Origin: Tubulanus polymorphus
Taxonomy: Eukaryota > Nemertea > Palaeonemertea > Tubulaniformes > Tubulanidae
Length of the DNA stretch: 64,000 bases
Direction of reading: 5' to 3'
Assembly (NCBI RefSeq): GCF_964204645.1
Contig: NC_134036.1
Location: forward strand, 4,142,001 to 4,206,000
Shown one piece after another: positions 1 through 64,000 of this stretch. Below the pieces are notes generated by a model. It had not been told where the DNA came from. It saw only the letters and a list, made by a program, of their open reading frames with translations, and made no database searches. Within the stretch, counting starts at the first letter, position 1; each line of letters opens with the position of its first letter. The position numbers and the translations under genes are program-made.

Positions 1-2355
1 ATATCAATAAGTGGATTGTGTGACTTCATACAGGATTGTGTCGATGGTTCTGATGAGAAATATTGCTTTCATCCCCCGTGTTTGTCCGAACAATTTCGCT
101 GTGACAGTGGCCAATGTATAAGTAGGTCGGACAGATGTAATGGATTTACTGATTGTAAGGACGACTCCGATGAAATGGGATGCACCACTCAAATGTGTCA
201 AGGATTCCTGTGTAACAGTGGAGACTGCATCAGTTCTGAGTTGTATCAGGATGGTGTCGTGGATTGTAGTGGAAGCCTCGAAGAAGATGAATTAGTAACA
301 TCTTCTAATGTTACAGTGAATCCTTCTGTTCATTGCAATAATGAAAACTACTGCACGACTAACTTTACAAATCTTTGTTCAAAATCCGATGAACAAAGAT
401 GTTCTTTCAATTCTCCTCATTGTTATGCAAGACTTTACAGATGTATTCTAGATAAAATGACAAATGGTTTCCCAGTTTGTAGAAATCTTGGGCACGTTTT
501 GAGATGTGAAGAATTTGAATGTCCAGCTGGTACTGTAAAATGTCCAGCATCGTACTGTATACCGATCAGACAAGTGTGCGATGGTCAATCAGATTGTCCT
601 AATTCAGAAGATGAGCAAAACTGCGAGACATTTTCATGTCCGGGAATGTTTAAATGTGGTCAGGAAAATCGATGTATCCCACAATCTGAAGTGTGTGATG
701 GAATCATTAATTGTAAACATACAACTGATGACGAGGCTTTCTGTAACGTCACGTGTCCTAAGGGCTGTAAATGTCAAGGTTATTTGATCGATTGTGAAAA
801 TGCTCGTTTATCAAGTATTACTGGTCTTTTTTCAGCATCAAGTCGAGTTTTAATTCTGTCAAATAACGGAATTGTTCTGACCCAGTCAACGTTTACTGGT
901 TTCGTGTATCTTCGAATGCTCAACATCTCCTTCAATGAATTGTCGTACATTTTACCAAACTCGTTCACAAACCTGCATAATCTACATACATTAGAACTGA
1001 CATACAACAACATAACATCATTATCTACGAATACATTCACCGGTTTGTATAGTTTGAAACAGTTATTGATTACTGAAAATCCAATACGTCATTTAGAGGA
1101 TGATACCTTCCAAGATTTGAAGGCACTCGAAATTCTCGATCTTCAAGGCCTTTCGTTGTTGGTACTTGGTAGAAATGTATTCAGAGGTTTATCTGCATTA
1201 CAGTCGTTGAATATCAGCAGTAACAGAATCCATCATATTTCACGATATGCTTTTTCAGGATTGAATGAAGTTAGAATTCTCGATGTCACCAATAACTCTG
1301 AATTCATTTCAACACAGACAGGCGTTTTCGTCAATCTGACATCATTAGTCTCCTTAGCGTCTGATGCTTACAAATTCTGTTGCATGGCTCCGAACGTTGA
1401 ACAGTGCCTTCCCGAAGCTGATCAATTTTCCTCGTGTTCTGATCTGATGGGTAACACAGTTCTCAGAGCTATCATCTGGGTCATCGCTGCGTTCAGTTTT
1501 TTAGCGAACGGTGGCGTCATTTTATTTCGGCTTCGGTCAATTCGACTCTCGCCTTCCGAAAAGCGTAACACATCGTCTGACATCCTTATAATCAATATCG
1601 CAGCTTGTGATTTTTTGATGTCGATTTATTTGTTTTTGATCGCGGGAGCAGATTACGTCTATAAAGGAGATTATTTCCTAAATTCTGAAACTTGGACGGA
1701 CAGTTTATTGTGTACTATTGCTGGATTTACGGTGACTATTTCTTGTGAGGGCTCATTAATGTTTCTGTTTATTCTAACGCGTCATAGATTCTCAAATGTC
1801 ATTAATCCATTTTCTGGAAGCCCGATCACATCTCCGAGATATGTATCAATGATTTGTTGCATATGTTGGTTATCAATTAGTACTATTTCTATAATACCAC
1901 TGTCACAGTCATCTTACTTCGGGAACAACTTCTATGGCAGTACCGGAGTTTGTTTACCTATGAATTTAATTTCTATTGATGTCAACGCCTGGCAATATTC
2001 ATTCGCTATTTTCGCCTTGTTTAACTCCGTCATACTTGCTACAATAATGGCGACTTATGCCCAAATGTACAGACTCGTATCTGGAAGCAGGTCTGGTTCG
2101 GGTAGAATCGACCCTACTGAACTAATTTTAGCGCGCAGGAGTTTGGTGATAAATCTGTGTAATCTCTTTTGCTGGCTGCCGTTAATTATCGTCCAGTTTT
2201 GCGCCGTATTCGGGGTACAAATACCGAATCAGGTGGCGGCTTGGCTGGCTGTTCTTTTCTTGCCGATCAACTCGTCCCTCAATCCCCTTCTTTACACCAT
2301 ACTGACTATCGATATGAAATCAATACGGGCAAAAACTAAACGCTCACGGCATTAG
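1..2355 (+). CDS. Receptor copy A, 3' part: LDLa-LRR-7TM receptor
   Basis: The left edge cuts the last exon of a receptor gene; frame 1 is open from base 1 to the TAG at 2353-2355. The visible protein starts inside the second LDLa module. It continues with LDLa modules (CDGQSDC, SEDEQNC), an LRR N-cap (CPKGCKC), about seven leucine-rich repeats and an LGR-type hinge (KFCCMAP and SCSDLM). A seven-helix domain follows, with NPLLYT as the NPxxY motif of helix 7. It is almost the same as the matching part of copy B (7944-10298), with scattered substitutions mainly in the 7TM part, such as SLLCTIAG against SSLCTIAG. By homology with B it should be preceded by CUB and C-type lectin exons outside the window. 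Expected at the cell surface as a G-protein-coupled receptor; ligand unknown. Confidence 0.88.
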   Translation: MSISGLCDFIQDCVDGSDEKYCFHPPCLSEQFRCDSGQCISRSDRCNGFTDCKDDSDEMGCTTQMCQGFLCNSGDCISSELYQDGVVDCSGSLEEDELVTSSNVTVNPSVHCNNENYCTTNFTNLCSKSDEQRCSFNSPHCYARLYRCILDKMTNGFPVCRNLGHVLRCEEFECPAGTVKCPASYCIPIRQVCDGQSDCPNSEDEQNCETFSCPGMFKCGQENRCIPQSEVCDGIINCKHTTDDEAFCNVTCPKGCKCQGYLIDCENARLSSITGLFSASSRVLILSNNGIVLTQSTFTGFVYLRMLNISFNELSYILPNSFTNLHNLHTLELTYNNITSLSTNTFTGLYSLKQLLITENPIRHLEDDTFQDLKALEILDLQGLSLLVLGRNVFRGLSALQSLNISSNRIHHISRYAFSGLNEVRILDVTNNSEFISTQTGVFVNLTSLVSLASDAYKFCCMAPNVEQCLPEADQFSSCSDLMGNTVLRAIIWVIAAFSFLANGGVILFRLRSIRLSPSEKRNTSSDILIINIAACDFLMSIYLFLIAGADYVYKGDYFLNSETWTDSLLCTIAGFTVTISCEGSLMFLFILTRHRFSNVINPFSGSPITSPRYVSMICCICWLSISTISIIPLSQSSYFGNNFYGSTGVCLPMNLISIDVNAWQYSFAIFALFNSVILATIMATYAQMYRLVSGSRSGSGRIDPTELILARRSLVINLCNLFCWLPLIIVQFCAVFGVQIPNQVAAWLAVLFLPINSSLNPLLYTILTIDMKSIRAKTKRSRH

Positions 2356-3391
2356 ATAGATTCAAATGTAAAAAAGACTTGATCCTTAGAAAAGTGTCTC
2401 TCATTTTTCAGTTTTGTACGTCTTCTCTTTATTTCATTTCTTAATATCAAAAATAGAAACTTGCTAACTGTTTATGAGATGATCGATAGAAATCGATGCT
2501 GGTTCGCTTGCGAAACGTTGTGGTTTGGTCGTTGTCTCGGGTGACGTGCTGACTGTGTGAAAAATGTGGAAGATCTGTTTTTTAAATTGAGCCGATTAAA
2601 TATCTAATATCGCATGGTGTTTGCAGTTTATTTTCGATTATGCACGTCTTTTAAGGTGAATCAGCACGCGTGAAGTGTGGATGATCAGATTTTAAAATTA
2701 AGCTGATGGAATATCTAACGTCTGATGTTGCAGTGTATCTGATATTTGCCGAAAGTTCTCCGGGCTACAGTCGACAAATTGACGCCTGTATTCTATACGT
2801 GTTTCCATCCGTTCTTATTTCCACTCAAAAAATTGAATTCATTTGTATATTTTCTTACGTTTTGAATTATATTTATACATTTATTCGGGTTCATCGTTGA
2901 AAAGTACATTTGCTTAAAAAAAATGATGCCACCTAGCGGGTGAGACAGGAACTAAGTCCTTATCTCCTTATTAAAGAAATTAGACCATCGTTGCGTTGAG
3001 TCTGAATATAGATAAAAAATAAGAGTTATCGTTGTTGTAATATCGTCTTCTTTCCCCGATGGAAATATCGGCATTTTAAAACTTAACCGAGGTTCATTTC
3101 AGACTAGTCACCGTTTATGATATCTATCAAGTACTATATCAAAAAGCCCACAATATTGACGAAAAAAAAAAACACTAACAAATATGTTTCGTCGAAAATT
3201 CGGTGGATTTTTTAATTCATCTTCAGAGATAATTTATTCAAAATGTGACTTAATATAAATCTCCGGGGATCGAACTAATCCATAGTTCAGTGATGCAGAC
3301 CTATCAGATGCCGTTCGTTGATATTGTGTCGGTTTCCATTTTTCTGATAATATAGAATTAATTTCAATTCCAAACCAACAAACCCCTATGG

Positions 3392-3428
3392 AAAATATGC
3401 AGAATATGCAAAATATGCAGAATATCAG
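3392..3428. repeat. 9-bp AATATGCAR tandem repeat
   Basis: About four copies of AATATGCAG or AATATGCAA in a row. The same short array recurs downstream of B (near 11259) and C (near 19649), so it belongs to the shared intergenic unit of subgroup A-D. Confidence 0.8.
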
Positions 3429-3470
3429 TACGTAAGGAAGTGACAATACGAAGCCAGTCCTAACATGTTG

Positions 3471-3802
3471 ACAACAGTGCGGGGCTTAAAGGACCTAGTC
3501 AAATACTCATCAATGCAGTGCTCAATAATGGCCTAGTTGAATACGCATCAGTGCAGGGATCAAGCTACCCAGTCCAATACTCATCAGTGTGTGCGGGGTT
3601 CAACTGACCTAGTTGAATACGCATCAGTGCGGGGTTCGACTGACCTAGTTGAATACTCATAAGTGCTAAGGTCAATTGTCCTAGTTGAATACTCATTAAT
3701 GTGGGTTCAACCGACTTGATTAGATACTCATCAATACAAGGATCAATTGACCTAGTTGAATACTCATCAGTGCGGGGATGTAACTGACCTAGTTGATGTA
3801 GC
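3471..3802. repeat. 36-bp minisatellite, short degenerate array upstream of B
   Basis: About nine degenerate units of 36 bp with the core CTAGTTGAATACTCATCAGT and a variable GGGGTCAAYTGAC segment. The array ends 532 bp before the B start codon. The same minisatellite is more than twice as long upstream of C and D and is not seen upstream of E or F. Units are directly adjacent, without spacers. Confidence 0.85.
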
Positions 3803-4334
3803 TTATCGCAGATGTGAGACTGGTATGATTCTAGTCAGAATGATGAGTTCCATAATCGCACAGTGCATCAGCGACAATATTATAAAATCGGAATATATGA
3901 AAGATTCGCTTCCAGAAAAAAAACGCTGAACGAAAGAAGCGAAATTATTAATCAGAACATTTTTGAAATATAATTGGACATAGATATTTACGACATGTGG
4001 AAACATGAAAGTGAAAATTGCTGCACGGATAGATGGTAATTACTGTGAAGCTCGTCTGCAGTTGTTGGTAGTTTGAGTTCGATCGAACATGAATGACATG
4101 AGTCGATTTCGACAAAATATCAGTGGTTGAAAAGTATAGTTGTATTCCGAAGTTGCCGAGTCCTGCAAATGATTAGTAAAACATCTAAAATGCTGCATCG
4201 ATTTTGAAGAGAATTTGAAGATAGAAACTGGCGTGAACAACTGATCAGTGATTGAATTTGCTTCGATAATAAGATCAGTGATTGAAATAATAAGAACTTG
4301 CTTCGATCAGGAATTTCATCGTTGTATCGTGTTG

Positions 4335-7300
4335 ATGTTGTTCGGTATGGAGCAGCGACTGAGAGCGCTGTTTATATCGTCGCTGATCGTCTGTCAAGTT
4401 CGCATCGCGCGCGCTGATCGCGCAGACTCTATCGAGGAATCGTCTGTGACGGTAAGTTCGTCTTGTAACAACACGTGGTACCCGCTAGATTCTACGTCCG
4501 GTTACATCGTTTCACCGAATTACCCTTCGTTGACGCTCGGTGTTGAATGTCGTTGGTTCATAAACAGCTCTTTACCGAGAACCTTTCACGTCCAAGTTTA
4601 CTACGATATCGAGCCGTCAATATTCTGTAGTGATAAATATCTTCTCATTTACCGGTCTGACCACAGATTGTGCGGTGATCGAAAACATGAAATCCGCCGT
4701 AAAGATTCGATCTCGTTGATGTTTAAGAGTAACGTCGATAGTGCCCGTGGTAGTCGGGTTTATATAACATATCGTTATGAACAAAATCAGTTGGCAATTA
4801 GTCACGACTGCCCCAAAAATGTCGGATTGAACGCATTGCAATCATTGATTGGATATAGATTATCTATACGCTACTTCATTACGTGTAAATTGTTTTTGGA
4901 CTGGACCGGGATGCCGGATGGTTTCGCAATGAATTTGACTTTCATGAAGTTGAGTATGACATTGTATCCAGGCGCTGATTCAGCGACGGCTGTTAGAATC
5001 CACGACACATGGAACAGCAGCAGTGAGCCTATAGGTCTTATACGAGAACAAACCGGACATCCACCTTCATCATTTTATACTAAAACAAACAAAGCCGTCA
5101 TATCTCTCCTTCATCGTCGACGGCAATTTCAGTCGCAGCTTTTAATCCAGGTTTATAGAATATCAGATTGGAACGTCTCTAATCCGTTGATTCAGATATC
5201 TTATAACGAGTCTGGAGTGATCGTTCCCGATGACAACAGTTTACACGTAATAACTCGATCAAAACACTTACACTGCTGGTCTATCACAGTGCAGGTGTTA
5301 CAGTACGTCGTCTTCAACTGGACACGTGATCTCATCACATCCGGTGACGTCATCGGTGTATATAAACAAGAAGGGTTACGCGTTGTAGGAACTGATGTTT
5401 TACTCGGTTACAACTACCTGGAATCACTGAGTGTCAAATCGGAGGGCTTTCTTGTAATACTGTGCGTTTTAAGGGGAAAGGAACTTTCGAATTCTCGTAT
5501 CGAAGTAACCTATAATGTTAAATCGCTTTCAATAGAAGATGTACGTGTTATCAGATTACAGGTGAGTATAAGAATCGGGCGATCGTTAAAATTGATGAAT
5601 CATATCACGTACTAGATTACCAGATTTGCAGAATATGTTGTTTTTAGATAAACAGCCAGGGGAAATCCTTGAACTCATTTCTAATGTTCCCATCATCAAA
5701 GAGGACAACATTTACGTATCGCATTAATACATTACTATCTAAATGGAAATTCGATATCCATGAAGAGAATATGGAACTAACAGTTTTATCAGAGAACTGC
5801 GAGCGAGCTGGATTTTACATATACGACGGTGTTAATTTCACGGCTAGACGATACGGTCCGTATTGTCCTCGTTTATACGCCCCGTACGACCGTAATGTCG
5901 TCAGTCTGATTACATCAGGTGGATCGATTACTGTAGTAGGCTACGCTTATAACTGGGGCGGTCAGTTAACAGTCGATAAGGATTCACACCTCAGATTTCG
6001 TCCGACCGACTGTGACGGGTATGTTTTAAAGGAAGGAGAACGTCGGATCAACATGACGTCACACTGTCTCGTGATTACACCCGAAAACCGACGCCTCCCT
6101 TTGAGAAACATCTATATATTATCAGAACACGAATATCAAATCGACCGATGTTTCGAGGATTCATTATTATACGGTGTATGTAGCAGGTATCTGAGATTGA
6201 GTAGTCAGTATCTCAATAACGGTTTCGTTTTGAACACCGCGAAAATTCGGGTTATGAATCCATTCTGGAATTATCCATTGATAGTTGAACTACGACGTAA
6301 ATGTCAAAGATTGAAGAAAGCCGAGCCGGAAGTTTTATTGCCTGTCATATTGAAAGATGAATGCGGGATATTACAATCACCGAATTATCCAGGATCGTCT
6401 GACAATCGATTTCAACCGTTATATTTCAATTTCCCAAACGTGGTTCAACGTTACCAATTCCCATACTACAGATTTATAATCAAATATATTGAAATGATAC
6501 GATGCGAGAAGGCAGAAACATTAGATAAAGACCCGATTGTAATACAACAATACATTACTGATACAAGTAGTGGTCAAACACATCGACACGAAAATAGAAT
6601 ATGTGACAATAACGCGATACTGGGACTTGTGTTTTATAGTTTCAGACATGACAGTATGTACTTCGAGGTGAAAAATTACATACCGACATTTCAAATACAA
6701 TACACATTAGAACAGTCGTTACCGGTAAAACAGTTTGAAAATGTCTGTAAATCAGGATTTCTAGATTCGGGAATTTCGTGCGTAAAATACATCAGAGATG
6801 AACGTCTGAATTGGGAGAATGCTGAATTGTACTGTAGACAGAAGTACGCGGGACATCTACTCAGTCTCAACTCAGAACAGGAAAGGATTTCTATCAAACG
6901 ATTATTCGCAACAGAACTTCTTCTAAATGCCTATTCACAGAAAGCGCTGATAATGATGATTGGATTAAAAATGCAGGTAAAATTCGTTAATATAGCTTTT
7001 AAAATTGACAATATTCTAAGGAATGTGATGATTCTCTATCTTCGATTCTCAATTCTATTTTCAGCCTAGATCTGGTCATTACACGTGGACTGACGGGAAA
7101 CCATTGAGCTACACAGAGTGGTATAAACCTACAAATAACGACACGATACCAGAAGAAATTCAAGGATTGATATCTCCTCTCAGAAAACAACCGATAAATA
7201 ACGTCAATATGCCGTGTACAGCGATGATACTGAATAATCCACGAGGTTCAGCGAACTGGGTTCGATTCCCCTGCGAAATCGAAGAGGTTCATACGAGTTT

Positions 7301-10298
7301 CATTTGCGAATCGGAAAGAATGAATATAGATAGAACTCTTACAAATTCAACAAATAACGACACATACGAGAAAATACGAGCAAATAAATTTCGAAATAAC
7401 TCGAGCTGTACAATTGGTTGGGTAAGCATAGACAGACAATGCTATCAAATACTGACTGACTGGAACAAACATCGAGGTTTAGATATAAAAGCTGCGAAAG
7501 AGATGTGTGATAGCATCCGTGGTAAAATAGGCAGAATCAGCAAAAATACGGAAAGAGATATCTTTAAATTGATAAGAGAGTTTCATTACCAACATCAATA
7601 TAGCTCTATACTAACGATGACTTTTAATGACAGACTTCAGGTTATACACCCAATAATCACTAGAGATGAAATTACGTATATTCAATCAGTTAAATGGATG
7701 ATGAAACAGTTTGATAACGCGACAGATACAGCGCATTCTGTTTTGTGTTCATACAATGTAACTGATGTAGAGTTATCTTCTATAAGCGGTTGTAAATCGT
7801 GGCAGTTTGAATGTAACGATCGAAGATGTATCAGCGACCATCGCGTATGTGATACTAGAAACGACTGTCAACACGGTGAAGATGAACTCAATTGTACGGA
7901 TATCAGTTTACACAGTCATTTTCAATGCAATGATGGTCAGGTGATATCAATAAGTGGATTGTGTGACTTCATACAGGATTGTGTCGATGGTTCTGATGAG
8001 AAATATTGCTTTCATCCCCCGTGTTTGTCCGAACAATTTCGCTGTGACAGTGGCCAATGTATAAGTAGGTCGGACAGATGTAATGGATTTACTGATTGTA
8101 AGGACGACTCCGATGAAATGGGATGCACCACTCAAATGTGTCAAGGATTCCTGTGTAACAGTGGAGACTGCATCAGTTCTGAGTTGTATCAGGATGGTGT
8201 CGTGGATTGTAGTGGAAGCCTCGAAGAAGATGAATTAGTAACATCTTCAAATGTTACAGTGAATCCTACTGTTCAGTGCAATAATGAAAACTACTGCACG
8301 ACTAACTTTACAAATCTTTGTTCGAAATCCGATGAACAAAGATGTTCTTTCAATTCTCCTTATTGTTATGCAAGACTTTACAGATGTATTCTAGATAAAA
8401 TGACAAATGGTTTCCCAGTTTGTAGAAATCTTGAGCACGTTTTGAGATGTGAAGAATTTGAATGTCCAGCTGGTACTGTAAAATGTCCAGCATCGTACTG
8501 TATACCGATCAGACAAGTGTGCGATGGTCAATCAGATTGTCCTAATTCAGAAGATGAGCAAAACTGCGAGACATTTTCATGTCCGGGAATGTTTAAATGT
8601 GGTCAGGAAAATCGATGTATCCCACAATCTGAAGTGTGTGATGGAATCATTAATTGTAAACATACAACTGATGACGAGGCTTTCTGTAATGTCACGTGTC
8701 CTAAGGGCTGTAAATGTCAAGGTTATTTGATCGATTGTGAAAATGCTCGTTTATCAAGTATTACTGGTCTTTTTTCAGCATCAAGTCGAGTTTTAATTCT
8801 GTCAAATAACGGAATTGTTCTGACCCAGTCAACGTTTACTGGTTTCGTGTATCTTCGAATGCTCAACATCTCCTTCAATGAATTGTCGTACATTTTACCA
8901 AACTCGTTCACAAACCTGCATAATCTACATACATTAGACCTGACATACAACAACATAACATCATTATCTACGAATACATTCACCGGTTTGTATAGTTTGA
9001 AACAGTTATTGATTACTGAAAATCCAATACGTCATTTAGAGGATGATACCTTCCAAGATTTGAAGGCACTCGAAATTCTCGATCTTCAAGGCCTTTCGTT
9101 GTTGGTACTTGGTAGAAATGTATTCAGGGGTTTATCTGCATTACAGTCGTTGAATATCAGCAGTAACAGAATCCATCATATTTCACGATATGCTTTTTCA
9201 GGATTGAATGAAGTTAGAATTCTCGATGTCACCAATAACTCTGAATTCATTTCAACACAGACAGGCGTTTTCGTCAATCTGACATCATTAGTCTCCTTAG
9301 CGTCTGATGCTTACAAATTCTGTTGCATGGCTCCGAACGTTGAACAGTGCCTTCCCGAAGCTGATCAATTTTCCTCGTGTTCTGATCTGATGGGTAACAC
9401 AGTTCTCAGAGCTATCATCTGGGTCATCGCTGCGTTCAGTTTTTTAGCGAACGGTGGCGTCATTTTATTTCGGCTTCGGTCAATTCGACTCTCGCCTTCC
9501 GAAAAGCGTAACACATCGTCTGACATCCTTATAATCAATATCGCAGCTTGTGATTTTTTGATGTCGATTTATTTGTTTTTGATCGCGGGAGCAGATTACG
9601 TCTATAAAGGAGAATATTTCCTAAATTCTGAAACTTGGACGGACAGTTCATTGTGTACTATCGCTGGATTTACGGTGACTATTTCTTGTGAGGGCTCATT
9701 AACGTTTCTGTTTATTCTAACGCGTCATAGATTCTCAAATGTCATTAATCCATTTTCTGGAAGCCCGATAACATCTCCGAGATATGTATCAATGATTTGT
9801 TGCATATGTTGGTTATCAATTAGTACTATTTCTATAATACCACTGTCACAGTCATCTTTCTTCGGGAACAACTTCTATGGCAGTACCGGAGTTTGTTTAC
9901 CGATGAATTTAATTTCTATTGATGTCAACGCCTGGCAATATTCATTTGCCATTTTCACCGTCTTAAACTATGTCATACTTGCTACAATAATGGCGACTTA
10001 TGCGCAAATGTACAGACACGTATCTGGAAGTAGGTCTGGTTCGGGTAGAATCGACCCTACAGAACTCATCTTGGCACGCAGGAGTTTGGTCATAAATCTT
10101 TGTAATTCATTTTGCTGGCTGCCGTTAATTATCGTTCAGTTTTGCGCGGTATTACGGATAGAAATACCGAATCAGGTGGCGGCTTGGCTGGCGGTTCTTT
10201 TTTTACCGGTCAACTCGTCCCTCAATCCCCTTCTTTACACCATACTGACTATCGATATGAAATCAATACGGGCAAAAACTAAACGCTCACGGCATTAG
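4335..10298 (+). CDS. Receptor copy B: CUB / C-type lectin / LDLa / LRR / 7TM receptor
   Basis: Three exons, 4335-5561, 5648-6976 and 7065-10298, give 1929 residues. Donors are CAG/GTGAGT and CAG/GTAAAA; acceptors are TTTTTAG and TTTTCAG; both introns (86 and 88 bp) are phase 0. ATG 4335 (or 4347) precedes a signal peptide (residues 1 to about 30, LFISSLIVC). Domains: CUB at 44-150 (SPNYPS), two or three degenerate CUB-like domains, canonical CUB at 648-763 (CGILQSPNYPG), C-type lectin-like domain 776-935 (GHLLSLNSE, WTDGKPLSYTEW) and a diverged second one 967-1082. Six LDLa modules follow (1095-1396), then an LRR N-cap and repeats (1397-1600), a Cys-rich hinge and 7TM (about 1632-1915). DRY reads HRF at 1740-1742; NPxxY is present. 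Many N-x-S/T sites fit a large glycosylated ectodomain. The LRR-7TM half follows LGR/GRL101 receptors; the CUB-lectin N-terminus is unusual for that family. Ligand and signalling are unknown. Confidence 0.85.
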
Positions 10299-12727
10299 AC
10301 AAATTCAAATGTAAAAAAGACTTGGTCCTTAGAAAAGTTTCCGTCATTTTTCAGTTTTGTACGTGATCTCATTATTTCATTTCTTAATATCAAAAATAGA
10401 AACTTGTTAACTGTTTATGAGATGATCGATAGAAATGGATGTTGGTTTGCTTGCGAAACGTTGTGGTTTGGTCGTTGTCTCGGGTGACGTACTAACTGTG
10501 TGAAAATATGGAAGATCTGTTTTTGAAATTGAGCCGATTAAATATTTAATATCGCATGGTGTTTAAGTTTATTTTCGATTATGCACGTCTTTTAAGGTGA
10601 ATCAGCTCGCGTGAAGTGTGGATGATCAGATTTTGAAATCAAGCTGATGAAATATCTAACGTCTGATGTTGCAGTGTATCTGACATTTGCCGAAAGTTCT
10701 CCGGGCTACAGACAACAAATTGACGCCTGTATTCTATACGTGTTTCCATCCGTTCTTATTTCCACTCAAAAATATTGAATTCATTTCTTTATTTTTTTAC
10801 GTTTAGAATTATATATACACATTTATTCGCGTTCATCGTTGAAATTAAAGAAATTAGACCATCGTCGTGTTGAGTCTGAATATAGATAAAAAATAAGAGT
10901 TATCGTTGTTGTGATATCGTCTTCTTTCCCCGATGGAAATATCGGCATTTTAAAACTTAACCGAGGTTCATTTCAGACTAGTCGCCGTCTATGATATCTA
11001 TCAAGTACTATATCAAAAAGCCCACAGTATTGACGAAAAAAAAAACACTAACAAATATGTTTCGTCGAAATTTCGGTGGATTTTTTAATTCATCTTAAGT
11101 TAATTCATTCAAAATGACACCTTAAATAAATCTCCGAAGGTCGAGCTAATCCATAGTTCAGGCCTTTCGGATGCCGTTCGTGGATATTGTGGCGGTTCTC
11201 ATTTTTCTGATAATATAGAATTAATTTCAATTCAAAACCAACAAATCCCTATGGAAAATATGCAGAATATGCAAAATATGCAGAATATCAGCACGTAAGG
11301 AAGTGACAATACGAGGCCAGTCCTAAATGTGAGACATTCAAAAATTTACTAAACTCTATTAAAAACAAACATGACGTAGAAAAACGCAAAAATATGATGA
11401 TAAATCGATACGAAAATCGATGTTTAAAAAAGTGTAAATGAAAAATTAACCAGTTCTTGAGTAATTTTCCATAAAAGTAGAAAAAATCTTTTCAATTCAT
11501 CAACCAAAAATGACCTAGTTAAATACTCATCAGTGCGAGGGTCAACTTACCCAGTCCGAAACGCAACAGTGACTAGGTCAAGTGACCTAGTTTGATACTC
11601 AACAGTGCGGGGCTCAAAGGACCTAGTCAAATACTCATCAATGCAGTGCTCAATAATGGCCTAGTTGAATACGCATCAGTGCGGGGATCAAGTGGCCCAG
11701 TCCAATACTCATCAGTGTGTCCGGGGTTCAACTGACCTAGTTGAATACTCATCAGTGTTGGGGTCAATTGACCCAGTCCAATACTCTTCAGTGTCTCCGG
11801 GGTTCAACAGACCTAGTTGAATACACACCCGTGTGTGCGGGGGACAACTGGCCTAGTTGAATACTCATCAGTGCGGGGGTCAATTGACCTAGTTGAATAC
11901 TCATCAGTGCAGGAGTCAATTGACCTAGTTGAATACTCATTAGTGTGGGGATCAATTGACCTAGTTGAATACTCATCAGTGCAGGAGTCAATTGACCTAG
12001 TTGAAAACTCATCAGTGCAGGAGTCAATTGACCTAGTTGAATACCCATCAGTGCAGGAGTCAATTGACCTAGTTGAATACTCATCAGTGCAGGAGTCAAT
12101 TGACCTAGTTGAATACTCATCAGTTCAGGAGTCAATTGACCTAGTTGAATACTCATCAGTGCAGGAGTCAATTGACCTAGTTGAATACTCATCAGTGCGG
12201 GGATGTAACTGACCTAGTTGATGTAGCTTATCGCAGATGTGAGACTGGTATGATTCTAGTCAGAATGATGAGTTCCATAATCGCACAGTACATCAGCGAC
12301 AATATTATAAAATCGGAATATATGAAAGATTCGCTCCCAGAAAAAACCCTGAACGAAAGATGCGAAATTATTAATCAGAACATTTTTGAAATATAATTGG
12401 ACATAGATATTTACGACATGTGGAAACATGAAAGTGGAAATTGCTGCGCGGATAGATGGTAATAACTGTGAAGCTCGTCCGTAGCTGGTAGTTTCTGTTC
12501 GATCGAACATAAATGACATGAACCGATTTCGACAAAATATCATGCAATGGTTGAAAAATATAGTTATATTCCGAAGTTGCCGAGCCCTGCAACTGATTGG
12601 TAAAACATCTAAATGCTGCATCGATTTTGTAGAGAATTTGAAGATAGAAACTGACACGAACAACTGATCAGTGATTGAAATAAAAAGAACTTGCATCGAT
12701 CATGAATTTCATCGTTGTATCGTGTTG
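10299..12727. other. Intergenic B-C: 3' flank, minisatellite, upstream region
   Basis: No gene seen. The first kilobase matches the 3' flank of A, including the diverged repeat at about 10460-10690 and the 9-bp array near 11259. An AATAAA at about 11114 could be a poly(A) signal but is 0.8 kb from the stop codon. About 190 bp of A-rich sequence (11325-11515) has no counterpart between A and B. It is followed by the long minisatellite and then about 500 bp of upstream sequence shared with B and D. Confidence 0.6.
11511..12222. repeat. 36-bp minisatellite, long array upstream of C
   Basis: About twenty contiguous units of 36 bp. The later units are nearly identical: TCAATTGACCTAGTTGAATA followed by CTCATCAGTGCAGGAG. 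Earlier units are degenerate. Because 36 is a multiple of 3 and the unit lacks stops in some frames, both strands show open frames of about 130 codons. These are by-products of the repeat, not genes. The array ends about 500 bp before the start codon of C. Confidence 0.92.
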
Positions 12728-15700
12728 ATGTTGTTCGGTATGGAGCAGCGACTGAGAGCGCTGTTTATAGCGTCGCTGATCGTCTGTCGAGTTCGCATCG
12801 CGCGCGCTGATCGCGCAGACTCTATCGAGGAATCGTCTGTGACGGTAAGTTTGTCTTGTAACGACACGTGGTACCCGCTAGATTCTACGTCCGGTTACAT
12901 CGTTTCACCGAATTACCCTTCGTTATCGCGCAGTGGTGAATGTCGTTGGTTCATCAACAGTTCTCTAACGCGAACTTTTCACGTCCAAGTTTACTACGAT
13001 ATCGAGCCGTCAATATTCTGTGGTGATAACTATCTTCTCATTTACCGGTCTGACCACAGATTGTGCGGTGATGGAAAACATGAAATCCGCCGTAAAGATT
13101 CGATCTCGTTTATGTTTAGGAGTAACGTCGATAGTGCCCGGGGTAGTCGGGTTTATATAACATATCGTTATGAACGAAATCATTTGACGATTAGTCACGA
13201 TTGCCCCAAAAATGTCGGATTGAACGCATTGCAATCATTGATTGGATATAGATTATCTATACGCTACTTCATTAGGTGTAAATTGTTTTTGGACTGGACC
13301 GGGATGCCGGATGGTTTTGCAATGAATTTGACTTTTATGAAGTCAAGTATGACATTGTATCCAGGCGCTGATTCAGCGACGGCTGTTAAAATCCACGACG
13401 GATGGAACAGCAGCAGTGAGCCTATAGGTCTTATACGAGAACAAACCGGACATCCGCCATCATCATTTTATACTAAAACAAACAAAGCCGTCATATCTCT
13501 CCTTCATCGTCGACGGCAATTTCAGTCGCAGCTTTTAGTCCAGGTTTATAGAATATCAGATTGGAACGTATCTAATCCATTGATTCAGATCTCTAATAAC
13601 GAGTCGGGAGTGCTCATTCCCGATGACAACAGTTTACACGTAATAACTCGATCGAAACACTTACACTGCTGGTCTATCACAGTGCAGGTGTTACAGTACG
13701 TCGTCTTCAACTGGACACGTGATCTCATCACATCCGCTGACGACATCGGTGTATATAAACTAGAAGGGTTACGCGTTGTAGGAACTGATATTTTACTCGG
13801 TTACAACTATCTGCAATCACTGAGTATTAAATCTGACGGCTTCCTGGTCGTATTGTGCGTTTTGAGGGGACAAAAATCAACAAAATCTCGTATAGTTATT
13901 AACTTTAAAATGGAATCACTTTCAATAGAAGATGTACGCGTCGACAAATCTACGGTGAGTATACAATTGAATGATCTTTAAAATTGATGGTTCATATCAT
14001 TTATGAAAGTATCTGATTTGAAGAATATCTGTTGTAGATAAAACAGGGAATATCCTCCTTGTCACATTTCGTGAAGTTTCCGAATAATAAGAGGGCGACA
14101 TTAACGTATAGCATTAATATATTACTATTTAAATGGAAAGTTGATATTTATGAAGAGAATTTGGAACTAACAGATTTATCAGAGAACTGCGAGCGAGCTG
14201 GATTTTACATATTCGACGGTGGTAATTTCACGGCTAGACGATACGGTCCGTATTGTCCTCGTTTATACGCCCCGTACGACCGTAACGTCGTCAGTCTGAT
14301 TACATCAGGTGGATCGGTTACTGTAGTAGCATACGCTTATAACTGGGACGGTCAGTTAACAGTCGGTAAGGAGTCACGCCTCAGATTTCGTCCTACCGAC
14401 TGTGACGGGTATGTTTTAAAGGAGGGAGAACGTCAGATCAACATGACGTCACACTGTCTCGTGATTACACCCGAAAACCGACGCCTCCCTTTGAGAAACA
14501 TCTATATATTATCAGAACACGAATATCAAATCGACCGATGTTTCGAGGATTCATTATTATACGGTGTATGTAGCAGGTATCTGAGATTGAGTAGTCAGTA
14601 TCTCAATAACGGTTTCGTTTTGAACACCGCGAAAATTCGGGTTATGAATCCATTCTGGAATTATCCATTGATAGTTGAACTACGACGTAAATGTCAAAGA
14701 TTGAAGAAAGCCGAGCCGGAAGTTTTATTGCCTGTCATATTGAAAGATGAATGCGGGATATTACAATCACCGAATTATCCAGGATCGTCTGACAATCGAT
14801 TTCAACCGTTATATTTCAATTTCCCAAACGTGGTTCAACGTTACCAATTCCCATACTACAGATTTATAATCAAATATATTGAAATGATACGATGCGAGAA
14901 GGCAGAAACATTAGATAAAGACCCGATTGTAATACAACAATACATTACTGATACAAGTAGTGGTCAAACACATCGACACGAAAATAGAATATGTGACAAT
15001 AACGCGATACTGGGACTTGTGTTTTATAGTTTCAGACATGACAGTATGTACTTCGAGGTGAAAAATTACATACCGACATTTCAAATACAATACACATTAG
15101 AACAGTCGTTACCGGTAAAACAGTTTGAAAATGTCTGTAAATCAGGATTTCTAGATTCGGGAATTTCGTGCGTAAAATACATCAGAGATGAACGTCTGAA
15201 TTGGGAGAATGCTGAATTGTACTGTAGACAGAAGTACGCGGGACATCTACTCAGTCTCAACTCAGAACAGGAAAGGATTTCTATCAAACGATTATTCGCA
15301 ACAGAACTTCTTCTAAATGCCTATTCACAGAAAGCGCTGATAATGATGATTGGATTAAAAATGCAGGTAAAATTCGTTAATATAGCTTTTAAAATTGACA
15401 ATATTCTAAGGAATGTGATGATTCTCTATCTTCGATTCTCAATTCTATTTTCAGCCTAGATCTGGTCATTACACGTGGACTGACGGGAAACCATTGAGCT
15501 ACACAGAGTGGTATAAACCTACAAATAACGACACGATACCAGAAGAAATTCAAGGATTGATATCTCCTCTCAGAAAACAACCGATAAATAACGTCAATAT
15601 GCCGTGTACAGCGATGATACTGAATAATCCACGAGGTTCAGCCAACTGGGTTCGATTCCCCTGCGAAATCGAAGAGGTTCATACGAGTTTCATTTGCGAA

Positions 15701-18688
15701 TCGGAAATAATGAATATAGATAGAACTCTTACAAATTCAACAAATAACGACACATACGAGAAAATACGAGCAAATAAATTTCGAAATAACTCGAGCTGTA
15801 CAATTGGTTGGGTAAGCATAGACAGACAATGCTATCAAATACTGACTGACTGGAACAAACATCGAGGTTTAGATATAAAAGCTGCGAAAGAGATGTGTGA
15901 TAGCATCCGTGGTAAAATAGGCAGAATCAGCAAAAATACGGAAAGAGATATCTTTAAATTGATAAGAGAGTTTCATTACCAACATCAATATAGCTCTATA
16001 CTAACGATGACTTTTAATGACAGACTTCAGGTTATACACCCAATAATCACTAGAGATGAAATTACGTATATTCAATCAGTTAAATGGATGATGAAACAGT
16101 TTGATAACGCGACAGATACAGCGCATTCTGTTTTGTGTTCATACAATGTAACTGATGTAGAGTTATCTTCTATAAGCGGTTGTAAATCGTGGCAGTTTGA
16201 ATGTAACGATCGAAGATGTATCAGCGACCATCGCGTATGTGATACTAGAAACGACTGTCAACACGGTGAAGATGAACTCAATTGTACGGATATCAGTTTA
16301 CACAGTCATTTTCAATGCAATGATGGTCAGGTGATATCAATAAGTGGATTGTGTGACTTCATACAGGATTGTGTCGATGGTTCTGATGAGAAATATTGCT
16401 TTCATCCCCCGTGTTTGTCCGAACAATTTCGCTGTGACAGTGGCCAATGTATAAGTAGGTCGGACAGATGTAATGGATTTACTGATTGTAAGGACGACTC
16501 CGATGAAATGGGATGCACCACTCAAATGTGTCAAGGATTCCTGTGTAACAGTGGAGACTGCATCAGTTCTGAGTTGTATCAGGATGGTGTCGTGGATTGT
16601 AGTGGAAGCCTCGAAGAAGATGAATTAGTAACATCTTCAAATGTTACAGTGAATCCTACTGTTCAGTGCAATAATGAAAACTACTGCACGACTAACTTTA
16701 CAAATCTTTGTTCGAAATCCGATGAACAAAGATGTTCTTTCAATTCTCCTTATTGTTATGCAAGACTTTACAGATGTATTCTAGATAAAATGACAAATGG
16801 TTTCCCAGTTTGTAGAAATCTTGAGCACGTTTTGAGATGTGAAGAATTTGAATGTCCAGCTGGTACTGTAAAATGTCCAGCATCGTACTGTATACCGATC
16901 AGACAAGTGTGCGATGGTCAATCAGATTGTCCTAATTCAGAAGATGAGCAAAACTGCGAGACATTTTCATGTCCGGGAATGTTTAAATGTGGTCAGGAAA
17001 ATCGATGTATCCCACAATCTGAAGTGTGTGATGGAATCATTAATTGTAAACATACAACTGATGACGAGGCTTTCTGTAATGTCACGTGTCCTAAGGGCTG
17101 TAAATGTCAAGGTTATTTGATCGATTGTGAAAATGCTCGTTTATCAAGTATTACTGGTCTTTTTTCAGCATCAAGTCGAGTTTTAATTCTGTCAAATAAC
17201 GGAATTGTTCTGACCCAGTCAACGTTTACTGGTTTCGTGTATCTTCGAATGCTCAACATCTCCTTCAATGAATTGTCGTACATTTTACCAAACTCGTTCA
17301 CAAACCTGCATAATCTACATACATTAGACCTGACATACAACAACATAACATCATTATCTACGAATACATTCACCGGTTTGTATAGTTTGAAACAGTTATT
17401 GATTACTGAAAATCCAATACGTCATTTAGAGGATGATACCTTCCAAGATTTGAAGGCACTCGAAATTCTCGATCTTCAAGGCCTTTCGTTGTTGGTACTT
17501 GGTAGAAATGTATTCAGGGGTTTATCTGCATTACAGTCGTTGAATATCAGCAGTAACAGAATCCATCATATTTCACGATATGCTTTTTCAGGATTGAATG
17601 AAGTTAGAATTCTCGATGTCACCAATAACTCTGAATTCATTTCAACACAGACAGGCGTTTTCGTCAATCTGACATCATTAGTCTCCTTAGCGTCTGATGC
17701 TTACAAATTCTGTTGCATGGCTCCGAACGTTGAACAGTGCCTTCCCGAAGCTGATCAATTTTCCTCGTGTTCTGATCTGATGGGTAACACAGTTCTCAGA
17801 GCTATCATCTGGGTCATCGCTGCGTTCAGTTTTTTAGCGAACGGTGGCGTCATTTTATTTCGGCTTCGGTCAATTCGACTCTCGCCTTCCGAAAAGCGTA
17901 ACACATCGTCTGACATCCTTATAATCAATATCGCAGCTTGTGATTTTTTGATGTCGATTTATTTGTTTTTGATCGCGGGAGCAGATTACGTCTATAAAGG
18001 AGAATATTTCCTAAATTCTGAAACTTGGACGGACAGTTCATTGTGTACTATCGCTGGATTTACGGTGACTATTTCTTGTGAGGGCTCATTAACGTTTCTG
18101 TTTATTCTAACGCGTCATAGATTCTCAAATGTCATTAATCCATTTTCTGGAAGCCCGATAACATCTCCGAGATATGTATCAATGATTTGTTGCATATGTT
18201 GGTTATCAATTAGTACTATTTCTATAATACCACTGTCACAGTCATCTTTCTTCGGGAACAACTTCTATGGCAGTACCGGAGTTTGTTTACCGATGAATTT
18301 AATTTCTATTGATGTCAACGCCTGGCAATATTCATTTGCCATTTTCACCGTCTTAAACTATGTCATACTTGCTACAATAATGGCGACTTATGCGCAAATG
18401 TACAGACACGTATCTGGAAGTAGGTCTGGTTCGGGTAGAATCGACCCTACAGAACTCATCTTGGCACGCAGGAGTTTGGTCATAAATCTTTGTAATTCAT
18501 TTTGCTGGCTGCCGTTAATTATCGTTCAGTTTTGCGCGGTATTACGGATAGAAATACCGAATCAGGTGGCGGCTTGGCTGGCGGTTCTTTTTTTACCGGT
18601 CAACTCGTCCCTCAATCCCCTTCTTTACACCATACTGACTATCGATATGAAATCAATACGGGCAAAAACTAAACGCTCACGGCATTAG
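12728..18688 (+). CDS. Receptor copy C: chimeric CUB / lectin / LDLa / LRR / 7TM receptor
   Basis: Exons 12728-13954, 14038-15366 and 15455-18688 give 1929 residues, the same layout as B. Splice sites are ACG/GTGAGT, TTGTAG, CAG/GTAAAA and TTTTCAG; both introns are phase 0. ATG 12728 (or 12740) starts the signal peptide. Exon 1 and the first 400 bp of exon 2 are the same as copy D. From the 51-bp window 14436-14486 onwards the gene is the same as copy B, including introns and 3' flank, except for the two bases noted under the duplication (one changes Arg to Ile just after the first lectin domain). C is therefore a D-5'/B-3' hybrid with an intact frame. Domain order and expected surface role are as for B. 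If the duplication is an assembly error, this gene does not exist as a separate locus. Confidence 0.8.
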
Positions 18689-21117
18689 ACAAATTCAAAT
18701 GTAAAAAAGACTTGGTCCTTAGAAAAGTTTCCGTCATTTTTCAGTTTTGTACGTGATCTCATTATTTCATTTCTTAATATCAAAAATAGAAACTTGTTAA
18801 CTGTTTATGAGATGATCGATAGAAATGGATGTTGGTTTGCTTGCGAAACGTTGTGGTTTGGTCGTTGTCTCGGGTGACGTACTAACTGTGTGAAAATATG
18901 GAAGATCTGTTTTTGAAATTGAGCCGATTAAATATTTAATATCGCATGGTGTTTAAGTTTATTTTCGATTATGCACGTCTTTTAAGGTGAATCAGCTCGC
19001 GTGAAGTGTGGATGATCAGATTTTGAAATCAAGCTGATGAAATATCTAACGTCTGATGTTGCAGTGTATCTGACATTTGCCGAAAGTTCTCCGGGCTACA
19101 GACAACAAATTGACGCCTGTATTCTATACGTGTTTCCATCCGTTCTTATTTCCACTCAAAAATATTGAATTCATTTCTTTATTTTTTTACGTTTAGAATT
19201 ATATATACACATTTATTCGCGTTCATCGTTGAAATTAAAGAAATTAGACCATCGTCGTGTTGAGTCTGAATATAGATAAAAAATAAGAGTTATCGTTGTT
19301 GTGATATCGTCTTCTTTCCCCGATGGAAATATCGGCATTTTAAAACTTAACCGAGGTTCATTTCAGACTAGTCGCCGTCTATGATATCTATCAAGTACTA
19401 TATCAAAAAGCCCACAGTATTGACGAAAAAAAAAACACTAACAAATATGTTTCGTCGAAATTTCGGTGGATTTTTTAATTCATCTTAAGTTAATTCATTC
19501 AAAATGACACCTTAAATAAATCTCCGAAGGTCGAGCTAATCCATAGTTCAGGCCTTTCGGATGCCGTTCGTGGATATTGTGGCGGTTCTCATTTTTCTGA
19601 TAATATAGAATTAATTTCAATTCAAAACCAACAAATCCCTATGGAAAATATGCAGAATATGCAAAATATGCAGAATATCAGCACGTAAGGAAGTGACAAT
19701 ACGAGGCCAGTCCTAAATGTGAGACATTCAAAAATTTACTAAACTCTATTAAAAACAAACATGACGTAGAAAAACGCAAAAATATGATGATAAATCGATA
19801 CGAAAATCGATGTTTAAAAAAGTGTAAATGAAAAATTAACCAGTTCTTGAGTAATTTTCCATAAAAGTAGAAAAAATCTTTTCAATTCATCAACCAAAAA
19901 TGACCTAGTTAAATACTCATCAGTGCGAGGGTCAACTTACCCAGTCCGAAACGCAACAGTGACTAGGTCAAGTGACCTAGTTTGATACTCAACAGTGCGG
20001 GGCTCAAAGGACCTAGTCAAATACTCATCAATGCAGTGCTCAATAATGGCCTAGTTGAATACGCATCAGTGCGGGGATCAAGTGGCCCAGTCCAATACTC
20101 ATCAGTGTGTCCGGGGTTCAACTGACCTAGTTGAATACTCATCAGTGTTGGGGTCAATTGACCCAGTCCAATACTCTTCAGTGTCTCCGGGGTTCAACAG
20201 ACCTAGTTGAATACACACCCGTGTGTGCGGGGGACAACTGGCCTAGTTGAATACTCATCAGTGCGGGGGTCAATTGACCTAGTTGAATACTCATCAGTGC
20301 AGGAGTCAATTGACCTAGTTGAATACTCATTAGTGTGGGGATCAATTGACCTAGTTGAATACTCATCAGTGCAGGAGTCAATTGACCTAGTTGAAAACTC
20401 ATCAGTGCAGGAGTCAATTGACCTAGTTGAATACCCATCAGTGCAGGAGTCAATTGACCTAGTTGAATACTCATCAGTGCAGGAGTCAATTGACCTAGTT
20501 GAATACTCATCAGTTCAGGAGTCAATTGACCTAGTTGAATACTCATCAGTGCAGGAGTCAATTGACCTAGTTGAATACTCATCAGTGCGGGGATGTAACT
20601 GACCTAGTTGATGTAGCTTATCGCAGATGTGAGACTGGTATGATTCTAGTCAGAATGATGAGTTCCATAATCGCACAGTACATCAGCGACAATATTATAA
20701 AATCGGAATATATGAAAGATTCGCTCCCAGAAAAAACCCTGAACGAAAGATGCGAAATTATTAATCAGAACATTTTTGAAATATAATTGGACATAGATAT
20801 TTACGACATGTGGAAACATGAAAGTGGAAATTGCTGCGCGGATAGATGGTAATAACTGTGAAGCTCGTCCGTAGCTGGTAGTTTCTGTTCGATCGAACAT
20901 AAATGACATGAACCGATTTCGACAAAATATCATGCAATGGTTGAAAAATATAGTTATATTCCGAAGTTGCCGAGCCCTGCAACTGATTGGTAAAACATCT
21001 AAATGCTGCATCGATTTTGTAGAGAATTTGAAGATAGAAACTGACACGAACAACTGATCAGTGATTGAAATAAAAAGAACTTGCATCGATCATGAATTTC
21101 ATCGTTGTATCGTGTTG
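18689..21117. other. Intergenic C-D, copy of intergenic B-C
   Basis: The same sequence as 10299-12727 within what I could compare by eye: 3' flank repeat at about 18850-19080, 9-bp array near 19649, A-rich stretch, 36-bp minisatellite and shared upstream region. No gene is seen. Confidence 0.7.
19901..20612. repeat. 36-bp minisatellite, long array upstream of D
   Basis: Same array, unit for unit, as the one upstream of C, 8,390 bp further on. Equal unit number and equal variants argue for very recent duplication or for an assembly copy. Confidence 0.92.
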
Positions 21118-24100
21118 ATGTTGTTCGGTATGGAGCAGCGACTGAGAGCGCTGTTTATAGCGTCGCTGATCGTCTGTCGAGTTCGCATCGCGCGCGCTGA
21201 TCGCGCAGACTCTATCGAGGAATCGTCTGTGACGGTAAGTTTGTCTTGTAACGACACGTGGTACCCGCTAGATTCTACGTCCGGTTACATCGTTTCACCG
21301 AATTACCCTTCGTTATCGCGCAGTGGTGAATGTCGTTGGTTCATCAACAGTTCTCTAACGCGAACTTTTCACGTCCAAGTTTACTACGATATCGAGCCGT
21401 CAATATTCTGTGGTGATAACTATCTTCTCATTTACCGGTCTGACCACAGATTGTGCGGTGATGGAAAACATGAAATCCGCCGTAAAGATTCGATCTCGTT
21501 TATGTTTAGGAGTAACGTCGATAGTGCCCGGGGTAGTCGGGTTTATATAACATATCGTTATGAACGAAATCATTTGACGATTAGTCACGATTGCCCCAAA
21601 AATGTCGGATTGAACGCATTGCAATCATTGATTGGATATAGATTATCTATACGCTACTTCATTAGGTGTAAATTGTTTTTGGACTGGACCGGGATGCCGG
21701 ATGGTTTTGCAATGAATTTGACTTTTATGAAGTCAAGTATGACATTGTATCCAGGCGCTGATTCAGCGACGGCTGTTAAAATCCACGACGGATGGAACAG
21801 CAGCAGTGAGCCTATAGGTCTTATACGAGAACAAACCGGACATCCGCCATCATCATTTTATACTAAAACAAACAAAGCCGTCATATCTCTCCTTCATCGT
21901 CGACGGCAATTTCAGTCGCAGCTTTTAGTCCAGGTTTATAGAATATCAGATTGGAACGTATCTAATCCATTGATTCAGATCTCTAATAACGAGTCGGGAG
22001 TGCTCATTCCCGATGACAACAGTTTACACGTAATAACTCGATCGAAACACTTACACTGCTGGTCTATCACAGTGCAGGTGTTACAGTACGTCGTCTTCAA
22101 CTGGACACGTGATCTCATCACATCCGCTGACGACATCGGTGTATATAAACTAGAAGGGTTACGCGTTGTAGGAACTGATATTTTACTCGGTTACAACTAT
22201 CTGCAATCACTGAGTATTAAATCTGACGGCTTCCTGGTCGTATTGTGCGTTTTGAGGGGACAAAAATCAACAAAATCTCGTATAGTTATTAACTTTAAAA
22301 TGGAATCACTTTCAATAGAAGATGTACGCGTCGACAAATCTACGGTGAGTATACAATTGAATGATCTTTAAAATTGATGGTTCATATCATTTATGAAAGT
22401 ATCTGATTTGAAGAATATCTGTTGTAGATAAAACAGGGAATATCCTCCTTGTCACATTTCGTGAAGTTTCCGAATAATAAGAGGGCGACATTAACGTATA
22501 GCATTAATATATTACTATTTAAATGGAAAGTTGATATTTATGAAGAGAATTTGGAACTAACAGATTTATCAGAGAACTGCGAGCGAGCTGGATTTTACAT
22601 ATTCGACGGTGGTAATTTCACGGCTAGACGATACGGTCCGTATTGTCCTCGTTTATACGCCCCGTACGACCGTAACGTCGTCAGTCTGATTACATCAGGT
22701 GGATCGGTTACTGTAGTAGCATACGCTTATAACTGGGACGGTCAGTTAACAGTCGGTAAGGAGTCACGCCTCAGATTTCGTCCTACCGACTGTGACGGGT
22801 ATGTTTTAAAGGAGGGAGAACGTCAGATCAACATGACGTCACACTGTCTCGTGATTACACCCGAAAACCGACGCCTTCCTTTGAGAAATATTTATATATT
22901 ATCCGAACACGAATATCAAATTGACCGATGCTTTCGGGATTCTTTATTGTACGGTGTATGTAGCAGGTATCTGAGATTGAGTAGTCAGATTCTCAATAAC
23001 GGTTTCGTTTTGAACACCGCGAAAATTCGGGTTATGAATCCATTCTGGAATTATCCATTGATAGTTGAACTACGACGCAAATGTCAAAGATTGAAGAAAT
23101 CCGAGCAGGACATTCTAATGCCTGTCATGTTGAAAGATGAATGCGGGATATTACAATCACCGAATTATCCTGGATCGTCTGAGTATCGATTTCAACCGTT
23201 ATATTTCAATTTCCCAAACGTGATTCAACGTTACCAATTCCAATACTACAGATTTATAATCAAATATATAGAAATGATACGATGCGAGAAGGCAGTGACA
23301 AGAGACAAGGACCCGATTGTAATACAACAACTAGTCAGAGATAGCGGTCAAATACATCGACACGAAAATAAAATATGTGACAATAACGCGATAACGGGAC
23401 TTGTGTTTTATAGTTTAAGAGATGAGATCCTGTGGTTTGAGGTGAAAAGTCACATACCGACATTTCAAATACAATACACATTAGAACAGTCGTTACCGGT
23501 AAAACAGTTTGAAAATGTCTGTAAATCAGGATTTCTAGATTCGGGAATTTCCTGCGTTAAATACATCAGAGATGAACGTCTGAATTGGGAGAATGCTGAA
23601 TTGTACTGTAGACAGAAGTACGCGGGACATCTACTCAGTATCAACTCAGAACGGGAGATGATGGCTATCAAGACGTTATTCGCTACAAAACTTCTTTTGA
23701 AGGCATATTCACAGAAAGCGCTCATATTGATAATTGGATTAAAAATGCAGGTGAAATTCGTTAATATAGTTTCCAAATATTTCCTTTTTAAAATGGACAA
23801 TCTTTTAAGGAATGTGATAATTCTCTATCTTCGATTCTCAATTCTATTTTCAGCCTAGATCTGGTCATTACATGTGGACTGACGGGAAACCATTGAGCTA
23901 CACAGAGTGGTATAAACCTACAAATAACGACACGATACCAGAAGTTATTCGAGGATTGATATCTCCTCTCAGAAAACAACCGATAAATGACGTCAATATG
24001 CCGTGTACAGCGATGATACTGAATAATCCACGAGGATCGGCGAACTGGGTTCGATTCCCCTGCGAGATCGAAGAGGTTCATACCAGTTTCATTTGCGAAT

Positions 24101-27096
24101 CGGAAAGATTGGACACAGATCTAAATACAACACATTCGACAAACAACGAAACATTTGAGCAGATACAAGATAAATCATTTGGAGACTCTGGTTTCAAAAA
24201 CTCGAGCTGTAAGATTGGTTGGGTAAGCATAGATAAACAATGCTATCAAATATTGACGGACTGGAACAAACATCGACGTTTAGATAAAGAAACTGTGACA
24301 GAGGCGTGTGATAGCATCCGTGGTAAAATAGGCAGATTAAGCAAACATACAGAAAAAGATATCTTTAATTTGATAAGAGCATTTCAATATCGACATCAAT
24401 ATAGCTCTATACTAACGATGACTTCTAATGACAGACTTCAGGTTATACACCCAATAATCACTAGAGATGAAATGACTTATATTCAATCAGTTAAATGGAT
24501 GATGAAACAGTTTGATAACGCGACAGATACAGCGCATTCTGTTTTGTGTTCATACAATGTAACTGATGAATTGGCTTCTATAAGCGGTTGTAAATCGTGG
24601 CAGTTTGAATGTAACGATCGAAAATGTATCGGCGACCATCGCGTATGTGATACTAGAAACGACTGTCAACACGGTGAAGATGAACTCAATTGTACGGATA
24701 TAGATTTACACAGTCATTTTCAATGCAATGATGGTCAGATTATATCAATAAGTGGATTCTGTGACTTCATGCAGGATTGTGTGGATGGTTCTGATGAGAA
24801 ATCTTGTTTTCATCCCCCCTGTTTGTCCGAACAATTTCGCTGTGACAGTGGCCAATGTATAAGTAGGTCGGACAGATGTAATGGATTTACTGATTGTAAG
24901 GACGACTCCGATGAAATGGGATGCACCACTCAAATGTGTCAAGGATTCCTGTGTAACAGTGGAAACTGTATCAGTTCTGAGTTGTATCAGGATGGTGTCG
25001 TGGATTGTAGTGGAAGCCTCGAAGAAGATGAATTAGTAACATCTTCTAATGTTACAGTGAATCCTACTGTTCAGTGCAATAATGAAAACTACTGCACAAC
25101 TAACTTTACAAATCTTTGTTCGAAATCCGATGAACAAAGATGTTCTTTCAATTCTCCTCATTGTTATGCAAGACGTCACAGATGTATTCTAGATAAAATG
25201 ACAAATGGTTTCCCAATTTGTAGAAATCTTGAGCACGTTTTGAGATGTGAAGAATTTGAATGTCCAGCTGGTACTGTAAAATGTCCAGCATCGTACTGTA
25301 TACCGATCAGACAGGTGTGCGATGGTCAATCAGATTGTTCTAATTCAGAAGATGAGCAAAACTGCGAGACATTTTCATGTCCGGGAATGTTTAAATGTGG
25401 TCAGGAAAATCGATGTATCTCACAATCTGAAGTGTGTGATGGGGTCGTTAATTGTAAACATACAACTGATGACGAGGCTTTCTGTAACGTCACGTGTCCT
25501 AAGGGCTGTAAATGTCAAGGTCATTTGATCGATTGTGATAACGCTCGTTTATCAAATATTACTAGTCTTTTTTCAGCATCAAGTCGAGTTTTAGTTCTGT
25601 CAAATAATGGAATTGTTCTGACCCAGTCGACGTTTACTGCTTTCGTGTATCTTCGAATGCTCAACATCTCCTTCAATGAATTGTCTTATATTTTACCAAA
25701 CTCGTTCACAAACTTGCATAATCTATATACATTAGACCTGACATACAACAACATAACATCATTATCTACAAATACATTCACCGGTTTGTATAGTTTGAAA
25801 CAGTTATTGATTACTGAAAATCCACTACGTCATTTAGAGGACGACACCTTCCAAGATTTGAAGGCACTCGAAATTCTCGATCTTCACGGACTTTCGTTGT
25901 TGGTGCTTGGTAGATTTGTATTTCGAGGTTTATCTGCATTACAGTCGTTGAATATCAGCAGTAACAGAATCAATCATATTTCACTATATTCTTTTTCAGG
26001 ATTGAATGAAGTAAGGACTCTCGATATAACTAACAACTACAAAGTCATTTCAACAGAGACAGGTGTTTTCGTCAATCTGACATCATTAGTCTCCTTAGCG
26101 TCTGATGCTTACAAATTTTGTTGCATGGCTCCGAACGTTGACCAGTGCCTTCCCGAAGCTGATCAATTTTCCTCCTGTTCTGATCTGATGGGTAACACAG
26201 TCCTCAGAGCTATCATTTGGGTCATCGCTGCGTTCGGTTTCCTCGCGAATAGTATTGTCATTTTATTTCGTTATCGATCTATTCGACTTTCGTCCTCCGA
26301 AAAGCGTAACACATCTTCTGATATCCTAATTATCAATATCGCAGCTTGTGATTTTCTGATGTCGATTTATTTATTTTTGATAGCGGGAGCAGATTACGTT
26401 TATAAAGGAGTTTATTTCCTAAATTCTGAAACTTGGACCGACAGTTCATTTTGTAGTTTCGGTGGAGTTATAGTGACCATTTCCTGTGAAGGCTCATTAA
26501 CGTTTCTGTTTATTCTAACGCGTCACAGATTTTCAAATATCATTAATCCATTTTCGGGAAGCCCGATTGCATCTCCGAGATATGTATCAATAATTTGTTG
26601 CATATGTTGGCTATCAATAAGTACAATTTCTTTAATACCACTGTCACAGTCATCTTACTTCGGGAACAAATTCTACGGCACAACCGGAGTTTGTTTACCT
26701 ATGAATTTAATAGCAATCGATGTCAACGCCTGGCAATATTCATTCGCTATTTTCACCGTCTTAAACTCTGTCATACTTGCTACCATAATGGCGACTTATG
26801 CGCAAATGTACAGCCACGTATCTGGAAGTAGGTCTGGTTCGGGTAGAATCGACCCTACTGAACTCATATTGGCACGCAGGAGTTTGGTGATAAATCTGTG
26901 TAATTTATTTTGTTGGCTGCCGTTAATTATCGTTCAGTTTTGCGCCGTATTACGGGTAGAAATACCGAATCAGGTGGCGGCTTGGCTGGCTGTTCTTTTC
27001 TTACCGATCAACTCGTCCCTCAATCCCCTTCTTTACACAATACTGACAATCGATATGAAATCAATACGGGCAAAAACTAAACGCTTACGGTATTAG
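21118..27096 (+). CDS. Receptor copy D: CUB / C-type lectin / LDLa / LRR / 7TM receptor
   Basis: Exons 21118-22344, 22428-23750 and 23854-27096 give 1930 residues; introns are phase 0 (83 and 103 bp). ATG 21118 (or 21130) opens the signal peptide. The 5' half equals that of C. From about 22877 it is a clearly separate paralogue with many replacements in the last CUB, between the lectin domains and in the LRRs, and with a slightly longer second intron. All domains of B are present: two lectin-like domains, six LDLa modules, LRR block, hinge KFCCMAP and 7TM with HRF for DRY and NPLLYT. The last residues are KTKRLRY. The 3' flank differs completely from A-C, which marks the end of this tandem block. 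Predicted surface receptor; ligand unknown. Confidence 0.87.
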
Positions 27097-27304
27097 ATAC
27101 GGCATTTTCATCAAGCATGTTGCTTTCGCCTGAACGAAATTCAAGTGGAGGCATTGTGGAAAACCATTATCCATCAGATGCAGAAAATATCAAAAAGTGA
27201 TTTAACGGCCGATGCCATTTCGAAGATATTTGTTCAAACGTTGAGAATAGCTTCCCGCCCCTAACTGTAACTCGGCGCTTGAAATATATAACAAATAACA
27301 TGTA

Positions 27305-27310
27305 TTTATT
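27305..27310 (-). terminator. Possible poly(A) signal of the mucin gene
   Basis: AATAAA on the - strand, about 610 bp after the predicted mucin stop codon. Weak evidence in AT-rich sequence. Confidence 0.3.
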
Positions 27311-27317
27311 TACACAG

Positions 27318-27323
27318 AATAAA
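27318..27323 (+). terminator. Possible poly(A) signal of receptor D
   Basis: AATAAA 222 bp after the D stop codon. It is the first such hexamer noted on the + strand after the gene. The flanks are AT-rich, so a chance match is possible. Confidence 0.4.
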
Positions 27324-27917
27324 CATATCTTAACTGAAAAAGTGCACTGAACCCCGTAGTGTTTTGTATATTGATTTGCACAGTTCCGCGTGCACTTGTT
27401 GCTGTCCACCAATCAGCACTCCAGTTTAGCGAAACTGACCAATGAACACGGCGTTCTCTTAGTGTGCACTTCGTCGTTCGTCAGTCTTCAACCAATCGCA
27501 TAGTTGAATAAACATGAGTCGAACTATGACACAAAGCTGCACTTTGACGTCATAATAGATCACACTTCCGAGTAATTTTGCATAGATATGTCTCGCGAGC
27601 TCTTTGCTAAATGAATTCTTTTTGAATACCTCATTGCGAAATTCATCCCGTCGGCTTTTTGAATTTATCATCTGTAAACAGAGCAAAGTGTTGGCGTTAT
27701 GATAGGCGAATACTTTCCTCAATTCGTTGATACAATATAGATCCAAATTACACGAAATATCTCGATTATTTCCTTTTAAATTCGGGTTTTTGCTCAGATA
27801 CGTTATTTAAGTGACGATGAATACAATCCAGAAATTTAAAAAAAAAACTGTAGACGTGTTATCAATTTTTTCTAAGAATGTTGTCGACGAATGGTTTCGG
27901 CCCCAGTTCGATCCGAT

Positions 27918-30900
27918 TTAAATGGTACCTTTATAAAACTGGAATTGGTATTCTGGTAATCTGGTTAGCGGTGGTTGACTGTACGGCGTGGGTGGTCCAA
28001 CTACTCCGCTTGATCTGTAAATGATAAGTATATACACGGTATAAATAAATGGTACATTCTACTTAGTTCATTTTCGATTAAAAATTTGCGCTCATAAAAT
28101 GTCTAATATCTTGTGTGTCAAGGGTTCAATTAGTAATATCTCTGCTGAACACACGTGAAGTGTAGACAAACATGTAGAATGGTGATAATTTCACGAGATT
28201 GAAAGTCTGCTGGAAAGGGTCCTGATTGATACAAGCGTAGGACCAAGGCAGTGTGATGAGTTTAGCCTATCTAATGACCAAGGTCTTCAAAAGAGAAATT
28301 GACGCTTGTAATTGACGATTGTGTGATTGAATTGAATTAGAAATTATTCCTTAAGATGAAAAAAAAGATTAATTTTTATGAGATTGTTCTGATATTGTTA
28401 TTTTTCTGGAATGGTAGAACTTTTCAATGAGGGGCAGCGTGCGACGAGTAACGCCGTTAAGACGGACTACGGATGAAGTACTGGGTGATTGGTTTCTAGA
28501 TCCTCGCGATTGGGTTATTGGTTTCTGGATTCTCGTGATCAAGTCGTACTTACATATTCACTTTATCGTCACGCCATGTCTTCGCAGTTCTAAAGTCGAA
28601 CAACGCTTGAGGTGGTGCTTCCATGGCTCCACTTCCCGACCAACTTCGATGCACAGCGTCATTCGTTGTAGGCTGAAGCCCTCTGAAAATATGAATAATA
28701 CTCCTTGCACTCTCAGAACAAAAGGTTTTTTGCGGAACCTCAGAGTTCTAGATCGGGTTCTGCGAGGTTCTAGCCGGCTAACAATGATAGCATGGCATAT
28801 TATTTTGAATCTCTTGGTATATATGTATCTTTCTGTATTTTCTTATACCTTTGAGGTGCGTATAGGTTATGCACCGAAAGTGACCTAGCTGATCGCGGGG
28901 TATCGATGACCGACGGCACGTACATCGATCTGGAATCCGCGTCCGTGGCGAATATCGGCGACACGGCCGCGACGGGAATCGGCGGGCGGTAGAAAGCGTT
29001 GTTGTCGTTGGTCAGCGCCCTGCAAAATAAGTAAAACGATGTTGAGGTTGTTTTTAAGTTACCACCTCGTACCCATTCCTGAAACTAGATAGTGGTCGCC
29101 TAGGCTCCACGTGTGTGCAGCACTTCCCCAAGGACATAACTAATCGAAAATGAATTACATCCTCGGGATTTCGGATATTTTATCAACACCCTTTAAAAAA
29201 GTAATCGACCACCCTTCACGTCTATCGAGGACTTCATCTGAGACATTTCAATTGGAAATTAACTAAACACATCGGACATTAAGCTTAGATATTTCAGCAC
29301 AATTAAGAAAAGTGACCATTCACACTTCACGTGTGTTTAGGACTTCACCAGAGATATTTCCAATTGAAAGCTTAACAAAACAATGAGTCCCAGATATTTC
29401 ATCCAAGTGTTCTGGTCATATGATACGACACAATCGTGGGACGGTGAAGTCAACGATGAAGTGTTCGGCAGATTAACACGTTTCACCAGTTTAAACTCAC
29501 CCTCGTTGATCAACCACGTTAGATTCCAGGCCGTCTAGGAAATCTAGGTCGTTCGGAATGTGCTGCTTTTGAATGAGGTGCACATCGGAGCCGGCTTGCT
29601 CCGCGCGCCGACGTCGGCACACCAGAATCGCGGCAACCAACAATCCCAGGAGCAATAATACGCCCGCCGATATTCCTAATCCCAACGCTAGCGGCATCAT
29701 CGAACTAGCTACAACCGAGAGTGAAAGATAGGATTGGATAAAGATCATTAACCCTTTTTTCGAGAAAATTAAGTTGAATACGATGATGGCTCCTTAAATG
29801 TAGCCGCAACTTTTGTAATTGTCCGCATTACTGACGATGGCACAGTACATAGTATGTGTATCCAAAACGTTATTACTTTTCTAATTGAATCTAATTGAAT
29901 CCACTAATAGTGAAGGTAGACAGAGTATCATTATACTAACCAGCCCCGAGAGGCGGAGTTGTGCCAATGGCAATTCTTGTTGTTGTCCGATCTGATAACT
30001 GTGTAGTTAGGTGTGGTGCTTCGCTAACTGTTGTGGTCTCCGAGGCAATGGAACTGAATGTGGAACCCTTTTCGCTCGATGAGATAGGAGTTACTGGTTT
30101 TGCAGTCGATGCTGACACTGTTGGTCCAGACGCAGTTGGTCCTGACGCAGTTGATACGGATTGTGTCAATCCAGATGCGGATGATCCTTGTGCAGTTGAA
30201 CCAGATGCTGTTGGCTTAGGCGACGTTGATCCAGATGGAGTCAAACCAGATGCGGATGATCTAGACATTGTTGATACAGAAGCTGTTGATCCAGCAACAC
30301 TTGACCCTGACGTAGTGGATCCAAATGGAGTCAAACCAGATGCGGATGACCCAGATACTGTTGATACCGACGCTGTTGATCCTGATGCAGTTGAGCCGGA
30401 TGGGGTTAAACCAGATGCGGAGGTTGATTCAGACACTGTCGATAAAGAAACAGTTGATCCTGACGCATGTGACACAGACACTGTTGGTACAGAAGCTGTT
30501 GATCCTGATGCAGTCGATCCAGACACTGTTGATACAGAAGCTGTTGATCCAGATACAGTTGGAAAAGACGCTGTTGTTCCTGATGCTGTGGAACCAGAAA
30601 CTGTTGATAAAGAAGCCGTTGACCCCGATGCCGTTGACCCAAACACTGTTGATACAGACGATGTTGATCTATATGGAGTCGGTCCAGATGCAGTTGACCC
30701 AGACGGTGTCAAATCCGAAGCGGATGACACAGAAACTGTCGATACAGAAGTGGTTGATTCTGATGCAGTTGATCCAGATGCAGATGACCCAGACACTGTT
30801 GGCTCAGACGCTGTTGATCCTGATGCAGTTGACCCAGATAAAGTCAAACCAGAAGCAGATGACCCAGACACTGTTGATACAGAAGATGTTGATTCTGACG

Positions 30901-33900
30901 CTGTTGATCTAGACATTGTTGATGCAGATGTAGACAATCCAGATGCAGTTGACCCAGACACTGTTGATCCTGATACTATTGTTCCAGATGCAGATGACCC
31001 AGACAATGTGGATTGAAAAGATGTTGTTCCGGACAATGTTGCGCCAGATGCTGTTGATCCGGATTGAGTCAAACCAGATGCAGACGATCCAGACACTGTG
31101 GGTACAGATGTTGATACAGACACTGTTGATCCTGATAATGTTGATCCAGATACAGATGACCCAGACACTGTCGATCTTGATACTGTTGATCCAGATACAG
31201 ATGACCCAGACAATGTTGATAGAGAAGATGTTGACCCAGACACTGTTGCTCCAAATGACGTTGATCCAGATATTGTTGATCCGGTTTGAGTCAAACCAGA
31301 TGCAGACGACCCAGACACTGTTGGTTCGGAAGATGTTGATCCGGATGCTGTTGATCCAGATACTGTTGATACAGAGGATGTTGATCCTGATACAGTTGAT
31401 CCAGATTCAGACGACCCAGACACTGTTGATCTTGATACTGTTGATCCAGATGCAGATGACCCAGACACTGTTGATCCTGATACTGTTGATCCAAATGAAG
31501 ATGACCCAGACACTGTTGATCCTGATACTGTTGATCCAGGTACAGATGACCCAGACAATGTTGATAGAGAAGATGTTGACCCAGACACTGTTGCTCCAAA
31601 TGACGTTGATCCAGATATTGTTGATCCGGTTTGAGTCAAACCAGATGCAGACGACCCAGACACTGTGGGTTCGGAAGATGTTGATCCCGATGCTGTTGAT
31701 CCAGACACTGTTGATACAGAGGATGTTGATCCTGATACAGTTGATCCAGATTCAGACGACCCAGACACTGTTGATCTTGATACTGTTGATCCAGATGCAG
31801 ATGACCCAGACACTGTTGATCCTGATACTGTTGATCCAAATGAAGATGACCCAGACACTGTTGATCCTGATACTGTTGATCCAGATACAGATGACCCAGA
31901 CAATGTTGATAGAGAAGATGTTGACCCAGACACTGTTGCTCCAAATGACGTTGATCCAGATATTGTTGATCCGGTTTGAGTCAAACCAGATGCAGACGAC
32001 CCAGACACTGTGGGTTCGGAAGATGTTGATCCCGATGCTGTTGATACAGAAGATGTTGATCCTGATGCAGTCAATCCAGATGCCGATGACCCAGATGCTG
32101 TTGGTTTAGATGCAGTTGACCCAGATGGAGTCAAATCAGATGCAGCTGATCCCGATGCTGTTGATACAGAAGATGTTGATCCTGATGCAGTAGATCCAGA
32201 TGCCGATGACCCAGGCACTGTTGGTTTAGATGCGGTTGACCCAGATGGAGTTAAAACAGATGTAGATGACCCAGACACTGTTGGTGCAGAATATGTTGAT
32301 CCAGATGCTGTTGATCCAGTCACTGTTGATCCAGATGACGTTGATAAAGATGGAGTCAACTGCGATGCTGATGACCCAGATGCACTTGTTCCAGACACTG
32401 TTGACCCAGATGGAGTCGACCTAGAAACAGATGATCCAGAAACTGTTAATAAAGATGTTGATCCTGACACTGTCGATCCAAATGACGTTGATCCAGCCGC
32501 TTTTGATGCAGAAGCCGTTGATCCTGATGCAGTCAACCCGGATGCAGATGACCTAGATACTGTTGGTTCAGATGCAGTTGACCCAGATGGTGTTAATCTT
32601 GGTGTAGTTGATCCCGAAACTGTCGACACAGAAGCTGTCGATCGAGAAACTGTTGATCCAGATGATGTCAATTCAGATGTGGATGACCCAGACACTCCTG
32701 ACACAGAAGCTGTTGATCCCGATGCAGTTGATCCAGACACTATTGGTCTAGTAGCTGTTGATCCCGATGGAGTCAAACCAGAAGCTGATGATCCAGGTAC
32801 TGTTGATACAGAAGCTGATGATTTAAAAATAGTTGATCCAGATGGAGTTAAACCAGATGTGAATGATCGAGACACGGTCGGTAAAGTGGCTGTCGTTCCA
32901 GATTCAGTGGATCCTGATGATGTAAAATCTGATGCAGATGACCCAGATACTGTTGATGAAGAAGCTGTTGATCCCGATGCTGGTGATCCAGACACTGTTG
33001 ATACAGAAGGTGTTGATCTAGATGGAGTCGTTCCAGATGCAGTTGACCCAGATATCTTAGATACCGAAACTGCTGATCCTGATACTGTTGATCCAGATGC
33101 AGTTGACCCAGGAGAAGTCAAATCTGATGCGGATGACACAGACACTGTTGACACCTTTGATACAGAAGCTGTTGATTGTGATACGGTTGGTCCAGATGCA
33201 GATGACCCAGCCACAGTGGGTTTAGATGCAGAAGATCCAGATGCAGTTGACCCAGATGGAGTTAAACCAGATGCAGATGTTGGTCCCGATGCAGTCGATC
33301 CAGACACTGTTGATTCAGGTACTGTTAATTCAGACACTGTCGATACAGAAGCCGTCGATCCAGATACAGTTGACCCAGATGATATCATATCAGAAGCAGT
33401 TTCAGTTGATTTAGACACTGCCGATACAGAATCTGTTGAAACGGAAGCAGTTGCAGACGACGTTGATCCAGGTGGAGTCGATCCAGATGCGGTTGAGCCA
33501 GACGCTGCTGATCCAGATGCAGTAGAAACAGACGCATTTGATCCTGGAGTTCTTAATCCGGACGCAGTTGATCCAGATGCAGTCGGGCCAGCAGATGCGG
33601 ATACAAGCGGAGTCGATCCAGATGTGGATGACCCGGACACCATTGATACAGAAGTTGTTAATCCGGACGCAGTTGATCTTGATGTAGCATGGCTAACAGA
33701 AGCTGATGCAAGTAGAGTCGATCCAGTTGCGGAAGATCCTGATGGACTTGGTCCTAATGTAGTTGCTCCGGACATAGTCGATACAGAAGCTGTTGGTCCA
33801 GATTGAGTTGATCCAGTGGTGGATGACCCTAGTGGAGTTGATCCAGATGCGCTTGATCCGGACACTGTAGATATAGAAGCTGTTGGTCCAGGTTGAGTCG

Positions 33901-36900
33901 ATCCAGATGCGGATGACCCCGGTGCAGTTGATCCAGTTGCACTTGATCCGGACACTTTTGTTACAGAGGCTGTTGATCCTGATTGAGTCGATCCAGAGGC
34001 GGATGATCCTGGTGCAATTGATCCAGTTGCACTTGATCCTGACAATGTTGATACAGAGGCTGTTGATCCAGATTGAGTCGATCCAGAGGCGGATGATCCT
34101 GGTGCAGTTGATCCAGTTGCACTTGATCCTGACAATGTTGATTCAGAGGCCGTTGATCCAGATTGAGTCGATCCAGATGCGGATGCCCCTGATGGAGTTG
34201 ACCCAGATGCACTTGATCCTGACAATGTTGATATAGAGGCCGTTGATCCAGATTGAGTTGATCCAGATGCGGATGCCCCCGGTGCAGTTGATCCAGTTGC
34301 ACTTGATCCGGACATTGTTGATACAGAGGCCGTTGATCCAGATTGAGTTGATCCAGATGCGGATGCCCCCGGTGCAGTTGATCCAGTTGCACTTGATCCA
34401 GACAATGTTGATACAGAGGCTGTTGATCCAGATTGAGTCGATCCAGAGGCGGATGATCCTGGTGCAGTTGATCCAGTTGCACTTGATCCTGACAATGTTG
34501 ATTCAGAGGCCGTTGATCCAGATTGAGTTGATCCATATGCGGATGCCCCCGGTGCAGTTGATCCAGTTGCACTTGATCCGGACATTGTTGATACAGAGGC
34601 TGTTGATCCAGATTGAGTCGATCCAGATGCGGATGCCCCCGGTGCAGTTGATCCAGTTGCACTTGATCCGGACACTGTTGATACAGAGGCTGTTGATCCA
34701 GATTGAGTTGATCCAGATGCGGATGCCCCTGGTGCAGTTGATCCAGATGCACTTGATCCGAAGACTGTAGATAGAGACGCTGTTGATCCAGATTGAGTCG
34801 ATCCAAACGCGGATGATCTTGGTGCAGTTGATCCAGTTGCACTTGATCCGGACACTGTTGTTACAGAGGCTGTTGATCCAGATTGAGTCGATCCAGAGGC
34901 GGATGATCCTGGTGCAGTTGATCCAGTTGCACTCGATCCGGACACTGTTGATACAGAGGCTGTTGATCCAGATTGAGTCGATCCAGATGCGGATGACCCC
35001 GGTGGAGTTGATCCAGTTGCTCTTGATCCGGACAATGTATATACAGAGGCTGTTGATCCTGATTGAGTCGATCCAGATGCGGATGACCCTGGTGCAGTTG
35101 ATCCAGTTGCACTTGATCCGGACAATGTTGATACAGAGACTGTTGATCCTGATTGAGTCGATCCAGATGCGGATGACCCTGGTGCAGTTGATCCAGTTGC
35201 ACTTGATCCGGACAATGTTGATACAGAGACTGTTGATCCAGATTGAGTCGATCCAGACGCGGATGATCCTGGTGCAGTTGACCCAGATGCACTTGATCCG
35301 GACACTGTATATACAGAGGCTGTTGATCCTGATTGAGTCGATCCAGATGCGGATGACCCTGGTGCAGTTGATCCAGTTGCACTTGATCCGGACAATGTTG
35401 ATACAGAGGCTCTTGATCCTGATTGAGTCGATCCAGATGCGGATGATCCCGGTGCAGTTGATCCAGTTGCACTTGATCCGGACAATGCTGATACAGAGGT
35501 CGTTGATCCAGATTGAGTCGATCCAGAGGCGGATGATCCTGGTGCAGTTGATCCAGTTGCACTCGATCTGGACACTGTTGATACAGAGGCTGTTGATCCA
35601 GATTGAGTCGATCCAGATGCGGATGACCCCGGTGGAGTTGATCCAGTTGCTCTTGATCCGGACAATGTATATACAGAGGCTGTTGATCCTGATTGAGTCG
35701 ATCCAGATGCGGATGACCCTGGTGCAGTTGATCCAGTTGCACTTGATCCGGACAATGTTGATACAGAGACTGTTGATCCTGATTGAGTCGATCCAGATGC
35801 GGATGACCCTGGTGCAGTTGATCCAGTTGCACTTGATCCGGACAATGTTGATACAGAGACTGTTGATCCAGATTGAGTCGATCCAGATGCGGATGCCCCT
35901 GGTGCAGTTGACCCAGATGCACTTGATCCGGACACTGTATATACAGAGGCTGTTGATCCTGATTGAGTCGATCCAGATGCGGATGACCCTGGTGCAGTTG
36001 ATCCAGTTGCACTTGATCCGGACAATGTTGATACAGAGGCTGTTGATCCTGATTGAGTCGATCCAGATGCGGATGATCCCGGTGCAGTTGATCCAGTTGC
36101 ACTTGATCCGGACAATGCTGATACAGAGGCCGTTGATCCAGATTGAGTTGATTCAGATGCGGATGCCCCTGGTGCAGTTGATCCAGTTGCACTTGATCCT
36201 GACAATGTTGATATAGAGGCTGTTGATCCAGATTGAGTCGATCCAGATACGGATGATCCTGGTGGAGTTGATCCAGTTGCACTTGATCCGGACACTTTTG
36301 ATACAGAGGCTGTTGATCCAGATTGAGTCGATCCAGATGCTGGTGGAGTTGATGCACTTGATCCAGACATTGTTGATACAGAAGCTGTTGGTCCAGATGA
36401 AGTTGGTCCAGAAAGTGTTGGTCCAGATGAAGTTGGTCCAGAAACTGTTGGTCCAGATGAAGTTGGTCCAGAAACTGTTGGTCCAGATGAAGTTGGTCCA
36501 GAAACTGTTTGTCCAGATGAAGTTGGTCCAGAAACTGTTTGTCCAGATGAAGTTGGTCCAGAAACTGTTAGTCCAGATGAAGTTGGTCTAGAAACTGTTG
36601 GTCCAGATGCAGTAGCTACAGACGCAGTTGATCCAGATGCTGTTTTCCCAGGAGCTGTTGATCCCGATGCGGTCGTCACTGATGCCGTTGAACCAGATTT
36701 AGTTGACCCAGATGTAGCTGGTCCAGAAGCCGTCGATCGAGATGCAGTTAATTCGGATGCAGTTGATCCTGATGTTGTTGGCCCAGAAGCCGATGACCCA
36801 GATACAGTTGACACAGATGTGGTCGGTCCCGAAACTGTTGGTCCGGATGCTATCGTTGACCCAATTGACGTTGTCTTGAGAGTCGATACATTACTTGCTG

Positions 36901-37114
36901 TCGATCCAGATGATGCTGTCACTGGTTTAGACGTTGTCGCTGCGGAAGATGTTTCCGCGTGTGTTGTTCGTTTGGATACTGTTGTTGTTGGTGCAGGTGT
37001 TGTCGATTGGACGGTTGAGCTTGTTTCTGTAGTAGAGGGGCCTGGCACGGGTTTGAAGCCCGGAGGACTGATAAAGGGAGGAATCGGTAGCGACGGAAAG
37101 TTCGGCGCCGCCAT
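27918..37114 (-). CDS. Giant Ser/Thr/Gly-rich transmembrane mucin-like protein
   Basis: Four exons on the - strand: 37114-29941, 29708-29501, 29019-28885 and 28014-27918, about 2537 residues. Junction phases agree: G/CT makes Ala, GG/G makes Gly, AG/A makes Arg. Exon 1 (about 2391 residues) has a Pro/Thr-rich N-terminus and then hexapeptide-like repeats (GSTASV, SGSSAT, GSTAPG) rich in Ser, Thr, Gly and Ala; I see no cysteine in it. This fits a densely O-glycosylated extracellular stalk. Exon 2 encodes one helix (GISAGVLLLLGLLVAAILV) followed by CRRRR, a stop-transfer signal. Exons 3-4 give a cytoplasmic tail of about 110 residues ending FQFYKGTI. The donor after exon 3 (AG/GTCACT) is weak; reading through would give another tail. 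Without the donor after exon 2, the protein ends a few bases later at QRG. No signal peptide follows ATG 37114; a strong acceptor ends at 37145 and an in-frame TGA lies between, so the true N-terminus probably lies on an upstream exon. Confidence 0.72.
28015..29940 (-). other. Introns of the mucin gene
   Basis: Three introns (28015-28884, 29020-29500 and 29709-29940) separate the last four exons. Donors are GTTAGT, GTGAGT and GTCACT; acceptors are TTGTAG, TTTTGCAG and TTTACAG. They contain copies of the diverged repeat also found after the receptor genes: about 28060-28180 in + orientation (AAATGTCTAATATC, ACACGTGAAGTGTAG) and about 29200-29430 in - orientation (TTCACACTTCACGTGTG). A 153-codon open frame at 28427-28888 (+) is not credible. 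Confidence 0.5.
31290..31979 (-). repeat. 345-bp tandem repeat inside the mucin exon
   Basis: Two adjacent 345-bp units (31290-31634 and 31635-31979) and the start of a third at 31980. Each encodes 115 residues including SEPTVSGSS and FGATVSGST, and is itself made of 18-bp modules. Few differences separate the units. Confidence 0.8.
34891..36150 (-). repeat. 630-bp higher-order repeat (7 x 90 bp) inside the mucin exon
   Basis: The mucin coding repeat here has a 90-bp (30-residue) period covering GSTQSGSTASVSTLSGSS and GSTAPGSSAS. Seven such units form a 630-bp block that is repeated next to itself (34891-35520 and 35521-36150). Variant positions match in register, for example the ACAATGTAT variant at 35032 and 35662. 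The 90-bp units continue on both sides, from about 33.9 to 36.3 kb. Confidence 0.85.
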
Positions 37115-37279
37115 TCTTCGTTTAAACGCTTCACTTCAACGAATCTGGAAAAAAATAGAAAAAAGAAATATTTCAATTTCAACTTCAACAATACCCTCGA
37201 CCAAACTGAATTGTTGGTGTGGCCTGGATCGACCCCCTTTTGATATCAAACAATTTTTCATTGGAAGTGTGACTTTTGA

Positions 37280-37580
37280 AAGTACGTATGTTGATAGATT
37301 GTCTAATGTCAGATGTGCGTGGTTCATTTTCAAATTAAGCATTGTCTAACTGGTAAAGTTATGTACGCATGTGTGGCCGATCAGTTTTTGAAAGTGCGTT
37401 GATGAAATGTCTCATGCCCGGTGTTTAAAGTTCATTTTCAGTTAGAATGTCCCGGGTAAAGTCCTGAACACATTTGAAGTGTGAATGATCACGTTTTAGG
37501 CGTGCCGATAAAAATGTGAAATGTCTAATGTCGGGTGTTTGTAGTTACAATGTATTTTCAATGAGAAACGTTAAGTGTGG
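37280..37580 (+). repeat. Diverged interspersed or tandem repeat cluster
   Basis: Degenerate units with TGTCTAATGTC, GGTGTTTGTAGTT, TTCATTTTCA and GAAGTGTGAATGATCA. The same motifs in the same order occur in the 3' flanks of A, B and C and in two mucin introns, linking the two loci. Boundaries are approximate. Confidence 0.6.
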
Positions 37581-39520
37581 ACGATTCAAATAGCGAACGC
37601 GGATTGAAAACGATAACGAGGAGACATGACGATACCTGTGAGGAATAATAGCCGAAATATTATAGTTTCGATAGACATTCAAATTTTTGTGTTGTTTGGT
37701 CTTCATTGTAGGATGCCTCTTGATCTTTTTTGTTTCTTCGCGAATCGGTGTGTTTCGTCAGCAGAAACGGGCGTCGTCTACGAATTACTATCAAAACCCG
37801 TGCGTAAAATGAGCAAAATAAGTCCCCTCGAACAAAAAGACTCGTTTAGTTGAACCCCTAATATTTACGTACGAAATCAGGGCGCTCTTAGCTACACAAA
37901 ATTCACGGGCCCCGTACGCAACAAATCGCAATCGATTCCGATCGCCTTCTACGGAATTTATTCGAACGCGTCGAATCGGCGTTGTTTTCGAACTACGCGA
38001 CAATGCCTAAAGGTAGATCGAATACCGAAGATATCGCGCTTCATAAAGAAACGATTGTGTCCGATTCGTCGAACTAACAAAAAGCCACTCCAACGTGATT
38101 AACGAGATATGCGCTTCGGTTTTTTATTTCTATATGAATATATTGGAAATCTTTAGAAATGTATTCGATTTTAAATAGGCCGAGATAACGCGTTAAGGTA
38201 TGCGTGCCAGTTTTCTACGTTAGCCCATAAACGGGTTACACCCATACTTGACCGAAATGTATCAAACGCCCTGGGCTCAATTTCGTAAAAATAGTTGGAC
38301 CTAAGAAATAAATTCTATTTCGCCGTCACTTCACAATTTTCCGGCGAAACAAGTGTCGAATGAAGGGAGTGTCCAAATAAGAAATTTAGGGATTTTTTCA
38401 AAGCTTTACCGCGATTTCGCTGTTGACATATACACAATAACTTTTCATACCATCCGGAATGGTGAAATGGCTCATTGCCACCGGTCAAATTTCAATATTT
38501 CTTCTGTCGTTCAAGCTTCGTGTTTTTGAAATTAATCTCTTTAGGTACTTTAGAATCTTTGGGGCGTGGGGGTTGGTGTTGCCTAGACTCAATTGGCACT
38601 CCTTACTCCTTAGATCCACTACTGTTAAGTGGAAATCATTTTTCGTGAACTTTATCTGATTTGTCGTTTGTCACTGCGTTTGCGGCGTGTGGTATCGTGA
38701 AAACCAATAAAAGATGTCCATATTGGAATCGACAAGTCGCAAAAATGGCATTCGTCTTTTATGTCCTAATTCATTCACCATTTCTTTTTTTTATAGAAAA
38801 TGATTCAAAATGTCGAATAACGATGCTTTAAGACAATGTCGAATTTCACAAAAAATGAGGTAAGAAAATTCCAAATTATATTAAGCTGCCAATCAGCTCT
38901 TTGTACCCGGTGCACACCTACACCCTTAGACTAATGGTCTGCAGACGAACCTTACGAAGCTGACCGGCGGCAAGACTTCAACGGTTCTCGGATCCGTTCT
39001 ATCTTTATTGAAAGTCGATATATTATACCTAACTCTACAGACTACTTGTTACCACGCGTTGAAAATCAGATCGTCCAGACTAAACCGATCGAATGGAATA
39101 ATTGTCTCAGAGGGGACGTGCTGATTCGTGCACGAGATAGATAGTTAGAATCAAACTGAAACCGGTAGCCAGGAAAAAAGCCTTACTGAAAATGTTTTTT
39201 TCATTAAATGAATTCAAACTCTTTTCGAATATCGGCCGGTAGATTTTCACAAGTACAACCACCGGAAATGATAAATAACCAATCAAGATCGGGTCTTACG
39301 TATGTAACAGTCCTTATGAATTTATTACTTAAATTTAAAAATTCTGTATAGGGCCTAGGCTACACTTCATATCATTCTAACAGATAAAGTGTTGTGTTTG
39401 GTTCTTTCTCGTACTCAGGTTCTCTGGTAAAATTTAGATTTGAAAATTCTTCCTTATACAGCTCAAATCTGATATTTCTACTTCAAGCAAACTAGTAATA
39501 AAGTATGAAAGAAAGCCCGC

Positions 39521-39778
39521 GATAGATTCAGTTAAAAATGAAAAGTTCGACGGTAAAATGGTAATATTTCGAGCAACGTTTTGGCTAAAAACTATAAGCT
39601 TCATTCCAACATAGTTATCACGCGCTTAGCCCTTTTGTCTGATTCTTGCGTAAATATTCTGTAAATTCCATTCTGTTCTCAGTACGCCTGATGATGGCTA
39701 ATAGTATTTAACCGAAACGTAGCTCGAAATATATACGATTTTACTATAGAACTTTCCTTTTTTTTGCTGAATCTGTTG
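39521..39778. mobile_element. Foldback / MITE-like element
   Basis: Inverted arms of about 86-89 bp (39521-39606 and 39690-39778) with an 84-bp centre and no coding capacity. The left arm includes GATTCAG, AAAAGTTC and TATTTCGAGCAACGTTTTGG. The right arm, reversed, includes GATTCAGC, AAAGTTC and TTTCGAGCTACGTTTCGG. Arms differ at a moderate fraction of sites, so the copy is old. No clear target-site duplication was found. A related single arm lies at 56377-56482. Confidence 0.65.
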
Positions 39779-42700
39779 TGAGATTTCTCTCGTTACTTAT
39801 CACACGGATATCTCTACTCACCACAAATACAACGTTTGTTTGTTATTTGTTTCGCGTGTCTGGAAGAATTTACGTTTGGAAATCCTTCGTATCGTTTATG
39901 AAGGTTTTAGTTCGTTATTTGTTTACGCGCGGCGCCACGTAAAATTTGTCTTCGAAATATACAGGTATTCGACTAATATTTGATTATTTCTAAAGTTCCT
40001 TTTAGATTTCATTCGGTCGTTCAACGCACTTCGATAATTGCTCAATGTTTGCGCAGGTTAGTTATAATGAGTATATGCTAGGCATTTAGCGAAGACGTTT
40101 TCGATTTAGAATCCGAAATCCTATTTTCAAAACCTTCTTATATATAGACATAAAACGGCCCCGCAAAAAAAAAATACAGGAAGAAAATTTGAAATTTGTT
40201 GAAAGTCGAATAAATTCAAACGAATTCGTTAAGGTATTATACTGAATTAATGTTTTCGGATTTTAAATCGATGAATATTGGGCGTAAAAAATTTTGTTCT
40301 GGTGATTTTTTTTGTTCTCGAAACAGGGATGGTTCCTATTATCTATTTGATTGGAAGATTTCGATTTATTTGTTTTGCCCTGATGGTTTTTTTGCGTCAG
40401 TCTGAACCCGAAGTGGCTGTGTCATGCGAATAAGACCGAATACAGATTTTATATTATTCGATTGAAAAAACCAGCTTTATCAACTGATTGTTTTCGACTG
40501 AAATTGTTTGCTTCTAATTGGGCATCTAAATCGTGGATCCGGTCTCCCGTATCTAGTTAAAATTCACGGCATTGCTGAATAAGATTTCAGGTTAGATGGC
40601 GTGACTCCGAAGTCCTTACCTTTAGAATTGGTTTGAGTATAGTTTGTTTTCTGAGCTGCTAGATTTACTGTTTATTTTAGCTGTTTGCTGATCTTTTTGG
40701 AGTTATTCGTCGCATTTCTTTCGCTCGTTTGTAAATTTCAAGATTTCATCGGCGTAAACAATACCATTTTCTTCGTAAAAATACAGCGCGATCGTCAGAA
40801 AATAATCCACGATTTTGTCGGTAGATAATCAACTATACTTTCTCTGTTATTCGTAAATCGTATCATCCAGTGTATAAACCGTCGAATTCGAATTTTAAAA
40901 TCTGCGTAAATCCGTTAATACTAAAAGTTAATCGGCGAACAAGCGAATCGCGGCGGGGACAGAAGCGAGTGTCCGCGATAAACCGTAACGTTAGAGAATC
41001 AACTTTTCAGCACTTCGATATACAAATCTATTCCGAGTTTAAGAGACCCATCAAACTTCTTTTCCGACCTCGAAATCTATAAAGTGGTTTTTGGTGAAAC
41101 CGGTGCGCGTTCTAATTTCGCTGGGCCGTGACGACGTCGTCGTTCTTGAAAAAAAAACTTCTTCGAAAATTAGTTCGGCACAGTACGTTATTCCCTGTTG
41201 CCAAAACACACCGGCTTAAGTATAGTATTTAAAAAAAAACGTTAAGTATGTAAGTTTTTTGAAGCTTCGTCTGTTGTTGTCCGACCAGCCATCATCGTTT
41301 CGACTATAACTCGAATAGTAGGTTGATAATCGTGTTGATAATATAACCACCTTGTAGACCTCGAAAGCGAGTCTTAGATATTTCAATAAAACCGCAATAT
41401 AAACGCTGACACAGTCTTCGCGTGGATCTCATTCAGTCGAAGGGTTTTGTTTACAATCCTGGGTGATCTGATTTGATTGCCGGCATTGTCTGTCGGGCTT
41501 TCTATATGAAACGGGTTTCGAACCTCGCTGGTTATCGAAAAGAACTGCAGGTGTGGCCGGTGTTTTTTTTCGCTTTCTGGTCCGATCCTCGCGCCTCATC
41601 TTAGCTCGCATTATCTCTCCTCAGAATACCCTTCCTCGTTAACCAAAGCCGACGACTGTGCAATTTCTATGACATCGCGAACCTCGAGAAATGCATGAAA
41701 ACAAAGTAATCTCTTCAATTATGTTCAGCCAAATGATTAGCAAACAAGAACAGTATATTATGCAATCATCTTGAAAGATTAACCCTATCATTCGCTTGCG
41801 CCGGATCAGGCTGGATGAGAGAAATGTTTTTCCCGAACCGGAGCCGACATTTCCAATTATGTACTTCGACTTAAAACAGAAGATTATGTAAATTTTGTAC
41901 TCGATTCAAAAATCTAAGCCCCCTTTCGTTCGTGGTCGGCACGGGTCCCGGTTTTCTTAGGCTGCCAAAATATTATCAATCTTTGCCTTTTTACTTGTTT
42001 TGGTTTCACAGACTGAAGTCGCCCTTTTGTGGAAATATCTAATGAACCGACCTCGAAAATCGTTGCTTTAACCGCGGTCCTGGAAGAAATATCTATACTC
42101 TCTCTCACACTCCAGTTGGGGTTGATATCTATAGCTATAGCACGCGGGGACCAGTCCGTTTACACGGTAAACAACTTAAGAAACCAGTCTACATAGTCTA
42201 AATATACATTCATGAAAAGACCTAGACGTCGAGAGCCATATGTTTATGTCTCATTCGCGACTACGTGAGATATGCGGTCTAAATTCATGCTATATAATAC
42301 ATCAATTAGAAAAAATGACATCCATTCATTATACAGTGTTAACGCCTTTCTTGGTCGAAGCAAAGTGCGCGAAAAGAATTTTTAGTTTTATATATTCGCG
42401 TGGGAAAGTTTTTTTAATTCATACATAAACACGCCACTAAAGAATGTCGGTGGATGAATGAATTGCAGCTTTTGAGGTTCTACGGCGAACACTTTTTAGG
42501 GGTTGGTTAAAACTGCCTTTTCGGAAAACTGGATCGGACGTAAAAATTGATACAGCCACGCCATAGAAAGAACAAAGATAACAGGAATAAGTGATTAAAA
42601 ATCGAAACTTTAGTCGAATATAATTTTGGTTAAGCCATTTTACGTGTATATATATTCGGAGTTAAATAAACGTTTTTCCTTTAATATTAGGGGTATTCAA

Positions 42701-43119
42701 AAATCATGCTGACGCATTTAATTTAAGTCGTATGATGTTACGCTTCAAAACAGTTTAAAGCATGCACCACGCCTGCCAACGGTTGTAGCACATCTCTTAT
42801 GCGTAGATATTTCTTTCGAAAAAGTGTTCGTATAGCAGGCGCCATCTATCGAGCTATGGCGACGCTATACGACCAGATACACGACTGTAGTACATGTTGA
42901 AACGAATGAAAACTAACTGAAGGTTCAATTTATACAAATTGTCGAATGAAAACTCGCGCAAAAAACGACGTCGAATTCTATAGTTTTGACGCGTTTTAAG
43001 GGTCACCATTACGCAACACATCAAATAAACTCCCATTTTAAAACCTTCTTTAGATTGGTCGCCGTTTACCTATACTAGAATAGCAATCGTTTGACGTGAG
43101 CGCGCGGGTTCGAGTTCAT

Positions 43120-43656
43120 TCAGTTATCCTTCATGAGTAGTTCGTCCTTCAACAATTTCACCAGCGGATGCTGCCGCTTTTCGCCGAGGAAAAACGGGCG
43201 CCGTCCCAAATTCGCGGCGAACGTTTTCGAAGCGTCGGCCCGAAAACGCAGGAACCTGTGCACGAATATCGGGTTCGGGTCCTCGCCGGGGAAGACGAGT
43301 TTCTTACCGCCGGCCCACATGCGTTCGATCTCATCGACGACTCCGCCGGGCAGCGGTAGGTAGAACTGCACGATCGTCGGGTCGACGATCCATTCCGACG
43401 AGCCGGCGGTTGTGACCTGTACGATGCTGTGGTCGACGCGCTCGTCCCTGTCGTCGGGATCGACCAGGCGCCAGTAGATCCGATGGCAGTCGTCGAAGCC
43501 GTTCTCGTGTAGATGATGCGTCAGATTTAGCGACACGGTTCCGCAGTGGATGTCGAAGCGATGACCGTCGGATTCGTGGCCCTGCGCGCACTGCCGGCGG
43601 AAGAAATCTTCGACGACCGAGATTAGGCGGTCGGGCACGGCTGGAGAGTCGGTCAT
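43120..43656 (-). CDS. Single-exon protein of unknown function with possible Cys-His-Asp triad
   Basis: 178 residues, ATG at 43656, stop TGA at 43120-43122, no intron. It is much richer in G+C than the AT-rich flanks, and its wobble positions are mostly G or C, which supports a real coding sequence. No signal peptide or membrane segment. Cys38 (FDIHCGTVSLNL), His76 (VDHSIVQV) and Asp92 (EWIVDPTIVQFY) fall in the order and spacing of the papain/transglutaminase-like fold, with a helix expected after Cys. This is inference from pattern only, and I do not recognise the family. The C-terminal third is basic (FLGEKRQHPLVKLLKDE). Upstream base use drops back to the local AT-rich level. It could be a horizontally acquired gene or an ordinary lineage-specific one. 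Confidence 0.6.
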   Translation of the reverse strand: MTDSPAVPDRLISVVEDFFRRQCAQGHESDGHRFDIHCGTVSLNLTHHLHENGFDDCHRIYWRLVDPDDRDERVDHSIVQVTTAGSSEWIVDPTIVQFYLPLPGGVVDEIERMWAGGKKLVFPGEDPNPIFVHRFLRFRADASKTFAANLGRRPFFLGEKRQHPLVKLLKDELLMKDN

Positions 43657-45261
43657 GTTGATATCTGTTTATGCGCGGGTATGGTCTGGGATGAGTTGAA
43701 TATCCGACTTCTAAATCTCGATAACCGAATGGCCGGTACGGGTTTATAGGCCTAATTAACTTCAGTATAAACACTTCCAGTGCACTAACTACAAGTAACT
43801 CGATATTCCGCCTATTCAATTCTCCACCATCACTACGCGAAAAAAAACGTTTCAAAACACGAGTGAACTAACACAATAACTGCTTTCCAGTCTCGAAACA
43901 CCAGGTACCGGAATTCAATCCTGCACCGTGGATCGCTGCCAAAAAAGGTTGGCCACAGCTACGAGTTCCTGCAGTATCAGCGCTGCCTTGCTCTTATAAA
44001 TACATCTATTCACTGAATGTGCAGTATGGTTGCTACTGACGCACAGTGGTCAATCCCACGATCTTTGGACTTTTTCGAACACGAATCCTGTTCAGCACTT
44101 GTCGGTCTCCGAGTCGCAGTTCGTATTCCAAGCTCAGAGTTATGTTTACCGTGCAACCGCGACCTTTTCGCTATAGCGTTCAGTGCTACGCGCAAGCAGG
44201 GCCTACATACACGCTTACAGCCTTCACCAGTGCGTACTGCAAAATTTAAATAAAAAATCCCTCGTGAGATAGATACATACAAAAAACTATACGTGTTGAT
44301 GTTTGAAAAATAGGCACCTGAACTCGGTGATTGTGCGACTCAAGAAAAAACTATGAATACATATGCAATAGAAAAACGAATATGAAAGGAACAGCTTTTA
44401 CCGCGGTGAGGCCTATACAAAAAGGTCACGGTAGAATAAATGATCTCCCGTGCTCTTTATTAAGTTTTCAAATATTTTCCAGTTAGTACACGTGCTTTTA
44501 TTTCAAATAGGGAATTTCGAAAAAGTTATTTTTTTTCGTTATGCGCTATGGTATTTTTTCAATATCGGATATACATTGTGCTGGAAGCTTTCTCCGAAAT
44601 AGTTTTTTTTTGTAAGCAGACAAACTAGGCCGCGGAAATGATTGACATAATGGTCTAGATTGTGTCTATCATGTATGTAGTCTGTATCGAAAATTGTAAA
44701 TTGGGATAATCGCCAACTCTCCGCGTTAATAGCACGGTGCAAAAATTAGGGCTGCAGTTTCTAAAAGTGGCCTGCTTGAAATATAGAAATGATAAACAGA
44801 ACTAATCGAGCAAATCATGATTCAGAAGATTGATTGGTCGATTAAGTGAATTCATTTTCCGACGTTTTTAACATAAAAGGTCCACAGAGACTGACCGGTT
44901 ATTTTGATCTTGAAAAAGGGATTGTTATTTGTTATTTGGTGGTCTGATTTTGAAATCGGAAACAGAAATACAAATATAGTTGACGTGTGATCGGCTGTCA
45001 AATTTGCAATTTTTTTTTGATGAAATCGATATACATAATCCGATTCTATGAAACCTGTTCTGGATTGGTTCGACATTTTCTATAAAAGAACGTGTTAAAG
45101 ATGGTTTGTTTTCGTCGACGGTGTGTTTGATTTTTTTCATATGATTTCTGATATTTATGAGTACGTATTCGCGGTGTCCAGTTCTGATTTTCGGGAATGA
45201 GACCGAATGTACATTGGCGACATGCTTCAGTTCAGCATTGCGAACATGTATTTGAATATTT

Positions 45262-45280
45262 GATATGATATGATATGATT
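45262..45280. repeat. Short TGATA microsatellite
   Basis: Three full copies of TGATA and a partial fourth. Confidence 0.8.
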
Positions 45281-45599
45281 TATATCCAAGTAAGATTTTC
45301 TAAACATTAATGAGTAAGAAAATACATAAAAAATGTCATAATATTAAATGAGAGACTACTTTGAAGCAACATTGAGCTTTTACAAGAAAGCAGCCCTAGA
45401 AAAGATGAAAAATATAAACAAGATGAATATAAAGAGAAGAAAAACGTCGTAATACGGATATAATATTTGGGGTTTGAGAAAAGGTTTACGAATTGGTGAT
45501 GCAAATATTGCTATCATATCAGCTCTGTTAGATAGCGGCTACTTTTCGCACTAATTTTTAGTGTTAACACTTGAAAGTGTAAGTAAATTATTTTTCAAG

Positions 45600-45998
45600 A
45601 CAAAATATCCCAGGCCTGGAATCCTATCGCAGTGGCATATTTACATAGTAGCCTCAGTGGTGGATAGATTGCAGCAGGTGCCGTGGGGCCTCCGCCCGGG
45701 TTCGATGAGTTTTTCGCGTTTTCTCTAACCTCACTGATATTCCCGTGTATTGTATTTTACCGTTAAATATTTTTGACTACAAATACGCGGGTACCGTTTA
45801 ACATTGAAAGCTACGTTTTAGAATATGGACTAGATAGAATTCGAATGTCGCAATTTGTTACTAAAATATCAAACCAGCAATGGAAATTCAGCGTTAAAGT
45901 GTAGAAAAGAGGTTCGCAGTTTTATATCTATGTTTTATTTAGGCGGGTTTGATATTTTGATTAATATTCGAAAATGACGTTCGCATTAGTAACATTTG
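45600..45998 (+). mobile_element. SINE-like repeat with tRNA-type promoter boxes
   Basis: TAGCCTCAGTGG at 45649-45660 resembles a tRNA A box with one extra base. GGTTCGATGAG at 45699-45709 resembles a B box with two mismatches. A diverged relative covers 56483-56900. Since both sit upstream of E and F, the insertion may predate the duplication of these genes. Ends not resolved. Confidence 0.4.
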
Positions 45999-46013
45999 CT
46001 ACGCTCACAATTG

Positions 46014-47397
46014 ATTTATTTAAGAAAATCAATTTTGGGAATATACACCCGCCGCTCAACCTTTCAACCTCTGGCATAGAACAAAGCTTTCCCAATTACT
46101 CTAATAATTCCATATAAATGAATATGAATTTATGAAACTCACATAAATGAATGCGGTTTATATTTGTATGAGTTAGATTTTTTAACATGAAAAGTGTGAG
46201 GAATGTGTGGGTGAAATAATTGAAAAAGTAACGAGTAATTAACGAGTGATGAAAATAAGATTTATTAACTAAAAACATAGTAAATTAATCAAATTTCAAT
46301 AAAATAAAAAGTAACGAGTAATTAACGAGTTGATAAAAATATCAATTTTGATAAAGAAATAACACTCATAAATGAATGAAAGAACAGATGCCACATTTCA
46401 AAGTTATTGATTGACATGAAGTAGAAAAATATTTTACAATTAAACATTTTATTCCTATGAAAGATTTGATTAAAACTGCACGTTTTCATTTTCAAGTGAA
46501 TAATATTACTAAATTAATGTTTAGAAATTATTATCTAATGATAGCGTTATCGAATGAAAAAGATAACATCTTATTCAATACAGCATTTCCGAAATTCACG
46601 ACATTTCATGAAGTAGATAAACATTTAATATTGACTCGTACTGTTTTCAGATGAAAAAACAAATTACAAAGTAAATATAAAACTCATCCTATTTGATTAT
46701 CATTCCTATTCATTCTATTCAATCTATTCATCTTATCATACCATTTTCGTTATTTAATATTCCTATGAAAAATAAATTTGTTCTTTTCCATTTTCAATTT
46801 TTCTACCTCTTAATCTATAAATCTCAAGTACTAATGAATATATATCTTAATTTGTATTATATAATTCATCATTTAGTTTAAGAGTGTATCTGTGATTTTT
46901 TTAAACCCTTTAAATTTTTATATATTTTTATTGCATATTTCACAACATTTAATATCATTAATTTTATCTGATAGGTAATTTATGTTATATTTTAATTCTA
47001 TGTATTAGATTTTGCAATTATCAAATAATTCTAACAACTGTTTTAATGAGTAAATTGAAATCATACCATTCTAGAAATCATTATAATTAACTTAATATTT
47101 TCTTGATTTTTGTAAATTAGATGTAATAAATCTAATATATTTTCACTCAATAATTTATTAGATTTATTCACTAATCTGATTCAATAACTTTTTTTATCAT
47201 TTTTACTTCTATGATTATTTCCATTTCTTCAACTTCTTTAATTTCTTACTTAATTTCATATTTTCATTAATCAGATCCTTACTAATATTTTCATAATAAA
47301 AGTATATAATTCTGCCACTATTAAACATCCAGCAACTGAATAATGTTTTAAATCACTACTTCCGGTTGGAATGAAACCATCCATTTATTTAAGAAAA
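46014..47397. mobile_element. AT-rich inserted segment between 15-bp direct repeats
   Basis: ATTTATTTAAGAAAA occurs exactly at 46014-46028 and 47383-47397, and nearly all of the 1354 bp between is strongly AT-rich compared with the flanks. The matching place upstream of F (near 56900) lacks this segment. Inside, a 25-bp sequence beginning AAAAAGTAACGAGTAATTAA is repeated 83 bp apart (about 46223 and 46306). An open frame of 65 codons (46457-46654, ATG) is not recognisable. Origin unknown; the direct repeats may be a target-site duplication. Confidence 0.45.
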
Positions 47398-48274
47398 AAA
47401 TATAAAAGATGAAATGAAAAATACAAGTCTGAGGTTGGGTTCCGGAACAACGACTAGATGCTAGACTAAAAGTGTTGCCGAGTCCCGAACTCACGCTATT
47501 CGGTATCTGATTTTAAACAAGTAAAACCGTACCATCCACGTATATATTGACCCGCCAGGCTGGTTTCTATTCTGTTATCACAAAAAGAAGATGGTATTAA
47601 CTCTAGGTCCGGCCGGCAGAATTTTATTTTTACCGTTTCTGACCCGGCCGGGGAATGAGAAACAAGGTATCATTTTTTTGCCTTAACATAATTAAAACGG
47701 GAGCCCGATTTATTAATATACTGGGCGAAATGAAATAGTTTCACGTCTTAGCGTTTTGAAATAATAAGGGCATGCGAGTAAACGGTGCATGTTCGATTAC
47801 GTTTTGATTGCTTTTATTCTTTTTTATAACATAACGGTCGATCTCTTGGTGTGTTCGAGTATCATCTTACTATTTCACCGGTAATTTTCTGTTACAGCGT
47901 CGAACTCTACGCATCCTGCAAATACAAGTAGTCTCGTAAGGCGGGTATCGGTATTGTAGTACTGTACAGAGGAACATTTGAAAACAAATATGAATCGGAC
48001 AACGTTGCGGTTAGGACATTGTTGGTTGTAAGACACAGTCGTGCTTGATTTGTATAAAACCGGTAAGTGATTAAATATTTTGTGTGAAATCTATACCGAA
48101 TTTGAGCCTGACGGCGGTGGATCCAGGGGCTGAATTTGACAGGAGCAAAAACGAAATGAAAAGGGCTTACATCCTAAAAAGGGCAAACTCCGCGCAGCCA
48201 AATAAAGGGTCTGGACAATTTTGATATTTCATTACATTTTTGTACGATTTCTTGGCCTTAGGCCCATGAAGGGT

Positions 48275-48390
48275 CTGCAGCCAGGGGTTGTATTGGCGTC
48301 AGCTTCGGATGGCGGCAATCAAACCCTGGCAGGCGAGGATGTCACCAACGCAAGGCTAAGCGTCGTAGTAGCCGTTCTGAAATTGTACGC
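48275..48390 (-). mobile_element. tRNA-related SINE-like repeat upstream of E
   Basis: On the - strand the sequence reads GTTGGTGACATCC, CGCCTGCC and GGTTTGATTGC (48325-48315). The last resembles a tRNA B box with one change. A close copy in the same position and orientation lies upstream of F. An A box cannot be placed with certainty. Confidence 0.4.
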
Positions 48391-48950
48391 AATCGACGGT
48401 GGGCCAGAGCGCTCTATTACTTTTATCAGTGTTATCAAGCGTTTTCGTATTAAGGAAAATATTTCGCGTCTCATCTAGAGATAATTTGCTTGTAAAAATA
48501 TCTGAATCTTAAATCTACTTTCTCTCACGTATGCGCATTATACTAGTATTCCGTTCAGACACCTGGCGTGGTATTCGGAAGACGTGTAGCCGTAGCGGCA
48601 TGTTTTCACGAATGATGCATATCCAGAAAACCAGAAAGAAGCGAAAATAGATTGAGTATTTTTAAGATAATAATTGGACATAAATTTTAACGCCATGTTC
48701 ACTAGATAAAATTGGAAATCGTTGCACAGATAGATGGTAATTACTGTGAAGTTGATCCGAGTCTGAGCGAACACTAATGACAGAACGGATAAAAATACAT
48801 AAGAAATTGCTGGATTCTGATTTGAGCAAATAATTCATTTCACTAGTAGGGAGTGTACAATTCTACATCATTTATAGATAGAAGTTGAAGATCTGTGGAC
48901 AACCAAGCAGAGTTTGGATCGTGGAAGTTTTCGCTCGTTGTATCGTGTTG

Positions 48951-51900
48951 ATGTTGTTTGGTATGGAGCAGCGACTGAGAGCGCTGTTTATATCGTCGCT
49001 GATCGTCTGTCAAGATCGCATCGCACGCGCTGATCGCGCAGACTCTATCGAGGAATCGTCTGTGACGGTAAGTTCGTCTTGTAACAACACGTGGTACCCC
49101 CTAGATTCTACGTCCGGTTACATCGTTTCACCGAATTACCCTTCGTTAACGCGCGGTGTTGAATGTCGTTGGTTCGTCAACAGCTCTTTACCGGGGACTT
49201 TTCAGGCCCGAGTTTACCACGACATCGAGCCATCAATATTTTGCAGTGATAACTACCTTGTCGTCTATCAGTCTGATAACAGATTCTGTGGCAATGGTAA
49301 ACACGAAATTCGCCGTAACAATTCGATCCCATTGATGTTTAGAAGTAACGTCGATAGTGCACGAGGAAGTCGGGTTTATATCATATATCGTTATACACGA
49401 AGCCAATTGATTTTAAGTCACGACTGTAACTCCAATTTTTTGGGATTGGGACGATTGCAAACATCGAATGGATACCGATTTGTTTTAGATTTTTTCAATC
49501 ACCAGTGTCAACTATATTTAGAATGGCTCAGACTCCAGGATGGCTTCGCTTTGAATCTGACATTCAGCAACGTTAGCTTCGAATTATATCATATTGTTAA
49601 AACAGCTTCGATTAAGATTCACGACGGTTGGAACACCAGTAGCGAACCTATCGCTCATATACCTGAACAAAAAGGACTAACACCGTCTACGCTTTATACT
49701 AAAACAAACAAGGCCATCATCGGTCTGCCATCATTCGCATTAAAATTTCACTCAAAATTACATGTGCAGATTTACAAAATATCAGATTGGAACGTATCTA
49801 ATCCATTGATTCAGATCTATAATAACGAGTGGGGAGTGCTCATTCCCGATGACAACAGTTTACACATAATAACTCGATCAAAACACTTACACTGCTGGTC
49901 TATCACAGTGCAGGTGTTACAGTACGTCGTCTTCAACTGGCCACGTGATCTCGTCTCGTCCGGTGACGTCATCGGTGTATATAAACTAGAAGGGTTACGC
50001 GTTGTAGGAACTGATATTTTACTCGGTTACAACTACCTGCAATCACTGAGTGTCAAATCTGAAAGCTTTCTCGTCATACTGTGCGTTTTAAGGCCACAAG
50101 AATCAACAAAAAATCATATTGAAATAATCTACAAAATGGAATCGCTTTCGATGACCGATGTTAAGGTTTTTCGGCTACGAGTAAGTATACAATATTTTCA
50201 TATATTATAAATATATTTCAATAATATATATTTCATATATATTTATGTATTTATAAAACAATTATTTCTCCGATATTATTCAAAACACAGATTATGAATT
50301 CTAAAACTTGGCAACTTTTTCTACAGAATTTGGAGTTTATAAAACCTTTTCGAATGTTCCCAACGAAAAACAAACCGATAGTGACGTATCGCGCAAATAT
50401 ATTGAAGCTCACATCGAAATCTAATGTCCATGAATATGGTTTGCGCATGTTGGTTTTATCAGAGAACTGCGAGCGAGCTGGATTTTACATATACGACGGT
50501 GGTAATTTCACGGCTAGACGATACGGTCCGTATTGTCCTCGTTCAACTAGGTACGACCGTAACGTCGTCAGTCTGATTACATCAGGCGGATCAGTAACTG
50601 TACTAGCGTACGCCTACAAATGGGACGGACAGCTGACCGAAGACAGCGAATTGGAACGCCCCTTTCTCAAATTTCAACCGACCGACTGTGTCGGGTACGT
50701 CCTCCAGGAGGGAGAACGGCAGGTCAACATGACGTCACATTGTCTCGTGATTACACCTGAAAATCGACGCCTTCCTTTGAGACATATTTACATATTATCA
50801 AAACACGAATATCAAATTGACCGTTGTTTTACTGGAAAATGGAGGAGATCTTGCAAAAGATTTACAACTTTTAAAAGTCGATTTCTCAATAACAGTCTCG
50901 TATTAAACACGGTTAGGCTTGACAACGAATTCAAGTTCTGGCAATCTCCATTCATAGTTAAAGTACGTCGTAAATGCCAAAGTTTGAAGCGGGCCGATTC
51001 AAGTGGTGCCGGAACGTTTTTACCGGATAAAGATGATTGCGGAATCGTGCAGTCACCGAACTACCCGGGATATGCAGGCTTATTTGCTCAAGCGCTTCGC
51101 TATACATTCGATACTAGATACGTAGGAAGCGCAATTAAATACAGATACTACAGATTCGTTATCAAATATATCGACATAACGCCGTGTTTAAGGATATCTT
51201 TAATGGACAGAGATCCGATCGAGTTTGTTCAACAAATGGACGATTATATCAACGGAAGGCAGATGCACGTCACGCGGAAAATCTGTAAAATTAACCATCC
51301 GTTACTTGGCGGCGTATTTCACAGTTTAATGAATGGTGGCTTCCATTTCGACATAAAAGGCAGAGCCCCGACATTTCAGATACAATACACATTAGAAGCA
51401 TCGTCACCGATCGAAGCGAATCGCTGTCAATCGGGATTCTTTGATTCTGGAATTTCATGCATACGATATATGAGAGGTGAGCGTCTGAATTGGGAGAATG
51501 CTGAATTGTATTGTAGACAGAAGTACGCGGGACATCTACTCAGTATCAACTCAGAACAGGAAATGGCGGCTATCAAGACGTTATTCGCTACGAAACTTCT
51601 TCGTCATGCTTATTCACAGAAAACCCTCATAATGCTGATTGGATTAAAGCTGCAGGTGACAACCCTAAGTATTGAAGATTAGTAACAAAAAGTTTTGGAT
51701 TTACCATCTGGATAGAATGTTTCTACATAATTTCAGAGAACATGCATTAATGTTTTGTAATACTCTTTTGAATGAATCTCCGAAGACGAATTCAAACGGC
51801 AGTATAACTGCAGATCGTTCGACGTTCATCGTCAATACTGTGTCTTTTTTGCTCTTGAATGCAGCTTTTACTGAAATATGTTTTAATGTATAATGTGTAA

Positions 51901-54900
51901 AAATATATTATGCTTCTGCTTTTCAGCCGAATATAAGCCAATACTTTTGGTCCGATGGAAAACCATTGAGCTATACGGAGTGGTATGAACCTACAAATAA
52001 CGAAACGATACCAGAAGTTATTCGAGGTTTGATATCACCTCTAAGAAAACAACCGATAAATGACGTCAATATGCCGTGCACGGCGATGATACTAGATAAT
52101 CCACGAGGTTCGGCGAACTGGGTTCGATTCCCGTGTCTTATCGAGGAGGTTCATACGACGTTTGTTTGCGAATCGGATAGAAATGAAATAAAGCACGATG
52201 TTAATATGAATAGATACGAAAATGAAAATAAAGATACCGATGTAAATGATTTATTTCCAAAGCTAGACGACACCAAATTAAGCTGTGTACGGGGAATGGT
52301 AGTTATAGCAGGACGATGTTATCAAATACTGACAAATTGGAACGAAAATCGAAGTTTAGATATTGTAAGCGCGAGAGAAATGTGTCGTGGTATCAGCGGT
52401 GATATAGGTGTGATTCCTTTAACTGTAAATTTCGTAAACTTTTTAGTCACTACGTTTCAATATCAACACCAATATGGCGCCATATTAGTAATGAATGGGT
52501 ACGGCAGAGCCATAGTGATACAGCCATTGCTGACCAGGGACTATATCACCTACCATCATTCATTGGTTTGGTCCTTCAAAACCACCGAAAGTGCAGAACT
52601 TGGTGATGTGCATTCTGTATTATGTTCCTACAATGGAACTGGTGATGACTTGGCTTCTATAAGCGGTTGTAAATCGTGGCAGTTTAAATGTAACGATCAA
52701 AGATGTATCAGTGACCATCGCGTATGTGATACCAGACACGACTGTCAACACGGTGAAGATGAACTCAATTGTACGGATATCAATTTACACAGTCAGTTTC
52801 AATGCGATGATGGTCAGGTGATATCAATGAGTGGATTCTGCGATTTCATACAGGATTGTGTAGATAGTTCTGATGAAGAATCTTGTATTCATCCACCGTG
52901 TTTGTCCGGGCAATTTCGTTGTAGTAACGGTCAATGTGTCGGTAAGACTGGAATTTGTGATGGAGTAACTAATTGTGAAGACGACTCCGATGAAATGGGA
53001 TGCACTGCTGAACTATGTCAGGGCTTCGTGTGTAACAGTGGAGACTGTATCAGTTCTAAGTTGTATCAGGATGGTGTCGTGGATTGCAGTGGGAGCCTTG
53101 AAGAAGATGAGTTAGTAACAACTAGTGTTACAGTGAATCCTACGGTCCAGTGCAATGATGAAAACCACTGTACGACTAACTTCACTAATCTATGCACAGA
53201 AGCTGATGAACAAAGATGTTCTTTTAATTCTCCTCATTGTTATTCAAGACGCCACAGATGTATTCTGGAAAGACTGGTCAATAGTTTCCCAGTTTGTAGA
53301 AATCTTGAGCACGTATTAAGATGTGAAGAATTTGAATGTCCAGCTAGTACCGTAAAATGTCCATCTTCGTACTGTATACCGATCAGACAAGTGTGCGATG
53401 GTCAATCAGATTGTCCTAATTCAGAAGATGAGTTAAACTGCGAGACATTTTCATGTCCAGGAATGTTTAAATGTGGTCAGGAAAGTCGTTGTATTCCACA
53501 ATCTGAAGTTTGTGATGGTGTTGTTAATTGTAAAAATACAACTGATGACGAGGCTTTCTGTAACGTCACGTGTCCTAGTCGTTGTCAATGTCAAGGTCAT
53601 TCAGTAGACTGTAGGAATGTTGGTTTTATAGATATTACTGGTCTCATCACGATATCAACTCGAATCCTAATTTTGTCCAATAACAGCCTTCTTTTTAATG
53701 CGTCAACATTTTCTCCTTTCGTCTATCTTCGCATGCTCAACCTTTCCTCAAATAAATTGTCTCAAATTCTACCAAATTCATTCACAAACCTGCATAATCT
53801 ACGAACGTTAGACCTTACGTATAACTCGATTACATCCTTTTCAACTAATGCATTCAACGGTTTGTATAGATTAAAAGAGCTTTTCATAACTGGAAATCCA
53901 ATTCGATATTTAGAAGATGGTAGCTTTAATGGTTTAATCTCGCTTTCCAGTTTAGACCTTCACGGACTGTACATTGCAATACTTACCGCTAATGTATTCA
54001 AAGGTTTATCCTCAATGACTTCATTGAATATCAGCAGCAATAGAATTGATTTCATATCGGAATATGCCTTTTCTGGTTTACGCGAACTATTGCATCTTGA
54101 TTTATCTAACAATTCCAAATACATTTCCACAGAAATAGGCGTTTTCGACAATCTGACATCATTAGTCTCGCTAACGTCTGATGCTTACAAATTTTGCTGC
54201 ATGGCTCCGAATGTTGACCAGTGCCTTCCTGAAGCCGATCCGTTTTCCTCCTGTTCTGACTTGATGGGTAACACAGTTCTCAGAGCTATCATCTGGGTCA
54301 TCGCCGCGTTCAGTTTCTCCGCGAACAGTATCGTCATTTTACTTCGCATTCAACTACCATCATCCGAAACGCGTAACACATCTTCCGACATCCTCATCAC
54401 AAATCTCGCAGCCTGCGATTTCATGATGTCGATTTATTTGTTCTTGATCGCCGGTGCCGATAACGTTTACAAAGGAGTCTATTTTCTAAATTCAGAAATT
54501 TGGACCGACAGTTCGTTGTGTCGTTTTGCCGGGGTTTTAGTTACTATCTCTTGTGAAGGATCTTTGACATTCTTGCTTCTCCTCACGCGTCATCGATACT
54601 CGAACATCGTCGACCCATTTTCCGATAGTGTGATGATCACTCCTAAACACCTCACCAGTATTTGCTGCCTTTGCTGGATCATTTTGAGTATAGTTTCTTT
54701 GTTACCGTTGTCACAATCGCCGTACTTCGGTACGAAGTTCTACGGCACTACCGGAGTTTGTTTGCCTATGAATTTACTTTCGATCGACGTCAAAGCCTGG
54801 CATTATTCATTGGCTATTTTTGCTGCGTCGAACTCGGTCGTACTTGCTACAATAATGTGTACTTATGCCCAAATGTACAGATTCGTATCTGGAAGCAGAT

Positions 54901-55178
54901 CCGGTTCTGGTAGAGCTGATCCTACCGAACTGGTTTTGGCACGCAGGAGTTTGGTGATAAATCTTTGTAATTTATTTTGTTGGCTGCCGTTAATCACCGT
55001 TCAGTTTTGCGCGGTACTCCGCGTGGACATACCGAATCAGGTGGCGGCTTGGCTGGCGGTTCTTTTTTTACCGATCAACTCGTCCCTCAATCCTATTCTT
55101 TACACCATACTGACGATTGATATAAAATCCGTACGAGCAAAGAACAAACGCCTCCGCAGACAGAGAAGAATTCTCTAA
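48951..55178 (+). CDS. Receptor copy E: CUB / C-type lectin / LDLa / LRR / 7TM receptor, second subgroup
   Basis: Exons 48951-50180, about 50327-51655 and 51927-55178 give about 1936 residues; donors are CGA/GTAAGT and CAG/GTGACA. Exon 2 may instead start at 50291 after CACAG. Both acceptors keep phase 0, but the one at 50327 (CTACAG) is shared with F and gives the same exon length as B. ATG 48951 (or 48963) opens the signal peptide. Order as in B: CUB (SPNYPS), degenerate CUBs, canonical CUB (CGIVQSPNYPG), two lectin-like domains with an acidic linker (ENENKDTDVND), six LDLa, LRRs, KFCCMAP hinge, 7TM with HRY for DRY and NPILYT. The tail (RRQRRIL) is longer than in A-D. The signal peptide, parts of the CUB region and the hinge are almost the same at DNA level as in B-D, while CUB2, the second lectin domain and the LRRs are diverged. 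Predicted surface receptor. Confidence 0.86.
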
Positions 55179-56376
55179 AATGAATTTTTACCGACAAACA
55201 TCATTAAACTGTTCAATGCACATTCATATCTCATGTAATGACACATTTTAGTGGTCTACCTTTCTCAGTGCTGTTTTAAAATTAAATCGTGTTAGCTCCC
55301 ATGATCAAGTGTACCGGTCATTAGCCATACGATCAATGTGAATGCTTCAGTCTTGATTCCTTGATCTCTTGATAACTATACATTTTCCCTATGCAGGTCA
55401 TATATATCTTAGATCAGCTTACGCATCGAGCATTTTGAGTCCCTGTTGTAGAAGACGTAATTATCAACACACAAGACAGATACCGGTACCACTTTTTATC
55501 AGTGTTTTCATTAGCACACAGTAGATACTACTTTTATTATATATGGTTCGTAGAGATTAGATCATATCTTGACTGAAATACAAAAAGCACTGGTTTGCAC
55601 GCACCGTTCTCGAGACGAGATATCGTATTCTACGTTTACGTGTAATTTATAGAAGATAGTGTCACTTTGACAAATTTGGTCAGTGCCAAACTACTGAATA
55701 CTAATACAGATCTTGATACGGGTCCAACCAGCTTTGTCGATGGAAAAGCTAGCCGAACAATCTCGGCATAGCGTCGACAACATTCGTGCCGGTTGATATT
55801 GCGCACTAATTATACGTTGTACAAATGGAAGGTCCCCAATTGATGTTGCATCCAGGTCAGGGCCTCTTTATATATAGAAAGTAATCCTGATTGATTGAAA
55901 ATGAATTCACGTATAGCGCACGGGCACCGGGCATTCTAAATAAGACTGGAAAAGAAGTGCACGATATGCAGTACACGATGTTGGAGTATCTCACAACCTC
56001 ATATAACCTGATAGACGTTGTATTAAAGAAATAAAAACAAATCACCGAAAGTCTTTGTGTTGCGTTTGTTAAATGACCTCTGAGTTGTAGTGGTTCGAGG
56101 AAGGTCTTCTCACAATAGATTATGTTGATATTGCTACCAAGAACGACCCAAGAAAACCTGACGAGAAAATAAAATTGCATAGCTCTGGTCACGAGAGGTA
56201 ACTGGGTTCTTCCACGAGATATTCTACGGATCTTAAGCATGGGATTTGAAATTTAAGATAATATTATACGCAAAATGGATATCTGCCAGTGCGTGCTGCT
56301 TTTCATTCAATTTCTTTATTCTCTTAACCTGTCAGTATCTTTCTACGGAGTCGAGAAGATACATAATATCCGTGGT

Positions 56377-56482
56377 AAGATTGAAAAATCCCACAATAAT
56401 TCAGTCAAAGATGTAAAGTTCTTGAATAGGAGAGTATAATATATTTTGTTCAACGTTTCGGCTAAATACTGTTAGCCGTCAT
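56377..56482. mobile_element. Single arm of the foldback element family
   Basis: Contains AATTCAGTCAAAGATG, AAAGTTCT, CAACGTTTCGGCTAAATACT and GTTAGCCGTCAT. It matches the left arm of 39521-39606 and, in reverse, its right arm. It ends where the repeat shared with 45600 begins, so one half was lost or the element is part of a larger one. Confidence 0.5.
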
Positions 56483-56900
56483 GAAGACAAAATATCCCAT
56501 GCATGAAAGCCTATCGCATTGAAATATTCGTAGATAGTTAGTAGTCTCCGTAGTGGATAGGCTGCACTAGGTGAAATGGTTGCCTTCACCCAGGTTAGAT
56601 ATGTTCTTCGCTGTACTTTGCTGATATTCCCGCGTATTGTATTTTACTGATAACGATTGCGTCTGAATACAATTAATAAGCGGGCATAATAAACATCGAA
56701 ACCTACGTTTTAGAATGGAAACGAGATAGAATTCGAATGCCGCTAGTAGTAACCAGAATGCCTCTCCCGCAATGGAAATTCAGTGGCAAAGTCAAGAAAG
56801 ACTTTCGCAGTTTTATATCTGTGTTTTTTAAGGAGGGTTTACTTTACATTTTAATTACTATTTGAAATTGGCGTTCGCATTTTTAACGTTACCCTAAAGG
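56483..56900 (+). repeat. Diverged copy of the 45600-45998 repeat
   Basis: Shares GACAAAATATCCCA, GCTGATATTCCCG, GTATTGTATTTTAC, TACGTTTTAGAAT, GATAGAATTCGAATG and CAATGGAAATTCAG in the same order with the region upstream of E. The tRNA-like boxes have decayed here. Confidence 0.6.
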
Positions 56901-57375
56901 GCTTAATCAGAATTAAAACGGGAGCCCGAATTATTCTTACTGAGAGATGGAATGAAACAGGTCTTCTTCCTGATTAACTGTTTTTTTAAATTTCTTTCGT
57001 TTGCAGCAGCTTTAAAAGTCATCCTCTTGATACAAGTATAGATTCGTAAAATGGGGTATCAGAACTGTTGTACTGTGCAGAGGAACGACATTTTAAAACG
57101 CATATGAATCGGACAACATGACGGTTAGGACACATTTGGTTTTGGGACACAAAAAGACGTGCTTGATTTCTATAAACAGGTAGGGTTTTTTGTGCGTAAA
57201 ACTTTGTGTAAAATCTAGAATTTGAGCCTTCGGGGACGGATCCGGGGCAGACTTTGACAGGAGTACAAACAATCGTAAAACGCATATGTACTATAAAGGG
57301 CAAGTTAAGGATCCACGCAGCCAAAACAAGGTTCTGGGCAATTTTGAAAAATCATACGATTCCTTTGAAGAATCT

Positions 57376-57490
57376 GTGGCCAGGGGTTGTGTTGGCGTGA
57401 GCTACGGCTGGCGGCAATCGAACCCCGGCAGGCAAGGATGTCACCAACGCAACGCAAGTGTCGAAGTAGCCGTTCTGAAAATGTGCGTAA
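57376..57490 (-). mobile_element. tRNA-related SINE-like repeat upstream of F
   Basis: The - strand reads GTTGGTGACATCC, TTGCCTGCC and GGTTCGATTGC (57424-57414). The last fits the tRNA B-box pattern GGTTCGANNCC except at one base. It matches 48275-48390 in position and orientation relative to the next receptor gene, so it was probably copied with it. Confidence 0.45.
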
Positions 57491-58052
57491 TCGTTGCGTT
57501 TCCAGCGCACTATTACTTTTTATCGATGTTGTCGAGCGGTATCGATTTTAAGGAAAATATTTCGCGTCTCATCAGAGGTAACTTGCACTTACAAATATCT
57601 GATTCTTACATCTACTTTCTCTCAAGTATGCGCATTATACTAGTATTCCGTACAGATACCTCGCGCGGTATTCGAAAGACGTGTATCCTAGCGGGCATGT
57701 TTTCATGAAAGATGAATAAATATCCAGAAAACCTGAACGAAGCGAAAATAACTTGAGTATTTTTTAAGATGATAATTGGACATATATTTTTACGCCATGC
57801 GCGGAAACATAAAACTAGAAATCGTTGCACAGATAGATGGTAATTACTGTGAAGTTGATCTAAGCCTATGCGCACGCTAATGACAGAATGGATAAAATAT
57901 TTACGAAATTGCTGGATTCTGATTTGAGCAAATAATTCATTTCACTAGTAGGGAGTTTACAATTCTACATCATTTACAGACAGAAGTTGAAGATCTGTGG
58001 ACAACCAAGCAGAGTTTGGATCGTGGAAGTGTTTGCTCGTTGTATCGTGTTG

Positions 58053-61000
58053 ATGTTGTTCGGTATGGAGCAGCGACTGAGAGCGCTGTTTATATCGTCG
58101 CTGATCGTCTGTCGAGTTCGCATCGCGCGCGCTGATCGCGCAGACTCTATCGAGGAATCGTCTGTGACGGTAAGTTCGTCTTGTAACAACACGTGGTACC
58201 CGTTAGATTCTACGTCCGGTTACATCGTTTCACCGAATTATCCTTCGTTAACGCGCGGTGTTGAATGTCGTTGGTTCGTCAACAGCTCTTTATCGGGGAC
58301 TTTTCAGGCCCGAGTTTACCATGACATCGAGCCGTCCATATTCTGTAGTGATAACTACCTTCTCGTCTATGAGTCTGTTAACAGATTCTGTGGCGATGGT
58401 AAACATGAAATTCGACGTAACAATTCGATCTCGTTGATGTTTAGAAGTAACGTCGATAGTGCACGAGGAAGTCGGGTTTATATCATATACACATATCGTT
58501 ATACACGAAGCCAATTGATTTTAAGTCACGACTGTAAATCCACTACTTTTAGATTGGGACGATTGCAAACATCGAAGGGATACCGATTTATTTTAGAGTT
58601 TTCCAATCACCAGTGTCGACTATATTTAGAATGGCTCAGACTCCAGGATGGCTTCGCTTTGAACCTGACATTCAGCGACGTTAGCTTCGAATTGTTTCCT
58701 ATTGTTAAAATAGTTTCGATTAAAATTCACGACGGTTGGAACACTAGTAGCGAACCTATAGCTCATATACCTGAACAAAAAGGACTACCACCATCTACGT
58801 TTTATACTAAAACAAACAAGGCCATCGTCGGTATGCCACCATTCGAATTCAAATTTCACTCAAAATTACTTGTGCAGATTTACAAAATATCAGATTGGAA
58901 CCTAACTAATCCATTGATTCAGATCTATAATAACGAGTCGGGAGTGCTCATTCCCGATGACAACAGTTTACACGTTGTAACTCGATCAAAACACTTACAC
59001 TGCTGGTCTATCACAGTGCAGGTGTTACAGTACGTCGTCTTCAACTGGACACGTAACCTCGTCTCGTTCGGTGACATCATCGGTGTATACAAACTAGAAG
59101 GGTTACGCGTTGTAGGAACTGATATTTTACTCGGTTACAACTACCTGCAATCACTGAGTGTCAAATCTGAAGGCTTTCTCGTCATACTGTGCGTTTTAAG
59201 GCCACAAGAATCAACAAAAAATCATATTGAAATAATCTACAAAATGGAATCGCTTTCGATGACCGATGTTAAGGTTTTTTGGCTACGAGTAAGTATACAA
59301 TATCATTTACATAAAACACTATTCCTCGAAAATACTATAAAACGCACAATTTAGAATTCGAAAACTTTTTCTACAGAATATGGTGTTTATTAATCCTTTT
59401 CGGCTGTTCCCAATGAAGAACAATCCGGTAAGGACGTTTCGCACAAATATATTGCCGATAGTGACGTATCGCGCAAATATATTGAAGCTCACATCGAAAT
59501 CTAATGTCCATGAATATGGTTTACGCATGTTGGTTATATCAGAGAACTGCGAGCGAGCTGGATTTTATATATACGACGGTGGTAATTTCACGGCTAGACG
59601 ATACGGTCCGTATTGTCCTCGTTCAACTAGGTACGACCGTAACGTCGTCAGTCTGATTACATCAAGCGGATCGGTTACTGTACTAGCATACGCCCACAAA
59701 TGGGAAGGACAGTTGACCGAAGATAACGAATTGCATCGCCCCTTTCTCAGATTTCAACCAACCGACTGTGACGGGTATGTCCTCCAGGATGGAGAACGGC
59801 AGGTCAACATGACGTCACATTGTCTCGTGATTACACCTGAAAATCGACGCCTTCCTGTGGGACATATTAACATATTATCAGAGCACGAATATCAAATTGA
59901 CCGATGTTCTACTGGAATATGGAGGAGCTCTTCGTGCAAAATATCTACAACTGTAAAAAGCCAATTTCTCAATAACAGTCTCGTATTAAATACGGTTAGT
60001 CTTAGCAGCGAAAACATCTTCTGGCAATTTCCATTTATAGTGAAAGTGCGTCATAAATGCCAAAGTTTGAAGCGGGCCGATTCAAGTAGTGGGCATATCG
60101 GTATGTTTTTACCGGATAAAGATGATTGCGGAATCGTGCAGTCACCGAACTACCCGGGTAAAGCAGGCTTATTTGCTCAATCACTTCGCTATACATACAA
60201 TACTAGATACGTAGGAAGCGCAATTAAATACAGATACTACAGATTCGTAATCAAATATATCGACATAACGCCGTGTTCAAGGTTATCTATAATGGACAAA
60301 AATCCGATCGAGTTTGTTCAACAAATGGACGATTATATCAACGGAAGGCAGATGCACGTCACGCGGAAAATCTGTAAAATTAACCATCCGTTACTTGGCG
60401 GCGTATTTCACAGTTTAATTAATGGTGGCTTCCATTTCGACATAAAAGGCAGAGCCCCGACATTTCAGATACAATACACATTAGAAGCATCGTCACAGAT
60501 CGAAGCGAATCGCTGTCAATCGGGATTCTTTGATACTGGAATTTCATGCATACGATATATGAGAGGTGAGCGTCTGAATTGGGAGAATGCTGAATTGTAT
60601 TGTAGACAGAAGTACGCGGGACATCTACTCAGTATCAACTCAGAACAGGAAATGGCGGCTATCAAGACGTTATTCGCTACGAAACTTCTTCGTCATGCTT
60701 ATTCACAGAAAACCCTCATAATGCTGATTGGATTAAAGCTGCAGGTGACAACCCTAAGTATTGAAGATTAGTAACAAAAAGTTTTGGATTTAGCATCTGG
60801 ATAGAATGTTTCTACATAATTTCAGAGAACATGCATTAATGTTTTGTAATACTCTTTTGAATGAATCTCCGAAGACGAATTCAAACGGCAGTATAACTGC
60901 AGATCGTTCGACGTTCATCGTCAATATTGTGTCTTTTTTGCTCTTGAATGTAGCTTTTACTGAAATATGTTTTAATGTATAATGTGTAAAAATATATTAT

Positions 61001-64000
61001 GCTTCTGCTTTTCAGCCGAATATAAGCCAATACTTTTGGTCCGATGGAAAACCATTGAGCTACACGGAGTGGTATAAACCTACAAATAACGAAACGATAC
61101 CAGAAGTTATTCGAGGTTTGATATCTCCTCTAAGAAAACAACCGATGAATGACGTCAATATGCCGTGCACGGCGATGATACTGGATAATCCACGAGGTTC
61201 GGCGAACTGGGTTCGATTCCCATGTCTTATCGAGGAGGTTCATACGACGTTTGTTTGCGAATCGGATAGAAATGAAATAAAGCACGATGTTAATATGAAT
61301 AGATACGAAAATGAAAATAAAGATACCGATGTAAATGATTTATTTCCAAAGCTAGACGACACCAAATTAAGCTGTGTACGGGGAATGGTACTTATAGCAG
61401 GACGATGTTATCAAATACTGACAAATTGGAATAAAAACCAAAGTTTAGATATTGGAAGCGCGAGAGAAATGTGCCGTGGTATCAGCGGTGATATAGGTGA
61501 GATTCCTTTAACTGTAAATTTCGTAAACTTTTTAGTCACTACGTTTCACTATCAACACCAATATGGCGCCATATTAGTAATGAATGGGTACGGCAGAGCC
61601 ATAGTGATACAGCCATTTGTGACCAGGGACTATATCACCTACCATAATTCATTGGTTTGGTCCTTCGAAACCCCCGAAAGTGCAGAACTTGGTGATGTGC
61701 ATTCTGTATTGTGTTCCTACAATGGAACTGGTGATGACTTGGCTTCTATAAGCGGTTGTAAATCGTGGCAGTTTAAATGTAACGATCAAAGATGTATCAG
61801 CGACCATCGCGTATGTGATACCAGACACGACTGTCAACACGGTGAAGATGAACTCGATTGTACGGATATCAATTTACACAGTCAGTTTCAATGCGAAGAT
61901 GGTCAGGTGATATCAATAAGTGGATTCTGCGATTTCATACAGGATTGTGTAGATAGTTCCGATGAAGAATCTTGTATTCATCCACCGTGTTTGTCCGGGC
62001 AATTTCGCTGTAGCAACGGTCAATGTGTCGGTAAGACTGGAATTTGTGATGGAGTCACTAATTGTGAAGACGACTCCGATGAAATGGGATGCACTGTTGA
62101 ACTATGTCAGGGCTTCCTGTGTAACAGTGGGGACTGTATCAGTTCTGAGTTGTATCAGGATGGTGTCGTGGATTGCAGTGGAAGCCTTGAAGAAGATGAA
62201 TTAGTAACAACTAGTGTTACAGTGAATCCTACGGTCCAGTGCAATGATGAAAACCACTGTACGACTAACTTCACTAATCTATGCACAGAAGCTGATGAAC
62301 AAAGATGTTCTTTTGATTCTCTTCATTGTTATTCTAGACGTTACAGATGTATTTTGGAAAGATTGATAAATAGTTTCCCAGTTTGTAGAAATCTTGAGCA
62401 CGTATTGAGATGTGAAGAATTTGAGTGTCCAGTTAGTACTGTAAAATGTCCAGCATCGTACTGTATACCGATCAGACAAGTGTGCGATGGTCAACCAGAT
62501 TGTCCTAATTCAGAAGATGAGTTAAACTGCGAGACATTTTCATGTCCAGGAATGTTTAAATGTGGTCAGGAAAATCGATGTATTCCACGATCTGAAGTTT
62601 GTGATGGTGTTGTTAATTGTAAAAATACAACTGATGACGAGGCTTTCTGTAACGTCACGTGTCCTAGTCATTGTAAATGTCAAGGCCATTCAGTAGACTG
62701 TAGGAATATTGGTTTTACAGATATTACTGGTCTAATCACGATATCAAGTCGGGTCATAATGTTGTCCAATAACAGCCTTCTTTTTAATGCGTCAACATTT
62801 TCTCCTTTCGTCTATCTTCGCATGCTCAACCTCTCCTCAAATAAATTGTCTCAAATTCGACCAAATTCGTTCACAAACCTGCATAATCTACGAACTTTAG
62901 ACCTTTCGTTTAACTCGATTACATCTTTATCAACTAATGCATTTAACGGTTTGTATAGCTTAAAAGAGCTTTTCATAACTGGAAATTCAATTCGATATTT
63001 AGAAGATGGTAGCTTTAATGGTTTAATATCACTTCCTATTTTTGACCTTCACGGACTGTACATTGCAATACTTGCCGGAAATGTATTCAAAGGTCTATCC
63101 TCATTGACTTCATTGAATATCAGCAGCAATAGAATTAATTTCATATCGGAATATGCTTTTTCTGGTTTACGCAAACTTTTGTATCTGGATCTATCCAATA
63201 ATTCGAATTACATTTCGACAGAAAAAGGTGTTTTTGACAATCTGACATCATTAGTCTCACTAACGTCTGATGCTTACAAATTTTGCTGCATGGCTCCGAA
63301 TGTTGACCAGTGCCTTCCTGAAGCCGATCAGTTTTCCTCCTGTTCTGACTTGATGGGTAACACAGTTCTCAGAGCTATCATCTGGGTCATCGCCGCGTTC
63401 AGTTTCTCCGCGAACAGTATCGTAATTTTACTTCGCATTCAACTACCATCATCCGAAACGCGTAACACATCTTCAGACATCATCATCACAAATCTCGCAG
63501 TCTGCGATTTCATGATGTCGATTTATTTGTTCTTGATCGCTGGTGCCGATAACGTTTACAAAGGAGTCTATTTTCTAAATGCTGAAATTTGGACCGACAG
63601 TTCGTTGTGTCATTTTGCCGGGGTTTTAGTTACTATCTCCTGTGAAGGATCTTTGACATTCTTGCTTCTCCTCACGCGTCATCGATACTCGAACATCGTC
63701 GACCCATTTTCCGATAGTGTGATGATCACTCCTAAACACCTCACCAGTATTTGTTGCCTTTGCTGGATTATTTTGAGCATCATTTCTTTGCTGCCGCTGT
63801 CGCAATCGCCGTACTTCGGTACGAAGTTCTACGGCACTACCGGAGTTTGTTTGCCTATGAATTTACTTACAATCGACGTCAAAGCCTGGCATTATTCATT
63901 GGCCATTTTCGCTGCGTCCAACTCGGTCGTACTTGCTACAATAATGGGAACTTATGCCCAAATGTACCGATTCGTATCTGGAAGCAGGTCCGGTTCTGGT
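58053..64000 (+). CDS. Receptor copy F, 5' part: CUB / C-type lectin / LDLa / LRR / 7TM receptor (runs off edge)
   Basis: Exons 58053-59288, 59377-60744 and 61016 to the window edge; 1863 codons are visible. Donors are CGA/GTAAGT and CAG/GTGACA; acceptors are CTACAG and TTTCAG; both introns are phase 0 (88 and 271 bp). ATG 58053 (or 58065) starts the signal peptide. The frame of exon 3 stays open for 995 codons to the edge, which cuts the protein after helix 5 near SGSRSGSG. It is closest to E. The second intron and the exon ends beside it are almost the same in both, while CUB2 and the LRRs differ more. Exon 2 carries an in-frame tandem duplication of 10 codons (59425-59454 and 59455-59484; PVRTFRTNIL then PIVTYRANIL) that E lacks. 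Domain order otherwise as in B. Predicted surface receptor. Confidence 0.85.

What the first reader, a model, noticed from the sequence alone, without database searches (positions are those of the whole stretch)
4335..10298. Tandem family of chimeric CUB-lectin-LDLa-LRR 7TM receptors
Seen: six copies (A-F), four complete in the window, encode one polypeptide each with CUB domains, two C-type-lectin-like domains, six LDLa modules, LRRs and a 7TM domain; splice phases agree in all. Known: LGR-type receptors (RXFP, GRL101) combine LDLa, LRR and 7TM. Inference: an N-terminal CUB series plus lectin-like domains is not part of the classic LGR plan, and recent expansion points to a fast-evolving sensory or immune recognition role. 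This is my best candidate for an undescribed system in the window.
Basis: partly seen in the sequence, partly recalled or inferred. Interest (0 to 1): 0.82.

Follow-up and report, generated by a model that had tools for sequence, protein, structure and literature searches.

The report
Giant chimeric receptor family in ribbon worm
A marine ribbon worm carries a very large family of giant cell-surface receptors that join ligand-binding modules (CUB, lectin-like, LDLa, leucine-rich repeats) to a hormone-receptor-type signalling core, and the copies keep swapping parts, as expected of proteins that recognise many different molecules.

Summary
Exons 4335-5561, 5648-6976 and 7065-10298 splice in phase 0 into a 1929-aa receptor: N-terminal CUB domain, CUB-like/beta-rich stretches, a C-type-lectin-like domain completed only by joining exon 2 to exon 3, a doubtful second one, six LDLa, LRRs, 7TM. 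Four window copies are complete. Not upheld: a supported 'CUB series' and a firm second lectin domain. The genome is Tubulanus polymorphus (Nemertea). The family far exceeds the window: 293 hinge-motif (exon 3) and 313 CUB-motif places genome-wide, controls 0; 31 of 37 fetched loci are open in all three exons. Copies are mosaics: exon-1 and exon-3 similarity between genes is uncorrelated (r=0.08); copy C carries D's 5' half and B's 3' half. Ectodomain blocks vary strongly while the 7TM is conserved (dN/dS 0.15-0.17). The exon-3 core is the known GRL101-type plan, described with a lectin domain in Biomphalaria (PMC12297450); the CUB N-terminus matched nothing outside in one search. Best reading: a lineage-expanded, recombining recognition GPCR repertoire, probably for non-self; function is inferred.

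The parts
1..2355 (+). Copy A: 3' part of exon 3 (cut by window start)
   Evidence: 97% identical to copy B protein 1146-1929; the whole exon lies at G000:C12:4141125-4144355
4335..5561 (+). Copy B exon 1: hydrophobic N-terminus (probable signal peptide), CUB1, further beta-rich region
4485..4733 (+). Copy B CUB1 domain (residues 51-133)
   Evidence: Pfam CUB: E 23.9 and F 22.2 bits over the cut-off 21.4; B 19.9; 16 of 16 members match at E<=1; cubilin 1.4e-13
4764..5174 (+). Copy B variable block V1 (residues 144-280)
   Evidence: dN and dS both raised in the array and non-array sets; in the 5 window-cluster sequences dN raised, dS about that of the 7TM
5562..5647 (+). Copy B intron 1 (86 nt, GT-AG, phase 0)
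5648..6976 (+). Copy B exon 2: CUB-like stretches and first half of CTLD1
6206..6586 (+). Copy B variable block V2 (residues 596-722)
6773..6976 (+). CTLD1, 5' half in exon 2
6977..7064 (+). Copy B intron 2 (88 nt, phase 0), splits CTLD1
7065..10298 (+). Copy B exon 3: second half of CTLD1, possible CTLD2, six LDLa, LRRs, 7TM, stop
7065..7319 (+). CTLD1, 3' half in exon 3
7398..7772 (+). Possible second C-type-lectin-like domain (residues about 964-1088)
   Evidence: weak:
7791..8744 (+). Six LDLa modules and spacer (residues about 1095-1412)
   Evidence: Pfam Ldl_recept_a, 6 stretches, E 2.8e-34
8844..9383 (+). LRR region (residues about 1446-1625)
   Evidence: Pfam LRR_8, 3 stretches
9414..10244 (+). 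Rhodopsin-class 7TM domain
   Evidence: Pfam 7tm_1 3.1e-20; RXFP1 is the best solved match, 151.5 bits
12728..18688 (+). Copy C: exons 12728-13954, 14038-15366, 15455-18688; mosaic of D (5') and B (3')
6046..14486 (+). Tandemly duplicated segment, repeated 8390 bp downstream with 2 mismatches; both edges lie in exon 2
21118..27096 (+). Copy D: exons 21118-22344, 22428-23750, 23854-27096
48951..55178 (+). Copy E: exons 48951-50180, 50327-51655, 51927-55178
58053..64000 (+). Copy F: exons 58053-59288, 59377-60744, 61016-64000 (exon 3 cut by window end)
   Evidence: the match runs on in the genome, G000:C12:4203016-4206261, with 1 TGA in it, possibly the end of the frame

Best explanation
This is one stretch of a very large (about 300 motif places), lineage-expanded family of LGR type-C receptors (GRL101-like layout) in Tubulanus polymorphus. 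Each gene encodes one spliced polypeptide whose CUB- and lectin-like N-terminus is a variable recognition head. The head sits on a conserved LDLa-LRR-7TM chassis that turns binding into G-protein signalling. Unequal crossing-over and gene conversion in tandem arrays reshuffle heads and chassis and keep a diverse germline repertoire. Shown: gene anatomy, copy-number scale, openness of most sampled copies, mosaicism, concentration of variation in ectodomain blocks, purifying selection on the 7TM. Inferred: that the exons form one mRNA, that the head binds ligands, that ligands are many and foreign (my pick: non-self recognition, about 0.35; external chemosensing about 0.25), and that LDLa/LRR relay activation as in RXFP1.
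For: One polypeptide: CTLD1 passes the Lectin_C cut-off only when exons 2 and 3 are joined; same exon layout at loci on six contigs. Scale: 293 hinge motifs, 313 CUB1 motifs, 264 motifs of a second exon-1 stretch, control 0 each; 134 distinct exon-3 loci scored by four searches (merged in 107); of 366 exon-1 candidates the best 102 were scored, 102 of 102 without an internal stop. Coupling: 42 of 55 zero-mismatch hinge places have a zero-mismatch CUB1 motif 4.7-5.5 kb upstream. Reassortment: 110 of 136 array pairs have a longest identical run above all 200 shuffles; pair identity in exon 1 v exon 3 r=0.08, exon 2 v exon 3 r=0.00; copy C = D 5' + B 3'. Selection: dN/dS 7TM 0.15-0.17, blocks of exons 1-2 0.24-0.65. 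Signalling motifs: R3.50 in 35 of 35, NPxxY 32 of 35, CWLP 31 of 35. RXFP1 is the nearest solved 7TM. A related lectin-bearing GRL101 cluster lies in a schistosome-resistance region of snails (PMC12297450, passages).
Against: No expression, ligand or signalling data. No region averages dN/dS>1: 11 of 200 sliding windows do, 9 of them in the ectodomain and 2 in the last part of the 7TM, several at very low dS. D3.49 of the DRY motif is replaced by H or Q in 35 of 35. CTLD1 lacks an EPN/QPD sugar motif in 35 of 35 (motif recalled), so a classic Ca-dependent lectin role is unlikely. In the snail region the strongest variants lie in a neighbouring RING-IAP gene, not in the GRL101 genes. 13 of 55 hinge places had no zero-mismatch CUB1 motif upstream. 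High copy number and mosaicism can also arise neutrally in tandem arrays.
Confidence: 0.6

Rival explanations
1. External chemosensory repertoire: the genes are the worm's odorant/taste receptors, tuned to prey, mates or habitat cues. (This 0.25 is part of the 0.6 of the best explanation.)
For: Repertoire size is typical of chemosensory GPCR families (recalled); a GRL101-like transcript is higher in starfish sensory tentacles than in tube feet (PMC6267866, passages); conserved 7TM with variable ectodomain fits too.
Against: Classic chemosensory 7TM families vary in the TM pocket (recalled); here the 7TM has the lowest dN/dS of the blocks counted, apart from the C tail, and variation lies in the large N-terminal head.
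Confidence: 0.25
2. Hormone receptors: relaxin/insulin-like peptide receptors of type C, expanded without change of function.
For: 7TM nearest to RXFP1 among solved structures and weakly beside it in an unresolved tree; LDLa+LRR+7TM is the type C plan (PMC11863921, passages).
Against: About 300 motif places, variable heads and mosaic exchange are not expected for receptors of a few conserved peptides.
Confidence: 0.08
3. Self/gamete or allorecognition receptors.
For: CUB and CTLD domains and polymorphic tandem mosaics are common in such systems (recalled); mosaic arrays shown.
Against: No evidence on expression or polymorphism; loci on at least ten contigs (C3, nine) rather than one linked locus.
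Confidence: 0.1
4. Mostly neutral expansion: array instability multiplies a receptor whose copies are largely redundant.
For: Near-identical copies such as B/C exon 3 and broken copies (4 of 37 fetched loci).
Against: Most sampled copies open (31 of 37; sample leans to intact copies), 7TM dN/dS 0.15-0.17 and bounded variable blocks.
Confidence: 0.1
5. Artefact: separate CUB-lectin and receptor genes lying side by side, or false duplication in the assembly.
For: No RNA available; B/C/D share an 8.39-kb block with 2 differences, which a merged haplotype could also give.
Against: CTLD1 is split by intron 2; same layout at many loci on several contigs; in the array, block identity between copies averages 75-95% and falls to 57%.
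Confidence: 0.05

Closest known systems
GRL101-like GPCRs of Biomphalaria sudanica SudRes2 (PMC12297450)
   Same: LRR + LDLa + C-type-lectin-like ectodomain on a 7TM; tandem cluster of paralogs; putative recognition role (passages read).
   Different: 12 genes in the cluster (2 of them incomplete) against ~300 motif places here; the paper's main text does not contain the word CUB (0 occurrences); the head/chassis exchange is my analysis, not something I saw in its passages.
GRL101 of Lymnaea (Tensen 1994, seen only as a citation) and Aplysia GRL101 (P0002)
   Same: Multiple LDLa, LRRs, 7TM; the Aplysia protein also carries a sub-threshold Lectin_C match (21.2 bits, cut-off 22.6).
   Different: No CUB match in the Aplysia protein; 29% identity over 77% of exon 3.
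RXFP1/RXFP2 relaxin receptors (LGR type C1)
   Same: LDLa-LRR-7TM order; best solved structural relative (7tmw, 151.5 bits v 74.4 for LH receptor).
   Different: One or two LDLa in the starfish C1 receptors of PMC11863921 (passages); no CTLD or CUB (recalled).
Unnamed proteins P0036 and P0037 (database, source ENA)
   Same: Collinear with exon 3 from the second half of CTLD1 to the 7TM, 33% identity over almost its whole length; their frames begin with what looks like an intron end (FQ, LQ; sequences) at the homologous place, which suggests the same phase-0 intron (inference).
   Different: Organism unknown; what lies 5' of that exon was not seen, so a CUB head cannot be excluded.
Sea urchin Sp185/333 (PMC5103432) and SRCR expansions (PMC10855680); only the listing and abstract starts seen
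   Same: Large invertebrate immune families; Sp185/333 clustered and repeat-rich.
   Different: Different proteins; not GPCRs (recalled).

Membership tests
LGR (leucine-rich repeat GPCR) | LRR ectodomain fused to rhodopsin-class 7TM | tested here: met
   LRR_8 1.1e-28 and 7tm_1 3.1e-20 in one frame of exon 3
LGR type C (relaxin/GRL101) | LDLa module(s) N-terminal to the LRRs | tested here: met
   Six LDLa stretches; definition from PMC11863921 passages
LGR type C2 (GRL101-type) | Multiple LDLa modules | tested here: met
   Six; PMC4079206 describes GRL101 as LGR with multiple LDLa (passages)
LGR type C2 (GRL101-type) | Groups with GRL101 rather than with RXFP in a tree | tested here: inconclusive
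   7TM tree of 19 sequences: Tubulanus copies monophyletic (100) but their place is unresolved, weakly beside RXFP1 rather than GRL101
Lectin-bearing GRL101 (SudRes2 type) | CTLD N-terminal to LDLa | tested here: met
   Lectin_C 35.8 bits for B, 7 of 7 paralogs matching
CUB-domain protein | Significant CUB match | tested here: met
   E and F over the cut-off, B itself just under; 16 of 16 at E<=1, best 4.4e-8
   No second CUB in Pfam; one CUB-like start, hhalign 59%; structure prediction failed
C-type lectin (sugar binding) | EPN/QPD motif in the Ca site (recalled) | tested here: not met
   0 of 35; YKPTNN, YQPTNN and similar
Rhodopsin-class GPCR, signalling-competent | DRY, CWxP, NPxxY (recalled) | tested here: inconclusive
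   R3.50 35 of 35 but D3.49 lost in 35 of 35; CWLP 31 of 35; NPxxY 32 of 35 (one of the 35, F, is cut by the window)
Immune receptor family | Response to pathogen or binding of non-self | not testable with these tools
   No expression or binding data

The most novel reading that the evidence does not exclude
A germline-diversified non-self recognition system built on GPCRs: about 300 genes in which CUB/lectin-like heads with hypervariable blocks are reshuffled over a conserved LDLa-LRR-7TM signalling chassis by unequal exchange. That would be a GPCR counterpart of FREP, Sp185/333 or NLR repertoires.
Probability: 0.33. Interest if true: 0.87.

Novelty: new variant of a known kind. Interest (0 to 1): 0.66.

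Why it matters
If true, a phylum with little immunology has a very large expansion of a hormone-receptor relative, with pattern-recognition-type domains in the same polypeptide as the signalling core. It links to an open question, whether lectin-bearing GRL101 receptors are immune sensors, raised by the snail schistosome-resistance region SudRes2, and makes it testable in a family with hundreds of natural variants. It also shows how annotation can break such genes: the database model found (LOC141911221, 689 aa) is pieced out of a locus whose exon-3 frame is open for 1106 codons.

Tried and rejected
Structure prediction of exons 1 and 2 from window copies alone gave mean pLDDT 39 and 32; no fold search was run on them. 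Region-wide positive selection was looked for and not found. hhalign between ectodomain segments for internal CUB repeats gave only the short SPNYP start (some high scores there are just overlapping segment ends). A 7TM tree to place the family in type C1 or C2 stayed unresolved. The 36-bp upstream minisatellite as a universal recombination signal was rejected: it is upstream of B, C and D and in only 3 of 37 fetched loci (L001, L012, L035), though those hold only about 0.9-1.9 kb of upstream DNA. The downstream-distance control is poor because of tandem spacing (20 of 55). The variable blocks were picked from the array and then checked on the other 20 sequences: V1, J and V2 stand clear there, V3 (dS 0.67) only just above the LRR region (0.63); in the five window-cluster sequences V1's dS (0.57) is hardly above that of the 7TM (0.55). 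First-look candidate counts (366 to 1354) are not gene counts and were not used as such. GT-AG in 34 of 34 fetched models is by construction, since the script allowed nothing else; L020 has a GC donor at the homologous place and was left unmodelled. My script called L035 broken because it picked up the tail of the neighbouring gene; all three exon frames are open, and the counts here use the corrected figure. L035 and L037 (120-residue longer exon 3) were left out of the evolutionary counts, which used 34 sequences.


Full report
1. What is there. The window (G000:C12:4142001-4206000) holds six copies of one gene family on the + strand. Copy B, the one given, has exons 4335-5561, 5648-6976 and 7065-10298, both introns phase 0, and encodes 1929 aa with one terminal stop. 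C, D and E are complete and open; A and F are cut by the window ends. Pfam finds six LDLa, LRR_8 and 7tm_1 in exon 3. CUB1 in exon 1 passes the Pfam cut-off in E (23.9 bits) and F (22.2), falls just short in B (19.9), and is matched at E<=1 by 16 of 16 aligned exon-1 sequences; a profile of them finds cubilin at 1.4e-13.

2. One protein or two? The sequence speaks against it: the C-type-lectin-like domain is cut by intron 2. Exon 2 of B alone gives 15.1 bits; joined to exon 3 it gives 35.8 bits, cut-off 22.6, with 7 of 7 paralogs matching. The three-exon layout recurs in loci on C12, C8, C11, C10, C5 and C4. Of 37 fetched loci, 31 are open in all three exons (30 by the script, L037 among them with an unusually long exon 3, plus L035, which the script misjudged), 4 are broken (L004, L023, L027, L032), L002 was cut by my own choice of stretch, and L020 has a GC donor and was left unmodelled. 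The 37 were chosen from the best DNA matches, so they lean towards intact copies. RNA is still needed.

3. What is overstated. Beyond CUB1 no CUB is significant; one CUB-like start lies in exon 2. The second lectin-like domain is weak. CTLD1 has no EPN/QPD motif in 35 of 35, so sugar binding by the classic site is unlikely (motif recalled).

4. Species and scale. The best database relative, LOC141911221 of Tubulanus polymorphus, lies on a contig of 16,481,795 bases; G000:C9 has exactly that length, and its residues 27-689 are covered without a gap by exact 12-residue words of C9:2808300-2811000. So the worm is T. polymorphus, a palaeonemertean; flow cytometry gives 313 and 358 Mb for two samples under that name, the Pacific one possibly another species (PMC8468679, passages), against 268 Mb assembled. 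Genome-wide, a hinge motif of exon 3 occurs 293 times, the CUB1 motif 313 times and a second exon-1 motif 264 times, up to 2 mismatches, control 0 in each; only the first 100 places of each are listed. Of 55 zero-mismatch hinge places on C3 to C9 (to 2.98 Mb), 42 have a zero-mismatch CUB1 motif 4.7-5.5 kb upstream on the same strand; 13 do not, so some copies may lack or have diverged in the CUB exon. Four exon-3 searches scored 134 distinct loci; in the P0001 search 55 of 60 rows of the 3' part of exon 3 had no internal stop. An exon-1 search scored the best 102 of 366 candidates, 102 without an internal stop. A motif place is not a gene: how many of the ~300 are whole and expressed is not known.

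5. How the copies evolve. C shares its upstream region, exon 1 and intron 1 with D at 100%, and intron 2, exon 3 and downstream region with B at 99.9-100%: window 6046-14486 is repeated 8390 bp further with 2 differences, both edges in exon 2. This is what unequal crossing-over between B and D would leave; a doubled haplotype in the assembly is the alternative. In the 17-gene array C12:4.82-4.95 Mb, 110 of 136 pairs hold an identical run longer than in any of 200 shuffles, and pair identity in exon 1 and exon 3 is uncorrelated (r=0.08; exon 2 v exon 3 0.00; exon 1 v exon 2 0.38). The shuffle test assumes even rates along the gene, which they are not, so the correlation is the better evidence.

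6. Where they vary. Blocks at B residues 144-280, 375-440, 596-722 and 996-1030 have raised dN and dS beside conserved stretches. Chosen on the 14 open array genes, they hold up on the 20 other sequences (dS 0.91, 1.18, 1.24, 0.67 against at most 0.63 elsewhere), the last one barely; in the five window-cluster sequences the first block's dS (0.57) is close to the 7TM's (0.55). dN/dS is 0.15-0.17 in the 7TM and 0.24-0.65 in the blocks of exons 1-2; no block exceeds 1. Raised dS as well as dN suggests old head lineages kept apart while exchange homogenises the framework (inference).

7. Kinship. The 7TM is nearest to RXFP1 among solved structures (151.5 bits; next LH receptor 74.4). P0036 and P0037, unnamed proteins, are collinear with exon 3 at 33%. 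GRL101 proteins of Aplysia and Mytilus match. So the exon-3 core is the GRL101-type plan, with a lectin-like domain as published for Biomphalaria (PMC12297450, passages). A 7TM tree does not settle C1 against C2. A search with residues 30-1115 found no relative at E<=1e-3 among 2744 candidates, not even this worm's own annotated proteins; that search has limited reach (shared words, whole-protein length limits, gene models that break such genes), so a CUB head elsewhere is not excluded. The listings of nine paper searches showed no CUB-bearing GRL101 receptor and no such family in nemerteans; only open-licence papers are searched, and one search used loose terms (3 of 6).

8. Mechanism. Most likely (0.6) a recognition repertoire: variable head binds, LDLa/LRR relay, 7TM signals. 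Within this I favour non-self recognition (about 0.35) over external chemosensing (about 0.25), because variation sits in CUB/lectin-like heads rather than in the 7TM, and because a lectin-bearing GRL101 cluster lies in a parasite-resistance region in snails, though there the strongest variants are in a neighbouring RING-IAP gene. These last steps are inference.

Noticed in passing
window 29936-37135, - strand: A 2399-codon open frame of Ser/Thr-rich repeats (units of 15, 30, 45, 90 bp and more), looks like a mucin-type gene between copies D and E.
   Followed up: no
window 3495-3772, 11511-12221, 19901-20611: 36-bp minisatellite about 0.5-1.2 kb upstream of copies B, C and D; among 37 fetched loci seen in L001, L012 and L035 only.
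   Followed up: partly
window 6046-14486 and 14436-22876: 8390-bp tandem duplication with 2 differences in 8441 bp; could be very recent or an assembly duplicate.
   Followed up: partly
G000:C9:2808300-2811000 (L039): Database model LOC141911221 (689 aa) is pieced out of this locus, whose exon-3 frame is open for 1106 codons; other members may be mis-annotated in the same way (not checked).
   Followed up: partly
L020:4031: Probable GC-AG intron 2 (donor GCAAGA) in one copy on C4.
   Followed up: no
window 43120-43867, - strand: Two overlapping open frames of 182 and 178 codons, just before a stretch with only 32% GC at 44001-48000; not identified.
   Followed up: no
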